Shown here piece after piece: positions 1-64,000 of a stretch of 64,000 nt of DNA (position 1 is the first letter of the stretch; each line of letters starts with the position of its first letter). Location: contig JAMXBD010004327.1 of NCBI GenBank assembly GCA_024138025.1, positions 1-64,000 of the forward strand, written 5' to 3'. Below the pieces are notes generated by a model. The model was not told the DNA's origin. It searched no databases and saw nothing but the letters and a program-made list of their open reading frames with translations. The stretch is from Combretum micranthum. Lineage: Eukaryota > Streptophyta > Magnoliopsida > Myrtales > Combretaceae. The translations under genes were made by a program, and so were the position numbers.

Positions 1-921
1 TTGATAAACATCATAAGAAAATGTAAACCCCAACCTAATTCACTAAACTAAAATCTCAAACACACTTTTCCTGTAAATATATGGAATCACTAGATCTCCA
101 ATCAACACCATGAAATAACAAAACCCTAATTCATACGAATACATGTTCACCATTGTTCATACATCACAAATCATCCTCAACAACAAATATGATTGAATTC
201 TCTTAAAAACTTAAGATCTATGAATTATAGTTCGGTTGAGTTTACCTTCTTCAATTGATCGTAGATCTGATATCCCTAATTTCCACACTTAGGGTTTTCC
301 TTCAATTTCTACCAAAGATCAATTCCTTCACCAATCAAAATACAATCTTAGAAAGAAAACATCCTAGAACGAATTAAAGGATTAAGAGATGTTACTTACT
401 CGATTCCTTGATGAAATCCACCTTGGAGAGTGTTGCTAGGGTTTTCTATATGCTTAAGAGAGGTTATGAGGGTTAGGATAGGTTATAGAAGTATTTATAG
501 AGTTAAATCGTGAAGGGATGTACGCTGGAAGCGTAGGAAACAAAGTTTGTGGCTTAGAACTCTTGAGTCACAAAATTTTGTCCAAGGTCGCCACTTAGGC
601 CGGCGGCCAACTTATCTAAGCTGATGGCCTATCCAAGTATACTGGCGGCCTAAAAGCTGGCGTATGACCAATTTACCCAATTTGCATAATTTTCTTCCGA
701 AGCTCTAAGCTAGTGTTTGGGCCGTTGTCCTTTGTATTTAAGCTGGCGGCTTAGAATTATAGGCTGGCAACCTATATGCCGGCCTACTCTAGAATTGTCC
801 AATCATTCACATACGTCTTCCTCGGGTCCAAATTCATCTGTTTCAAGACAAAAATACCCTTTTAAACAACTATTTATTACATGAGTTACCCCTCATTATA
901 AATATTTACTTGTATATTACA
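1..921 (-). repeat. gypsy-1 3' LTR (5' part of the LTR only; rest outside window)
   Basis: On the minus strand the LTR starts TGTAATATAC at 921, directly after a polypurine tract. The stretch 1-520 matches 29750-29820 and 31405-31860 of the 5' LTR, and 580-921 matches 31920-31950 plus 39129-39443. A TATA box lies at 492-500 (minus) and a splice-donor-like GTAAGT at 394-399 (minus). Between the LTR start and the TATA box, 510-800 is a GC-rich patch with repeated GGCGGCC/GCCGGC words. Confidence 0.9.
492..500 (-). promoter_or_regulatory. TATA box of gypsy-1 3' LTR
   Basis: The minus strand reads CTATAAATAC, 421 bp into the LTR. The same box is kept in the 5' LTR at 31837-31845 (minus). Transcription would start about 30 bp further left. 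Confidence 0.7.
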
Positions 922-1268
922 TCTCTTCCCCCTTAAAGAAACTTTGTTCTCGAAAGTTACCTAGTTCATTGAATAGCTTGGGATATTTTGCTCGCATATC
1001 CTCGTCAAGCTCCAAGTTGCTTCTCTCTCCGTCTGATTTGTCCATTGTACCTTCACGTATTTGATTACCCATCTCCTCAACATCTTCTCTTTAGTTTCAA
1101 TGATCTTTATGGGTCTTTCAACATAGTGAGATTAGGATGCACATCTAGAGGTTCTAATTCTATTATTTGATTGGGGTCTTTCACATACTTCCTTAACATC
1201 AACACTGAAATACATGTGTACTCCCTCAAATTAGGCGGTAAAGCTAGTCTGTAAGCCACATTGCCTAT
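917..1268 (-). pseudogene. gypsy-1 pol, C-terminal chromodomain-like tail
   Basis: Read on the minus strand this encodes the last part of the integrase: a VKVQW...E.NLELDEDMRAKYPKLF-type stretch, the chromodomain-like end typical of Del/Tekay chromoviruses (compare KVLW...TWELEEEI..YPHLF in gypsy-2 at 58432-58698). The last codons are encoded by the polypurine tract and the stop codon (917-919) already lies inside the LTR. The frame continues at 3300 on the far side of solo LTR S1, which splits it at codons for the GPY/F-type region. In chromoviruses this tail binds modified histones and directs insertion to heterochromatin; here that role is inferred from family only. The frame has small shifts, so no intact product is expected. 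Confidence 0.75.
922..936 (-). other. gypsy-1 polypurine tract
   Basis: Purine-only run on the minus strand (TTTAAGGGGGAAGAGA region) immediately before the 3' LTR, the expected primer site for plus-strand DNA synthesis. The pol reading frame runs straight through it. Confidence 0.85.
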
Positions 1269-3294
1269 TGTAACGCCCTAACCTGTTGGCAATTACAACC
1301 CGCCACGTATCCTCTCTTAAATAGGACACAAAGGCTATAACATTATAACACCACAATTTAAAACATATAAAATATACTCTCATAACTCTCTCAGAGGATA
1401 CAACAAAAAGTCCAAATCCTATAAAACTTGTAAATAACAATCTTTTCAAACATCTTGTTGATCCAAACATGTTGGCGAAACCAAAGCCAACAAATCCAAA
1501 ATACATAAAATTTTGAAAATCCTTTTTAACATATAAATTCTTAATATAGTTCCAAATATTGTAAATGATCTTAAAATCCTTCTGATATAATCTATACCTG
1601 AATCTATTCCTCAATAGGGTAATCTGGACCGCTCATCATCCCCATGATCTATGTACAGATCATCAATATCATATGTTCTTCATCACCTACACCTGAAATT
1701 TTAAAAAAAGTGAGTTGTGAAGCCCAGTATGAAACTCTAATCCTTTAAAGCAAATGCAAATGCACACGCAACAGGGATATATATAAATGCACTTAGTCTA
1801 ATGCAAGCAATCAATTTGTTATCTTTTTATAGTCAGCAAATCAACACAATTTAGAACTATGTATACTTTAGTCCCGAACTCGAAGTAACTCAGACTCCTC
1901 TTTAAAAACCAACTACTTTTGAAAATAAGGTAATTATATACATATATGGATGAGTGGGTACTCCCCAAACATCCGTTTCCTCCTAACTCTACCGGAATCA
2001 TCTCTATGCACGAGTCTACTCGGTAACCTCACACATAGATCATCAGGTGCCTCACCAGTATCACTGTCTGCCAGTCTTTACTGGTCAAAGCAAACATAAC
2101 CAAGAAAACAATTATTAAGCAATAGAATTAAGTTATTATAAAGTTCTATCCCTACAACCAATCAAGCAATACTAATCTTACAATAAAAAAAAACAAGCAG
2201 GGATTGGTCGTACCTGGATTCGCTTCAACTCCAATCTCACTAATAAAACTATCAGAAAAGAATTCCTAATCTTACAACAATTCCTGATCCATAACTTATC
2301 TCAATCAATTTCGATTTCATGCACATAATAAAATCCTAACCCTGAATTCCATAAATTTTACTCTAATCACAGATCTATAAAAGATAAACACACCTGTTCT
2401 TTTTGTTCACAATTCAGTAAAACCTTCAAACGCGTCTTTCACCAAAATTTTAGTTATCTCCACAATTCCTTCAATATATAGATTCTAATTAATAAAACAA
2501 TTACTAGAAAAGACTATAATTTTAGAACCACAAAGGTTTGTTTAGATCCACACTTACCTAGACGTGCAGATCTCGCTTGAATAAAACCTTAATTCAAACA
2601 AACAATAAACTACGATCATAATCCTATAATTTGCTAATATTGAGAAATTACAAATTCTAAGATAGATCTTACCTTTATTGATCATAGATTCTATTAGATC
2701 TAAAAAAAAAAAAAACCAGATCTTGAATCCAATAAGGTTCTTCCTCGAAAGCTCTTTCAAAAACCACAAATAGAATCCTAAGAAAGATGTAGATTTCTTG
2801 AATCCTTGAAAAATCATGATTAAGTCTTCTTTAAACCAAAATCTTGATCTCCTCTTGATGAAAAACTCACAATAGATCTTTTTAGAGAGGTTTCTAAGTT
2901 TAGAAAGAAGAGGAATAGGGTAAAGATATAAATAAACTTTTTTGATCCTTCAATTTCCACAACAGTACTTTGGAAACAAAAAGAGAAGAAATCCTTCAAT
3001 TCTTGTAATAACACAGGAAACGAAAAGACACCTCATGTATTATATGCCTGCCATAATACACATAAATAAAACTTATAAGGATGGACCATAAAACCCTCTT
3101 ATTTTTCAACATATGACAACTTTTGCCCTTTATCATAATTTATTGAAGATTTACTATTTTAAAGACTTGTTGACCATCATCAATGCGAGTGTTGATAATA
3201 ATATCTCATTTATTAGGGTTGACCATAGAACCCTCTTATTTTATAACAAATGACTAACTTGCCTTCTTTATAAAATATTTATCTTTATATTACA
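1269..3294 (-). mobile_element. S1: solo LTR of the gypsy-1 family
   Basis: 2026 bp, starting TGTAACGCCC and ending TATATTACA as the gypsy-1 LTR does, in the same orientation. It is flanked by a perfect 5-bp TSD CCTAT (1264-1268 and 3295-3299). There is no internal domain, so it is a solo LTR left by LTR-LTR recombination. It interrupts the integrase of gypsy-1, so the family jumped into its own copy. Donor-like sites AG|GTAAGT at about 2555 (minus) and AAG|GTAAGA at about 2670 (minus), and an acceptor TTTCAG|G near 1692 (minus) followed by CAG|GTATAG near 1600, suggest a leader intron within this LTR as well. Confidence 0.92.
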
Positions 3295-3299
3295 CCTAT

Positions 3300-4042
3300 C
3301 CTCTCTAAGATCTCGTATGGTCTCACGTACCTATGGTTCAACTTGCCTCTTAACTTGAATCTAATAACACCTTTGGTTGGTGAAATTAAGCAACACATGT
3401 TCTCCAACCTGAAACTCCAAAGGTCTCCTTCTTTTATTAACATAGCTTTTATGATGGCTCTGAGCGGATTACAATCTTTCGGATCATTTGGACTTTATCG
3501 TTGGCATCCTGTATCAATTCTGATCCCAAAATCTGCCTGTCACTACTTCATCCCAATGAATTGGTGATCGGCACTTCCTGCCATACAATGCTTCATACGG
3601 TGGCATCCCAACTTGAAGCTTAGTAACTTTATTATATGCAAACTCCACTAAAGGTAAATATTTCAGACCAGTTACCTTTAAAGTCTAAGATACAAGCTCT
3701 CAACATGTCTTCAAGGATCTGGATTGTCCTCTAACTATCCATCTGTTTGAGGATGATAAGCACTATTAAACATAACTTTAGTGCCTAAAGCTTGATGTAA
3801 GCTCTTCAAAATCTTCTAACAAATCTAGTATCTCTGTCAGACACAATGGTCACTGGGACTCTGTGTAATCTCATGATCTCTTTTATGTACAACTGTGCCA
3901 AACGTTCCAATTTATACCCAGTCCTAATAGGTATAATGTAAGTTACCTTTGTGAGTCTGTCTACAATCACCCATACTGAGTCAAATTTTTCTCTTGTTCT
4001 GGGTAGGACTGTAACGAAATCCATGGTAATATGCTCCCACTT
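3300..4042 (-). pseudogene. gypsy-1 integrase core and C-terminal region (broken)
   Basis: The clearest part is 3806-4024 (minus), with [15 protein letters not shown], a TIVSDRDTRF block carrying the second catalytic Asp, and LYIKEIMRLHRVP between them: the gypsy DDE integrase core. Left of it, in other frames, come traces of the QTDGQTE and EFAYN..Y....MPPYEALYG blocks (3560-3760) and of the GPY/F region next to 3300. Several frameshifts and stops separate these pieces. The equivalent region in gypsy-2 is far better preserved (59002-59592). This enzyme would insert the cDNA into nuclear DNA; this copy cannot. Confidence 0.85.
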
Positions 4043-4696
4043 TCATTGGGGTACTGGCAAAGCCTTTAGCTCACCTGCTGGTCTCCTATGCTCAATATTA
4101 ATCATCTGACAGGTGTAGCACTTAGATACATACTCAGCGATTTCCTTCTTTATGTTATTACACCAATACAACTTCTTCAGGTCATCGTACATCTTGTTTC
4201 CTCTTGGATGGATGGAATAACTAGAGTAGGATGCTTCTCTCAATAACTCCTTCTTCAATTCTCCTTGTTCTAGCACACATAGTTTTCCTTTGTATCGCAT
4301 CATACCGTCTTCATCAATGTAGAACTTAGGTACTTTACCAATCTCTATTCTCTTTTTTATTTCTAGGATGCTCTTATCATCTATCTGGGCTGTTTTGATC
4401 CTTCCAATTAGAGTAGGTTGAATCTGTAGGTTCGCCAATCTTTCACCCATTCGTCTAGTCACTATCTCCAACTCAAGTTTCCTCATGTCATCAACTATGT
4501 GCCGTTTTGATGTGGCCAAGGCTGCTAAATTCTCATTTCTCTTTTTGCTCAAGGCATCTGCTACAACATTCGCCTTCCTTAGGTGGTATTGTATGTCCAC
4601 ATCATAATCTTTTATGAGTTCCAACCATCTCCTCTGTCTCATGTTTATCTCTCTTTGGGTAAAGATGTACTTAAGACTTTCATGATCTGTGTACAC
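4043..4696 (-). pseudogene. gypsy-1 RNase H end and integrase zinc-binding domain
   Basis: An open 217-codon stretch. Residues 1-60 are the end of RNase H ([13 protein letters not shown], then [14 protein letters not shown], then a decayed [13 protein letters not shown] motif reading [15 protein letters not shown]). After a linker, residues about 165-205 form the HHCC integrase zinc-binding domain ([19 protein letters not shown] followed by CYTCQ). The His-Cys spacing looks intact although the usual HPG is HPR. It precedes the integrase core in the normal order. Confidence 0.88.
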
Positions 4697-5187
4697 TCTA
4701 CATCCTCCTCATACAGGTAATGACTCCAAAGCTTCAATGCATGAACCACTGCTGCTAGGTACAGGTCATGCGTTAGGTAGTTCTTCTCATATGGCTTCTA
4801 CCGTCTGGAAGCATATGCTATCACCTTACCTCCCTGCATCAACACATAACCTAACCTTTGTATTAAAGCATTGTTGTATATAGTATACTCTTCACCACTC
4901 ATAAGTAAAGCCAATACTGGGGCCGACACTAACTTCTCCTTCAATTGTTGGAAACTGCTCTCACAATCATCACCCCATACATACTTCACCCCCTTCTGTG
5001 TCAACCTGGTTATAAAACTTGCTATCTTTGAGAAGTCTTCTACAAATCTTCTATAATAACCTACCGTTCCTAGAAAACTTCTGATCTCACATACACTTTT
5101 AGGTATTGGCCATTCAACCACTGCCTTCACTTTGTCAGGATCCATAGAAATTGCATTCCTATCTACAATGTGTCGCAAGAAAGGCAC
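4697..5187 (-). pseudogene. gypsy-1 reverse transcriptase thumb and RNase H start
   Basis: Minus-strand frame with VEWPIPKSVCEIRSFLGTVGYYRRFVEDFSKIA, the conserved junction between reverse transcriptase and RNase H in gypsy elements, then LTQKG...W and LVSAPVLAL, then a [16 protein letters not shown]ase H block. The frame breaks near 4798, before the ELAAVV..L..WRHYL part. Domain order fits the flanking pieces. Confidence 0.85.
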
Positions 5188-5664
5188 TTGTTCTAACCAG
5201 AATTCACACTTGGTGAATTTAGAATATAACTTTCTTCTTGTAGTCTGGTCAGAACTAGTCTAAAATGCTCTTCATGTTCCTCCTTTGACTTAGATACACC
5301 AGCACATTGTCGATGAATACTACCATAAAAAGGTCCAAGTAGTCTCTAAAGACTCTATTCATTAGATCCATAAATACTGTCGGTGCATTGTCAGACCAAA
5401 ATGCATGACAATGAATTCGTAATGTCCATATTGGAACTAAAAGCTGTCTTCAGAATATCCTCTGCTTTGACCCATAGCTAGTGATAGCCAAACCTAAGAT
5501 CAATCTTAGAAAATATTCTTACTCCTGCCAGCTGATCAAATAAGTCATCAATTCTAGGTAATGGGTACTTATTCTGGATCGTTACCTGGTCCAACTCTCG
5601 ATTATCTATACATAATCTCATGCTCCCATACTTCTTCTTTGCAAACAACACTAGAGCTCCACAT
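5188..5664 (-). pseudogene. gypsy-1 reverse transcriptase palm, interrupted by copia-1
   Basis: The 5478-5664 part reads [43 protein letters not shown] in pieces, the N-terminal palm blocks of gypsy reverse transcriptase. Around 5300-5320 the catalytic FIDD box appears as FIDN, so one metal-binding Asp is lost. The gene is cut at 5669 and resumes at 23122, on the other side of copia-1, with the 5-bp duplicate GGCAA at both edges. The frame also carries shifts around 5390-5470. Confidence 0.85.
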
Positions 5665-5669
5665 GGCAA

Positions 5670-6686
5670 TGTTAGGTTTCCATAGGGTTTTAAAATTATA
5701 GAGATCAAATCTTTCACAGCGGAATTCAAAAGAAAACCCTAACCCAGTATCCATGTGTATTGATTAGATTAAAACAAAACAAATAGTTTGATTTCGTACA
5801 TCTAAAAGCTTGAAACTTGAAATCAATTTGCAGATCGGATCTGTAGGTATCGCAAAATCACAATACTCTCTATGGCATCCACACGAACGAGCATTTTTCA
5901 AAAGGATCCTTCATGTGCTAGCATGATCTAGAACATTTCTAGATGATATTAGGATTTTCACACACGACTCTTTATGCTTCACTCTTTAGGGTTTGCAGAT
6001 TTTCTCTGTCGGTCTAATGTCGACAGACAAGTCGTTAACCCTAAAGAGATCTCTTTATGTGCTTTTTATACTAATGTCATTCTCACATGAGTAATGACAT
6101 TAGTGTCCCTTAATCTAATTAGGGATAATATTTGCCAAAATATAATTCTTGCACATAATAATGTAATAATTTATTATTATTCTTAATAATAAAAAATTAT
6201 TATTCCTACGAGACATTAAATTAAGTCCATGATCCTTTAATTATTATTCATTCTTAATAATAATAAATTATTATTCCCTTAAGACATTAAATTTAGTTCA
6301 TGATTCTTTTGACTCGTTCTTTTATGTGTGACCCTGTAGGTTTCACTCAATATTAGCAGTTGACCTAAAACCATTTTGGTCAACAAAACATAAGCGGCCT
6401 CTAGCAAGACATTATGTTTACCCAAATTAAGTGAAGATCGGTGATTCGATTTTTATCTAATCCAAAACTATTGTCATTATCCTTTTGTCATATGATATCT
6501 AGATTGAACATAAGGCATTGATAGTGTCATCCTTATATCGTTCAATCTTATCATTTCTCGATTTCTCAATGAACTAATAAAAGCAAATGAAATTGATCAC
6601 ACTATCAATTCATTTGAGCACGACCATGCATTTCTCAATCTCACTTATCGAGGGGACCAGAGATATTTCTCTCACAACGAGAGGGA
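5670..6686 (-). repeat. copia-1 3' LTR, truncated
   Basis: Matches 17393-18420 of the 5' LTR almost base for base, including TGTTAGG at the edge, a TATA region around 6060-6070 (minus) and two AT-rich tandem units near 6160-6310. The match stops after GAGAGGGA at about 6686, so roughly 470 bp of the LTR (its minus-strand beginning) is gone, together with the adjoining internal sequence. Confidence 0.9.
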
Positions 6687-9600
6687 AAATATTCCGACAA
6701 CACCAATAGATTCATAAAAATATAAGGATTTCAAAAATATCAGTTTTAAAATTTTTCGGTAACTAAAAATATCAGATATAGGCCATTTACGCGTATTTTC
6801 TTTACTACTGGTATTTTAATTGTTTAGTCTACTATTCATAGTACTTTTCTACTATTCATTTATCTCTACTTTTTTTTACACTCTATTCTTACATACTACC
6901 ATACCTATACCTTACAATTCACCTTCCCCATACAACCTTAATCACATCACACTTTACATATTACTTCTTTTTATTACAAAACAACAAATTTAATCAATTT
7001 CTCTCCCCTATTCCCCATGTTGCCGTCCACTCTCCTTCCCTCATCACTCTCAATTTGTTTTCTTTTTCAATTTATTTAATTACATTTAAATTCCACTCCA
7101 AAGCTCTATAAATACCCCCTTTCCTCCTTCATTCTTTCACACAACTCATTTCCTACTAAAACTCTACCAAAATCATTCCATAAAATCCCTCTTCCAAAAT
7201 TTCTTCCAAGTTCTTCCTTCTCTCCATAAAACCATTTTCTACATAATACTACAACCCATTCCATTCATCTTCAACAAACACATAAACGTTAGGTAAAAAT
7301 CTATCTTATTCACTCATCATGTTCGTACAACTTAACATGATTTTAGTGTATGTTTCTTAGACTCATCAGAGTTAAAGAAGCAATAATATATTAATGTTTT
7401 GTTTTTGTTCATGTTTCTATTTTTCATTATGTTGTTATTGTTATTGTTATTATTTGTTTCTAATCTAACTTATATAAAGTATTATGTATATATATTTATT
7501 TAGAGCATATAAACTCATTTGTTATTTATTTATTTATTTTTAAGTCTTGCAATTTATTTATTTACTTGTTTTATGCAATTGACTAGTCTTAGACTTGTCC
7601 ATATCAAGTCAAAACAATTTTCTTTCTTTCTTTCTTTTCTTTTGAGGACTAGTCTATTCTTAGTCCCGAGATACCTTGATGAAGCGAAGGTTCCCAATAC
7701 TTGACTTTACTTTTATGCTCTTATATAATTTATCTTATTATGTTGTTTTTATTATATTTCTATAGTTACATATTCTCATTCATGCATGAACATGTTGTTA
7801 TTGTCTCAACCATAATGAAAATAAGTTTTCTTAAGTAATAAAACTAAGAACTCTCTTTAAAAATAGTTTTAGTCACATAAGAATTTATTTTTCCATAAGA
7901 CTTAAAGTTTTATCTTAATAAATATTTTCTAAAGTTAGATAAGTAGCTCAAGTTTTAGTAATGGTACTATATGGTATTTTATCAATGAAAATAAAGTTAT
8001 CACAAACCCTCATTTAAACCAATAAAATAAGAGAGTTTCTTTAAACTTAATTCATGGTTTAACCAAGAGTTTTTCTTAAACACATTTGTCGAAGTTTTCT
8101 ACCAACACTCTAGAATACTAAAGTCTCGACAAGTTTTGCAAAATTATAAAAAATAACCTTTCTAAGGATAAGCCTTACTTAGGAAATAAAAATAATAAAC
8201 TCATAAAATTATTGATATTATTCTTTTAAAGTGGATCTAACTTTAGAAAAACTTTAGAACATATTACCATGAAATATTTAGAAAAACTATGTTTTCCAAA
8301 CCACTAGAAATAAATTTATGAGAATATTAAAAGATTAAAATTTCTTTTTGAAAATGTAATTATTCTCTAAATTAAGAAATGGAATTAAAAGAAGGAAATA
8401 CTTACTAATAAATTTTCCAAACAAAACTAAAAAGGAGATTTTCAAGTCTTAGCTTTTTCTCACTTTCAAGACACATTGTTTTACAAGATCATTATTGAGA
8501 CAACACCACTAAATTCATGCATATGGTTTGAGTCTATATATATGTATTCAAAGGATTTTTCAACCATACAATTATCCATATTTTTGTACAAGAATTCTTG
8601 AATAAAGAAAAGTTTAAAAACTTGAGTTTGAAATTTGGAATTTTCACACCAAATCTCTATGTTACCATTCAGAGACCCAAATAACTTCTTTTGACAAAAA
8701 TAACCTTAGAAATAGATAGATCTTTTCGAGTAGGTAGAAATCGGTATATAATATGTGAAATTCCGAGTTAAAATGAGCAAGTTATGGCCATTTTAAATTG
8801 GAATTTTCATTCATGTGAATTTTGACGAATTCAATAAGATAGAATTATAGAGTTTGAATAGATCTTGGATGAAATACTCATGTCGAGTATTTCTTTTGTT
8901 TAGGTGTCGAGGACCAAGATCTTCTCTTCCCCGAGGATTACTTCGACTCCTAGAAGAACGCTATGGATGAGTGAGTTTCCTTTACGTTTATGTATTCGCG
9001 TATGTGCTTGTAGAATAGAGCGCTAGATGTTAGGAAAAGATAAAATTGATATGCCTGTGGGTTATCTTGGGAATTATGTATGTGAATCATTGTGTACGAT
9101 CAATGAACAATAAGTATATCGGAACCCGATTTGTGATTGATATAAATGTTTCTATGTATGTATTGCTATGTGTGCAAATATTGCTTGATCACTTTAAATG
9201 ATTTAATGTCATATTGGAATCCCCATATAATAAATTGCTCATGCATATCACTTAGATTATCATTTCGAAATTTTGCTACTACTCCTCAGCGTGGGACCGG
9301 AAAGGTAAGCTGCCTTGCTACAATCTTAAGAGTTTAGGACGTTCGGTTAATATGGTCTCAAGTTGTAGCCGAGCCGGATCGATCGCTTTGGGTAAGGAAA
9401 GCCCGGGGACTAGTAATACGGTTCGTCGGAACCCCAAGATGCGCGCAACTTTAAAAAGGTCGTTTGGGACCCAGTTTAAAGCATTCCCTAACTACCGATG
9501 GAGGGGTAAATCCATCACACATACGATACCGGATAGTCGTATGTACTGTTTGATCATATGGTTGTTGCATTTCGTATGCTTGATTAATAAACTTGGTTGA

Positions 9601-10085
9601 TTGCCTATTATGAGTACTTTTGCGTAAGGAATATCTCACTAAGCTAGTCATGCTTATACTCCTACAGACTTTTGACATTGCAGGATTATCCTTTTTGCAC
9701 CCGAGACCATCCTGACCACCCGGGTAGAATCTTTATTTTGAGAAGCTTTTGGAGGAATTCTGTTTTGAAGTCATAGAGTAGATTTCTTCTAAAATCTTCT
9801 AGCTTTAGTTATTTTATCTTTAGTAGAACCATGTTGTTATGGAAATTATCGGGGGAATGCCCCTTAGAAGTTGTAAGACTTTATGTTTCTATGAAATATA
9901 TTTAGTGTTATCCTATATGTTCCGCTGCCAATATCTTAAAATGTATTACTTTACTGGTCTCCCTTTGATGTGAATGTATGCCTTGTACCGATATGGAAAC
10001 TTTTGAGTAACTGGGATAATCATTCTTAAGTTTTAATATTGAGTACGATGGGCTGTCACGTTTAGGGTACCTATTGGGGCATGAC
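6687..10085 (+). mobile_element. A: solo LTR of the long TGTAAACCCC family, 5' end deleted
   Basis: Plus-oriented and parallel to B from 11037 on. It lacks about 280 bp at its start and ends GGGGCATGACA inside the copia-1 integrase frame. Visible parts: TATA box 7107-7115; donor TTAG|GTAAAA at 7293; a cluster of three hairpins (7592-7698); the 8761-8803 dyad; first micro-exon 8904-8970 (acceptor TTTAG, frame ending FPEDYFDS-stop, ATG 8 nt before donor GTGAGT at 8971); paired-change hairpin 9520-9543; second micro-exon 9684-9723 (TTGCAG| ... CGG|GTAGAA); and the GGGGGAATGCCCC stem near 9850. No coding domain is present. Confidence 0.85.
9520..9543 (+). other. paired-change hairpin in A
   Basis: Stem CATACGA/TCGTATG around a loop containing ACCGGA. 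It directly follows the TAAATCC part of the conserved block. Same site as 55619-55642, 13449-13475, 19013-19037, 25274-25298, 37147-37171, 38571-38595, 44811-44835, 46539-46565, 50081-50105 and about 53334-53347. Confidence 0.6.
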
Positions 10086-10760
10086 ATCTATCATGGGTTC
10101 TATGCTAGTTTGTGGTTCTAGAACTTCTTCGAGTTGAATTGTACTCCCACTAGTTCCTTTAGAGACAAATTCTCTTTCTAGAAAATGACCATTATGAGCA
10201 ACAAACAATTTGTTCTCGGATTGGTTGTAGAAGTAGTATCCTTTTGTCTCTTTAGGATATCCCACAAAGAAGCATTTGTCAGATTTAGCTGCTAGCTTAT
10301 CGGACACTTGTCATTTAACATAAGCATCACAACCCCATATCTTTAGAAAAACAAACTGGGACGTTTCCCATTCCATAACTCTTATGGTGTTTTTTTTTTA
10401 ATCGATTTTGATGGAACCTTGTTCAATATGAATGTAGCAGTTTCTAAGGCATATCCCCAAAAGGATATTGGAAGCTCTATCTGACTCATCATTGATCGAA
10501 CCATATCTACTGAAATCATTAGTAAATCTAATGAAGTACTGATGACCTCCTTTAGTAGCAATGGTTAATAGACGGCATACATCGGTATGTATTAGGCCCA
10601 ATAAATCAGTTGCCCTTTCACTGTCCCTAGTAAAAGAATCTTTGGTCATCTTGCTTAATAAATAAGACTTGAATATTTTAAACGATTTAAAATCAAATGA
10701 ATCTAAAACCATTTTTATGGAGTTTTGATATGCGTTTCTCATTTATATGACCAAGATGAC
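10086..10760 (-). pseudogene. copia-1 pol fragment: pre-integrase/integrase with core deletion
   Basis: Read right to left: the GAG-pre-integrase LGHINEKRISKLHKNG (interrupted by B at its LWH-C start), SYLLSKMTKDSF, then DLLGLIHTDVC and HQYFIRFTNDFSRYG, the first part of the copia integrase. Then the frame jumps to SMMSQIELPISFWGYALETA near 10495, and on to KIWGCDAYVK and KSDKCFFVGYPKETKGYYFY. About 100 residues of the catalytic core between SRYG and the SMMSQ region, including the region of the later catalytic acids, are absent. The end is cut by solo LTR A at 10085. The fragment cannot encode an active integrase. Confidence 0.88.
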
Positions 10761-13700
10761 TGTAAACCCCTAAAGTTTTGAGATTAATTTAAGCTTAAAA
10801 CCTAATTAGAAAGTCAACCGGAATCCTAAAATCAACAAAACCCTAGTCTTTTGCAACCGTTCAAGTCCGGCATTCCCGTTTAAGCAACCCTAGGAAAGTT
10901 AGTAAGAGTTTAGTATGTAGAATAGTTTGTAATAGCCTAAGAAAGCTTAAAAATATTAGATTAGTTAAACCGCGATTCGTTTTGAGCACAACCGGACACA
11001 GTTCTCAAAAAGCGTGTCCCGGAGCTTGGATTAGTAAAAATATTCTGAATATACCGTTAGACTCGTAAAAATATAAGTTTTTCAAAAATATCAATTTCAT
11101 AATTTTTCGGTAACTAAAAATATCAGATATCGTAATTATACGCGTATTTTCTTACTACTGGTACTTAAATTGTTATGTCTACTTTATATTACACTATTTT
11201 CTACTATTCTATGCTATTCATCTATCTCTACTTTTTCTTACAACCTACTCTTACAAACCATACCTCTATTTCTTACAATTTTCATTTCCAATACAACTTC
11301 ACATCTTTCATATCTTACTTTTCATTTACAAAAATATAAAAAAAAAAAAATTCTCTCCCTCACACACTCTCATTTTGCGCCACGCCCTCTTCTTTTTCCC
11401 TCTAAATTGTTTTATTTTCATTTATTTAATTAACACAATTAACCTCCCACATTTTTCTATAAATACCTCCTCTTCCTTCCACTTCCTTCACAACTTCCAT
11501 ACACTAAAATTACTCTCCAAAAATCTCTCCACAAACTCTCTCAAGTTTCTCTAGTTTTCACTTCTTCTCTAAGTAATAGTTTTAGCTTTCTAAGTGTTCA
11601 TTTACTTAGTATGAGCTTAGTGTGTGTTTTCTAAACCATGAAGGTTAAAGGAAGCAACAATAAGTTTATACTTTGTTTTTGTTCATGAATCTAATTTCTT
11701 TATGTTGCTTTTATATATATGTTACTAAATATATCTATGTAGCTATATATATATATATATATATCTTTTAGAGCATATAAGTTCATTTTTTTTGCAATTT
11801 ATTTACTTTCCTTGCAATTTATTTACTACCTTGCAATTTATTTACTTTCATGTTTTTTTAAGACTAGTCTCTCTAGTCTTAGACTTGTCGACTTATCCTC
11901 ATCAAGTCAAAACATTTTCTTTTTCTTTATGGGACTAATCTATTCTTAGTCCCGGGATACCTTGATGAAGCTAAGGTCCCAATACTTGATTTATCTCTTT
12001 ACTAGCTTATTCTTTTAAGATATTATGCTTCCTTATGTTTTCATAACGTTATGATTCATATTCATGCATGAAAATAATGATTCTTGTCTCAACAAAATGA
12101 ATGAGGAAAGGTTTTCTTAAAATAAAAATTCTTTTATAGAAATAAAAGTAGAAAGTAATTTTTTCCTAAAAACGAAGGAGTCATCTTAACAAACTTAGAG
12201 GAGTTCATAGAAATTTTTATAACCATACATGATATAGAAAGGACTTTTTGAGTAAACAAAAGTTTTACTAAAACTTCACTTTTCATCAAGTAACAAGAAA
12301 TTTCTTTCACGAAAATAAAATAATTATTTCTATGGAGATATAATTGTTATTTTCAAGAAGTATTAGAAACTAAGGAAATAAAAATCATTCTTTGAAAATT
12401 TAGAGGAAAAGGAATTTGCTCATAACTTGAAATATTCTCTAACAAAAATAAGAAGAATTTTCAAAAGTTCCACTTTTCCTTAGAAGACTTTACTTCTAAA
12501 AAAATTCATGGTTTGAGACAACTTCATTAACTTCATACATTTGATATGAGTCAATAAATATATGTATATACATTTCAAAGGTTTTACAAACTATTATAAT
12601 ATCTATCTCTTCAAAATAAGCTTTTGTTAAAAGAAGAAGTTCAAGTTTGTGAAAATTCGTGGTGAATCTGGTCACCACTTTTTTGGAACCCAAACGACTT
12701 AGTTTGATGAAAAGAGTTTTAGAAATAGATAGATCTTTTTGAATAGGTAGAAAATGATATATAATATGCAAAATTCCGAGTTAAAATGAGCAAGTTATGG
12801 CCATTTTAAGTTGGAATTTCCTCCAATCCATTTTTACCGTGATTTTAGGATAGAATTGGAGTTTTCAAGAATAGAAATTCTATGAAAAACTCATTGTGGG
12901 TATTTTATCTTTTTTAGGTGAAGGAGGAACCGAGATCACTCTCCCGGAAGACTACTTCGATTAGGAAGCTATCGACATGGAGTGAGTTAATCCTTTACTA
13001 AGTTACATTTCCTTGTGTGTGCTTGTAGGTAGAAGCACTAGAAGATAAGGAAAAGATAAATTATTGTGTGATTTGAATTTATGATTGGTTGAATATAAGT
13101 TAAGAATATCGAAGGAGAAATTGATAATTAAATTGTGATTCTTGCATTGATATGATGAATATTGATTTGATCACCTTTAAACTTGAAATTAACAAAAATG
13201 AAATGACCTTATATTGAAAATAATTCATGCATATCATATTTGTGAGTCACATTTGTTTCACTACTATTTTTCGTGTGGGGAAACGAGGAAGTAGTAGTGG
13301 TGGCTAGTAGGAGCCGGAAAGTCTACATGGGCCAGTAGGAGCCAGAAAGTTTATAGAGCAAGCAGGAGCCAGCAAATCTGCAAGTATTGATGGTCGTATG
13401 GGCCTGTAACCTCTCAACCCCCGACATGGAGAGCGTAAAATCCATGCTACACATGATTTCCGGTTAATCTTGTGTATTTTTTTTGCTCATGTGTTTGGTG
13501 CATTTTCATATGATTGTTTAAGTACTTGTGTTATTTATGGAAATGTCTTGCAGATGGAAATTATCTCACTAAGCTAGATTTGCTTATACCCCTATAGCTT
13601 TTTGTTACAGTATGATTATCTTTGGTTGGCACCGAGGAGCCCCGTATGCTAGGTATGAGCCAAAGCTACTAGGAGTTTTTGGAAGAAGTTATATGTATTT

Positions 13701-14045
13701 AGTTTTGAACATAGACTTCTAAGAAAATCTCTATAATAGGCTTATGATATAGTTATGTTTACTTTGTTAATGGTTTAGTTGAATCAAGACTATTTGAGGC
13801 AGGGGAATGCCCCTAAGATGATGTAAGAATTCGTTATTTAAATGAAGATTTCCTGTTTATTTATATAAGTTCTTGCTTGTTTTTATTATCTATTTAAATG
13901 TAATACCCTTGTGAGTCTCATACTATCTTGGAAGCATGCCTTGCATGTGATATCAAAGCTCCTGCATGATTAAGGTTGTCATTCATTAGCTTTAATATTA
14001 TATGCGGTGGACTGCCACGTTTAGGGTACCCTCCGGGGCGTGACA
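10761..14045 (+). mobile_element. B: complete solo LTR of the long TGTAAACCCC family
   Basis: 3285 bp, starts TGTAAACCCC and ends GGGGCGTGACA. TSD ATGAC (10756-10760) against ATAAC (14046-14050), one change; closing the gap restores the LWHC-x-LGH motif of copia-1. Parts: TATA box 11458-11466; donor-like GTAATA at 11573; hairpin cluster 11861-11980; dyad 12774-12816; first micro-exon 12918-12981 (acceptor TTTTTAG, frame ending LPEDYFD-stop, ATG 5 nt before GTGAGT at 12982); hairpin 13449-13475; second micro-exon 13611-13652 (TTACAG| ... CTAG|GTATGA); AGGGGAATGCCCCT stem near 13803. Confidence 0.93.
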
Positions 14046-14050
14046 ATAAC

Positions 14051-15148
14051 AATGCCATAAGTAGGTCGTATTTAAATCATTGGATTTAAGTCTCTTAGTA
14101 TTTGTGTTATAGTTGATCCATTACTGGTTTCAGATTTAGAACATAAAGACCATCATGTAAATCAGCATTTGCATAATACATGTCTTTATTATAAATGGAA
14201 CATTTATTACTCTAAATAATAAATGTGAAACCTTCATTGTCTAAACATGAAACAAAATAATATTCCTACTTAAAGCAGGAACATGAAAGCAATTGCTTAA
14301 CACTAACAAAAGCCCACCGAACAAAATCAATTCATAAGTTCCTACAGTTAGGGTAGCAACTTTTGCTCTATTTCTAAATCGTAGGTTGACTTCATCCTTC
14401 TTTAGATCTCTATAACATAGATACCTGAAGCAATAGTTTGGCTACTCTTCCTTTTTTTTCTTTAGATCTTCCAAGTAGAGTTTGTACTTCCATAAACTCC
14501 TTCCTTAGAAGGCTTTGCCTTTGGTTTGGGCTTGAGCTTAGCCTTTAAACTTTTCATAGTCTTAGCACTTCCCCTACCTTTCTTCTTCATGCCCTTCCCT
14601 TTTTGAACTATCAAAACATTGCTAGGCTTATTCTTCTTGATATTAACCTCAGTAGTTTTAAGCATCGATTGCAGTTCAGAAGTTGATTTGTCCATTTATT
14701 CATATTATAGTTCATGAAAAACTGGTCATAACTATTTAGTAATGAATTTAGGATCAAATCCTTTAGTCAGCTTGCAAGAGTGTAGGGCTTGGGTATTCTC
14801 ATACCTTTCTTGTCTGGCCTGCTGTTGGATCATTTCCTTGAGATAGATAATCATCTCATAACCTTCCATGTTTTCTAGACCCTTCTACATTTTTGGATTC
14901 ATGGTAGTAAGCATTAGGCATCCTACATCAATAGAATCATCATATTGCTTCTTATAAGCATCCTTTTGATCTCTTAAAGCATTAGTTGGAGGCTCTTGAG
15001 GGATAGGCTCATCTAGGGCACATAGCTTCTTTTCTTACTTGAGAACAATTCTCAAGTTTCCAAACCAGTCGAGATAATTGGTTCCAATTAGCTTGTCCTT
15101 CTCAAGGACATATCACAATGATAAATTTGAGGTGTTGTTTGTAGCCAT
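14051..15148 (-). pseudogene. copia-1 gag with protease-side remnant
   Basis: Starts at an ATG at 15146-15148 (minus), MATNNTSNLSL, followed by LEKDKLIGTNYLDWFGNLRI and a LKEMIQQQARQERYE block, the usual copia Gag order (YxxWxxxL motif near residue 30). The C-terminal part, 14462-14695, is a lysine-rich basic stretch (KGKGMKKKGRG, KPKPKAKPSKEG) before the zinc-knuckle region. Stops and frameshifts interrupt it. 14051-14460 carries decayed protease-side sequence up to the insertion point of B. Gag would form the particle shell. Confidence 0.75.
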
Positions 15149-17378
15149 TGATCTATAATTACATATGCAAAATTTATTTAAATAAATATTAACTCCCACT
15201 AAATCAATAACCCTCATTATTAATGCTGTTGCATTTAATTATTGCATTCTAGTGGGCTAAGATCCATATTTCACCTAACTTTAAGTCAGCTTTGGTTTGG
15301 CGCTTAAAGTTAAGTTATTTAGGTAGGTAACTCTTTACCAATTACATCATATGTAACACTTAAATCCTTTATGAGATTTTTGACATCATATGTCCCGACA
15401 TGTTCAATTCCCACCTAATGCCTTAGGCCTAAAACCGTTTTGATAGCCTGAATAAGTCAAACCATATTAAACACATGAGTAGCACCATTACCCATCCTAT
15501 CTTACTAAGATAACCTAATGCACCCTGCTTTGGCAGAATCTACATTATGGTGATCAAAGTCTTGACAGGTTTTTAATGATGGGTGGCATTTAACTTAAAA
15601 TTTATTAAGGGATTTTAATTATTGATATTCTATTTTATCATCATGTATCATGGATATACAAGCATACATGGTGGTAAATATGGTATCACATACATATACA
15701 TATATCATCTCATGATATGTCAAGCTCACAGAATAAAGAAAAAGTGTCATAGCATGGCCCCTTATTCTATATTGATTTTCATAAGCCAATATGAAAATCA
15801 ATGGTCCAATCCTAACGTTGAAACATCTTTATGGTCTTGAGTTGTAAATTTTTCTTGTATCTTCATCATGGCCCTTACTTCTCCATCATCATGGATTTGA
15901 AAGATCTTCATTACAATAATGAAAAAGATACAAAAGGTTCTACAACTACTTGTATAAATTACAATAAAATAAAATGACATGTAGGCTATCTTTTAAAAAA
16001 ATTACAACCCATAAAACAAAGGAATAAAACCTGCTAATCACATAAGTCTTGAGGGACATGCTATACGCCATACTCATAACATAATATAAATACGAGTCAT
16101 ACATATAATTCAAAACACTTCAAAAGTGTGTTTTATGTTAAGTATCATTAATTAGAGTTTATGGAAATAAATCATGCACCATGCAAGGGTTAAAGGGACA
16201 ATACCCTTGCGGTAAAATGGAATCTTTGAAATCCTTTCCAAATTCACATGAAAATTTAAATTCAAGTATTCTATAAAAGTTTGTTACTTTGCAAGGGTCA
16301 AGGAGACAATATCTCCTTGTGGCAGTCCTGCTAGCCGGTTAGCAGGCAGGGGTCAAGGGATAGCGCCCCCTGTGGGGTTTCAGGGCAGCGCCTTGGAAAC
16401 CTAGACGAAATAGAAAATTTGGGCAATGGAATTCTTTTGAAAAATTAAAATTCCTTTTTCAAAACCCTTTAAAATTGTTTCCGAAACTTCCCTGAAATTC
16501 TTTCTTAAAACTCAAAAACTGTTCAACAATTGAACAATTTGTTTTAAACAACCCAAATTTGTTTAACAATTGAACCATACCATATATATCAAAAGACCCC
16601 AAGAATTTAAATTAGACGAAAAAAATCCAAAACAGATGCACAAACAATGGACTTGCAATTCAGACACAAATGCATGCATAACAAAGGAAATTTTCACAAA
16701 ATAGGCATGACCAAATCCAATCTGCAAAAATCAGATCCAATATCTCATGCACAATTCATGACTTACTGTTCCAAATAGATGCTAAAAATAAAATCTATTC
16801 CAAACACGCGGATGCAAACTAATAAATTGAAAACGTCAGACGCCCAATACAAATGCTCAAACAATCCCAGGAGTGTATTTCGGAAAACTTCGTACCAGAT
16901 CTAATGAGCATTGAATATCACATTTTTTTAATTTAAATTAATAGACGTTCGAGATGAGCAGATCTAATCTATAAAATTAGATATAGTTAGGTATAAAGTC
17001 AGACATGTTGACCGTGATGTATAGATCCAATTCAGATGCGCTGTTCATCCATTTTGTTTTTATAAAGAACGAATGCATAAAGATGCTCAAACAGATCCAA
17101 ATGTGATCTTCATTCAAAATTGATGTGCCTTCATCAGATGGGGGCAAATCATCTTGAACTACTATTAAATTCCAGCCATATAATTTGATGCACAATAGAT
17201 CTGATCAATTCGAAAATATGAGAATCCAATTCTCATCCGTGGAATCCATGTGTTCGTATCGTATACTAGAACTTCAAAATCACATTATAAAGAAAAATCC
17301 TAAAATCCGTTGTAATCGAATTTCATGGCATCACATGCAAAACATAAAACAGATTTCAATCTAATAAAAAACACAAGT
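15149..17378 (-). other. copia-1 long untranslated leader
   Basis: 2.2 kb between gag and the primer binding site with no supported reading frame. It is AT-rich except for 16160-16400, which holds a run of near-repeats of the form GGGTCAAGGGACAAT..CCCTTG (around 16190, 16300 and 16350) and ends in a GGGGTTTCAGGGCAGCGCC stretch. Such G/C-rich leaders are common in this group of copia elements. Nothing else is recognisable here. Confidence 0.6.
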
Positions 17379-17391
17379 GGTTTTGATACCA
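17379..17391 (-). other. copia-1 primer binding site
   Basis: The minus strand reads GTGGTATCAAAACC right after the LTR end CCTAACA. TGGTATCA is the standard complement of the 3' end of plant initiator tRNA-Met. Confidence 0.85.
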
Positions 17392-17790
17392 CTGTTAGGT
17401 TTTCATAGGTTTTAAAATTATAAAGATCAAATCTTTTGCAGCGGAATTCAAAAGAAAACCCTAACCCAGTATCCATGTGTATTGATTAGATTAAAACAAA
17501 ACAAATAGTTTGATTTTGTACCTCTAAAAGCTTGAAACTTGAAACTTGAAATCAATTTGCAGATTGAATCTGTAGGTACCGCAAAACCACAATACCCTCT
17601 ACGGTATCCACACGAACGAGCATTCTTCAAAAGGATCCTTTACGTGCTAGCATCATCTAGAACATTTCTAGATGATATTAGGATTTTCATACATGAATCT
17701 TCGTGCTTCACTCTTTAGGGTTTGTAGATTTTCTCTGTCAGTCTGATGTCGACAGACAAGTCGTTAACCCTAAAGAGATCTCTTTATTTG

Positions 17791-17800
17791 CTTTTTATAC
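17791..17800 (-). promoter_or_regulatory. TATA box of copia-1 5' LTR
   Basis: GTATAAAAAGC on the minus strand, kept in the 3' LTR near 6063-6072. Start of transcription expected about 30 bp to the left. Confidence 0.6.
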
Positions 17801-18463
17801 TAATGTCATTCTCACATGAGTAATGACATTAGTGTCCTTTAATCTAATTAGGGATAATATTTCTTAAAATATAATTCTTGCACATAACAATGTAATAATT
17901 TATTATTATTCTTAATAATAATAAATTATTATTCCTATAAGACATTAAATTTAGTCCATGATCCTTTAATTTATTATTATTCTTAATAATAATAAATTAT
18001 TATTCCCACAAGACATTAAATTTAGTCCATGATCCTTTTGACTCGTTCTTTTGTGTGTGACCCTGTAGGTTAACTTAATATTGGCAGTTGACATAAAACC
18101 ATTTTGGTCAACAAAACATAAGCGGCTTCTAGCAAGACATTCTGTTTACCCAAATTAAGTGAAGATCGGTGATCCAATTTTTATCTAATCCAAACTATTG
18201 TCATTATCCTTTTGTCACATGATATCTAGATTGAACATAAGGCATGGATAGTGTCATCCTTATATCGTTCAATCTTATCATTTCTCGATTTCTCAATGAA
18301 CTGATAAAAGCAAATGAAATTGATCACACTATCAATTCATTTGAGCAAGGCCATGCATTTCTCAATCTCACTTATCGAGGGGCCCAGAGATACCTCTCTC
18401 ACAACGAGAGGGACAAATCCCATCTTAATCACTCAACTTCCTCTACATGATTTATATTATGCC

Positions 18464-21400
18464 TGTCACGCCCCAAAGGGTATCCTAAACGCGTCAGTCC
18501 GTCACACTCGATATTTAAACTCAAGTGAGATAACCTTAGTTTCTCCATGAGTTTGAACATCACGTGTCAGGCTCACGTTCAACATATAGGGAACCATACT
18601 TAGCTTCGAAATAGTTTAAGGAGACATACATAACAACAAGAATGTGTCATAATAGTTATATTTAGAATTAATCTATTACATAATCTAAGGGGTATACCCC
18701 CATCAAAATACTAAGAGTTCTTAAGCTCTCAAAAGTCTCTTATAACATCCATCAAATACCAATTTAGGAGAGTCTATGCCTACATCTAGGTCCTGGCTTC
18801 ATCAAAAAGCTCCTTAGAGTCCAAAAGCTGTACCTGAAGAAAGTATTTTCTTAGAGATAGCCATAAACATTCATACTGCAACAGGAAACTATCGGGGTAT
18901 AAGCTTACAACCTTAGTGAGATTTATTTCAAAATATTTAGTACTCAACAACAGTATATAACAAACAAGTTATTAACATCCATATGAAATGCATAAGCAAA
19001 TGAGCATACAAGCATATGACTTTCCGGTAGCTATATGTGAATGGATTTACGCCTTCCATTTGGGGTTGGGGCGGTCCATAAGTCATGTAAACATAATTCC
19101 AATCTTGAGTGGGGTGGTCTATAAGTCATGCAACCATAAATCCCGATCTCTTCCTCTTAGTATGCAACCTCTATTGTTTTATTGTGGTAGTTTTAAGTGC
19201 CTACCCTACTTCCGTTAACGTAAGCGATCTTGCATCCTTAATGTTAACACAGGCCCCCTCGCCTCCGCTAATGTACTTTTGTCCCACCAAAGGTATATTA
19301 GCTAATGTAATGTGACTCACTACGTGATATGCATGTACAGTTTATTCATATAATCATGGCATGTTAATTATGTAAGTTAAGTGTGATCATAGAGAATTTC
19401 AGACAATCCAAGTCTATACTAGCTCATACAATGATTTTTCAACAAGTCTCATCTCGATATACTTATCATTCATTCAACCAAGATTAGATCACAACTTATC
19501 ATAATTTTATCTTTTCCTAATTCTAATGCCACTACGATTACAAGCACATACATGAGCACAACTATTTAAGAAATGAACTCACTTTGCCATGGCGTGGAAA
19601 TTTACTCAATCGTAATTGTCCTTGGAAAGGTCTTGTTCATCTCTCAAGTTTCCTAATCAAAATAAATAATGCTAATGAGTATTTTTTTTAAGTTTGAATG
19701 AACCTATAAATTCTATTCTATCAAGTTCATCAAAATTCGTCTAAGAGGAAATTTTAACTTAAAACGACCCTAACTTAGTAATTTTAACTCGGAATTTCAC
19801 ATATTATATACCGATTTCTACCTATTCAACGAAAGCTATCTATTTCTAGAGTTATTTTCAACAAATGTGGTCGGTTGATCTATGAACAGTAGGGTACAAA
19901 ATACTACATGAATTTCCCGTTCCACAATTTATCTTCTAACCTCAAAACAAACATCATATTTAAGGCTTTGATAGATACTTAGCTATCATTATATCTTGTA
20001 AGACTCTATTATATACATATATAACTCAATACCATGCATGATTCATGAATGTTGGGAATTTCTAATTTCTCATGTACTTAGATACTATCAAATAAGAAGT
20101 ATGTGACCTTACTTTTCTAACTTTGTTTCTATAAGTGCATTATGTATATATGCAATACGTACAAGCTATTATCATGAAGGTCATGGAATGAACTATCTAT
20201 ATGTATATCCTTAATGTTATAGTATCAATAATTCTTTTTGAAAAACTTTTACTTTGCAAAACTTTTGAAATTTACTAGACTTAAGAATGGTGGTTTTCTT
20301 TCTTGAAAAATCACATTTGCTTTCATCAAAACTTAACCTTGATGACCTATATAGCTATCACCTTCATTTTTTAATAAAAACCTTTATTTTGGGGTTATAA
20401 AATAGATGTTTAAATAGGTGGTTTGCCTAAGTACGAATTTTACAAAATTTTAAAGAATGAAAACATTGTTTCACTTATTCTTGGAAACCATTTATTGTTC
20501 TAAGATTATATTTTGATAAACCTCTCTTTTCTTGTCAAAATTGGGTCTTTATTACATGTATCCCCTAGGACTTTCATTTTTCTGTAAAAATTATCATTTT
20601 GGCATTTGGAAATAGGTGTTTAAGTAATGGTTATTTTCAAATCCGAATTTCTGAAAAATTTATTTGAGTTTTTTTTTTTTGTAAAATTCATTTAGTCTTT
20701 CAAAAACTATTTTCTAATCAAACCTACCCATTAAGGCTTCCATTGCTTTAATAAAAATCTTGTTTTGAAGTTGAAAAATGGGTGTTTACATTTGAAGCTT
20801 CTTTTATTACGAATTTAAAACTTGTTTTTGAGATTGAAATATAACTTTTGTAAACTTGCCTTTGTTTTGAAAATATTCCTTAGTAGATCTAAACTTTTCT
20901 CATCAAGATCATTTATTTATGATATCTATTCCCTAAGCTCTTCATTTTAAATGAAAAAAACACATTTTGACGTTGAAAAATAGCTTTTCTAGATATGGTT
21001 CTTTTTTTTATCCGAATTTTCAAAAGTTATTTTTGTTGAAACCAAAATGGATCTTGAGCTTTCTAATACTTTTCTACTATCATCAAGCTATTACAAGTTA
21101 TTTAAGAACATAAAACAAAAGTCTAATGCATGTATGAACTTAAAACAACTAGATCTAGTCTACTATACTAGTTATAAATAGATGAACACTATGATGGTTA
21201 TGTGAATATGAATCGATGATGAACATATGCACAAATCATTAGCAATAACAACATAAATTGAAAATAAAACAAGATAATAGAAAAATAACTCAAATAACAA
21301 GATATAAAACATTGTGATGGCAATGATCTCATGTTCAAGTGTTTCCACATCCCTAGCTTGAAGCTCATGGGGATTTTTGTGTGGAATCACACATGAATGA

Positions 21401-22694
21401 ACTTGCCATTACATGTTTTTAAGATACTAAGGTATAGATCTATTACCTATTGGTTGTGTGGAGTAAGAAACTTGAAAGAAAAATTCAAAGTATGTGTGTG
21501 TATAGAGGGAGGGGGAGTTCACGGTTTAAAGAAGAGAGGGAGAGAGGTTTTGCAACAAATTTCTTAAAGTAAGAAGGAAGAAAGAAAGAAAGTGGAATGA
21601 AGTGGGCATAAGGAGGTATATACAGGGAAATGAATTAGGGTTTGCTTTGGATTAAACAAAAGAAAATAAAACAAATTGAAGAGAGGAAAAAATGGAGAGG
21701 GGGCACCGGTTCTTGAGAAAAACAAGAGAGAGATGTTGTGTTATGTAAGTTTTGGAATTAATTAAAGTAATTTAAATGATAAAAGTTATATTGGAAAGGT
21801 AAATTGTAAGAAAAATGATGTAATTGTAAGAGCAGGGTGTAAGGATGTAAGAAGTAGGTTACGGGTAGTTGTACTTGTGAATAGTGTAGAAGAATTCAAA
21901 AAGTAGATTTGACATTTAAAGTACCTGTAGTAATGAAAATACGATAAAAGGTTATAACTGTGACTTTTATAACCCGAAAAATTATATAACTGATATATTT
22001 GGAAATCTTATGAAATCACGAGTCTAAAGGTACTAATATCATATATTTAATATTTCGAATCCCGAGACACGCTTTTCGAAGTCTGTACCCGATCGGGTTC
22101 GAAATAGATCGAAAATTCACCAATCTTATCCTTTAAAGCATCTTAGTATTATTGCGAACTAAACTATACCCTTTACTCATATTCCGACTCCTTGGTTTAG
22201 GAATACGGGATTGCCGGATCTAAGCTATTAGGGTGGGAATTCGTTGACTTAGGTTTTCCGGTTAACTTTCCGGTTTAGATCTTTATCAATTTGGAAAGTG
22301 AGGGTTTATGTTTATACAATATATTTAGTTTGAGAAATTTTATTTTTGTAAGTATTTAATATCTCTTATCGTTCTTGGGATTATTGAATTGGGTTTTATT
22401 TCCGAAGGTTAATCGTTACTTACTTTTTAATAATTTGTTTTTGGGTTCTATATTACCCGATTTTATAAATTAGAGTTACGTATAGAATTTGTCATACGTA
22501 GTGGTTTTGGATTTGAAAACCGTTAAGTTCTTATTTTATTTTTAAGGATTCTCATTTTCTCAAGATTAAGAAATTTCTAGATTCGTTCGTGATTTAAGGC
22601 TAGTAGAAGTTCGGTTTTTAATTTAGAGTCATTTTTAGAGTTTACTTTTGAAATTTATTTTGGAGTTATTTACTGAAATTTTTCGGGGCTTACA
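18464..22694 (-). mobile_element. C: complete solo LTR of the long TGTAAACCCC family (4.2 kb)
   Basis: 4231 bp, starts TGTCACGCCCC and ends GGGGCTTACA in window orientation, with a perfect TSD ATGCC (18459-18463 and 22695-22699). Minus-strand parts: TATATACC box about 21616-21625; donor AATAG|GTAATAG at 21446; conserved hairpin-forming block 21310-21415; dyad 19751-19794; first micro-exon 19583-19652 (acceptor GATTAG, frame ending KDNYD-stop, ATGGCAAA then GTGAGT); hairpin 19013-19037; second micro-exon 18834-18875 (TTGCAG| ... TTCAG|GTACAG), which has an in-frame stop after ten codons. No coding domain. Confidence 0.93.
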
Positions 22695-23121
22695 ATGCCC
22701 AATCTCAACCTTTATAATTATCAGGTTAAAGACAATGTTGATTAAGTTAAAACATAATATTTCTCATGTTGGAATCCGTGGTGATTTCAGGTCTGAGGAT
22801 ACGATGACATTTTATTTTGAGAATCACTTATGTCACTAATCCATGTAGTGATCTCAAAGCGGGTCAGTCCAGTACATAGTTCTCCAACATATACCTATGA
22901 GTTTTATTTGTATCTTCATACAATTAAACATCCCATGATTATCAGTCAAACCTCATACTAGATTTAATTCATTATTATTCCCACAATAATGAGCATCTAT
23001 GAACATTTAGAATAATTAAATTATTCATGTATCCTGTTATAAAGTAAACATGCAAACAATATAATAGAAATGTTTATGAATGACAATATTCAGTAATTGG
23101 CCTAGGGCACAATCACCAACA

Positions 23122-23760
23122 GGCAACACACCAGGTCTGATAAACTTCTTTTGGAGCAATTCTTCCAAATGTAGTTTTATTCAACAAGTTCTGTAGGAGC
23201 CATTCTGTAAGGTGTCTTTGATATAGGTAAGGTACCTGGCTTCAAATCTATACAGAACTCTACTTCCCTCTCTGGTGGTACCCCGGCAAGTCTTTTGGAA
23301 ACATGTCAAGGTATTAACACACAACAGCTATCTGTGTAAAATATGTCCTTTGCTCCTTTTCTACTGTCATAGCTGCCAAAGATGACTTTCCCCACAACTC
23401 ATAGGTAGGCAGAGTTGAAGGTCTATGTATATCAAGCCCATACTCAAATTGATCTCCATTAGGTAGACTAAACTTCACAGCTAAGTTATAGCAGTCTATC
23501 ACACATGGTGTTTCACTAACCAATCTACTCCTAATATCACATCAAAGTTTACCATATGCATAACTACAGGATCTGCAGGTAGATGTCTACCCATCATCTC
23601 AATATCTACATTTTTACATATCTTATTCAGCATAACCTTGCTCCCCAGAGGTGTATTCACAAACAACCATACAAGCATAAGTGCAACATGCACACCACAA
23701 TAGCAACAAAAGATTCAAATATACTAGAAAAACTTGCACTAGTATCGAAGAGAATATAGC
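23122..23760 (-). pseudogene. gypsy-1 protease and protease-RT linker
   Basis: Continuation of gypsy-1 to the right of copia-1. From the right: the aspartic protease active site appears as LFDTSAS (23739-23747), where DTG is expected, so the loop Gly is replaced. Then ..MHMVNFDVILGVDWL, the usual C-terminal protease block, at 23530-23570. Then a basic linker towards PYRMAPxELKELKxQLxELL..GFI of the reverse transcriptase near 23130-23230. Frames shift at about 23500 and 23690. The protease would cut Gag-Pol; this copy is inactive. Confidence 0.85.
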
Positions 23761-24743
23761 CACTATGCAGCAGTATGCGAAGTGTACCTGCTATAGTGTC
23801 CACGTTGGAGGTATCTCGATGCTGGAGGGCATATACCTTGGCTGGCACCCTTTGTCCTAGCCCACCTTGAGTTCGACCCATCTGTGCTGTTGAACTTAGA
23901 AGCCTTGTCGGCTCCTTGCAATCAATGGCTTTGTGCCCTCTTTGCCTGTACTTAAAGCAATAGACTTGGGGAATATTTCTCTCTATGCAAAACTTGTGGC
24001 TATGTCCCACCCTGCCACATGAAAAGTATGCGTTCTCAGGCCACTTGCATTCCTTAATGTTGTGAGGTCCAAGGCATCTGATGCACTTCTTTTCTGCACC
24101 CTGAATTACTAGCCTATTCTGTTGTGTAACTGGTCTCTTCCCCTTATCTTGATAAAGAACACTAGCAGCTGGTTGCCTCCAATAATAGATCTAGCTCTTC
24201 TAAGTCTCATGCCCCTTAATTCTATTCAAGCCCTGCTCCACTATCTTGGCTTTATTGACCACATCAGAATAGTTATTCAAGTCCATCAGATTGACTTGAT
24301 ATTGAATTTCAGGCTCTAGACCCGTGATAAATTTGCTCACTTTGGCCTCTTCACTTTCCTTTAGGGGGTCTGGCAGAAAACTTATCAATTGGTGCAGCTC
24401 AGCTTCATACTCTTCTACAGTCATCTTACCCTGCTGCAATGTATAATACTCCTGAAGCATCTTCTGCTTCATACTGTCGGGAAAGAACTCCCTATAGAAG
24501 GCCTGTATGAACATCTCCCATGTGATTGCTCCTGTCATATGATGCTTGGTGCTTATCCAATAGTTGTTTGCTCTCCCTATCAGCAAATAGGAGGCACATT
24601 CCACCTTTTTGTTATTTGGCATGTCTAAGATAGCAAATGTCTTTTCTACCTCTTCTGTCCACAATTGAGCCTCCAATGGCTTCCTAGGCTGGAGCTCATA
24701 TTTGTAGACCAAGTCTACAAACTAGTTTAGACTGAGCACATCA
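23761..24743 (-). pseudogene. gypsy-1 gag, capsid part and zinc knuckles
   Basis: 24200-24712 is a retrotransposon Gag capsid domain: EAQLWTEEVEKTFAIL, CASYLLIGRANNYW, FIQAFYREFFPDSMKQK, TVEEYEAELHQLISFLPD and KVSKFITGLEPEI, in the family order. To the left come three knuckles in series: CIRCLGPHNIKEC (intact, CX2CX3HX4C), then one with its first Cys lost (FSCGRVGHSHKFC), then one with its second Cys changed to Tyr (CFKYRQRGHKAIDC). Three knuckles are also present in gypsy-2, which supports a common lineage. Solo LTR D cuts the frame near the capsid start. Confidence 0.88.
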
Positions 24744-24748
24744 GCATG

Positions 24749-27700
24749 TGTCATGCCCCAAAGGATAGTCTAAACGTAACAATTCATCGCAAGCTATATA
24801 AGACTTAGGAATTGCTATCTCAACCATTCCAAAGTCTCGTACCTTTACGACAATAGAATACATGAACCAATGGAGATAAATAGTTTAATTTGACATATTA
24901 TAAGCATAAGGATATAAACCATGAGTCCACATAATTAATTACAAAATTTCTAAGGGCATTCCCCTGCAAAAATAGTATCAAGCTTAACAACAATCTTTTA
25001 CAGTTATCTAATAAATAATAGGGTTTCCTATGGAAGTCTACACAAAACCTAACATAAAATTGTAATGGAAACTCCTACTTCCAGTACCTGCTCGGTAGGA
25101 TGCCTCGACCTTAACCAAATACATGGATACTGCAATAAGAAAAAGCTATGGTGGCGTTAGCTATACTAACTTAGTGAGTAAATACTTCCATAAAGACATT
25201 TGTAACAAATCAATCAATCAATCAAGTTAATTACTTAATTGTATGGAATGCATCAACCACATGAACAAACGATCATATGATCAGCCGGAAATCATATGTG
25301 AATGGATTTACGCTCCCATTTGGAGTTAGCAGATTAACGAATAATGTAGTACTATCGTTGAATTAATAAGCCGTTTATGGATCACCGATAACCAACTTAT
25401 GTCATTTATGGATCACAACAACCAACTCATTTATGTTGTTTATGGATCATGATCAACTAACCTTTAGCCCTTTACGGATCACGGATAACCAACATATGCT
25501 AATGCTCCATCCTCATCATGAAGTGATTATGTCCATATTAATTTATCAAATCGAATAGTCATTTATACCAATTTCTTCGATGATCAACAAACTTTCAGAC
25601 AATCACTCCTACAATAATCTAAACAAACATGAGTTAATCACCCGATTCCGATATTCTTAATACCATTTCGCAACTCAACAATAAACATACATAATCCCCC
25701 ATAATTCCATTATGCGATTCCATTTTTATCTTTTACCTTATGATCTAGTGCAACTATTTGCTACAATCACAAGCAAAAATGAAATTAGGAAGTAATACTC
25801 ACTCGACCATTGGTCACCGGTCTCTTAGTAATGGTAATCCGGAGGTAATGAATCCTCGGGATCCAAGTCACCTATACAAAAGAAATACCCAAATGACTAT
25901 TTCAACTCATAACTAATCCATTTTATTTCATAAAAGCTATTAAGTTCTTAATTCTTGTCATTGGTGGAAATTCCAACTTAAAATGGTCATAACTTGGTCA
26001 TTTTAACTCGGAATTTCACAAATTATATACCGATTCCTATCTACTTTGAAAGATCTATCTAATTCTAGTGTAATATCTCAATTTTGAAAACTTTTAAGTC
26101 TCGAAAATATCCAAACAGATCTGGTCAATAACCGAATTCCCATTTTCGAAATTGTTTTTGTGAGGAATTATGATATTTTTACTATCCATGCCAAATATGC
26201 ATGCAATAATAACAAATCACTACCATTAATGGTATGTTATGAGCTTCCTATATGCATATTCATGATGATATTCTATTACAAAATATTTTTGAAATTTCTA
26301 CTTTACAAGATATCATGAATACTTAACCTAGTAAGTTCAATTTTTTGTGTTATTGACCAACCACACTTGTTTTAGAGATTTTCCTAAATAAAAATTTACT
26401 TCTTCTTGCTAAAATTACTTTTTTATCATATCTATTCCTTATGGTCTTCATTTTTTAACATAAATCCTCATTTTATACCTTGTAAACAAGGGTTTATATA
26501 TTAGCTATTCCTAAATCCAAATTTTGTAAAAATAGTTTTTGAGTGATTTATTTAAGAAAATTTTTTGATACTTTAAAATTCAAGGCGCCATTATTCCTAC
26601 CCCCTAAGGACTTCATTTCTTCAATAAAACTTCCATTTTGAGTTTGAAAAGTAAGTGTTTACATATCCTCTTTTCCTAGTTACGAATTTCATGTAACTAT
26701 CTTAAGATCAAATTTTTCTATCATGTAAAATTTTTTGTTTAACAAATTTCTCTTAGTAGATCTACTATTAACTTACAAAAATCATTTCCTATTGTTACCT
26801 ATTCCATAAGCTCTTCATTTTTCACATAAAAATCATGTTTCGAGTTGAAAAGTAGGTTTTCAAAATACAACTCATTTTCCATCCGAATTTACAAAAGTTT
26901 GTTTTTATAAAACCAAATTTATTCTTGAGCTTTTTGGCTCATCTTCATAAATATCTTGTCCTTTAGAAGTAATAAAACATTCATTTACATAAGACAAGAT
27001 ATTTATGACCATTCACTCATCCTACACATAATAAATGCATGAGATCTACAATATCATGTGAGAGAATAAATGTTTAAGAGCTAGATCTAAGTATAATAGT
27101 CATGTTAAATGTATGAAATGGGATATACTACTTATGACCGTGATGTAGTAACAAGATTCTTACATGAACATATATTATGATTATGAGAAAAACACAAGCT
27201 TTAATCACAAGATCCACAACTTGTGATGGCTTGATCATCATGTTCTAGTGGTTTCATGTCCCTAGCATGAAGCTCATAGGGATTTTTATGAATCCACAGA
27301 TGCATAATCTAGCCATTACATGTTTTTGTGGTAGTAAAGTTTAGATCTATACCTATTTAGGCTTGTGGAACGAGAGGAGTTGAAAATAAAAATGTGTGAG
27401 AGTGTGTGTGTGTGTGTAAAGCTCACGGCAATAAGAGAGAAAGAGGGAGAGTGTTTTGCAAATTTTCCAAGAGTGAAAATGAAGAAAGAAAGAAATGAAA
27501 CGGTAAAAGTATAAAGAAGTTTATATAGGGAATTGGATTAGGGTTTTGTATGATTAATATAAAAAAAAAAGAAGACAAATAAATGAGAGGGAAAGGGGGG
27601 GGGGGGGGGGGGGAATATGCGCCGGCCAAGGAGAGAGAGAAGGAGAGGAAATAATTTTTGTACAATTTTTCAAGTTAAAAGTGTAATAAAATGTGTTGGA

Positions 27701-28239
27701 AAAGTAATTTATAGGAATGTGATGTAATAAGGTATGGTTTGGTTGTAAGGATGTAAGAAGTAGGGTATGGTTTGTGAGTGTGAGTAGGTATGGGATTGTA
27801 CTTGTGAATAGTAATGAATAGTATATTAGACAATTAAGTTATCGATTAGTAAAAAAAATACTATATAAAGCTATAACTGTAATTTTTATAAACCTAAAAA
27901 TTATAATAAATATATTTTTGAATTCCTTATTAAATTCTGATCTTAGTGAGTATTTTGGAATATTTTTCTAATTTCGAGTCCTAAGGGCCGATTTTCCGGA
28001 ACGAATCCCGGTCGAGTTTAGATAATTTCTTGAAAACTAATCTTTTTATGTTTTGATATATTCTTTAGAACTATAATCTTTATTAACTTGCTCTTAAAAA
28101 ATTTATGGTTTTATTCTCGGTGGAGTCGAACTTAGGGTTTCTAGGTTTCTTACTAACCTTGGCTATTCTGATTTAGGGTTTCAATTCCTGATTCGGCTTT
28201 CGAAGTAAAGCTTGGTTACAAAGAAAAGCGGGGCTTGCA
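24749..28239 (-). mobile_element. D: complete solo LTR of the long TGTAAACCCC family
   Basis: 3491 bp, TGTCATGCCCC...GGGGCTTGCA, perfect TSD GCATG (24744-24748 and 28240-28244), inside gypsy-1 gag. Minus-strand parts: TATA box CTATATAAAC at about 27521-27530; donor AAATAG|GTATAG at 27352; conserved block 27225-27330; dyad 25971-26013; first micro-exon 25803-25871 (acceptor TGTATAG, frame GDLDPEDSLPPDYHY-stop, ATGGTCGA then GTGAGT); hairpin 25274-25298; second micro-exon 25088-25129 (TTGCAG| ... AGCAG|GTACTG), with an in-frame stop; a GGGCATTCCCC stem near 24955. A 19-base G run lies at 27595-27613. Confidence 0.94.
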
Positions 28240-28244
28240 GCATG

Positions 28245-28560
28245 TCTTGCTCCATGGCCTCCATTTCCACCATTACCATTGTTCCTCTATGCCTCCTGTC
28301 TCCAGGCCTCAGCATTGGCCTGCACAACTTGCATATCTTGCCTCATAGTTTGCTGTTGCTGGGTAACTACTCCTAATAGAGCATTCACTGCCTGCATCAA
28401 CTGTGAAGCATCAACAGGTACATTTCCCCCTGCAGCAGATTAGGTACCTGCTGTCCTACAGGTGGAGGCGGTAGTGGTTCAAGGGTGGCTGGTTCACAGG
28501 TGCTTGTTCCTCATCACCATTCCTAGAGGAACTAGTATTAGGGGCTCTCCTTGGCGACAT
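28245..28560 (-). pseudogene. gypsy-1 gag N-terminus
   Basis: Starts at ATG 28558-28560 (minus), MSPRRAPNTSSSRNGDEEQA, a hydrophilic Gag leader. It runs on to a Gln-rich part (VTQQQQTMRQDMQ, VQANAEAWRQ) and Gly/Asn-rich GNGGNGGHGA, then hits solo LTR D at 28244 and resumes at 24743. One stop is visible in the Gln-rich part. The start choice rests on the position just inside the primer binding site and on the similar MPRGR start in gypsy-2. Confidence 0.75.
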
Positions 28561-28753
28561 TCTATACAAGCATACACCAAAACATAAGATCAAAGGGAAA
28601 AACTAACTTCAGAGATTAAACGCTATATAAACTACAAGATACCATAAAACCATATATATATATATAAACAACTCCTATTATTTTTACCCACTCATCAATG
28701 CTCACCGCCATAAGGAGTTCATAACTTAATTCTAAAGAGATCATCAACCTAAA

Positions 28754-28765
28754 GCTTTGATACCA
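28754..28765 (-). other. gypsy-1 primer binding site
   Basis: TGGTATCAAAGC on the minus strand, seven bases inside the 5' LTR end, complementary to initiator tRNA-Met. Confidence 0.85.
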
Positions 28766-29824
28766 AATAAGTTGTAATGCCCTAAACTAAGGCATTACAA
28801 CCACTACGTATCTTCTCTTCAAAGGCACACGCAAAGGCTATAAATATCTAAACACAATATATATATTCACATAACTCCATAACTCACATAAATGATACTC
28901 AATATGAAAATCCAGACAATATAACTTCAATAACATCTATGTTGGCATAAACCAAGTTAACTGACAAAATCCTCTTAAGAAACATAAAACTAATAACTCA
29001 TAAAATATTTTCAATTGGAAATCTAAGAAATCTAAAGACTTTATGATCAAAAACTCCAACCTAGCATCTAATCAGTTGGGTAATCGAGACATTGTCCTCC
29101 CTAGGCTCTATGAATACATCAAAGCCAGATAAACATACACTATCTGTTTTCACACTGTTCCTGAAAATAAAATGAATGAACACAAAAAGGCCTAGTACAT
29201 CTAAATCGAAAACACAAGCGATGATCATACATCAAATAGTTCACATGCGACTTAATATCTAATGCAACAAGCACCAATTATTATCTTTTATATTAATATA
29301 TCATACAACACAGTTTAAGATCATCCGCGACCAATCCCAAACTTGGAGTAACTTAGACTCCTTAAAAACAAGCAGTATAAGAAAATAATTAATGTAATAC
29401 ATATATGGTATTGGGAATCTCCCACACACCTGGGTGCCGTACTCGCACTACTCTTAAACTACCGGAATCATCTCTATGCACGAGTCCACTCGGGACAACC
29501 TTACACATAGATCATCAAGTTGCCAACGTTAGTATCACACTATGCGTGGTCTTTACTAACCACAGCCACTCACAACCAGCACTCGATTCAATTAAAGTCA
29601 AATATAATTAGGTCAGATTTATAAACTAATCCTACAAGTACAAACAAACAAGCATGGTAAGGATGTACTTGTTTCTACTTAAGAAATAGAAATCCTATTC
29701 ACAAATAAGCACCTAAACAAAGAATCATCCTTTCTACTAATCAATTTATAACATTGATAACATCATAAGAAAATGTAAACCCTAACCTTAAATTCATCAA
29801 AACTAAAATCTCCAAAATACCATT

Positions 29825-31399
29825 TGATGTGTTTAGATCTGAGTTTAACAATTAATTTCCAATAATCCTTTCCTAATATCAGATCAATAATAGGCAAGTG
29901 CACCTATCAATTGTAGTATAGGAATGGCTTATGGGTCGTATTCCTCGGGGTCCTGACAATTACTATTACTCGCCCTTTCAATTATTATCTAGCAATTAAT
30001 TCAATTTAGGTTTAATTAATACTCAATTAGATAATTCTAAATTTAACTATATTAACTACAAAATTTTATCACAATAACATATAAAACAGAAGCTTAACAA
30101 CTTATTAACATAATATACAGAAAGATTACTCCATCATATTAACAGGATTTAATTAAATTCATCCATAAATTACTTATCTGCAGAATTCTTGATTCATGAT
30201 CATTATTCTCATAATAGATCAATCCTAATCCTAATTGTATCTACTAGAATCTCTTCTAAGTTAATAGCCAATTCAGAATTGCATTAAAACTCTTATTATT
30301 CTCGAATTCTTGAAAACATGCAGCAAACTTCCTATTAACATCTCTATCAACAAGAGTAGTTTGTTCTAATGCCTTAGATCTACTCAAGGGAATTGTTTCT
30401 CAACCTTTTCCAATGAGATCTGATGTAGGAATATGTCGTGCACTACAAATTCCTAACTTTATTGAAAACCCGTCACTAGAAATTCGTAATTAAACAGATT
30501 TATGATAGATACATATATGATTCCTATTAATATAACTTCGTAATACCCTAATTACTATTCACTCATACTGAAATATGAACACAAACATATAATTAACATG
30601 ATGAAAACAGCAATAACATTCAATAAACAAGATAAGAGAAGAAATAAAACCCCTTTTTATGATTACGAAATGGTTGTACAAACGAACACTGGATCCAATC
30701 GACTTTCTCAAGTTCTTCTTGGAATTCCTACTATCCTTCGACTCTCTCCTATATTCTTTCTAAAGTATATGATATGATATGATATCCCTTCTCCAGAATG
30801 AATCCCCACTTTATATTCTATGAGTGTAGTGTCTAAAAACACGACCTTTACTAAAACAAGACGTATTCAATAGTCATACTGTTTCAAGAATACGTAAGAA
30901 AATAATGACCCATTTCTAAAAGTCACGACCGTACAATGCCTATTTTTCTTGACAATTTGCATATTGTACGATCGTACAAGAGGGAGTGCTAAGTACTGGA
31001 ATCATTCTTCAAGCGTGTATGGGAGTGCAAGCTTAAATCTCCTTCATTTCCCTTCTTCATCACTTGATGTACGGGCGTACAAGTTGAATCCTCTTCACTT
31101 TACTTCAAAATCACTTAGTGTACGGGCGTACAAGACCCCGTACCAGCCACTGTCTTGCATTTTCTTCACTTTGATAGTTGTACGGCCGTACATCAAGTCT
31201 CCTTTTATGCATCCTCGCTGCTTTGCTTGAATATTGATTGGATTCTCCACATATTCCTTCCTTAAATTACAATTGTGTTCAAAATTGACCTAAAATATAT
31301 ATATATACCAATTAAGTACCTTATCTGTTTGAATCCCATCAATATATTATAAAATAGACCCAATTTGTCAATTAAAATGGTGATAAATTATGCCTATCA
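29825..31399 (-). mobile_element. Y: solo LTR, Tat/Ogre-like
   Basis: 1575 bp with TG...CA ends and a perfect TSD CCATT (29820-29824 and 31400-31404). Length and layout resemble the LTR of element X (46899-48526), which carries a Tat-type polypurine tract. On the minus strand it starts TGATAGGCAT and has a TATA box AGAATATAAAG near 30815. Four palindromes of the form TGTACGNNCGTACA lie just upstream of that box. No coding sequence. Confidence 0.85.
30964..31192 (-). promoter_or_regulatory. array of four CGTACG-type palindromes in the U3 of Y
   Basis: TTGTACGATCGTACAA at 30964-30979 (perfect palindrome), TGTACGGGCGTACA at 31078-31091 and 31119-31132, and TGTACGGCCGTACA at 31179-31192 (perfect palindrome). 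A half site CCGTACAA is at about 30929. They sit 150-380 bp upstream of the TATA box, where a dimeric DNA-binding protein could act; that role is inferred. Confidence 0.6.
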
Positions 31400-34163
31400 C
31401 CATTCTCCTGTAAATATTGTAGAATCACCAGATCTCCAATCAATACCACGAAATAACAAAACCCTAATTCATACGAATACATGTTCACCATTGTTCATAC
31501 ATTCACAAATCATCCTCAACAACAAATATGATTGAATTCTCCTATAAACTTAAGATCTATGAATTATAGTTTCGGGTTAAGTCTTACCTTCTTCAATTGA
31601 TCGTAGATTTGAAATCCCCGATTTCCACTCTTAGGGTTTTCCTTCAATTTCCACTAAAGATCAATTCCCTTCACCAATCAACAACACAATCTTAGAAAGA
31701 AAACATTCTAGAACGAACTAAAGGATTAGGAGAGGTAACTTACCCAATTCCTTGATGAAATCTACCTTAGAGAGTGTCTTCTAGGGTTTCTATATGCTTA
31801 AGAGAGGTTATGAGGGTTAGGATAGGTTATGGAACGTATTTATAGAGTTAAATCTCGAAGACATATAGGCTGGATGCATAGGAAACAAAGCTGGCAGCTT
31901 AGAACTCTTGGGTCACAAAATTTTGTCCAAGGCCGCCACTTAGGCCGGTAGAGTAAGCCCTCGTTTTCTTAGCAATCTGAATTCGGTTTCAGAAATTTGA
32001 ACCGGGAACCGAAATCCTAAAAGAATACGCTTGGACTAGTTGGACCTTGAAACCCTATGTCTAATAATCCTGAGAATGAAATCTCAGAACAATAGAAATG
32101 AATTAACTCCAATATATAGCCCTAAATAATTTATCAAAACATAAAAGGTCAGAATTCGGAACAATTCATTCGTTTCGGACTCAATCGGGATTTGTTCTTG
32201 AAAAACAGTCCCTGGGACTCGAAACAGAAAATTAATATATAAGACTCGTTAGAACTGAAATTTAATAAGGAATTCAAAAATATATTTATAATAATTTTTC
32301 GAGTTATGAAAATTATAGTTATGGCCTTTTTATCGTAATTTCATTATTATCGGTAATTTAGTTGTGTAATCAACTTTTTGATTTCTTTCACACTATTTCC
32401 AAGTACAACCACCCTTACAACCTATTCTTACATTCTCACATCATCTTCCTTACGTTTTCTTTTCTAATACAACTTTTATTACTTAAATTAGATATTAAAT
32501 TTGAATGTTATTACACAAAACAAATCAACACACTTCCCTCTCTCCTCTCTCTCCCAAACAGGCATGGAAAATCCCCAATATGCCCACAATTTGTTGGATT
32601 TTTCTTCAATTATTTAATGACACAAAACCCTAATCTATTTCCTATATAATCTCTCTTTCACCTTTCACTTTTTTACTTTTCCTTATTTCTTACAAATCAA
32701 ACTTTTTAAAAGTTTTTCTCTCCTCCCTCCCTCTACTCTTGTCGTGAGCTTCCTTGCACACATACACACACACACACACATTTTTTTTCTTCAAGTTTCC
32801 TTCTCCAAACACTAAATAGGTAATAAATCTTGACCCTACCACTATAAAAACATGTAATGGCAAGGTCATACATGTGTGGTTCCACCAAAAATCCCCATGA
32901 GCTTTATGCTAGGGATGTGGAAACACTAAAACATGATATCCTTATCATCACAATATGTAGATCTTGCTATTAAAGTTGATATACTAGTATTTTGCTATAT
33001 TATTGTTATATATTGTTTTTATGGAAATTTTTTGCTTACATTTTCATTTTTACTCTCTCCTACATATTGTTCATGTTGCATTTACATCCATAACATGAGT
33101 AGTATAGTAGATGTATTTGTTTAGAGTAGTTAAAATGACATAGTTACTTGTTTTACATGCATGAAATACTTGCTACATGATAGTCTTAATGAAGGCGTTG
33201 TTAAAACTCAAGATCTATTTTGTTTTTATCAAAAAGTGATTTGAAAATTCGGATCTTGAGAAAGAACCATTTGGAAAACCTATTTTCCAACTTCAAAATG
33301 AAGATCTTACATATAAAATGAAGGGTTTAGGTGATATGTATCATAAATGAGTGATTTTTATAAGATGAGCTTAGTTTTACTGAGAGAAATTTTCAAAACA
33401 AGAAAAGGGTTACAAAAATTAAGTTAGATCTATGTTTCAACACCAACAAAAATGTTGAAATTCGTAACTAGGGTGGAATGCTAAGAAAACACCTATTTTC
33501 TAACCCTAAAACAAAAGTTTTTTTAAAGAAATGAAAGCCTTAAGGAGTATGTTTGATTATAACCTAATTTTAGAAATATTAAATGAGTTTTTCACAAGAA
33601 ATAATCTCAAAAACAATTTCCTAAAATTCGGATCTAAAAATGATCCCCTCTTTAAACACCTATTTCCAAATATCACAATGAGAATATTAATAGAAAAATA
33701 GGACCTTAGGGAATAGATATAATAAAGACTTGATTCTTATAAGAATAAATGTGTTTTGTCAAAGTATAAACCTAAAACAAAGGAAAGGTTTCCAAACTTG
33801 AATCAAACAATATTTTCATTTCCTAAAATTGTGTAAAAATTCGTCACTAGGCAAAACCTACATGTAAACATCTATTTTCCAACCTTTAAATAAAAAATTT
33901 TATTAAGATAATGAATGTATTAGGTATATAGGTCATCAAGGCTTTATCCTAGTAAAAATATGGATGATTTTTAAAGAAATAAAGCTAGTTTTTCCAACCA
34001 AGCGTTCTTAAAAATTTTTGCAAAGTAAAAGTCTTCCAAAAATTCTTTTTAGTAAAAAATCATTAAGGGTTTACATGTGGATTGCTCATATCATATCATA
34101 TCATATCATTCATGATCATAACTTATAGATATTGCATGCATACATAGTATACTTGATAGAAAT

Positions 34164-37100
34164 TGTAAACCCCCAAATTTTTTGGAATCAGTTTAACTTA
34201 AAACCCTAATCCGAAAGTCAACCGAAACCTTAAAATCAATAAAACCCTAGTTAGACGTAATAGCTTAAGTCCAGCAATCCCGAATAAGCAACTCAGAGAA
34301 AGTAAGTAAGAGTTTAGTATGTAAAATAGTGCGTAATTACATAAAGAAGCTTAAAAATATGAGATTAGTAAAACCGCGAATCATTTTGAACCCGAACGGA
34401 CACGGTTCTTGAAAAACTTGTTCCTGGTCTCGGAATAGTAAAAAAATTCCGAATATACCATTAGACTCATAAAAATATAAAGTTTTCAAAAATATCAGTT
34501 TTATAGTTTTTCGATAAGTAAAAATATCAGATATCGCAATTATACAGGTATTTTCTTACTACCGGTACTTTATTGGTTATATCTACTTTACATTACATTA
34601 TTTACTATTATTCTACACTATTATTTTCTCTCTACTTTTTCTTACACCTACTCTTATAACACCATAACCTATAACCTTTACTTTTTACCTTTCCCATAAC
34701 TTTATTTCACATTTACCTTACTTATTACTTCATTTAATCCACAAAAATACAAAATAAAATCTCTCTTCTTCCCTCCATACTACATGGCTGGTGCACCACC
34801 CCCCCAATTCATCTCTCTCAATTTCGTCTCAATTTTCTTTTATTTAAATTACACAAAAATTCACTCCTCATTTCCTATAAATACTCCCCTCATCTTTCAC
34901 TTCTTTCACATAATTACTACTCATAAATTCTCTACAAAAACTCTCTCAAATTCTCCTCTTAAAACTCTCTCCAAATATCCTTCCAAAACCCTCTCCAAAT
35001 AATCTCAAACCAATTTCTACCTGCACAAAACTCATAATCATATAACACTTCAAAAACCTTATTTAGGTAAACTTTTCATTATAATTTTTTCTTCTCATGT
35101 CATGTAACTTTACATGACCATGGTGTGAGTTTTCAAAAACTAAATATTATGAAAGCTACACTATGTTCATGTATTGTTCTTGTTCATGGAAATCTATTTA
35201 TGTTTATATTGTTATTTTGTTCATATTATTGTTATTATATCTAAGTATTATTATGTAATATATATATATATATATATATTCTTTAGAGCATATAAGCTCA
35301 CTTGCAATTTATTTATTTCCATGCAAAGTAATTTATTTATTTCTTTCATTGCAATTTATTTATTTCTTGTCATTTTAATACTAGTCTCTAGTCTTAGACT
35401 TGTCCTCATCAAGTCAAAACAAATCTTTTTTTTTCATTTTATTTTTCTTTTGGGACTAGTCTACTTCTTAGTCCCGGGAGCCTTGAAGAAGCTAAGGCTC
35501 CCAATACTTGACTTTATTTATTATTTATGTTATTTTTGCTTGCTATTATTTCTCATAAATCATGTTCATTAAGATTGTTATCCAAATTTTTCCAAGCTCT
35601 AAAAATATTTGATAAAAATGAGATTTTATCACTTAGAAATGAGTTTATATGAAATATAAAATCTATGGTTTAACAAAAATAAAGTTATACCTTTCCAAGT
35701 TATTAGAAGAACTCACTACAATTTTAGAAGCTACTTTTGTTTTGAAAAGCTCTTTAAATCATTTCTATACCACTTGTCTTTCAAAAAGAAAATGATTTTC
35801 ATACAAAAATGATTTCTATGAAAACATAATATAAAGAAAACCTTACAAGAAAGGAATGAGAGTTTTCAAATTAAGATCTTTTCAAACAAGTGGTCAAAGA
35901 AAAATTGTATAGAAAATAAAAAGGGAAAAATAGCACTAATATAAAGAACTTAGAAAGAAGAAAATTTCTTTTCGAAAAGTTATCTAGGAAAAATAATAAG
36001 GCAAACATAAAGTAACCTTTGGAAACAAAAGAAACAAAATATTCATTTCAAAAGATTTACAAAATGGATTTCTTGTAAACTATAGTTTTCTAAACTTCTA
36101 ATTAACATTGTTTTACTCAAGAAGCATGATTGGACAACAAACACTTGAGTATGAATAAAATATGAGCTAAGTAGCTATGAAAAGAGAATTTTTTAACTAT
36201 ATAGATAACTAAGTATTTATCAAACAAATCTTGAATGATTTAAAGTTTGAAACAAAATTGTTTTTGAGTTAGAAAATTCGTGAAGAATCTGATCACCACT
36301 GTTTTGGGGCCTAAATGGTTTAGTTTGAAAAAAATAGTTTTAGAAATGGATAGATCTTTTTGAGTAGGTAGAAATCGGTATATTATATGCGCAATTCCGA
36401 GTTAAAATGACCAAGTTATGGCCATTTTAAATTGGAATTCTCCTTTATACAAACTTTTAACGTTCTCATGATATTGTTTTGTCAAAATTCAAGAAAATCA
36501 TCAAGAAATACTCATTTTGGGTATTTTCTTTCACTAGGTGATTCCGAGGAAGAATACCTATACCCCGAGGACTATTTCAATTAAGAGGATTGTGTGAGCG
36601 ACTCATCTGTATAGAAGAATTGTCAACATGGCATCGTGAGTTTATTTCCTTAAAATGATTTACTTGTTGTGCTTGTAATCTAGTCGCATTAGAATTAAGA
36701 AAAGACAAATGGATGTATATGTAAGATAATTTGTTGAAAGGATCCTAAGAATATTGAGGCCGGAATTGATTTAATGTTTGTTTTAGTGTAACACTTGATT
36801 TGTATGAGATTCTATTATCACCTTAAATTTAATATTAATGATGTTATGATATCATAAACAAATGGATTCATGTATACCATGAAGTGAGTCACATTGCATT
36901 GGGTTATTATCCTTGGGTGAGAAGGATTGTAGCTCAGGTCGAAGGCAACACTTGGTGGAGTGACCGAAAGCTATTGCTTGGCGACATGAAGGAAATGCTT
37001 GGCAGAAAGTCCGGAATTAAGGCTCAATTCAAATAGACTTAATATGCTTGGTGATATCAATCGAAAGCATAAATCTTTTTAACTAAAACTACTTGTTTTG

Positions 37101-37678
37101 AGGTTAAGTATCACCAAACCCAAATGGAGGGCGTAAATCCATTCAACATATAGTTCCCGGAAAACTATATGCTTTGTTTGCCTATGTGTATGTTGCATCT
37201 CATTTGTCTACTTAAACATCTTGCTTGAATTTCTTTACAAGAAGTTATTTATGGAAATAGTTCTTACTAAGCCTATTAGCTTATACCTTTATAGATATCT
37301 TTTGCTGTTCACTTATTTGTGGTTGAGGCACTGGACTCTGCAGCCAGGTATTTTCCATTTGGGTTAAGGAATTTTCTAAATGAAGTTTAGTGTTTGACAA
37401 GATGTAGAAATATTATTGTAATAGATTTGTGACTGGGGAATGCCCCTAAGTTTTATAAGATTATTGATATGAACAAATGAATATTATGAATCCTCTTTTC
37501 TTATTTTGTTATTATATCTTCTTAAGCTTCATTATTCCATGTATGGTCCTTTAAAATTGTGAGAGCACGCCTTACACTTAATATCAAAACTTCTGGGAAT
37601 GGCTAAGGTAGTCATACTTAAGCTTTAATGTTGAGTGTGGCGGACTGTTACGTTTAGGGTATCTCTTGGGGCATGACA
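34164..37678 (+). mobile_element. F: solo LTR of the long TGTAAACCCC family, nested in E
   Basis: 3515 bp, TGTAAACCCC...GGGGCATGACA, TSD GAAAT (34159-34163) against TAAAT (37679-37683). Parts: TATA 34876-34884; donor TTTAG|GTAAAC at 35067; hairpin cluster 35397-35502; dyad 36395-36437; first micro-exon 36538-36634 (acceptor CACTAG, frame GDSEEEYLYPEDYFN-stop, ATGGCATC then GTGAGT); hairpin 37147-37171; second micro-exon 37308-37347, whose acceptor is GCTG instead of GCAG and whose frame has a stop; GGGGAATGCCCCT stem near 37436. Confidence 0.92.
35397..35502 (+). other. cluster of three adjacent hairpins in F
   Basis: GACTTG/CAAGTC (35397-35415), GGGACTA/TAGTCCC (35452-35475) and GGGAGCCTT/AAGGCTCCC (35476-35502, nine pairs). 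Homologous clusters occur at 7592-7698 (A) and 11861-11980 (B), just inside the first intron-like stretch. Confidence 0.55.
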
Positions 37679-39443
37679 TAAATAATGTAAATTTCACAAA
37701 AAAATTTCTGAAATGCAGGTTTTAACTATTGATCAGATCTGATCCGAGCATTCCGAGACCTAAACATTTTCAAAACTTAAGAATAACATCATAAATAGAT
37801 AGATATTTCGAAGTAGATAGAAATCGATAGCTTATTTGTGAAATTCCCATTTAAAATGACCAAGTTATCGCCTTTTTAAGTTGGAGTTTTCATCTACTAC
37901 GGAAATTACGAACTTAAGAGTTTTATTTAACAAGCTGGAATTAGTTATGGTATGAAATACTCATTTGGATATTTCTTTTGTTTAAGTGATTTTGAATCGG
38001 GGGAAAATTTGTGTTTCTGGATCACTACCATTAGAGACTAGTGTCCATGGCCGAGTGAGTTCACTATCTTTAAATTATATACTCATGATTGTGCTTGTAA
38101 TGATAGTGGCATTAGATATAGGGCAAGATAAAACTGGAATGTGCATGTGAAATTCTATTTGATTGAATCGATGATAAGAATGTCAAAATGGAATTGTTGT
38201 AAATATTTGTATGATTTAGTATAGAATTGAAGTGTCTGCAATATCTATGATTGCCTATAAATCGTTAATTAATATGCCATGATTTTATAATCAAATTGAC
38301 CATGCATACCATATGTTGAGTTACATTGCATTCGTTATTATACCTTTATGGGAAGAAGGCATAATAGCTGGGCAATGAGGAGCCTGTAAACTTGAATGTT
38401 GGCGTAATTGGTGGAATTGAAATGGTAGTGGTGTAGGCACTTGTATCAATTATAAAATTGTGAGTGGGTGGGCACCTGAATCACCCACAATATAAATGAG
38501 AAAAATTGAAATCTATGGTCGTATGGACCTTAAACACCTAACTTCGAATGGAGGGCGTAAATCTATTCAACATAAGACTCCCAGAAAGTCTTATGTATTA
38601 TATGCTTACGTGTATGGTTGTCTTATATAACTTGCTTGCCTTATTAATTGATGAAGCATTTAATTTTGGAAGTGAAAAGCACTAAGCTTGCGTAGCTTAT
38701 ACCCTAATAGTTTCTTTCTGATGTAGTTCCCGTACATATGGCTACGTCCCCAAACTTGGCCTAATCAGGTAATGCGATGGTAGGAGTGTTTTCCCATTAG
38801 AGGTTTATGATTAGTTTTGTATAGCTTTTCATAGTGCACCTTAAACGATCGGGTTTTACTTAAAAGGTATTACCTACACTTTTGTTTAGCAGGGGAATGC
38901 CTCTTAGTATTTTGTAACTGATCCTGAGATATCTGTGGTTTATGTTTTTATGCTTACCTTATCAAATTGAACTATCTATCTCTAACTATTTATGTATTTT
39001 ATTATTGTAAGGGAACACCTTGCATACTAACACAAGACTTTTGAATGACCATAGTAGTGATTCTTAACTCTCATTTAGTATACAGTGGACTGTTACGTTT
39101 AGGATACCCTTTGGGGCATGAGAGGCAACCAACTTATCTAAGTCGGCAGCCTATCCAAGTACGCTGACGGCTTAAAGGTCGGCATACGACCAATTTCCCT
39201 AATTTGTACAATTTTCTCCCGAAGCTCCAAGCTGGTGTTTAGGCCTTCATCCTTTGTATTTAGGCTGGCGGCTTAGAATTATAGGCTGGCGGCTTATATG
39301 CTGGCCTACATCAAAATCATCCAATCATTCGTGTACATCTTTCTCGCGTCGAAATTCATCTGTTTCAAGACAAAAATATCCTTTTAAACAACTATTTATT
39401 ACATGAGTACCCCTCGCTATGAAATATTTATTTGTATATTACA

Positions 39444-40270
39444 ATAGATCAATTTAAAACTTTGGTAACAATAGATATGGCAATAATAGAGTATTATAAG
39501 GAATATTAAAGAGATAGGGAAAGAAGATTCAAGCTCAAATATAACGTGAAGTTAGGTCCACTTCCTAATCTCCACAATCACTCAAAATTGCCTCAAACAA
39601 AGGACTTCACGCACTTTATTAATTCAAAAATACACAAAGCTCCAATAGAGCAATAAACAAATTACAACTCTTTGGAAATAAATGATTTACTCTCTTTTAT
39701 AGTGCTCTTTTATAGATAACAAACATAAGAAGAGAGAACTAATTTAATTTTCTCTCTTTTTGCAGATTCTGCAAAATAATGAACAAGAGTACAAAAATAA
39801 TGAGAGGATTTTTAATTTATTTTTTCAAAAATGAAAGCTCTTAAAAAAAAAAACTATTTTTCTGAGCCTCACAAGGAACGTGTATTTATAGATTTCAAAA
39901 GTTTAAATATCTGTTAGAGACAATGTCTGACAGATAATAAACATTAAATGAGTGCAACGATCATTTTATAAACTCACCAGCTTATTCGTGTAACCTTTAA
40001 CCGACTTATTCGTTATGAAGATTGATTATGCTTTAAAAAAGAAGAGTTGCACCTTGGATTTAAACTCATCCTGCCTTAGATTTTGCTGTGCCTTAGTTGT
40101 TATCATGACTTAGATTTGTCTCTCAATCAGGACTGTGCTATTTCAACTTGTCGTGTACCCTTGGTGAAAGGACCAATTAAGCCCTCGATGAAAGTCACGA
40201 TCAAGGCTGGAGCATGTTGATTTTGCACCTGTTGCTAGTCCATTTTGCACCTGCACAATCTGCTAAGAAC

Positions 40271-40317
<47 letters not shown>

Positions 40318-40441
40318 ACATATTATAGCATGTTGTTCATCTAAGATATTTGACTAATTAAGTATAGTTTAACACAATTGAGTAATTAATTGCGTAACTA
40401 ATTTTCTCATCAAAATTTACGTTAAGTGCATTGGTTCAACA
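39444..40441 (-). repeat. copia-2 3' LTR, partial
   Basis: On the minus strand it starts TGTTGAACCAATGC at 40441, after a purine-rich AAAGAGGGGGAT tract. TATA box CTATAAATAC at about 39887-39896 (minus). A (CA)n run lies at 40272-40320. The remainder of the LTR lies left of gypsy-1, outside the window. Confidence 0.85.
40272..40320. repeat. (CA)n microsatellite
   Basis: About 20 uninterrupted CA units then CATACACACA, inside the copia-2 LTR. Confidence 0.95.
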
Positions 40442-40453
40442 ATCCCCCTCTTT
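40442..40453 (-). other. copia-2 polypurine tract
   Basis: Minus strand AAAGAGGGGGAT, directly before the LTR, in the common copia context where the 3' untranslated part ends GAAAGAGGGGGATTGTTGAACC-like. Confidence 0.8.
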
Positions 40454-41400
40454 CTAATGAAGGCAATCATGCACAATTAACTCACTCTCAATTTAACATT
40501 CCTCTTCAATTAAGCATTTGAGTTTCAAAAGAATATTCTCAACTTGATTAAAAAACTTGATGCTTAACTCTAGGGAAAGCTCAAGTTACACTTAATTACT
40601 AAAACTTCACAGATACTCACAAACATGTTAATTGTGTACAATATTTCTCCTCCTATAGATTTATCAAAAAGGCAAACTTAAAAACATGCTAAGCAAGGAG
40701 AGGTGCACAAGCAACATACAAGTTCTAAAAGATGTTTTAGACATGTTTGAGCATCTCAAACTCATGAAAATTCACATATCACAAATTTATCCAAGCTTCT
40801 GTCAAAATTTGCATGATATGTTTCTCAAGAGTGCACAAATATGTCTAAAAAGCTTTTCAAACATTTTCAATCATTCAAATAAGTTTGAAAAATAATCTTA
40901 AACATGTTCAAACATTGTTTATTCATTAGAAAATGAAATACCATTTTCATATATTCAAAACTAAGTTTTAGCACAGGTTTAGCTTAAATATCAACAAAAC
41001 AACATACATTAAAGATTCATGCTTAAGCATACTCAATGCTTCATGCAAGTTGAAAAAGGTATATTAAGCATGTTGAAAATAAATAATCTCATATAAGTTC
41101 ATATATTGCAAATTTGTGTACATTTTAGTCATCAAAAGATTGACTTTTCCTTAAATGTGCGGATAAATTTGTCCAAGAGTATCTTCATTCAAATTTGAAC
41201 TTACATACAAGTTTGTTTAAGTCCATTAAGCATGAAAAAACATGATTTAAGCATAAAAAACGTAAAAGTCCAATTCTGTGCATTTCAAAACCAATTGTAG
41301 CTCATTTTTTGCCTAAAGCATGCATAAAAGCATCTTAACATATATTGTAGCATCCAATAGCTTGTTTTATTCCAAGATCAAGTTCTAGATCAACTTTTCT
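40454..41400 (-). other. copia-2 3' untranslated stretch
   Basis: About 0.95 kb between the end of RNase H and the polypurine tract. It is AT-rich with scattered ACATGTT/AAGCATG words and no supported reading frame. I see no other structure. Confidence 0.6.
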
Positions 41401-42541
41401 CCATGATATTTAGCACTCATCTTGCTTGATCATGTCCTATTCTGTACACAAAGTGCAAACAATCCTCACTTAAGGGTTTTGTAAAAATATCAACAATTTA
41501 ATTGTTTGTATCAATAAATTCCAAGCTAATATCACTATTTAGAACTTGATTTCTAATAAAATGCTGTTTGATTTTGATATGCTTAGTCCTTGAATGTTGG
41601 ATCGGATTTTATGTTAAATTTATAGCACTAGTATTGCCACAACGAATTGGGACATTTTCATATTTTAATTCATAATCCTACAAAGTTTGTTTCATCGATA
41701 AAACTTGTACACAATAGTTACCGACAGCTACGTACTCGACTTTGACAGTTGAAAGTGCAACTGAATTTTGCTTCTTTGAATGCTAAGATATTAGGGAACT
41801 TCGAAGAAAGTAGCATGGGCCACTTGTGCTTTTTCGATCAACTTTGCACCCAACAACGTTATCATCGGAGTATCCAACTAGATTAAAAGAGGTAAAATTT
41901 GGATACCACAGGTGAATCTCAATAATGTTTGCAAGATACTTAAATATGCGTTTTATTTAGGGATGTAAACAGGTGGGTCGTGATAGGATACCCTACTCGC
42001 AAAAACCTTATGGAGCTTAACCTCATAGAGATTTGGGGCGGGTTTTGGGCATCATATTAAAACCCTATATAGTTTCGGGTCATATATATAACCTAATGGG
42101 AAAACCCGACCCAACATAAATATATAATAAAATTTCAAAAAATTAATAATAATATGTATACACATTATTGATAACAAATTTCATAATTTTATTTCCATAG
42201 TAAATGAAATTTATATCTAATTTTATAAAATTTCTTATATAGATTATAATATGTGATATAATTTATGTTTTATTGTTGAGATTATATCATTTAAATAATA
42301 GAAAACAATATGATGCACTTCCAATTAGGTCGAGGTAGGTTAGACTAAGGTTTGTAAAAAATATATAGGGGTAGGTTTTGGGAGACCCTATAACCAATCA
42401 AGTCAGGTTCTTTTTACACGACTTGACCGAAACCCAAACTAATTGCATCCCCACTAACTGCATTCAAGTGTGATTCCTTTGGGTAAGATTGAGATCGTGC
42501 ATATACGCACACCGATAACATGATATCGGGTCTTGAAATAG
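41401..42541 (-). pseudogene. copia-2 RNase H, split by a MITE
   Basis: Right part 42454-42541 ends LPKESHLNAV; after the MITE (41958-42453) the frame resumes KRIFKYLANIIEIHLWYP, the well-known HLxAVKRIxRYL junction of copia elements. It continues with NLVGYSD, GCKVDRKSTSG, STVKVEYVAVGN (where AEAEY is usual) and KHIKIKQHFIRNQV, then the DISLEFIDTNNQIVDIFTKPL-type end in pieces. Order and spacing are those of copia RNase H; several stops interrupt it. Confidence 0.82.
41958..42453. mobile_element. MITE, hAT-like (GGGATG ends)
   Basis: About 496 bp. Left end TAGGGATGTAAAC, right end ATTGCATCCCCA: imperfect terminal inverted repeats of about 12 bp of the kind seen in small non-autonomous hAT elements of plants. 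It has no coding capacity. It splits the copia-2 HLNAV/KRIFKYL codons, which fixes the ends within a few bases. A target duplication is not clear, probably through decay. Confidence 0.65.
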
Positions 42542-43299
42542 TTAGATATAATAACTACCTATCATGCCTCTATATAGTTTTTCATAAACACTTTTGCCAT
42601 TTTCGTCTTTGTCAAATTTTACACTTGTGCTCATTGGTGTAGGTCTTATTTTACAATTATCCATTTTAAACCTTTTGAAGAGATCTTTGGTATATTTAGA
42701 TTGATTGATGGAAGTTCCATTTTCAGTTTGCTTCACTTGGAGACCTAGAAAATAATTGAGTTCTCTCATTTTGCTCATTTCAAATTCATTCTTCATGTAC
42801 TTAATAAATTCATTTATAAGACTCATGTGAGTAGCTCTAAATGCAATTTCATCCATATATATTTGCACATTCAATGTGTCTAACTTGTGATTTTTGATAA
42901 AAAAAAGTTATATTGATTTTTCCTCTAGAAAATCCTTTGCTTAAGATGGAGCTACCAAGTCTTTCATACCATGCTCTAGGAGCTTGTTTGAGACCATAAA
43001 AGGCTTTGTTTAGTTTATAAACATATTCAGGGAATTCATTATTTTCAAACTCGGTAGTTGCTCTACATAAACTTCTTCTTTTATGAAACCATTTAAAAAG
43101 GCACTTTCGACATCCATTTGAAAAAGAGTAAAATTTTTAAATGCGGCAAATGCTAAAAGCATTCTAATGGCTTCTAGTTTAGCAATAGGGCCAAAGGTCT
43201 CATCAAAATCTATGCCTTCTTTTTATTATATTCTTTAGCCACTAATTGAGCTTTTTATCAAGTTTGTTTCTATAAGCCTACCTGGTTCCAATAATTGGT
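42542..43299 (-). pseudogene. copia-2 reverse transcriptase
   Basis: The open part 42542-42874 holds the catalytic box as VQIYMDEI, where YVDD is normal, so the second metal-binding Asp has become Glu. Then come MSKMRELNYFLGLQVKQ, KYTKDLFKRFKM and PTPMSTSVKFDKDENG. Upstream (42875-43299), in mixed frames, are YVYKLNKAFYGLKQAPRAWYERL and PFGPIAKLEAIRMLLAF-like traces of the earlier palm blocks. Family and order are unambiguous; the enzyme is inactive. Confidence 0.88.
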
Positions 43300-43913
43300 T
43301 TGCTACTTGGTCTAGGAACCAAGTTCCAAACTTCATTTCTTATATATTGGTTTAATTCTTCACGTAGAGCTTGTATCCAAAACTCAATTTTTAAAGATTC
43401 TTCTATATTTTTAGGCCCATCTTGGGATAAGAAGACTAGATTACTCATATTTCTTAGGGAAGATCTTGTTCATACCCAATTTGAAGGTTCACCTATTATT
43501 AGATTCTTTCAATATGATCTAGCATATTTCAATTCTTTAGGAAGATCATAGTTAAAAGATTTATCTACAATATCCTTTTTATGTTCATTTCCTTCATTCA
43601 GTTCTTTATTATCATTTTTAAGAGAAAACTTATCCAAATTGGCACAAACATTATCCATATTATCACTTGAACATATATGAGGCAAAGAATCATCAAAAGC
43701 AATATGAATAGATTCATCCATAACCATGGTTCTTTATTAAGAACTCTATAAGCTTTATTATTTAAAGAATAACCTAAAAAATTGCCTTCATCACTTTTAA
43801 CTTCAAATTTAACTAGTTGATCTTTTCCATTGTTTAAGATGCAACATTTAGTGCCAAAAGGATGAAAATAAGAGATGTTGGGTCTTTTTCCTTTCCAAAG
43901 CTCATAGGGAGTT
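43300..43913 (-). pseudogene. copia-2 integrase end and linker to RT
   Basis: From the right edge: PYELWKGKRPNISYFHPFG, CCILNN, KFEVKSDEGNFLGYS and KAYRVLNK, the C-terminal block of copia integrase. The linker follows (43509-43727), rich in Asp, Asn and Glu (SLPHICSSDNMDNVCAN, ELNEGNEHKKDI). The frame is cut by LTR G after the codon for Pro in PYELW. The catalytic core lies outside the window. Confidence 0.85.
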
Positions 43914-44281
43914 TGTCACGCCCCTACCCTAAACATGACAGTCCGCCACACTCAATATTAAATCTTAAGTATGATAACCTTAATCATTCCAAAAGCTTCG
44001 ATACCGGGTGTAAGGAGTACCTTCACAATCATTGAGGATCAACTTTGAAACAAGTTGTTTAAGAAGACATTCATATAGCAATAAAGAATGGAAATCATAA
44101 CATAAACATCTTAAAAATGGGAATATAAAGGTCTTACAAAATATTAAATGGGCATTCCCCCATTAAAAGGTAAAATCTATCAAAGTTTATTCAAAATAAA
44201 TACATTGGAGAGTTACTTCGAAGTCTAAGTCTACTACTAGTATTTGACTTCATCTAAAAACTCCTTAGTCCAAAAGGTAGT
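43914..44281 (-). mobile_element. G: left end of a long-family LTR
   Basis: Starts TGTCACGCCCC and is parallel to the ends of F, H and J, including a GGGCATTCCCCC stem near 44150. It is preceded by GAGTT, the would-be TSD. After 368 bp it is interrupted by H; the remainder should lie to the right of the window. Confidence 0.8.
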
Positions 44282-45825
44282 TGTCACACCCCAAGAGGTA
44301 CCTTAAACGTAACAGTCCACCGCACTTAATATTAAAGCTTAAGTATGACAACCTTAATCATTCCCAGAAGTTTTGATATTAAGTGTAAGGCGTACTCTCA
44401 CAAATTTAGAGGACCATACATGGAATTATGAAGCTTAAGAAGATATAATAACAAATTAACAAAAGAGGATTCATAATATATTCATTTATTCATAACAATA
44501 GTGTTACAAATCTTAGGGGTATTCCTCAGCCACAAATAACTATAATCTATTACAAGAATATTTCTATGAAGTCTATATCTTATCCAACATTAAATTTCAC
44601 CTAGAAATTCCTTAACCAAAAAGGAAAATACTTGGCCGCAGGGTCCACATGGCCTCAACCACAAATAGGTGAACTGCAAAAAATATCTATAGGTATAAGC
44701 TAATAGGCTTAGTGAGAGCTATTTCCATAAATAAACTTCTTGTGTAATGGAATTCAAACAAGTTATTTAAGCAGACAAATGAAATGCAACATACATATGG
44801 GCAAACAAGGCATATAGTTTTCCGGGAACTATATGTTGAATGGATTTATGCCCTCCATTCGGGGTATGGTGATATGTAACCTAAAAACAAGTAGTTTTAG
44901 TTAAAAATTATGCTTCCGATCAATACCACAAAGAATATTAAGTCTACTTGAATCGAGCCATGCTTCTGGACTTCCGCCAAGCATTTAATTCCATGTCGCC
45001 AAACAATCGCTTTCAATCATAACCGCCAAGTGTTGCTTTCGACCTGAGCTACCATCCTTCTCACCCAAGGATAATAACCTAATGCAATGTGACTCACTTC
45101 ATGATATGTATGAATCAATTTATTTATAATATCATAGCATCATTATTATCAAATTTAAGGTGATCATAGAATGTCATACAAATCAAGTGCTATACTAAAA
45201 TAAACATTTAATCAATTCCAGCCTCGATAATCTTAGGGTCCTTTCAAAAAATTTTTCACATACATATCAATTTTTCTTGTCTTAATTCTAGTGTGATTAA
45301 ACTACAAATACAATCATGTAAAGCAATTTAAGGAAATAAACTCATGATGCCATGTCGACACTTCTCTAGACGGATGAGTCCTTCACACACTCCTCTTAGT
45401 CGAAATATGAGTATCCATCCTTAGAATCACCTAGTCAAGGAAAATACCCAAAGTGAGTATTTCTTGATGACTTTCTTGAATTTTGACAAAACAATGACAT
45501 AAGAACGTCAAAGTTCGCATAAGAGAGGATTCCAATTTAAAATGGCCCTAACTTGGCCATTTTAACTCGGAATTGCGCATATAATATACCGATTTCCACC
45601 TACTCGAAAAGACCTATCCATTTCTAAAACTATTTTTATCAAACTAGATTATTTAGGGTCTGAAACAGTGGTGATCAGATTCACCACGAATTTTCCCTAA
45701 CCCAAAAGCGATTTGTTTCAAACATTTAAACCATTTAAAATTTGCTTTGATAAATACTTAGTTATCTATATAGTTGAAAAATTCCTTTTTCATAGATATA
45801 TAGCTCATATTCTTCCATGCTCAAG
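44282..45825 (-). mobile_element. H: left part of a long-family LTR
   Basis: Starts TGTCACACCCC; close relative of F in the opposite orientation. Contains second micro-exon 44631-44673 (TTGCAG|TTCACC...; frame has a stop), paired-change hairpin 44811-44835, first micro-exon about 45346-45430 (acceptor GACTAG, frame GDSKDGYSYFD-stop, ATGGCATC; the donor GT has become AT) and dyad 45530-45572. Cut by I at 45825 within CTCAAG. Confidence 0.85.
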
Positions 45826-45989
45826 TGTCACGCCTCGAAGGGTATTCTAAATGTGGCAGTCTGCCATACACAATATTAAAGCCTAGGAATGACCGCATCA
45901 GTCATGCGAAGACTTCCATACTATGTACAAGGCGTTTAACACATAGAGGAGACACATTGGAGAGATACATTTTATATTGATCCAACTTG
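45826..45989 (-). mobile_element. I: left end of a long-family LTR
   Basis: 164 bp starting TGTCACGCCTC. It is the same subfamily as K (compare 49425-49565: both carry GTGGCAGTCTGCC and ACTATGTACAAGGCG). Interrupted by J; right part outside the window. Confidence 0.75.
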
Positions 45990-46898
45990 TGTCATGCCCC
46001 GGAGGGTAGCCTAAATGTGGCAGTCCGCTGCATATAATATTAAAGCTAATGAATGACAACCTTAGTCATGCAGGAGCTTCGATATCACATGCAAGGCGTG
46101 CTTTCAAGATAGTAGGAGACTCACAGGGGTATTAAATTTAAGTAGATAATAAAAGCAAGCAAGAACTTATATAAATAAACATAAGATTTTCATAATAATA
46201 TCCTTACATCATCTTAGGGGCATTCCCCCACTTTAGAAGTTTTTCAACAAAATAATAGCTACTATAATACAAGCTTACTATAGAGATTTTCCTAAAAGCC
46301 TATGTTCAAAACTTAAATACATAAAGCTTCTCCCAAAAACTCCTAGTAGCTTAAACTCGTACCAGGCATTCGGGGCTTCTTGGGGTCAACCAAAGGTAAT
46401 CGTACTATAACAAAAAGCTATAAGGGTATAAGCAAATCTAGCTTAGTGAGATAATTCCATCTACAAGACATTTTCATATAGCAAACAAGTGCTTCATCAA
46501 GCATATAAGAATGCACCAATCATATGAACAAACAAAATACACATGATTAACCGGAAATCAAGTGTAACATGGATTTTACGCTCTCCATGTTGAGGGTTGG
46601 GAGGTTACAGGCCCATACGACCATCAATATTTGCAGATTTACCGGCTCCTGCTCGCCCTGTAGACTTTCTGGCTCCTACTAGCGTATGTAGAATTTCTGG
46701 CTCCTATCAGCCACCACTACGATTTCCTCATTTCCCCATACGAAGAGTAGTAGTGAAACAAATGTGACTTACAAGTATGATATGCATGAATTGATTTCAA
46801 TATATTTTTAACCAAACAATGTTTAGTTCATGTTGAAGGCGATCAACACAATTTTCATCATATCAATACAAGAATCATAACTTATTTATCAAACCTAC
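45990..46898 (-). mobile_element. J: left part of a long-family LTR
   Basis: Starts TGTCATGCCCC; close relative of B in reverse. Holds a GGGGCATTCCCCC stem near 46217, second micro-exon 46363-46404 (TTATAG| ... CCTG|GTACGA) and hairpin 46539-46565. Interrupted by X at 46898. Confidence 0.85.
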
Positions 46899-48526
46899 TG
46901 ATCCGCTTGAAATGTTTAGTATTTTAAAACCAATTCTCCAGCAAGTGTACTAGGTTGATCAAGTAATAAAGTGATGAATGAGTATCGATCCCACGAGGAA
47001 AGTTTAATTACTAAACATTATTAGTTCATTTCAATATTTAGGCAAAAAGAAACCAAATTCTTTATATAAATATTTACTAAAGTATCTACACTCTACTATG
47101 TCTAATGTTTACTAATCCTACTCACACAAGTCTTAACAAGTAAGGTTAGTATGATTTAGATAAAATCCTATTTTCTCCAATCATGTTGAACTCAGGTTAT
47201 TAAAAGTTAGTTAATGCACGTCCATGTGAATCTACCAAGATTTACAAACTCTAAAAGGGAATTTGAAAACCTTTTTCCACCTAAAACACTCAATAGCTTC
47301 CACGACTGAGTATTTTGACAGAATCAATTTGTGCAAGTAAGAGTTTCCCAAATCTGAGTTGACTCATTGTCCTAAATAAAAAATTAAGGAATTCCTTCTT
47401 GAAAACTTGTATTTAAAACAATGTTTGAGCAGTAATGATAGATTCTACCAGGATTAAAAACTCTCTTGCCATCGCATACTAGAATTTTTCACCCAAATAT
47501 AAATTCAAACGAAATTAAAGTCTTTACCAAGATACCCAATTTCATTAAAACTTGAATTCATCCGAATTTTAAGTTATTAGTTTGAATTTAACAAGGATAT
47601 ACATCATTCTTACAACCCAATAACACTAGTTCAACAATCACTTCAGAAAATCAAGGATTTCACCATTTTCCACCGTTCAAATTCAGCTAATAATCATTTC
47701 TACTCTATCTAACATGATACTAATAAAAACTATGATAATATTCATCGTGAAGTGTAAAGAACAAAGCAAATGAAGAAGAAATTACCAATAATTAGAGAAA
47801 CAAATCGCATAAATTGTAACTGAGATAATTGTTAGCAAATTCTACTCAATCTACGAACAAATAGAACAAAATTTGATGAAGATCCAAGTAAATCTCTATT
47901 TTCTACTTCTATCTCTCTCTAAACTATCGGGTGAAATTGAAAATGGAAGCATAATGTCCATCTCCCTTTCTCTCTCCTCAAAGCATGTAAAAATACAAGC
48001 TTTTTGTGTAACTGTTGTGTAACTGCTGCGTCCAACGCCGACGGTTTCTCGTCTAACGCCGGCGGCATTCAATCAAGCGCTAAGGATTTGTAAACTGATG
48101 GTCTTCAACGCCGCCTTTGAACGCCGGCAGCGTACTCCTCAATTTGCCGGCGTTGCCTTCAAATTCAAGTATTGTATCATTCCTCAAGCACTGGCAGTGT
48201 TGGATTTGGCGTTAAGGACTTAGGCTCTGTGATGTTTCAACGCCGCCTTTTAACATCGGTGGCGTTGCCTTCAAGTTTTTCGGCGTACTCTTCCAGCCCT
48301 CTCAACGCTGGCTGCGTTGAGCCCAAATTCACCGGTGTTTGTGCTTTTCAATGCCAATTCGCACAATTCTTCATGTTTCCTTGTTGCAAATTTCCATTTT
48401 TAAATCCTGACCTAATTCAGAACAAATGACAAAAAACTAAATACCAATTCCTTTGCTTTTATAATAATTAACACAAATAAGTGTCAATTCAGAGATGAAA
48501 ATTATATCAGTTTTCTGAGTTTATCA
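46899..48526 (-). repeat. X: 3' LTR of a Tat/Ogre-like element
   Basis: 1628 bp, TGATCCGCTT...TTTATCA in window orientation, preceded by CCTAC (possible TSD). On the minus strand it directly follows AAGTGTGGGGAAA, the polypurine tract type of Tat-lineage gypsy elements. A GC-rich patch at 48020-48340 repeats AACGCCGGCGGC-like words just upstream of a weak TATA (GTATTTTTAC near 47990). It also has GAGTATCGATCCCACGAGG at about 46990. Confidence 0.75.
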
Positions 48527-49424
48527 ATTTCCCCACACTTGAACTTTTGCTTGTCCTCAAGCAAAACAATTTAAAGACTGAAATCTGACTTTTTAATTCA
48601 AAATTTGCTTCTCAAATCTCATGACTTGCAATACAATGCCTCTAGCTCTAACCAAACTTGAATTATGTGATTTGCTTACTTGAATTGAAATTAATTAGCT
48701 AATCTAGACCAAACAAACTTTAATCCCAATGTTTAACTTAAGCTATAACTTTTCGACAATGTCTAATTAGTCCACAAAGGAAAAATAATCATTTCAACTT
48801 CATCAACCTTTTAACTAAAGTTAAATCTTAGCAACACAAGGTATAAGCATGTGGTATCTACCATTTCCCTAGATTTTTCCATAGTCAAAGTCTTTTAATT
48901 CACTAATATGTGCATTTCAATTACAGAGGGAGAGGTTTTTGCCTTTATCTTGAATTTTCCTCTGGACGGGGTGTAGCCTGTATCTTTTCAAGCTCATTAG
49001 CCATATTACATCACTTAGTTAGAGTGAAATCCTTGAGTCGGCACATCCCGGGCTCATCACCCAAGTGACCAGGTTTTAAAGGGACCCCTAAGAACTCTCA
49101 TTCACCTTATTATGAATGTAAATACTCCTGACTCAATTACTTGAATCAATTGAGCAATGGCTCTATTTGGTTTTACTACTAAATGCACTTTTCCACAATT
49201 TTTTACTCTGTTTCCCGGATCACTAAGTTAATAGCTTCATTTACCTCTTCTACCAAGTGTTACAAAGATTAACTAAAAGTTAAAAAATATATTTGAGAAG
49301 TAAACCTGATCATTTTTCACAATAGGACTCAGATATTTACAAAAGTTTTATTTCCTAGGTTAAAACAACAGGTAAGTTTGTCAATTAAAGATTATCTACT
49401 TAATTTTAAATAAGTAAGCCAATC
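48527..49424 (-). mobile_element. X: 3' internal spacer of the Tat/Ogre-like element
   Basis: Begins (minus strand, at its left edge) with the polypurine tract and the TTGCTTGAGGACAAGCAAAA stem-like motif that precedes it in Tat-type elements. The remainder is non-coding spacer; there is a short G/C-rich stretch at 49035-49090. LTR K interrupts it at 49425. No reading frame is supported. Confidence 0.65.
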
Positions 49425-52400
49425 TGTCACGCCCCGAGGGGTATCCTAAACGTGGCAGTCTGCCGTACACAATATTAAAGCCTAAGAATGACCACCTCAG
49501 TCACTCGAAGGCTTCCATACTATGTACAAGGCGTCTAACACATGGAGGAGACTCAGCGGAGTAATTGTCACGCGCCGTAGGGTATTCTAAACGTAACAGC
49601 CCGCTACATACTAAGTAAGACTCTAGAGTTCCCTACCCTGGGCCTTCGGAAGTCTTAAGTAGATGTAAAGCGTTCCTCTACGACAATAGAATACTTCAAC
49701 AAATGGAGTTAAACAGTTTAACGAGCCATTCATTAGCCATAGATAATAATCAAAACGCATAATTTAAAGTTTACAAGATCTAAGGGGCATTCCCCCGCAA
49801 AAGAATAACAGTCTATTTAGTCATCCAGATCTTTAGTTTCCAATGGAAGTCTATACAAAAAGGAATGGATTAAACTTCTATGGGAAACTCCTATCTCCGG
49901 TACCTGCGCTGTGGCTTCTCGGCCTAAGCCATGTAAAATCATGCTGCAAAAGATAAAAACTATGGGGGCGTAAGCTAACTAGCTTAGTGAGTAATACTTC
50001 CACAACGCAATTAAACACATTTCATTCAAACAAGTAGTTATTCAGGCAAGTGTATGCATCAAACAAATGTGATCAACAAACATATGACCGTCCGGAAATC
50101 ATATGTGGATGGACTTGCGCCCTCCATCCCGGGTTAGCAGATTAACGAATCCTGCGGTACGACGCCGTTTGAGCTCACGGTCAACTAACAAACTTCGTTT
50201 TATGGATCACGATTAACCAACAATTTCGTTTTATGGATCACGATTAACCAACAAATGTGAATGCTCCAACCCCATCGTGACATGGATGAATTCAATTTAA
50301 AGTTGGAGTCGAATATTCATTAATTCAATTCTTTTAAGTGACCAACAAGTATTCACAGACATTCATCGTAAAATACTAGTAAAACAGTCAATATCTTAAC
50401 ACCCGGTTTCGATATTCCTTAAGCTCCATTTCATGTATTCAATAGTAAACAACATAAGCAATTCCCATATACCCCAGCATGCATATACAATTTCTTTATC
50501 TTTGCCTACACCACTAGTGCCACTACATTAAATCACATTCATTAATTGAGAGTAGAAGTAAACTCACTCGGCCATTGGACACCAACTTCCTAATAATAGT
50601 AGTCGGGAGGTAGAGTGTTGTCTTGCTCGGGATCACCTACCAAGCAAGAATAATCCTAATGAGATTCTCTTCATGTAACTAATTCAAACTATACATCTAG
50701 ACTAGTTGAATTCGGATTTCTCGCTATTTGGAAGTCCCGACTTAAAACGGCCATATCTTGGTCATTTTAATTCGGAATTTCGCAAATTTTATATCGATCT
50801 CTATCTACTTCGAAAGATCTATCCATTCCTAATATTAAATTCAAGTTTTGAAAATAGTAAGATCACGGAACAGTGGGATCAGTTCTGTTCCGCAATTGAT
50901 CCAATTTCGAAAATGTGTTTTGCTTTTGATAAGAAATGTTCCTAGTTGGTGATTCATGCATGAATGATATAAGAATGATCTACTAATGTGTATGCCATGT
51001 AATGAACTCAATATGTGCATGGTCATGATAATTTTTGTGGTAATAAACCCTTATGAACTCCTAAGTGTTAGAAAATCTTTCAAAGGTTATTTCTAGTAGA
51101 CTATTTTTCCACATTATACTCCTTAGGGTTTCTTTGGCTTTTAGTCTTGTAGTCCACTTGTTTTCTATCTAAAAATAAATCCCCAAAGTCTATAATAGTC
51201 ATGGCTCCATTCATGCATAAAAATCCACATTTTTCATTTGGTAAACATGTTTTTAAATAAGCTTCTTGTAAAAATCCGAATTTTCCAAATTTCATTTCCT
51301 TGCATTTTTCTTAAGAAATCTTGCCTAATACATTAAAAAGTGAAGCTCCAATATATATTGTCTAAGGACCTCATTTAGCTTATAAAATATCCAATTTAGA
51401 CCTAAATACTAAGTGTTCTTGTGGGCATGAACCTAAGTTACGAATTTTAACCATTGATCAACATACCAATATCTTTCCTCTTAACTCCACTACTTGTTTT
51501 ATATTCCTATGATGCCTAAACTCATCCAAGCTTATAAAAATCATTCCTTCAATATTCCTATCATACATACCCTTCATTTTTCTTGTGAAATATGAGTTTA
51601 AAGTTGATTTTGGGGGTCTTTAAGGTAGGGTTTCCATTTCATCCGAATTTTCAACTTTTCATATTTGACAAAGTCCTTCCTTTTTCAATGTTCTTGCCTT
51701 CTATATGTGGAGATCTACTATCTAACATCTCTATACATGAACAAGACTTCATTCTTATGATCATCAAAGCATATAAAGCAAAATGAACCTATGATCATGC
51801 ATGTACATGAAGTTGTGAGTGTCTAAACCTTAGATCTACTACATATGATATATAAAGCATGGATCTCATGGCATGAACAACAATATATGTGCAAGATCAC
51901 TACTTTACATGCATGAACAAGATGAGATCTTAACAAAAACACATCTAAACATTAGATCCATGTCTTGTGATGGCTTGACATTCTTGTTCATGTGTTTCCA
52001 TGTCCCTAGCATTAGCTCATTGGGATTTAATGAGGAAACACACAAGATATGTCTTGCCATTACAAGAACTAGGAAGAACAAGACTTGAATCAACATACCA
52101 AAGGAGTCTTGAGATGGAAATGGAGAAGAAACAAAGTTGAAATTGTAAGGGAATGGGGAGGGAGTGCTCGGCAATGAAGAAGGGAGAAGAGGGTTTTGAT
52201 CCTTTTTCAAAATTAAAATGAAAGAAATGAAGAGAGAGAGAGAACATTTAGTATATATATCAAGTAATTTAGGGTTTAGCTTTACTAAATGGAGTAAAAA
52301 TAATTAAATGAGAGGGGAAATTGAGGAGGGCGCCGCCATTAAGGAGTTGTGTGTGTGAGGTTTTGAAAAATTGAATTTGTAATTTAGTAAATGATAATGT

Positions 52401-55167
52401 AATAAATGTGATAATTGATTTAGAGACAAAATTTCTTGGAAAAGAAAATTGAAATGAGTAGTTGTAAGGATGTAAAATAGGGTATGGGTAGTGTAGAGGT
52501 TGTACTTGTGAATATAGACAAGACATCTACTTTACCGTTGTACCGAAAACACGGGAAAAGCTATAACTGTAATCTTTATAGCTCGGAAAATTATAAAATT
52601 GATATTTTTGGAATCCTTATAAAATTACGGTTCTAATGAATATTCCGGAATTTTTCTGAATCCGTGGTCCGGGGCACGCTTTTCCGTAATTGGGCTCGGA
52701 AGGCCCGGAATTGAAAAATTCCCGAATTTAAAACTTTCAAAGGTTTGAAATGTACTTTGGAACAATAATTCAAATTCATTTACTTCATAATATTTATTTT
52801 ACTATGAAACCGAAGGAAACCGGATTTAGGGTTCCTAGGCTTCATTCACTAAACTCAACCTGATCGGATTAGGGTTTCGCTTCCAATTCCCGGGGTTTCC
52901 TAACTACTGAGAATTACCGGGTTTACAGTAATACATTTTACGTTGATATAGCTTGAGTAACAATGTAAAGGAAATACAAATTTACTATACTTCAGATACA
53001 AATCACTATACTTCATAATACAAATCATTAAACTTCAATTACACTTCATCAAAAGATTCTACTACGTAAAACTATTACAAGGCAAATAATAAAACTAGCT
53101 GGTAACTTCAACATTCGTGTTCTTTGCCGAAATCCCGGAGTCATTCCCAGCTCCAACCAATTCTGTCCCCATTTTGCATTCTTGAAATAACCTGCTCATT
53201 TAAACAACTATTGGGGTATAAGCTACACTAGCTTAGTGAGAATTCCCTTAATTCCGTACCATAACAAACAAGTTAAAATCAGTCATATGCTATGCATGAA
53301 CAAACACGTGAGCAAGCAATTATGTATGGGTATTCGGAACCCACACACAGAACGGATTTACGCCCTCCGTATCTTGGGTTAGGGATGGTATTGAAGTCTA
53401 CACGACTGCTGCTAGTCCCCAAGCCCTCGGCTCATAGCATTCGCCTCGGCTAGGCTCACACATGGAATGCATCCCCGATGCGCCTTAGTTTCCTATGAAT
53501 GAGCTCTGATCCCGGGTCTCATTATCCAAACAAGTCCTCGGACCATACCGATCGATCTGCGTAGGAGTAGCACGCTACCAAATGCAATATGTCTGATGCG
53601 ATGCATGATCAATTTACTTTTTGCTTAGGTCAAAATATTTATATATTCTTTAGAGTGACCAGCCAATATCATACACATAACAGAAATAATATGAACAGTG
53701 CAGTTATCCAATCAAATCGTGGTTTCGATATGCTTTAGTATTCTTTGACATACATTCATCACAGCCTCATCATATATCCCATCCCCATTCATATCGATTT
53801 TTATTATGTTCTTATAATCTAATGCAACTAACTACAAGCACAATCAAGGTAACAAAACAAGGAGAAAACTCACTCGGCCATTGGATCGCCGGTCTTTTAG
53901 TAATAATAATTCGGTGGCAGGGAATCGTCGATCTCGGGATCTCCTAAAAAGGAAGAAATACTCTAATAAGTATTTCATCACTTAACTAATCCAAACTATC
54001 TCATTCAAACCATCAAATTCGCAATTCGCGTCCTAAGCGGAAATTCCAACTTAAAACGGTCATAACTTGGTCATTTTAACTTGGAATCTCGCAAATTATA
54101 TATCGATTTCTATCTACTTCAAAAGATCTATCTAATTATAATATTATTTTCAAGTTTTGAAAACCTTGAAGCTTCGAAAAGTTAGGATCAGATTAGGACA
54201 GCAACAATTTCAATTTCCGAAAAATAGTTTCGTAAATGCTTGAAATGTTTCTACTTGTCAATTCAATTATACATGTAATATGAATGATTTCCTAACATGA
54301 ATGACCTGAGATGAGCTTAATGATTTTTGCAACAAGGAAACTTTATAACTTTTTATTTTGCAAGACCATAATAACAACTATTTATGAAAAGTCTAGTTTT
54401 CTAACTTTGAGCATTTCCATTTGTTTTGGAGTTATTACTTAAGAAAATATAATTATTTTTGTTAAAATTGAGTCTTCATCATATATATTACTTATGACCT
54501 TTATTTCTACATAAAAATTTCCATTTTACACTTTGTAAACATGTTTTTAAGTGGGGTTGATTCCAAAATCCGAATTTTACAAAAATTGGTTTTTGAGTGA
54601 TACCTTCAAGTAAAAATCATTTGATATTTAGAAAATTAAGGCTCAATCATACATAACCATTAAGGAACTCATTCTTACACAAAAATTTGCATTTTACACT
54701 TTGCAAATATGTTTTCCAATATGATTTACTAAAAAATCCGAATTTTAGAAAATCCACTTTTTGAATGATTCACTTGGGAAAAACTTGTTTAATGCATTAA
54801 AATTTAAGACTTTACTACATCTATTGTCTAAGGACTTCATTTAACACATAAAACTTGTAATTTGAGCTCAAATACTAAGTGATTACATATGCATCATCTC
54901 ATATTACGAATTTAACAATTTGATCACTAACTCAAAATTTTCCATTTTAATTCCATTACTTGTTTTACACATTACTCATGACTAAACTCATTTTAACTTG
55001 TAGAAATTATTCCTTAAAGATACCTATTGCCTATACCCTTCATTTTTCACATAAAACATGAGTTTTGGAGTTGATAATTGGGTTTTAAAAATTGGTCTTT
55101 GTTGGGATCCGAATTTAGAAAATTTATTTTTGGTCATAACTTTTGATAAAATCTATCTAAGCTTATG
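49425..55167 (-). mobile_element. K: long-family LTR, interrupted by L and by gypsy-2
   Basis: K proper is 49425-49565 and 52933-55167. Starts TGTCACGCCCC; its other end is beyond gypsy-2. Parts: first micro-exon 53874-53943 (acceptor TTTTTAG, frame GDPEIDDSLPPNYYY-stop, ATGGCCGA then GTGAGT); dyad 54044-54086; hairpin 53334-53347 and flank; second acceptor GAGCAG at 53192 with an open frame of 34 codons from the ATG, but without a clear donor at the usual distance. Confidence 0.85.
49566..52927 (-). mobile_element. L: complete solo LTR of the long TGTAAACCCC family
   Basis: 3362 bp, TGTCACGCGCC...CGGGTTTACA, perfect TSD GTAAT (49561-49565 and 52928-52932). Minus-strand parts: TATATATAC box 52251-52261; donor TTTG|GTATGT at 52098; conserved block 51965-52070; dyad 50735-50777; first micro-exon 50568-50636 (acceptor GGTAG, frame GDPEQDNTLPPDYYY-stop, ATGGCCGA then GTGAGT); hairpin 50081-50105; second micro-exon 49904-49943 (TTTTGCAG| ... 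GCGCAG|GTACCG), open in frame; GGGGCATTCCCCC stem near 49785. Confidence 0.95.
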
Positions 55168-55448
55168 TGTCACGCCCTGAGGGTACCCTAGTAGTAATAA
55201 ACAAGTCACACTTGAATATTATCACTATATTACCTTCAGGGAATGACAGGTTTTCAAAACAACAGGATCTTTTAAGTTGCTTGATAAGAAATAACAAATA
55301 TATGAGAGAAATGATTTAGTGAATAACTATTACAACTCATTACAAACCATATAGTTCCTTTGTAACATACAACTAAATAATCTACTCTATTAGTACATAT
55401 CCATCAAACTAAAATAGATCTGTAGACTTCTAGCTTCAAAGCCCTTAC

Positions 55449-55494
55449 CGGTGCCATATTCCTAGATGTAACTAACCAGGGTCGTAAAGTGAAC
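55449..55494 (-). other. candidate second micro-exon in gypsy-2 LTR
   Basis: 46 nt between acceptor TCTTTTCAG and donor CACCG|GTAAGG. Joined to the ATG of the first micro-exon it stays open and ends on a codon boundary. Equivalent 40-43 nt segments occur in A, B, C, D, E, F, H, J and L at the same place. Confidence 0.6.
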
Positions 55495-55618
55495 CTGAAA
55501 AGACTGTAGGAGTATGAGCGAAACCACAGCTCAGTGAATAACCAGACATACCATACATCACACAAATCATTAACAAATCATATGCAATGCAAGCACTCAA
55601 TCGTATGCACGGATACAA

Positions 55619-55642
55619 GTTTGGATGATCTAGAATCCAAAC
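55619..55642 (-). other. hairpin with palindromic loop, gypsy-2 LTR
   Basis: Stem GTTTGGAT/ATCCAAAC (8 pairs, no mismatch) around loop GATCTAGA, next to the conserved GATTTACGCCCTC. The position matches hairpins with quite different stems in eleven LTR copies. Confidence 0.65.
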
Positions 55643-56246
55643 AGGAAAAAGATTTACGCCCTCTTTTTAATGGGTTGAAGAACAAAACTCAATGACCCAC
55701 CTGCCCAGGAGAGACTAAGTACACAGGAGAATCAACGATTTCTCGTTTTAATGTTATCACTTTGAATATAGTGGCTTCCACAAACCATCTCCTGCAATCC
55801 CCTTAGAAACTCCCTAAGTATTAATCATTTCAAAGCGATTCTACGGGCGACGTTCTTCGGTGCCTTTTAGTTCCTCATAGGACCGCCAGACCAAAGAGAA
55901 CCTTGGAAGACTCACACATTGGATCAACCAAGCAAAAACAGAGATCCGAAATATTAATACGTAGCAGGCTGTCACAACCATATATGCAATAATGCAATTC
56001 GTGCAATGCATGTCCATATTATTTGTTAAGTCAAAATTCTTAATCAAATTCGAGGTGACCATACATTACACACAATCATCATATACTATTACACACACCA
56101 ACCATTGGTTATCACTTGTATAAAGATATTTTAGCAATCATACAATCAGACCATATCATACTTTCACAAACACTCATTTGTTTATCTTGCATTACATATT
56201 CGACTATTTACAATCACAACCAGTACAATATGACTGAATTACTCAC

Positions 56247-56307
56247 CTGCTCATACCGACTCAGTCGTAGTAGTCCACTGGTAGATCTTCTAATGAGTCA
56301 AATTCAC
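56247..56307 (-). other. candidate first micro-exon in gypsy-2 LTR
   Basis: 61 nt between acceptor TTTAAATAG and donor GAGCAG|GTGAGTAA (full consensus). Contains the frame GEFDSLEDLPVDYYD-stop, then ATGAGCAG up to the donor. If joined to the donor at 57317 the frame stays open upstream for about 20 codons without a Met. Confidence 0.65.
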
Positions 56308-58431
56308 CTATTTAAAACAAAATATTCATCAATCGTCTAGCTAAATCTCTATATGTGATTGTGTCCTAGACTCGATATTAATACTTAGTATTGTCGGGTT
56401 TTTCCTATTTCTATCTCACATAATTGTTTGGTTATTTTTAGAAGTCATATAACTCAGGAAATTAACTTTTTAATTTCCATTCTTATATATTTTAACTTTA
56501 AAACAAATATTAGACTAATATATTTATACTCTAAATATGTCCTTATTCTAGGGTTTCAAAAGTTATTAGATATTAATTCTAAATAGATTTAAATACTTGT
56601 GTTATAGTTACTATCTAATACATATTTATATAACAAACACATATACATACTTAGTAGATATTATATATATATATATATTAAATTCGGTTTAGGTCAGAAA
56701 AGCTTTGTTGGAAAAAATTTTAGCTGTAAGCCGGCTCAAGGCCGCCGGCCTAAATCCCCAGGTGCCGGTGTAAAATCATTTTGAAGAGAAAATTTCATAT
56801 GAAAAGCACCGGTGTTGAAGGCCGCTAGCTTTCAACGTACGCCGGCCCTACGCCGTCGGCGTAGATCTCCAGGTAGCCGGCTTACGTCGAATTTTACGTG
56901 AAAATTATTTTACGTAGCCTCTGTTTGAGTGTAAGCCGTCTATACGCCACCGGCCTATCCAAAGCGCCGGCGTACATCGTTTACACTGCCGGCTTGAGGC
57001 AGCGTTACACTGTTCATCATCTTCTCCTGGTTCGATTCTTTTTCATTGATTTTTACACGTTAGAAACTTACTTAAACTACTTCTAAGAGTTTATACATCA
57101 TATATAAGGATATAACAACTTTCAACACGTTTAAACACATAAATATATAGATTTCGATTCTTTGAAACATAAAGCTAGGGTTTTGAATTTTACCTTGTTG
57201 GAGCTCTTTGAGTGTAATCCGAAGCTTGTGTTTGTGTTTAATATGTTCCTAAGATGATTTTAAGTCAGATGCAATTCATATAATTGAACGAAAATCCTTG
57301 GAATTATGTCAACTTACCTTTGAGCTCGTTTTTGAGGGTTTTAAGCTTTGTTCTTCCTTTGATTCGAACTCAATAGTTTTGGTTGATTTGTTTTCTGTTT
57401 TGGGTTGGTTTTGATTGCTCTTTGGGAGTGGATTCGTGCTAAGAAGTTTGAGTAGTAATGATATTTGTTTGTTCACTCTTTAATGCATTTGTTTACATAT
57501 ATATAGAAGGAGAGAAAGAAGGATGTCATGGCTGCTTCTCCCCCGATTTTCCTTCCGGTTTGATCTCATTTTGGCTGTTATTTTCACTTCATTAATTGCC
57601 AATTTGAGCTGTCAAATGATGATTGGTCCTTGGGTCACTTTGTTTGACAATTTGGGTGAATTATTGTAGAATTTCGGCTCCTTCTCTTCTCCAAATTCCT
57701 CCCACCGAAATCAGCCGCATGATATATATATTTATATATTAGTTTATTTATTTAGTTAAATTTTGAGTTAATTATCGGTTATACGGGTATAGATTAGCTA
57801 ATATTTGGAAGTTTTTGTACAAAAATATGCTTATAAATTTATACAAAACATTTAGATTTTCAAATAATGCAAATTTAGGTTATAAATATACGTAGTTAAT
57901 TATTCATATATTTTTATCTCCCGCGATTTGGATTTCTTAAGCTTATCGGGTCAATTTTTGTTTCAGGCTCCGATAGCTTAAGAAAACTCGGTTTAGAACA
58001 AAGCGTGATCCAATTATTTATTTGAAGTTTAGATTTTGAGTTATTTGTCAGTTTATATTTTCGTTGTGTATTTAAAATCTTGATGTTCATTTTTGGATCA
58101 TCGTTTTCTAGTCATAAGCATTTATGATCATTTATACAGTATTGGGCTTCATACAGAAATTAAACTATGTTTATATCTCTAGTTTTGAATCATTATCGAA
58201 ATCAAAACAATCATTTATCTTTATATTCACATTTTCTATTTAAATCTATTGTATACTAGGTTTCGGGTCTAGATATTAGATCATATCTTGAATTAGTTAT
58301 TCAAGACAAGATTTCGTTTTCGGTATTAACTAGGGTTAAAGAACTCTTTATTCGTTCCTAAATCTTTCATTCTATCCAAAAATCTAAATATTATCCTATT
58401 ATTAGACTTCATCAGAATCTAAATCTATTAT

Positions 58432-58698
58432 CTAGTTTATATAATCTATTATGAAGTCGGGTACTAATGTGAAAAATTCCCGGGGTTTACATTTCCCCCC
58501 CTTAAAATAAGCTTTGTCCTCAAAGCTTGAATGCGTACCTGAGTTTTCAAACAAATGAGGATAGCTTTTCTTGATCTCCTCTTCTAATTCCCATGTAATC
58601 TCTTCTGTCTGTGGATCCCATAATACTTTGATAGTGGATTTCTTTATTCCTGAGAACTTGCACTTTCCGGTCCAAAATCTTAACTGGATGCTTTTCAT
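58432..58698 (-). pseudogene. gypsy-2 pol, chromodomain-like C-terminus
   Basis: Carries STIKVLWDPQTEEITWELE and a SYPHLFENSG end: the C-terminal chromodomain-like module of Del/Tekay-type integrases, which in the family binds histone marks of silent chromatin. The frame continues through the polypurine tract (as FKGGK) and about 20 codons into the LTR before its stop at 58432. It is out of frame with the integrase body to its right, so one or more frameshifts lie at 58699-58770. Confidence 0.82.
58492..58507 (-). other. gypsy-2 polypurine tract
   Basis: Minus strand TTTTAAGGGGGGGAAA immediately before the LTR start TGTAAACCCC. Confidence 0.88.
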
Positions 58699-58766
58699 AA
58701 GTCAAATTCTCCTTCAAATCAATTGGTTCTATTCCACTATCTTATCTGGATCCGGTACATACTTTC

Positions 58767-59592
58767 TTAGAACGATACATGGAAAACATTATGTATACCA
58801 GACAAATTAGGTGGCAATGCAAGACGATATGCCAGATTCCCAACTCGTTCTAATATCTCAAATGGTCCAATATATCTAGGACTCAACTTGCCTTTTGTTT
58901 GTCTACCATGAAGACTTTTGATTGGACTTATCTTTAAGTATACATGTTCTCCTTCATTAAATTCCAATTCCCTTCTTTTCAAGTCTGCCCAGCTCTTTTG
59001 TCTATCTTGTGCTGCTTTCATTCTTTGCTTTATCACGAAATCTTTTCATTAGTTTCTTGAACCATTCAGGTCCAACCAATACTTTCTCCAAGTTATCCCA
59101 GAACAATGGTGACCGACACTTTCTACCATATAAAGCTTCATAAGGTGGCATTCCTATGCTTGAATGGTAGCTGTTATTGTACGCAAATTCCACTAATGGT
59201 AAATGTTGGTCCCAATTTCCTTTGAATTCCATAATACATGCTCTCAACATATCTTCCAATGTCTGAATAGTCCTTTCTGTTTGTCCATCAGTTTGAGGAT
59301 GATAAGCTGTACTGAAATTCAACCGGGTTCCCAAAGCTTTTTGTAATCCTTGCCAAAATCTGGATACAAACCGTGGATCTCTATCTGATACTATACCAGC
59401 AGGCACACCATGCAATCTCACAATCTCCTTCAAATATATTCGTGCCAATTTCTCCAATGGATATGTCATGTTAATTGGCAAGAAATGAGCTGATTTTGTA
59501 AGTCTATCCACAATAACCCAAACAGCATCATGACCTGCATTTGTTTTAGGTAATGAGCAACAAAATCCATAGAAATTTGATCCCACTTCCAC
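58767..59592 (-). pseudogene. gypsy-2 integrase core and GPY/F domain
   Basis: 59002-59592: [18 protein letters not shown], the second catalytic Asp in GIVSDRDPRF, then FSTAYHPQTDGQTERTIQTL with the catalytic Glu, then EFAYNNSYHSSIGMPPYEAL. 58767-59036: KRRELEFNEGEHVYLKI followed by KLSPRYIGPFEILERVGNLAYRL, the GPY/F domain. The two parts overlap in different frames at about 59002-59036, so one shift separates them. The catalytic acids I can see are all present. A further shift near 59570 cuts off the zinc-binding part. Confidence 0.9.
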
Positions 59593-59913
59593 TCAGGTAT
59601 TGGTAATGGTTTCAACAATCCACCTGGTTTTTGATGTTCACTTTGATCCTTTGACATACATCACATTTAGCAACAAATTCTGCAATATCCTTTTTCATTC
59701 CATTCCACCAATACGCATTTTCAGCTCTTGATATGTCTTTGTTTCTCCTGGGTGTATAGAATATCCAGAGTAATGCCTTCATGCATTAATTCCTTCCTCA
59801 AGCTTTCATCATGTGGCACACACAATCTTTTATTCATTCTCAATACTTCTTCTCCATCCACATGAAAATCTTTGTACTTTCCTTGGGATATTCCCTGTTT
59901 AATTTCTTGAATT
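59593..59913 (-). pseudogene. gypsy-2 integrase zinc-binding domain (frame-broken)
   Basis: Traces of the HHCC domain: YSGYSIHPG-like at 59745-59770, KTYQ/LKMRIGGME near 59700, then [21 protein letters not shown] at 59620-59660. All are split between frames by short indels. The right edge joins a linker (HVDGEEVLRMNKRLCVPHDESLRKEL-type) at 59780-59880. Confidence 0.7.
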
Positions 59914-60656
59914 TCAATATCTCTTCTGGGCTTCTTTAATTCTTTGAAGCAAAGTAGGTTCCAAAATTAGATTTCCTAACTCAGCTTCCAAACCTTGTAT
60001 TGAGAATTCCAAGTTTAATCTCTCAAATTCTTGATAAGTTCTTTTTGTTCCGTTAGAATTGAAGCCACTTCTCCATAACTTTTCCGGCTCAATGCATGCC
60101 ACAGCATTCACTTTACCCGGATGGTAATTAATGGTAAGATCATAATCTTTAATTAATTCCAACCATCGCCTTTGTCTCATATTCAACTCTTTTTGTGTAA
60201 ATATATACTTCAAACTCTTGTGATCCGTATATATTTCACATTTCTGCCCATACAAATAGTGACGCCAAATCTTGAGTGCAAAAACAATAGCAGCCAATTC
60301 TAGATCATGAGTGGGGTAATTCATCTCATGTGGTTTCAATTGTCTAGAAGCATATGCTATTACTTTTCCATTTTGCATTAACACACATCCCAATCCATTT
60401 CTAGATGCATCACTATAGACAGTATATAAATCTTGTCATTGGGCAAGACCAAGATTGGTGCTGATATTAACCTTTTCTTCAACTCTTGGAAACTTTGTTC
60501 ACGTACATCATTCCACTCGAATTTCTCATTCTTTCGAGTCAATTGAGTTAAAGGTCGTGCAATCTTTGAGAAATCCTTCACAAATTTCCGATAATATCCT
60601 GCCAATCCCAAGAAACTCCTAATTTCAGTAACAGTTTCAGGTCTTTTCCATTCCAC
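59914..60656 (-). pseudogene. gypsy-2 RNase H and RT thumb
   Basis: 60378-60656: [37 protein letters not shown] and [14 protein letters not shown]. 59914-60393: [59 protein letters not shown] and then [13 protein letters not shown], where ADALS is expected: the frame slips just there and the last RNase H motif is lost. One frameshift near 60390 separates the two stretches. Confidence 0.9.
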
Positions 60657-61451
60657 AATAGCTTTAACTTTTGCAGGATCAACTGATATCCTTCTCCAGA
60701 AACAATATGTCCAAGGAATGATATACTGCTAAGCCAAAATTCACACTTAGACAGTTTGGCATATAACTTGTCTCTCAATATCTGCAACACACTTCTCAAA
60801 TTCTCATCATGTTGTTTTTCATTAGACGAATATACAAGTATATCATCTATGAAAACAATCACACAATTATCCAGCAAAGGTCTAAAAATACGATTCATCA
60901 GATCCATAAAAACTGCTGGTGCATTGGTTAATCCAAATGGCATGACCAAAAATTCATAATGACCATACCTAGTTCGGAATGCAGTCTTTGGTACATCTTC
61001 TGCTTGATTCGAATTTGATGATATCCTGACTTTAAATCAATTCGGGAAAATACCTTTGCTCCTCTCAGTTGATCAAAAAGATCATCAATCCTGGGTAAAG
61101 GATATTTGTTCTTGATAGTTACCCTGTTTAATTCCCTGTAATCAATAGAGTCTCATTGATCCATCTTTCTTTTTCACAAACAACGGGTGCTCCCCAAGGT
61201 GAAACACTGGGTCTGATAAATCCTTTATCCAACAATTCTTGTAACTGCACCTTCAATTCTTTCAATTCCACAGGTGCCATTCGATACGGAGCTTTTGATA
61301 CTGGTTCGGTTCCAGGTATCAAATCAATTGAGAATTCCACTTCTCGGTATGGGGGTAATCCCGGTAATTCATCTGGAAATACATCTGAGTATTCACATAC
61401 TGTTCGAATGGTATGAATATCCAATTCTTGGATTCCCTTCAGTTGCTCCAA
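60657..61451 (-). pseudogene. gypsy-2 reverse transcriptase
   Basis: 61128-61451: [54 protein letters not shown] and SPWGAPV, then a frameshift near 61160 in place of [10 protein letters not shown]. 60657-60949: [20 protein letters not shown], the catalytic [10 protein letters not shown] with both Asp codons intact (60842-60847), [16 protein letters not shown] and ISFLGHIVS. Frame slips again near 60690. The palm middle (61127-60950) is readable only in mixed frames. Confidence 0.9.
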
Positions 61452-61463
61452 GAATACAACCGT

Positions 61464-61890
61464 TCATCTCCATATCTTCTCATTTTCCACTTCAATTGCT
61501 GTTATCCTACTTCTGACTTCTCTGAGTATCTCACCTTTATATTCTTTTCTTTCTCCTTGATTATTGACAAAAGATACTATTTTGAGATGGCAATTAACTT
61601 TTGCTTTTACAGCAGTTAACCAAACCATACCCAAAATAATATCATATTTTTGCATCTCTATCAGAATTAATCAGCAATTGATTCATGATCTCCGATCTTT
61701 ATGGACAATCTTGATCATTTCCCGTGTCACCACTAAATCTCCAGTTGGCGTAGTAACTCTCAATTCTTTACTCATGCTCCCAATTGGTATTTTATACGCC
61801 TTGCTAATCCGTATTTATGAAAGAATGCGTTGCTCCAGTGTCAAACAAAGCATACGCAGTCTGATCCCCTACTTGAATGGATCCTAAGTA
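61464..61890 (-). pseudogene. gypsy-2 protease
   Basis: Active-site block GSIQVGDQTAYALFDTGATHSF with an intact DTG (61834-61842), the signature of a retropepsin. A frameshift follows near 61800, then traces of the flap region, then YDIILGMVWL at 61610-61650 and a linker (KVNCHLKIVSF). It lies between gag and reverse transcriptase as usual. Confidence 0.85.
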
Positions 61891-61987
61891 TCAATTATTA
61901 AGTTCATGTTATTTTCAACTTATAAAGACTTCTACTACTCATCTACTTGTGATTGTGTCTAATAACTTTAAGTAAACAAATATATAT

Positions 61988-63370
61988 TTACATACCTGCA
62001 ATGAGTCCATATTCTTCGGGATCAACTTCCTCCCAAATATTTTCTTCATCTCCTTCCTCTATCTCCACATTCTCTACAGGACTTCCATACATGGCGAAAA
62101 CTCTGGCCGTCGCACTGGCTTTGTTAGCATTCCCATTTTTCGATCCTGAGGCTCCAATCACTCCTTTAGATTGTGAAGATCCAGCTACCGCACTTGTTTT
62201 CTGTGGGCAATTGGGTGATATGTGCCCAACTTTATTGCATATGAAGCAAGTAGCAGTTTTTCTCTTTGGACAATCGTTTATCATATGCCCACTGTCCCCA
62301 CAATAATAACATTTGTTCTGCAATTGTGGACAATACCTTGGGTAATGAGAACCTTTACATTTCCAACAAGTTACATTATTCTTCCCCATTACTCCTCCTT
62401 TGTTCACATTGAAAGGTTTGAAGAATTTAACCTTCTTAGGCACAGGAACTTGCTGTAGAACCATCATACATTCTTTTCCCGAACATAGTTCCTTTCTTTT
62501 TATACCTCTCAAGTTCATACTTCCTTACGTTCAATATACGAGCTTTTTCCAACATAGCTGCAAAGTTATCAATCTCAAATTCAGCAAGTCTTCTTTGGAA
62601 ATGAGGTTCGAGTCCAGCCATGAAAGTCTGTCTCTTAAGTTCATCACTGTCCTGATAAGCATCTGGAGCAAATTGCAACAACCGATTAAACTCATGCTCA
62701 TATTCATCAATGGTTTTAGCTCCTTGGGTCAAATTCATCAGGTCAGTGCTATACTTTGCTTTTAGGCTGCTTGGAAAATATCCTTCAAAAATTCTCGTGA
62801 ATACTTCCCAAGTAATTGGTTGGGACAAACTTCTTTGTTTCGAATTCCACCATATCCTTGCTCTTAACCTTAACAAATAAGTTCCATAGATACTTTCAAA
62901 GCTTCAGGCACTTGAAAAACATCAAGGGATCGCTCAATCTGAGCTAGCCAATCTTCAGCTTCCTCTGGCTTTCCCGGTATTCCCTCAAAATATCTGTTGC
63001 ACTTAATGAATTCCGGCAACAAATTCCTCTGAGGTCGTAAAGGTGGTGGTGGTGGCAATTCCTGTTCATATTGAGGGGGTCCTTGTACCTCAGCAGCAGA
63101 CTCATTTGGATTCACTGGTCCATTTTCCTGAAATTGAACCGGTGGAGTATGCCTTTCATTCCTTCTGGATTTGGTGGAGTCATTGCTGGTGCTCCAACAG
63201 GTGGTGCTCCATTTGTGGCTTGCATGTTTTGCAAAGCTTGTAAAATCAAAACATTTTGTTGTTGAAGACTTTGTAAAACATCCTCAATTCGTGTTGAGGT
63301 TCTGCAGGAGCATCTATTGGTGGATCCCAGAAATTCTGGCATTTCTACTTTTATTTCTTCCCCTTGGCAT
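61988..63370 (-). pseudogene. gypsy-2 gag
   Basis: Likely start ATG at 63368-63370 (MPRGRNKSRNARIS), just after an acceptor-like TTAATAG; an in-frame stop soon follows, so the copy is broken. Next: IEDVLQSLQQQNVLILQALQ (coiled-coil-like), Pro-rich QELPPPPPLRPQRNLLPEF, capsid pieces NRYFEGIPGKPEEAEDWLAQ, QPITWEVFTRIFEGYFPSSL and TIDEYEHEFNRLLQFAPDA, then three zinc knuckles CWKCKGSHYPRYC, CYYCGDSGHMINDC and CFICNKVGHISPNC, all intact. The C-terminus is acidic (NVEIEEGDEENIWEEVDPEE). Frames shift near 63115, 62870 and 62500. Confidence 0.88.
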
Positions 63371-63381
63371 TCTATTAACAT

Positions 63382-63743
63382 TAAACATATTACTTAAGTC
63401 AGATCATAACTCGTCTTATCAAAAGTCATCAAGATCATTCATATATATATGCAACACATATATATACATAACCAAAATACATCAAAGCTTTTCATGGTTA
63501 GTGCATTATGTACATATCCAAAAATTGCACTACCCTAACTTAGCTTCCTATCATAGTCATCAAAAGATACATATATAAGTCATCAAAAGTCTACTAATAT
63601 CGTCTGTAATGTCATCATAACAGATAATACACATCATCATATAATACTCAAGTCAAACTCAGGGACTGGGATGAAGACGACCCTTGCCCTTCTCCTGAGG
63701 GCCTAATCGTGGATACTCATCCTCTCCCTCAGAACTACTATCA
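63382..63743 (-). other. AT-rich spacer upstream of gypsy-2 gag, intron-like
   Basis: Very AT-rich with ATATAT runs, bordered on its left by TTTAATGTTAATAG|AATG at the gag start. It could be the end of a leader intron. No reading frame is supported except a hydrophilic tail near 63660-63740 (EDEYPRLGPQEKGKGRL). Confidence 0.4.
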
Positions 63744-64000
63744 TCATCTCTCATCACACCTCTCTCCTGGAGGTGCCAAAGTCAGGGCTGTGTCCATCAC
63801 CCTAATGCCTCTGGGTGCTGGCCTCCTCTCATCCTCAGCTCTAGATGGAATATCTCTCTCAATCCATCCTCCCTGTGCTGATCCAATCCATCTGGCATAA
63901 TTATAATCTGAGACATACTTCTCTGCCTCAATCCTTCTTTTCTTACCCTCTCTCTCATCTAACAGCTCTGTGGTGATACTCCTCATGTGGACAGTAGTCT
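63744..64000 (-). CDS. unrecognised hydrophilic frame upstream of gypsy-2 gag (partial)
   Basis: Open frame running in from the right edge and stopping at 63744-63746. At least 80 codons, dominated by Arg, Glu and Asp (DEREGKKRRIEAEKYVSDYN, ARWIGSAQGGWIERDI, AEDERRPAPRGIRV), with no membrane segment or known motif that I recognise. A second frame just left of it (DDDSSSEGEDEYPRLG) looks like its continuation after a small shift. It lies where a gag leader or an extra 5' frame of the element would be. It may be part of a spliced Gag N-terminus that begins in the LTR; that is inference. Confidence 0.4.
   Translation of the reverse strand, partial: TTVHMRSITTELLDEREGKKRRIEAEKYVSDYNYARWIGSAQGGWIERDIPSRAEDERRPAPRGIRVMDTALTLAPPGERCDER

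What the first reader, a model, noticed from the sequence alone, without database searches (positions are those of the whole stretch)
55449..57317. A conserved spliced-leader cassette (two micro-exons) lies inside the long LTRs
Seen: gypsy-2's LTR reads donor CAAAG|GTAAGT (57317), acceptor TTTAAATAG, a 61-nt segment, donor AG|GTGAGTAA, acceptor TTTTCAG, a 46-nt segment, donor CCG|GTAAGG. Diverged copies keep the same series at the same places. First segment: A 8904-8970, B 12918-12981, C 19583-19652, D 25803-25871, E 37987-38054, F 36538-36634, K 53874-53943, L 50568-50636. Second segment: A 9684-9723, B 13611-13652, C 18834-18875, D 25088-25129, E 38727-38768, F 37308-37347, H 44631-44673, J 46363-46404, L 49904-49943. 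Segment lengths stay within 61-97 and 40-46 nt while the stretches between them vary by hundreds of bases. Inference: the LTR carries a multi-exon leader that is spliced before gag, which would be an unusual design for a chromovirus LTR.
Basis: partly seen in the sequence, partly recalled or inferred. Interest (0 to 1): 0.88.

Follow-up and report, generated by a model that had tools for sequence, protein, structure and literature searches.

The report
Retrotransposon gene beginning inside its LTR
The two tiny exon-like pieces in the long terminal repeats of these plant jumping genes are most likely the first coding exons, start codon included, of an extra gene spliced across the repeat's edge; this needs RNA proof but would explain how a known puzzling extra protein begins.

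Summary
The segments are real and recur at matching places in eleven diverged LTR copies (ten per segment). Splicing is the best reading, but one site and the purpose are wrong. The second acceptor is probably not TTGCAG but an AG 9-16 nt upstream; the bases between encode -LLQ- in 5 of 8 copies tested. With it, an ATG 5 or 8 nt before the first segment's donor reads through segment two (e.g. MADFYLLQHDFIWLRPRQATAQ) and, in the three families seen past the 5' LTR (G2, L, F), enters in phase a long extra ORF just after the primer-binding site. So the LTR appears to hold the start codon and two coding mini-exons of the Tekay-type 5' extra ORF ('ORF0'); splicing would remove the LTR end and primer-binding site. 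Upstream of that ATG the first segment carries a codon-conserved tail ending in a stop (..LPPDYYY*), which fits a spliced pol C-terminus in the 3' LTR: G2, L and G1 have a same-phase donor at the end of pol; F does not. No RNA was available, two junction searches found no intronless copy, and exons are no more conserved in nucleotides than introns. ORF0 itself is in print; its spliced LTR start I did not find in print.

The parts
55168..58491 (-). 3' LTR of the gypsy-2 (G2) element, TGTAAACCCC...GGGCGTGACA
   Evidence: polypurine tract AAGGGGGGG then TGTAAACCCC at 58491; end shared with other copies, followed by TGGTATCAGAGC in 5' LTR copies
57496..57505 (-). TATA-like box of the LTR promoter
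   Evidence: sequence; function inferred
57318..57480 (-). exon 0, non-coding leader (5' end approximate, inferred from the TATA-like box), donor CTCAAAG|GTAAGT
   Evidence: donor region kept in the 8 copies
56247..56307 (-). exon 1 of G2 (61 nt): acceptor AAATAG|, tail EFDSLEDLPVDYYD*, then ATG AGC AG|GTGAGT
56261..56307 (-). coding tail ending in stop TGA (the first two bases would complete a Gly codon), proposed last codons of spliced pol
   Evidence: codon test 0 of 1000 shuffles for this segment over 10 copies; phase 1 matches the pol-end donor
56247..56254 (-). start codon of the extra ORF and first 8 nt (phase 2 at the donor)
55449..55503 (-). exon 2 of G2 with the upstream acceptor CTACAG| (55 nt), peptide ...SLFRFTLRPWLVTSRNMAP
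   Evidence: in frame with exon 1 and with exon 3 in L037
63673..63999 (-). 3' part of the extra ORF (ORF0) of the G2 element, upstream of gag
   Evidence: its start lies beyond the window on C4327 (L037)
58539..58545 (-). pol end AACTCAG|GTACGC, donor-like, phase 1
   Evidence: 12 of 12 further family copies
12918..12981 (+). LTR copy B exon 1 (LTR 10761-14045)
13598..13652 (+). LTR copy B exon 2 with upstream acceptor (last codon is a stop)
8904..8970 (+). LTR copy A exon 1
9668..9723 (+). LTR copy A exon 2 with upstream acceptor (length out of phase)
19583..19652 (-). LTR copy C exon 1
18834..18888 (-). LTR copy C exon 2 with upstream acceptor
25803..25871 (-). LTR copy D exon 1
25088..25145 (-). 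LTR copy D exon 2 with upstream acceptor
37987..38054 (+). LTR copy E exon 1 (LTR split by the insertion of LTR F)
38711..38768 (+). LTR copy E exon 2 with upstream acceptor (decayed, one stop)
36538..36635 (+). LTR copy F exon 1 (LTR 34164-37678)
37295..37347 (+). LTR copy F exon 2 with upstream acceptor (53 nt here; 55 nt in 26 of 30 relatives)
44631..44686 (-). LTR copy H exon 2 with upstream acceptor
45287..45484 (-).
46363..46417 (-). LTR copy J exon 2 with upstream acceptor
53874..53943 (-). LTR copy K exon 1
50568..50636 (-). LTR copy L exon 1
49904..49959 (-). LTR copy L exon 2 with upstream acceptor (56 nt here; 58 nt in 25 of 30 copies)

Best explanation
The cassette is the 5' end of a spliced gene. 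Transcription starts at the LTR promoter; exon 0 (no ATG) is joined to exon 1, whose last 5-8 nt begin with the start codon, then to exon 2 (55 or 58 nt when intact, acceptor ..TATAG|), then across the 3' end of the LTR and the primer-binding site to exon 3, which opens straight into a long extra ORF (ORF0 / 5' aORF) upstream of gag. The spliced RNA lacks the primer-binding site, so it would serve translation only, while unspliced RNA serves as the genome. Shown: the sites, phases, reading frames and codon-type conservation. Inferred: that splicing happens, promoter and transcript ends, division of labour of the RNAs. A second, less certain part: in the 3' LTR the same exon 1 supplies the last codons of pol (..G-DPE..LPPDYYY*) by splicing from a donor just before the polypurine tract.
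For: With the upstream acceptor the exon 1 ATG reads through exon 2 without stop in A, C, D, F, L and G2 (read); B has a stop as last codon and E one stop: 6 of 8 window copies with both exons. ATG piece plus exon 2 is 63 or 66 nt in 25 of 30 L copies, 26 of 30 F copies (lengths) and 7 of 8 G2 copies (L030 has a deletion), and exon 3 is phase 0 in each family. The exon-3 acceptor follows the primer-binding site in 12 of 12 copies examined (6 G2, 4 L, 2 F); exon 3 stays open for 314 and 280 aa in L062 and L055 and up to 162 aa in G2 although it does not begin with ATG. The first 160 codons of exon 3, one copy per family, are homologous (aa identity 0.44 L-F, 0.37 L-G2, 0.32 F-G2; scores 352, 172, 132 against shuffled maxima 45-50) with most change at third codon positions. 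Codon tests: exon 2 0 of 1000 column shuffles (8 copies), exon 1 tail 0 of 1000 (10 copies). Pol-end donor, phase 1: G2 12 of 12 and L 10 of 10 copies fetched, out of 40 best hits listed for each, plus L100; also G1 (by eye) and the foreign contig L001.
Against: No transcript was seen. Genome searches for L-family exon2|exon3 and exon1|exon2 junctions (up to 3 mismatches) gave 0 matches, while a contiguous exon 2 string gave 2081. Exons are not more conserved than introns in nucleotides, within or between families; F exon 1 is more diverged than all 751 other windows of its alignment. Exon 2 is out of phase with exon 3 in window copies A, F and L and in 5 of 30 L copies, L055 among them. ORF0 exon 3 is open for only 8-88 aa in 7 of 12 copies. 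Pol tail: F-family pol ends (0 of 2: L098, L099) and L002, L004, L005 lack a phase-1 AG|GTA donor; L003 has a donor in phase 0.
Confidence: 0.8

Rival explanations
1. One reading: a non-coding multi-exon leader, spliced before gag, with the second acceptor at TTGCAG.
For: The foreign plant contig L005 has similar exon-like sites in its LTR (donor near 2527, segment about 2792-2897, acceptor near 3575) but only about 200 nt between primer-binding site and gag, so there the leader may be non-coding (by eye).
Confidence: 0.1
2. No splicing now: the motifs are relics kept by descent in dead copies, and ORF0 starts at an internal ATG.
For: No RNA evidence; many copies are decayed; within-family divergence shows no dip at exons.
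Against: L and F exon 3 proteins align over 158 of 160 codons, that is, almost up to the acceptor and upstream of the first internal ATG; intact exon lengths step by 3 nt (55/58; ATG 5/8 nt before the donor).
Confidence: 0.1
3. The exon 1 tail (..LPPDYYY*) is an upstream ORF in the leader that controls ORF0 translation.
For: It ends shortly before the ORF0 ATG in the same exon; the stop is kept as TAG, TAA or TGA.
Against: Exon 0, counted from the assumed start downstream of the TATA-like box, has no ATG in G2, F or B; a pol-end donor in the matching phase exists in G2, L and G1.
Confidence: 0.2
4. Captured host-gene exons carried by the LTR.
For: Small exons with canonical sites.
Against: The frame continues into the element's own ORF0; same layout in several diverged families. 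No search for a host gene was made.
Confidence: 0.02

Closest known systems
5' aORF / ORF0 of Tekay (Del) chromoviruses: sunflower Tekay group 2, rice Retrosat2/RIRE3/RIRE8, maize and sorghum Tekay
   Same: Extra ORF between 5' LTR and gag-pol; Retrosat2 LTRs exceed 3.2 kb with ends TGTCACACCC...GGGCGTGACA (PMC3485330, PMC11728184: abstracts and passages seen)
   Different: The passages seen describe ORF0 as an ordinary ORF; 'splic' occurs 0 times in the main text of PMC11728184 and once, in a reference title, in PMC3485330. Here start codon and first two coding exons lie in the LTR. [quoted passage not shown] PMC11728184 reports a 5' aORF in sunflower (500 of 523 elements).
Spliced plant retrotransposons: BARE1 (spliced Gag RNA), Ogre, EVD, Bagy-2
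   Same: Splicing separates kinds of translated and genomic RNA (PMC3735527 abstract; PMC6317226, PMC7730604, PMC7264820 passages)
   Different: Ogre's intron lies between gag-pro and RT (PMC6317226 passage); the positions in the others were not given in what I saw, and none of these passages places coding exons in the LTR
Retroviral 5' splice donor upstream of gag and spliced accessory genes (recalled)
   Same: Spliced RNA loses part of the leader
   Different: Here the start codon lies upstream, in the LTR, and the primer-binding site is in the intron

Membership tests
Tekay/Del chromovirus | Ty3/gypsy gag-pol order with RT/RNase H and integrase | tested here: met
   Pfam zf-CCHC, RT_RNaseH, rve in that order in G2 (rve below its cut-off); integrase homologs in plants
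Tekay/Del chromovirus | C-terminal chromodomain | tested here: inconclusive
   G2 58474-58788 aligns with proteins carrying PF24626/PF22938 C-terminal domains; no direct chromodomain score on G2 (frame broken)
Tekay/Del chromovirus | PBS TGGTATCAGAGC after the LTR, polypurine tract, long LTR (feature recalled) | tested here: met
Tekay/Del chromovirus | placement by RT phylogeny | not tested
   no tree built; clade name rests on structure and on papers
ORF0 / 5' aORF | extra sense ORF between 5' LTR and gag | tested here: met
   L037, L062, L055
ORF0 / 5' aORF | sequence homology to published ORF0 proteins | not testable with these tools
   published sequences not at hand; one search found no protein at E <= 1e-3 among 1170 candidates, no Pfam family above its cut-off
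Spliced retrotransposon | junctions seen in RNA | not testable with these tools
   no RNA data; the two genome junction searches that were answered found nothing

The most novel reading that the evidence does not exclude
One LTR exon does two coding jobs. In the 3' LTR it is the last exon of gag-pol, spliced from a donor before the polypurine tract and ending ..LPPDYYY-stop; in the 5' LTR the same exon, a few bases after that stop, carries the start codon of ORF0. The LTR thus encodes the end of one protein and the beginning of another, and both splices strip reverse-transcription signals (polypurine tract, primer-binding site) from the coding mRNAs.
Probability: 0.45. Interest if true: 0.82.

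Novelty: new variant of a known kind. Interest (0 to 1): 0.62.

Why it matters
If true it would explain how ORF0 of abundant plant chromoviruses starts, would give their long LTRs a coding role, and would suggest how they separate translated from packaged RNA. It would also mean that ORF-based annotation misses the N-terminus of ORF0 and perhaps the C-terminus of pol. It can be tested with long-read RNA data.

Tried and rejected
Tried without result: Rfam at gathering scores and tRNA scans of the window (0 hits); plasmid collection; viral contigs for integrase relatives (none confirmed); ORF0 protein search and Pfam. Junction searches answered: exon2|exon3 and exon1|exon2 with the upstream acceptor, both 0.

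Rejected or ranked low: captured host gene; chance motifs; the exon 1 tail as a plain upstream ORF. Exon 2 used 8 copies, with F and L represented by genome copies L074 and L052 because the window's own are decayed; G2 and H were left out. In one search the F-family exon 1 end was off by one; one search replaces its F tally. In one search G2's exon 1 end was off by one; its G2 row is void.

Full report
1. What is there. The window lies in a 1.86-Gb genome and holds many nested LTR retrotransposon remains. G2 is a gypsy element on the minus strand: gag zinc knuckle at 62.5-62.0 kb, RNase H and integrase at 60.4-59.0 kb, polypurine tract and 3' LTR at 58491-55168; its 5' LTR lies just outside the window (L032, L037). 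Copies B and F are LTRs beginning TGTAAACCCC and ending GGGGCGTGACA and GGGGCATGACA; E is an LTR into which F inserted.

2. The segments look coding. In segment 1, frame 2 ends with a recurring tail and stop: VEDQDLLFPEDYFDS*, EGGTEITLPEDYFD*, DLDPEDSLPPDYHY*, DSEEEYLYPEDYFN*, DPEIDDSLPPNYYY*, DPEQDNTLPPDYYY*, EFDSLEDLPVDYYD* (C reads DEQDLSKDNYD*, E is decayed, H is shortened). The stop is TAG, TAA or TGA. Shuffling alignment columns never reached the observed codon score (0 of 1000, 10 copies). Downstream of that stop an ATG stands 8 nt (5 in B) before the donor.

3. The acceptor was probably misplaced. Starting exon 2 at the upstream AG puts ATG and exon 2 in one frame: MANFLLQYECLWLSLRKYFLQ (C), MVDFFLLQYPCIWLRSRHPTEQ (D), MADFYLLQHDFIWLRPRQATAQ (L family), MASYLLQFTYLWLRPRGPCSQ (F family); G2 reads MSSLFRFTLRPWLVTSRNMAP. 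The codon test on exon 2 gave 0 of 1000 (8 copies). AG conservation does not separate the two acceptors; the frame does: F copies open 18 of 30 against 2 of 30, and in L only the upstream acceptor meets exon 3 in the frame of its long ORF. For G2 both acceptors are in frame.

4. Where it leads. In copies that are 5' LTRs (exact primer-binding string: 6 of 8 G2 loci; 5 of 30 L loci, of which L044 was set aside because its string follows a second LTR end; 2 of 30 F loci) an acceptor lies 132-193 nt after the start of the primer-binding site..GTGTGTGCAG|ACTAAT..TTTGATGTAG|GTCTCC (in L055 TTGATGTAG)..TTTTGCATAG|ATTACC, in 12 of 12. Exon 3 opens in phase 0 into an extra ORF, 314 and 280 aa in L062 and L055, up to 162 aa in G2, and is broken within 8-88 aa in 7 of 12. 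The three families' proteins are homologous, match no Pfam family above its cut-off (L062 and G2 pieces) and the L062 piece had no relative in the protein search. gag follows further down.

5. The pol tail. At the end of pol, just before the polypurine tract, the G2 family has AACTCAG|GTACGC (12 of 12 fetched of 40 listed) and the L family GGACAAG|GTACGT (10 of 10 fetched of 40 listed; L100 has a small deletion there), both phase 1, which fits exon 1 (its first two bases complete a Gly codon). G1 and the plant contaminant contig L001 have a donor in the same place and phase. F (0 of 2) and L002, L004, L005 do not; L003 has a donor in phase 0. AGGTA occurs at 0.001 per base here. This is suggestive, not proof.

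6. Results against. Exons do not stand out by nucleotide conservation. Two junction searches found no intronless copy although a contiguous exon 2 string occurs 2081 times. Some copies are out of phase between exon 2 and exon 3 (window A, F, L; 5 of 30 L copies). No RNA was available.

7. Literature. Extra ORFs upstream of gag in this clade are published (PMC3485330; PMC11728184, 500 of 523 sunflower elements; abstracts and passages seen). My eight paper searches and the passages I saw in eight papers (abstract only, 109, 111, 114, 117, 118, 132) showed no report of their start being spliced from LTR exons. The paper on extra ORFs by Steinbauerova et al. is not held, so the point remains open.

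8. Verdict. A spliced, LTR-initiated ORF0 gene (0.80), with a bold extension that exon 1 is shared by pol and ORF0 (0.45).

Noticed in passing
L005 1460-4060: A plant chromovirus-like LTR on a contig deposited as Labilibacter shows a similar exon-like layout (AAAG|GTATGA, a segment ending CTACAAG|GTGAGTTCAC, CTCACTAAGC..TTTTCAG) but no room for ORF0, so leader splicing may be older than ORF0's use of it.
   Followed up: partly
L001-L006: Contigs in bacterial assemblies (Mycobacterium, Acidobacteriota, Streptomyces, Labilibacter, Robertmurraya) encode plant-type chromovirus pol: likely contamination.
   Followed up: no
window 32100-39123: LTR F (34164-37678) is inserted in LTR E; flanks GAAAT/TAAAT look like a decayed target duplication.
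   Followed up: partly
G000:C153:1110832, 1120967, 1131127: L-family exon 2 recurs at about 10.1-kb spacing in one orientation, as expected of tandem elements sharing LTRs.
   Followed up: no
window 921-5400 (-): A second gypsy element (G1) with pol end CTAG|GTAACT and LTR start near 921; about 2 kb of other sequence lies between its integrase and its pol end.
   Followed up: partly
L062 3250-3655; L101: ORF0 of the L family has a long acidic, proline-rich later half; L101 shows a basic stretch (RPARKRRM) near its end.
   Followed up: no
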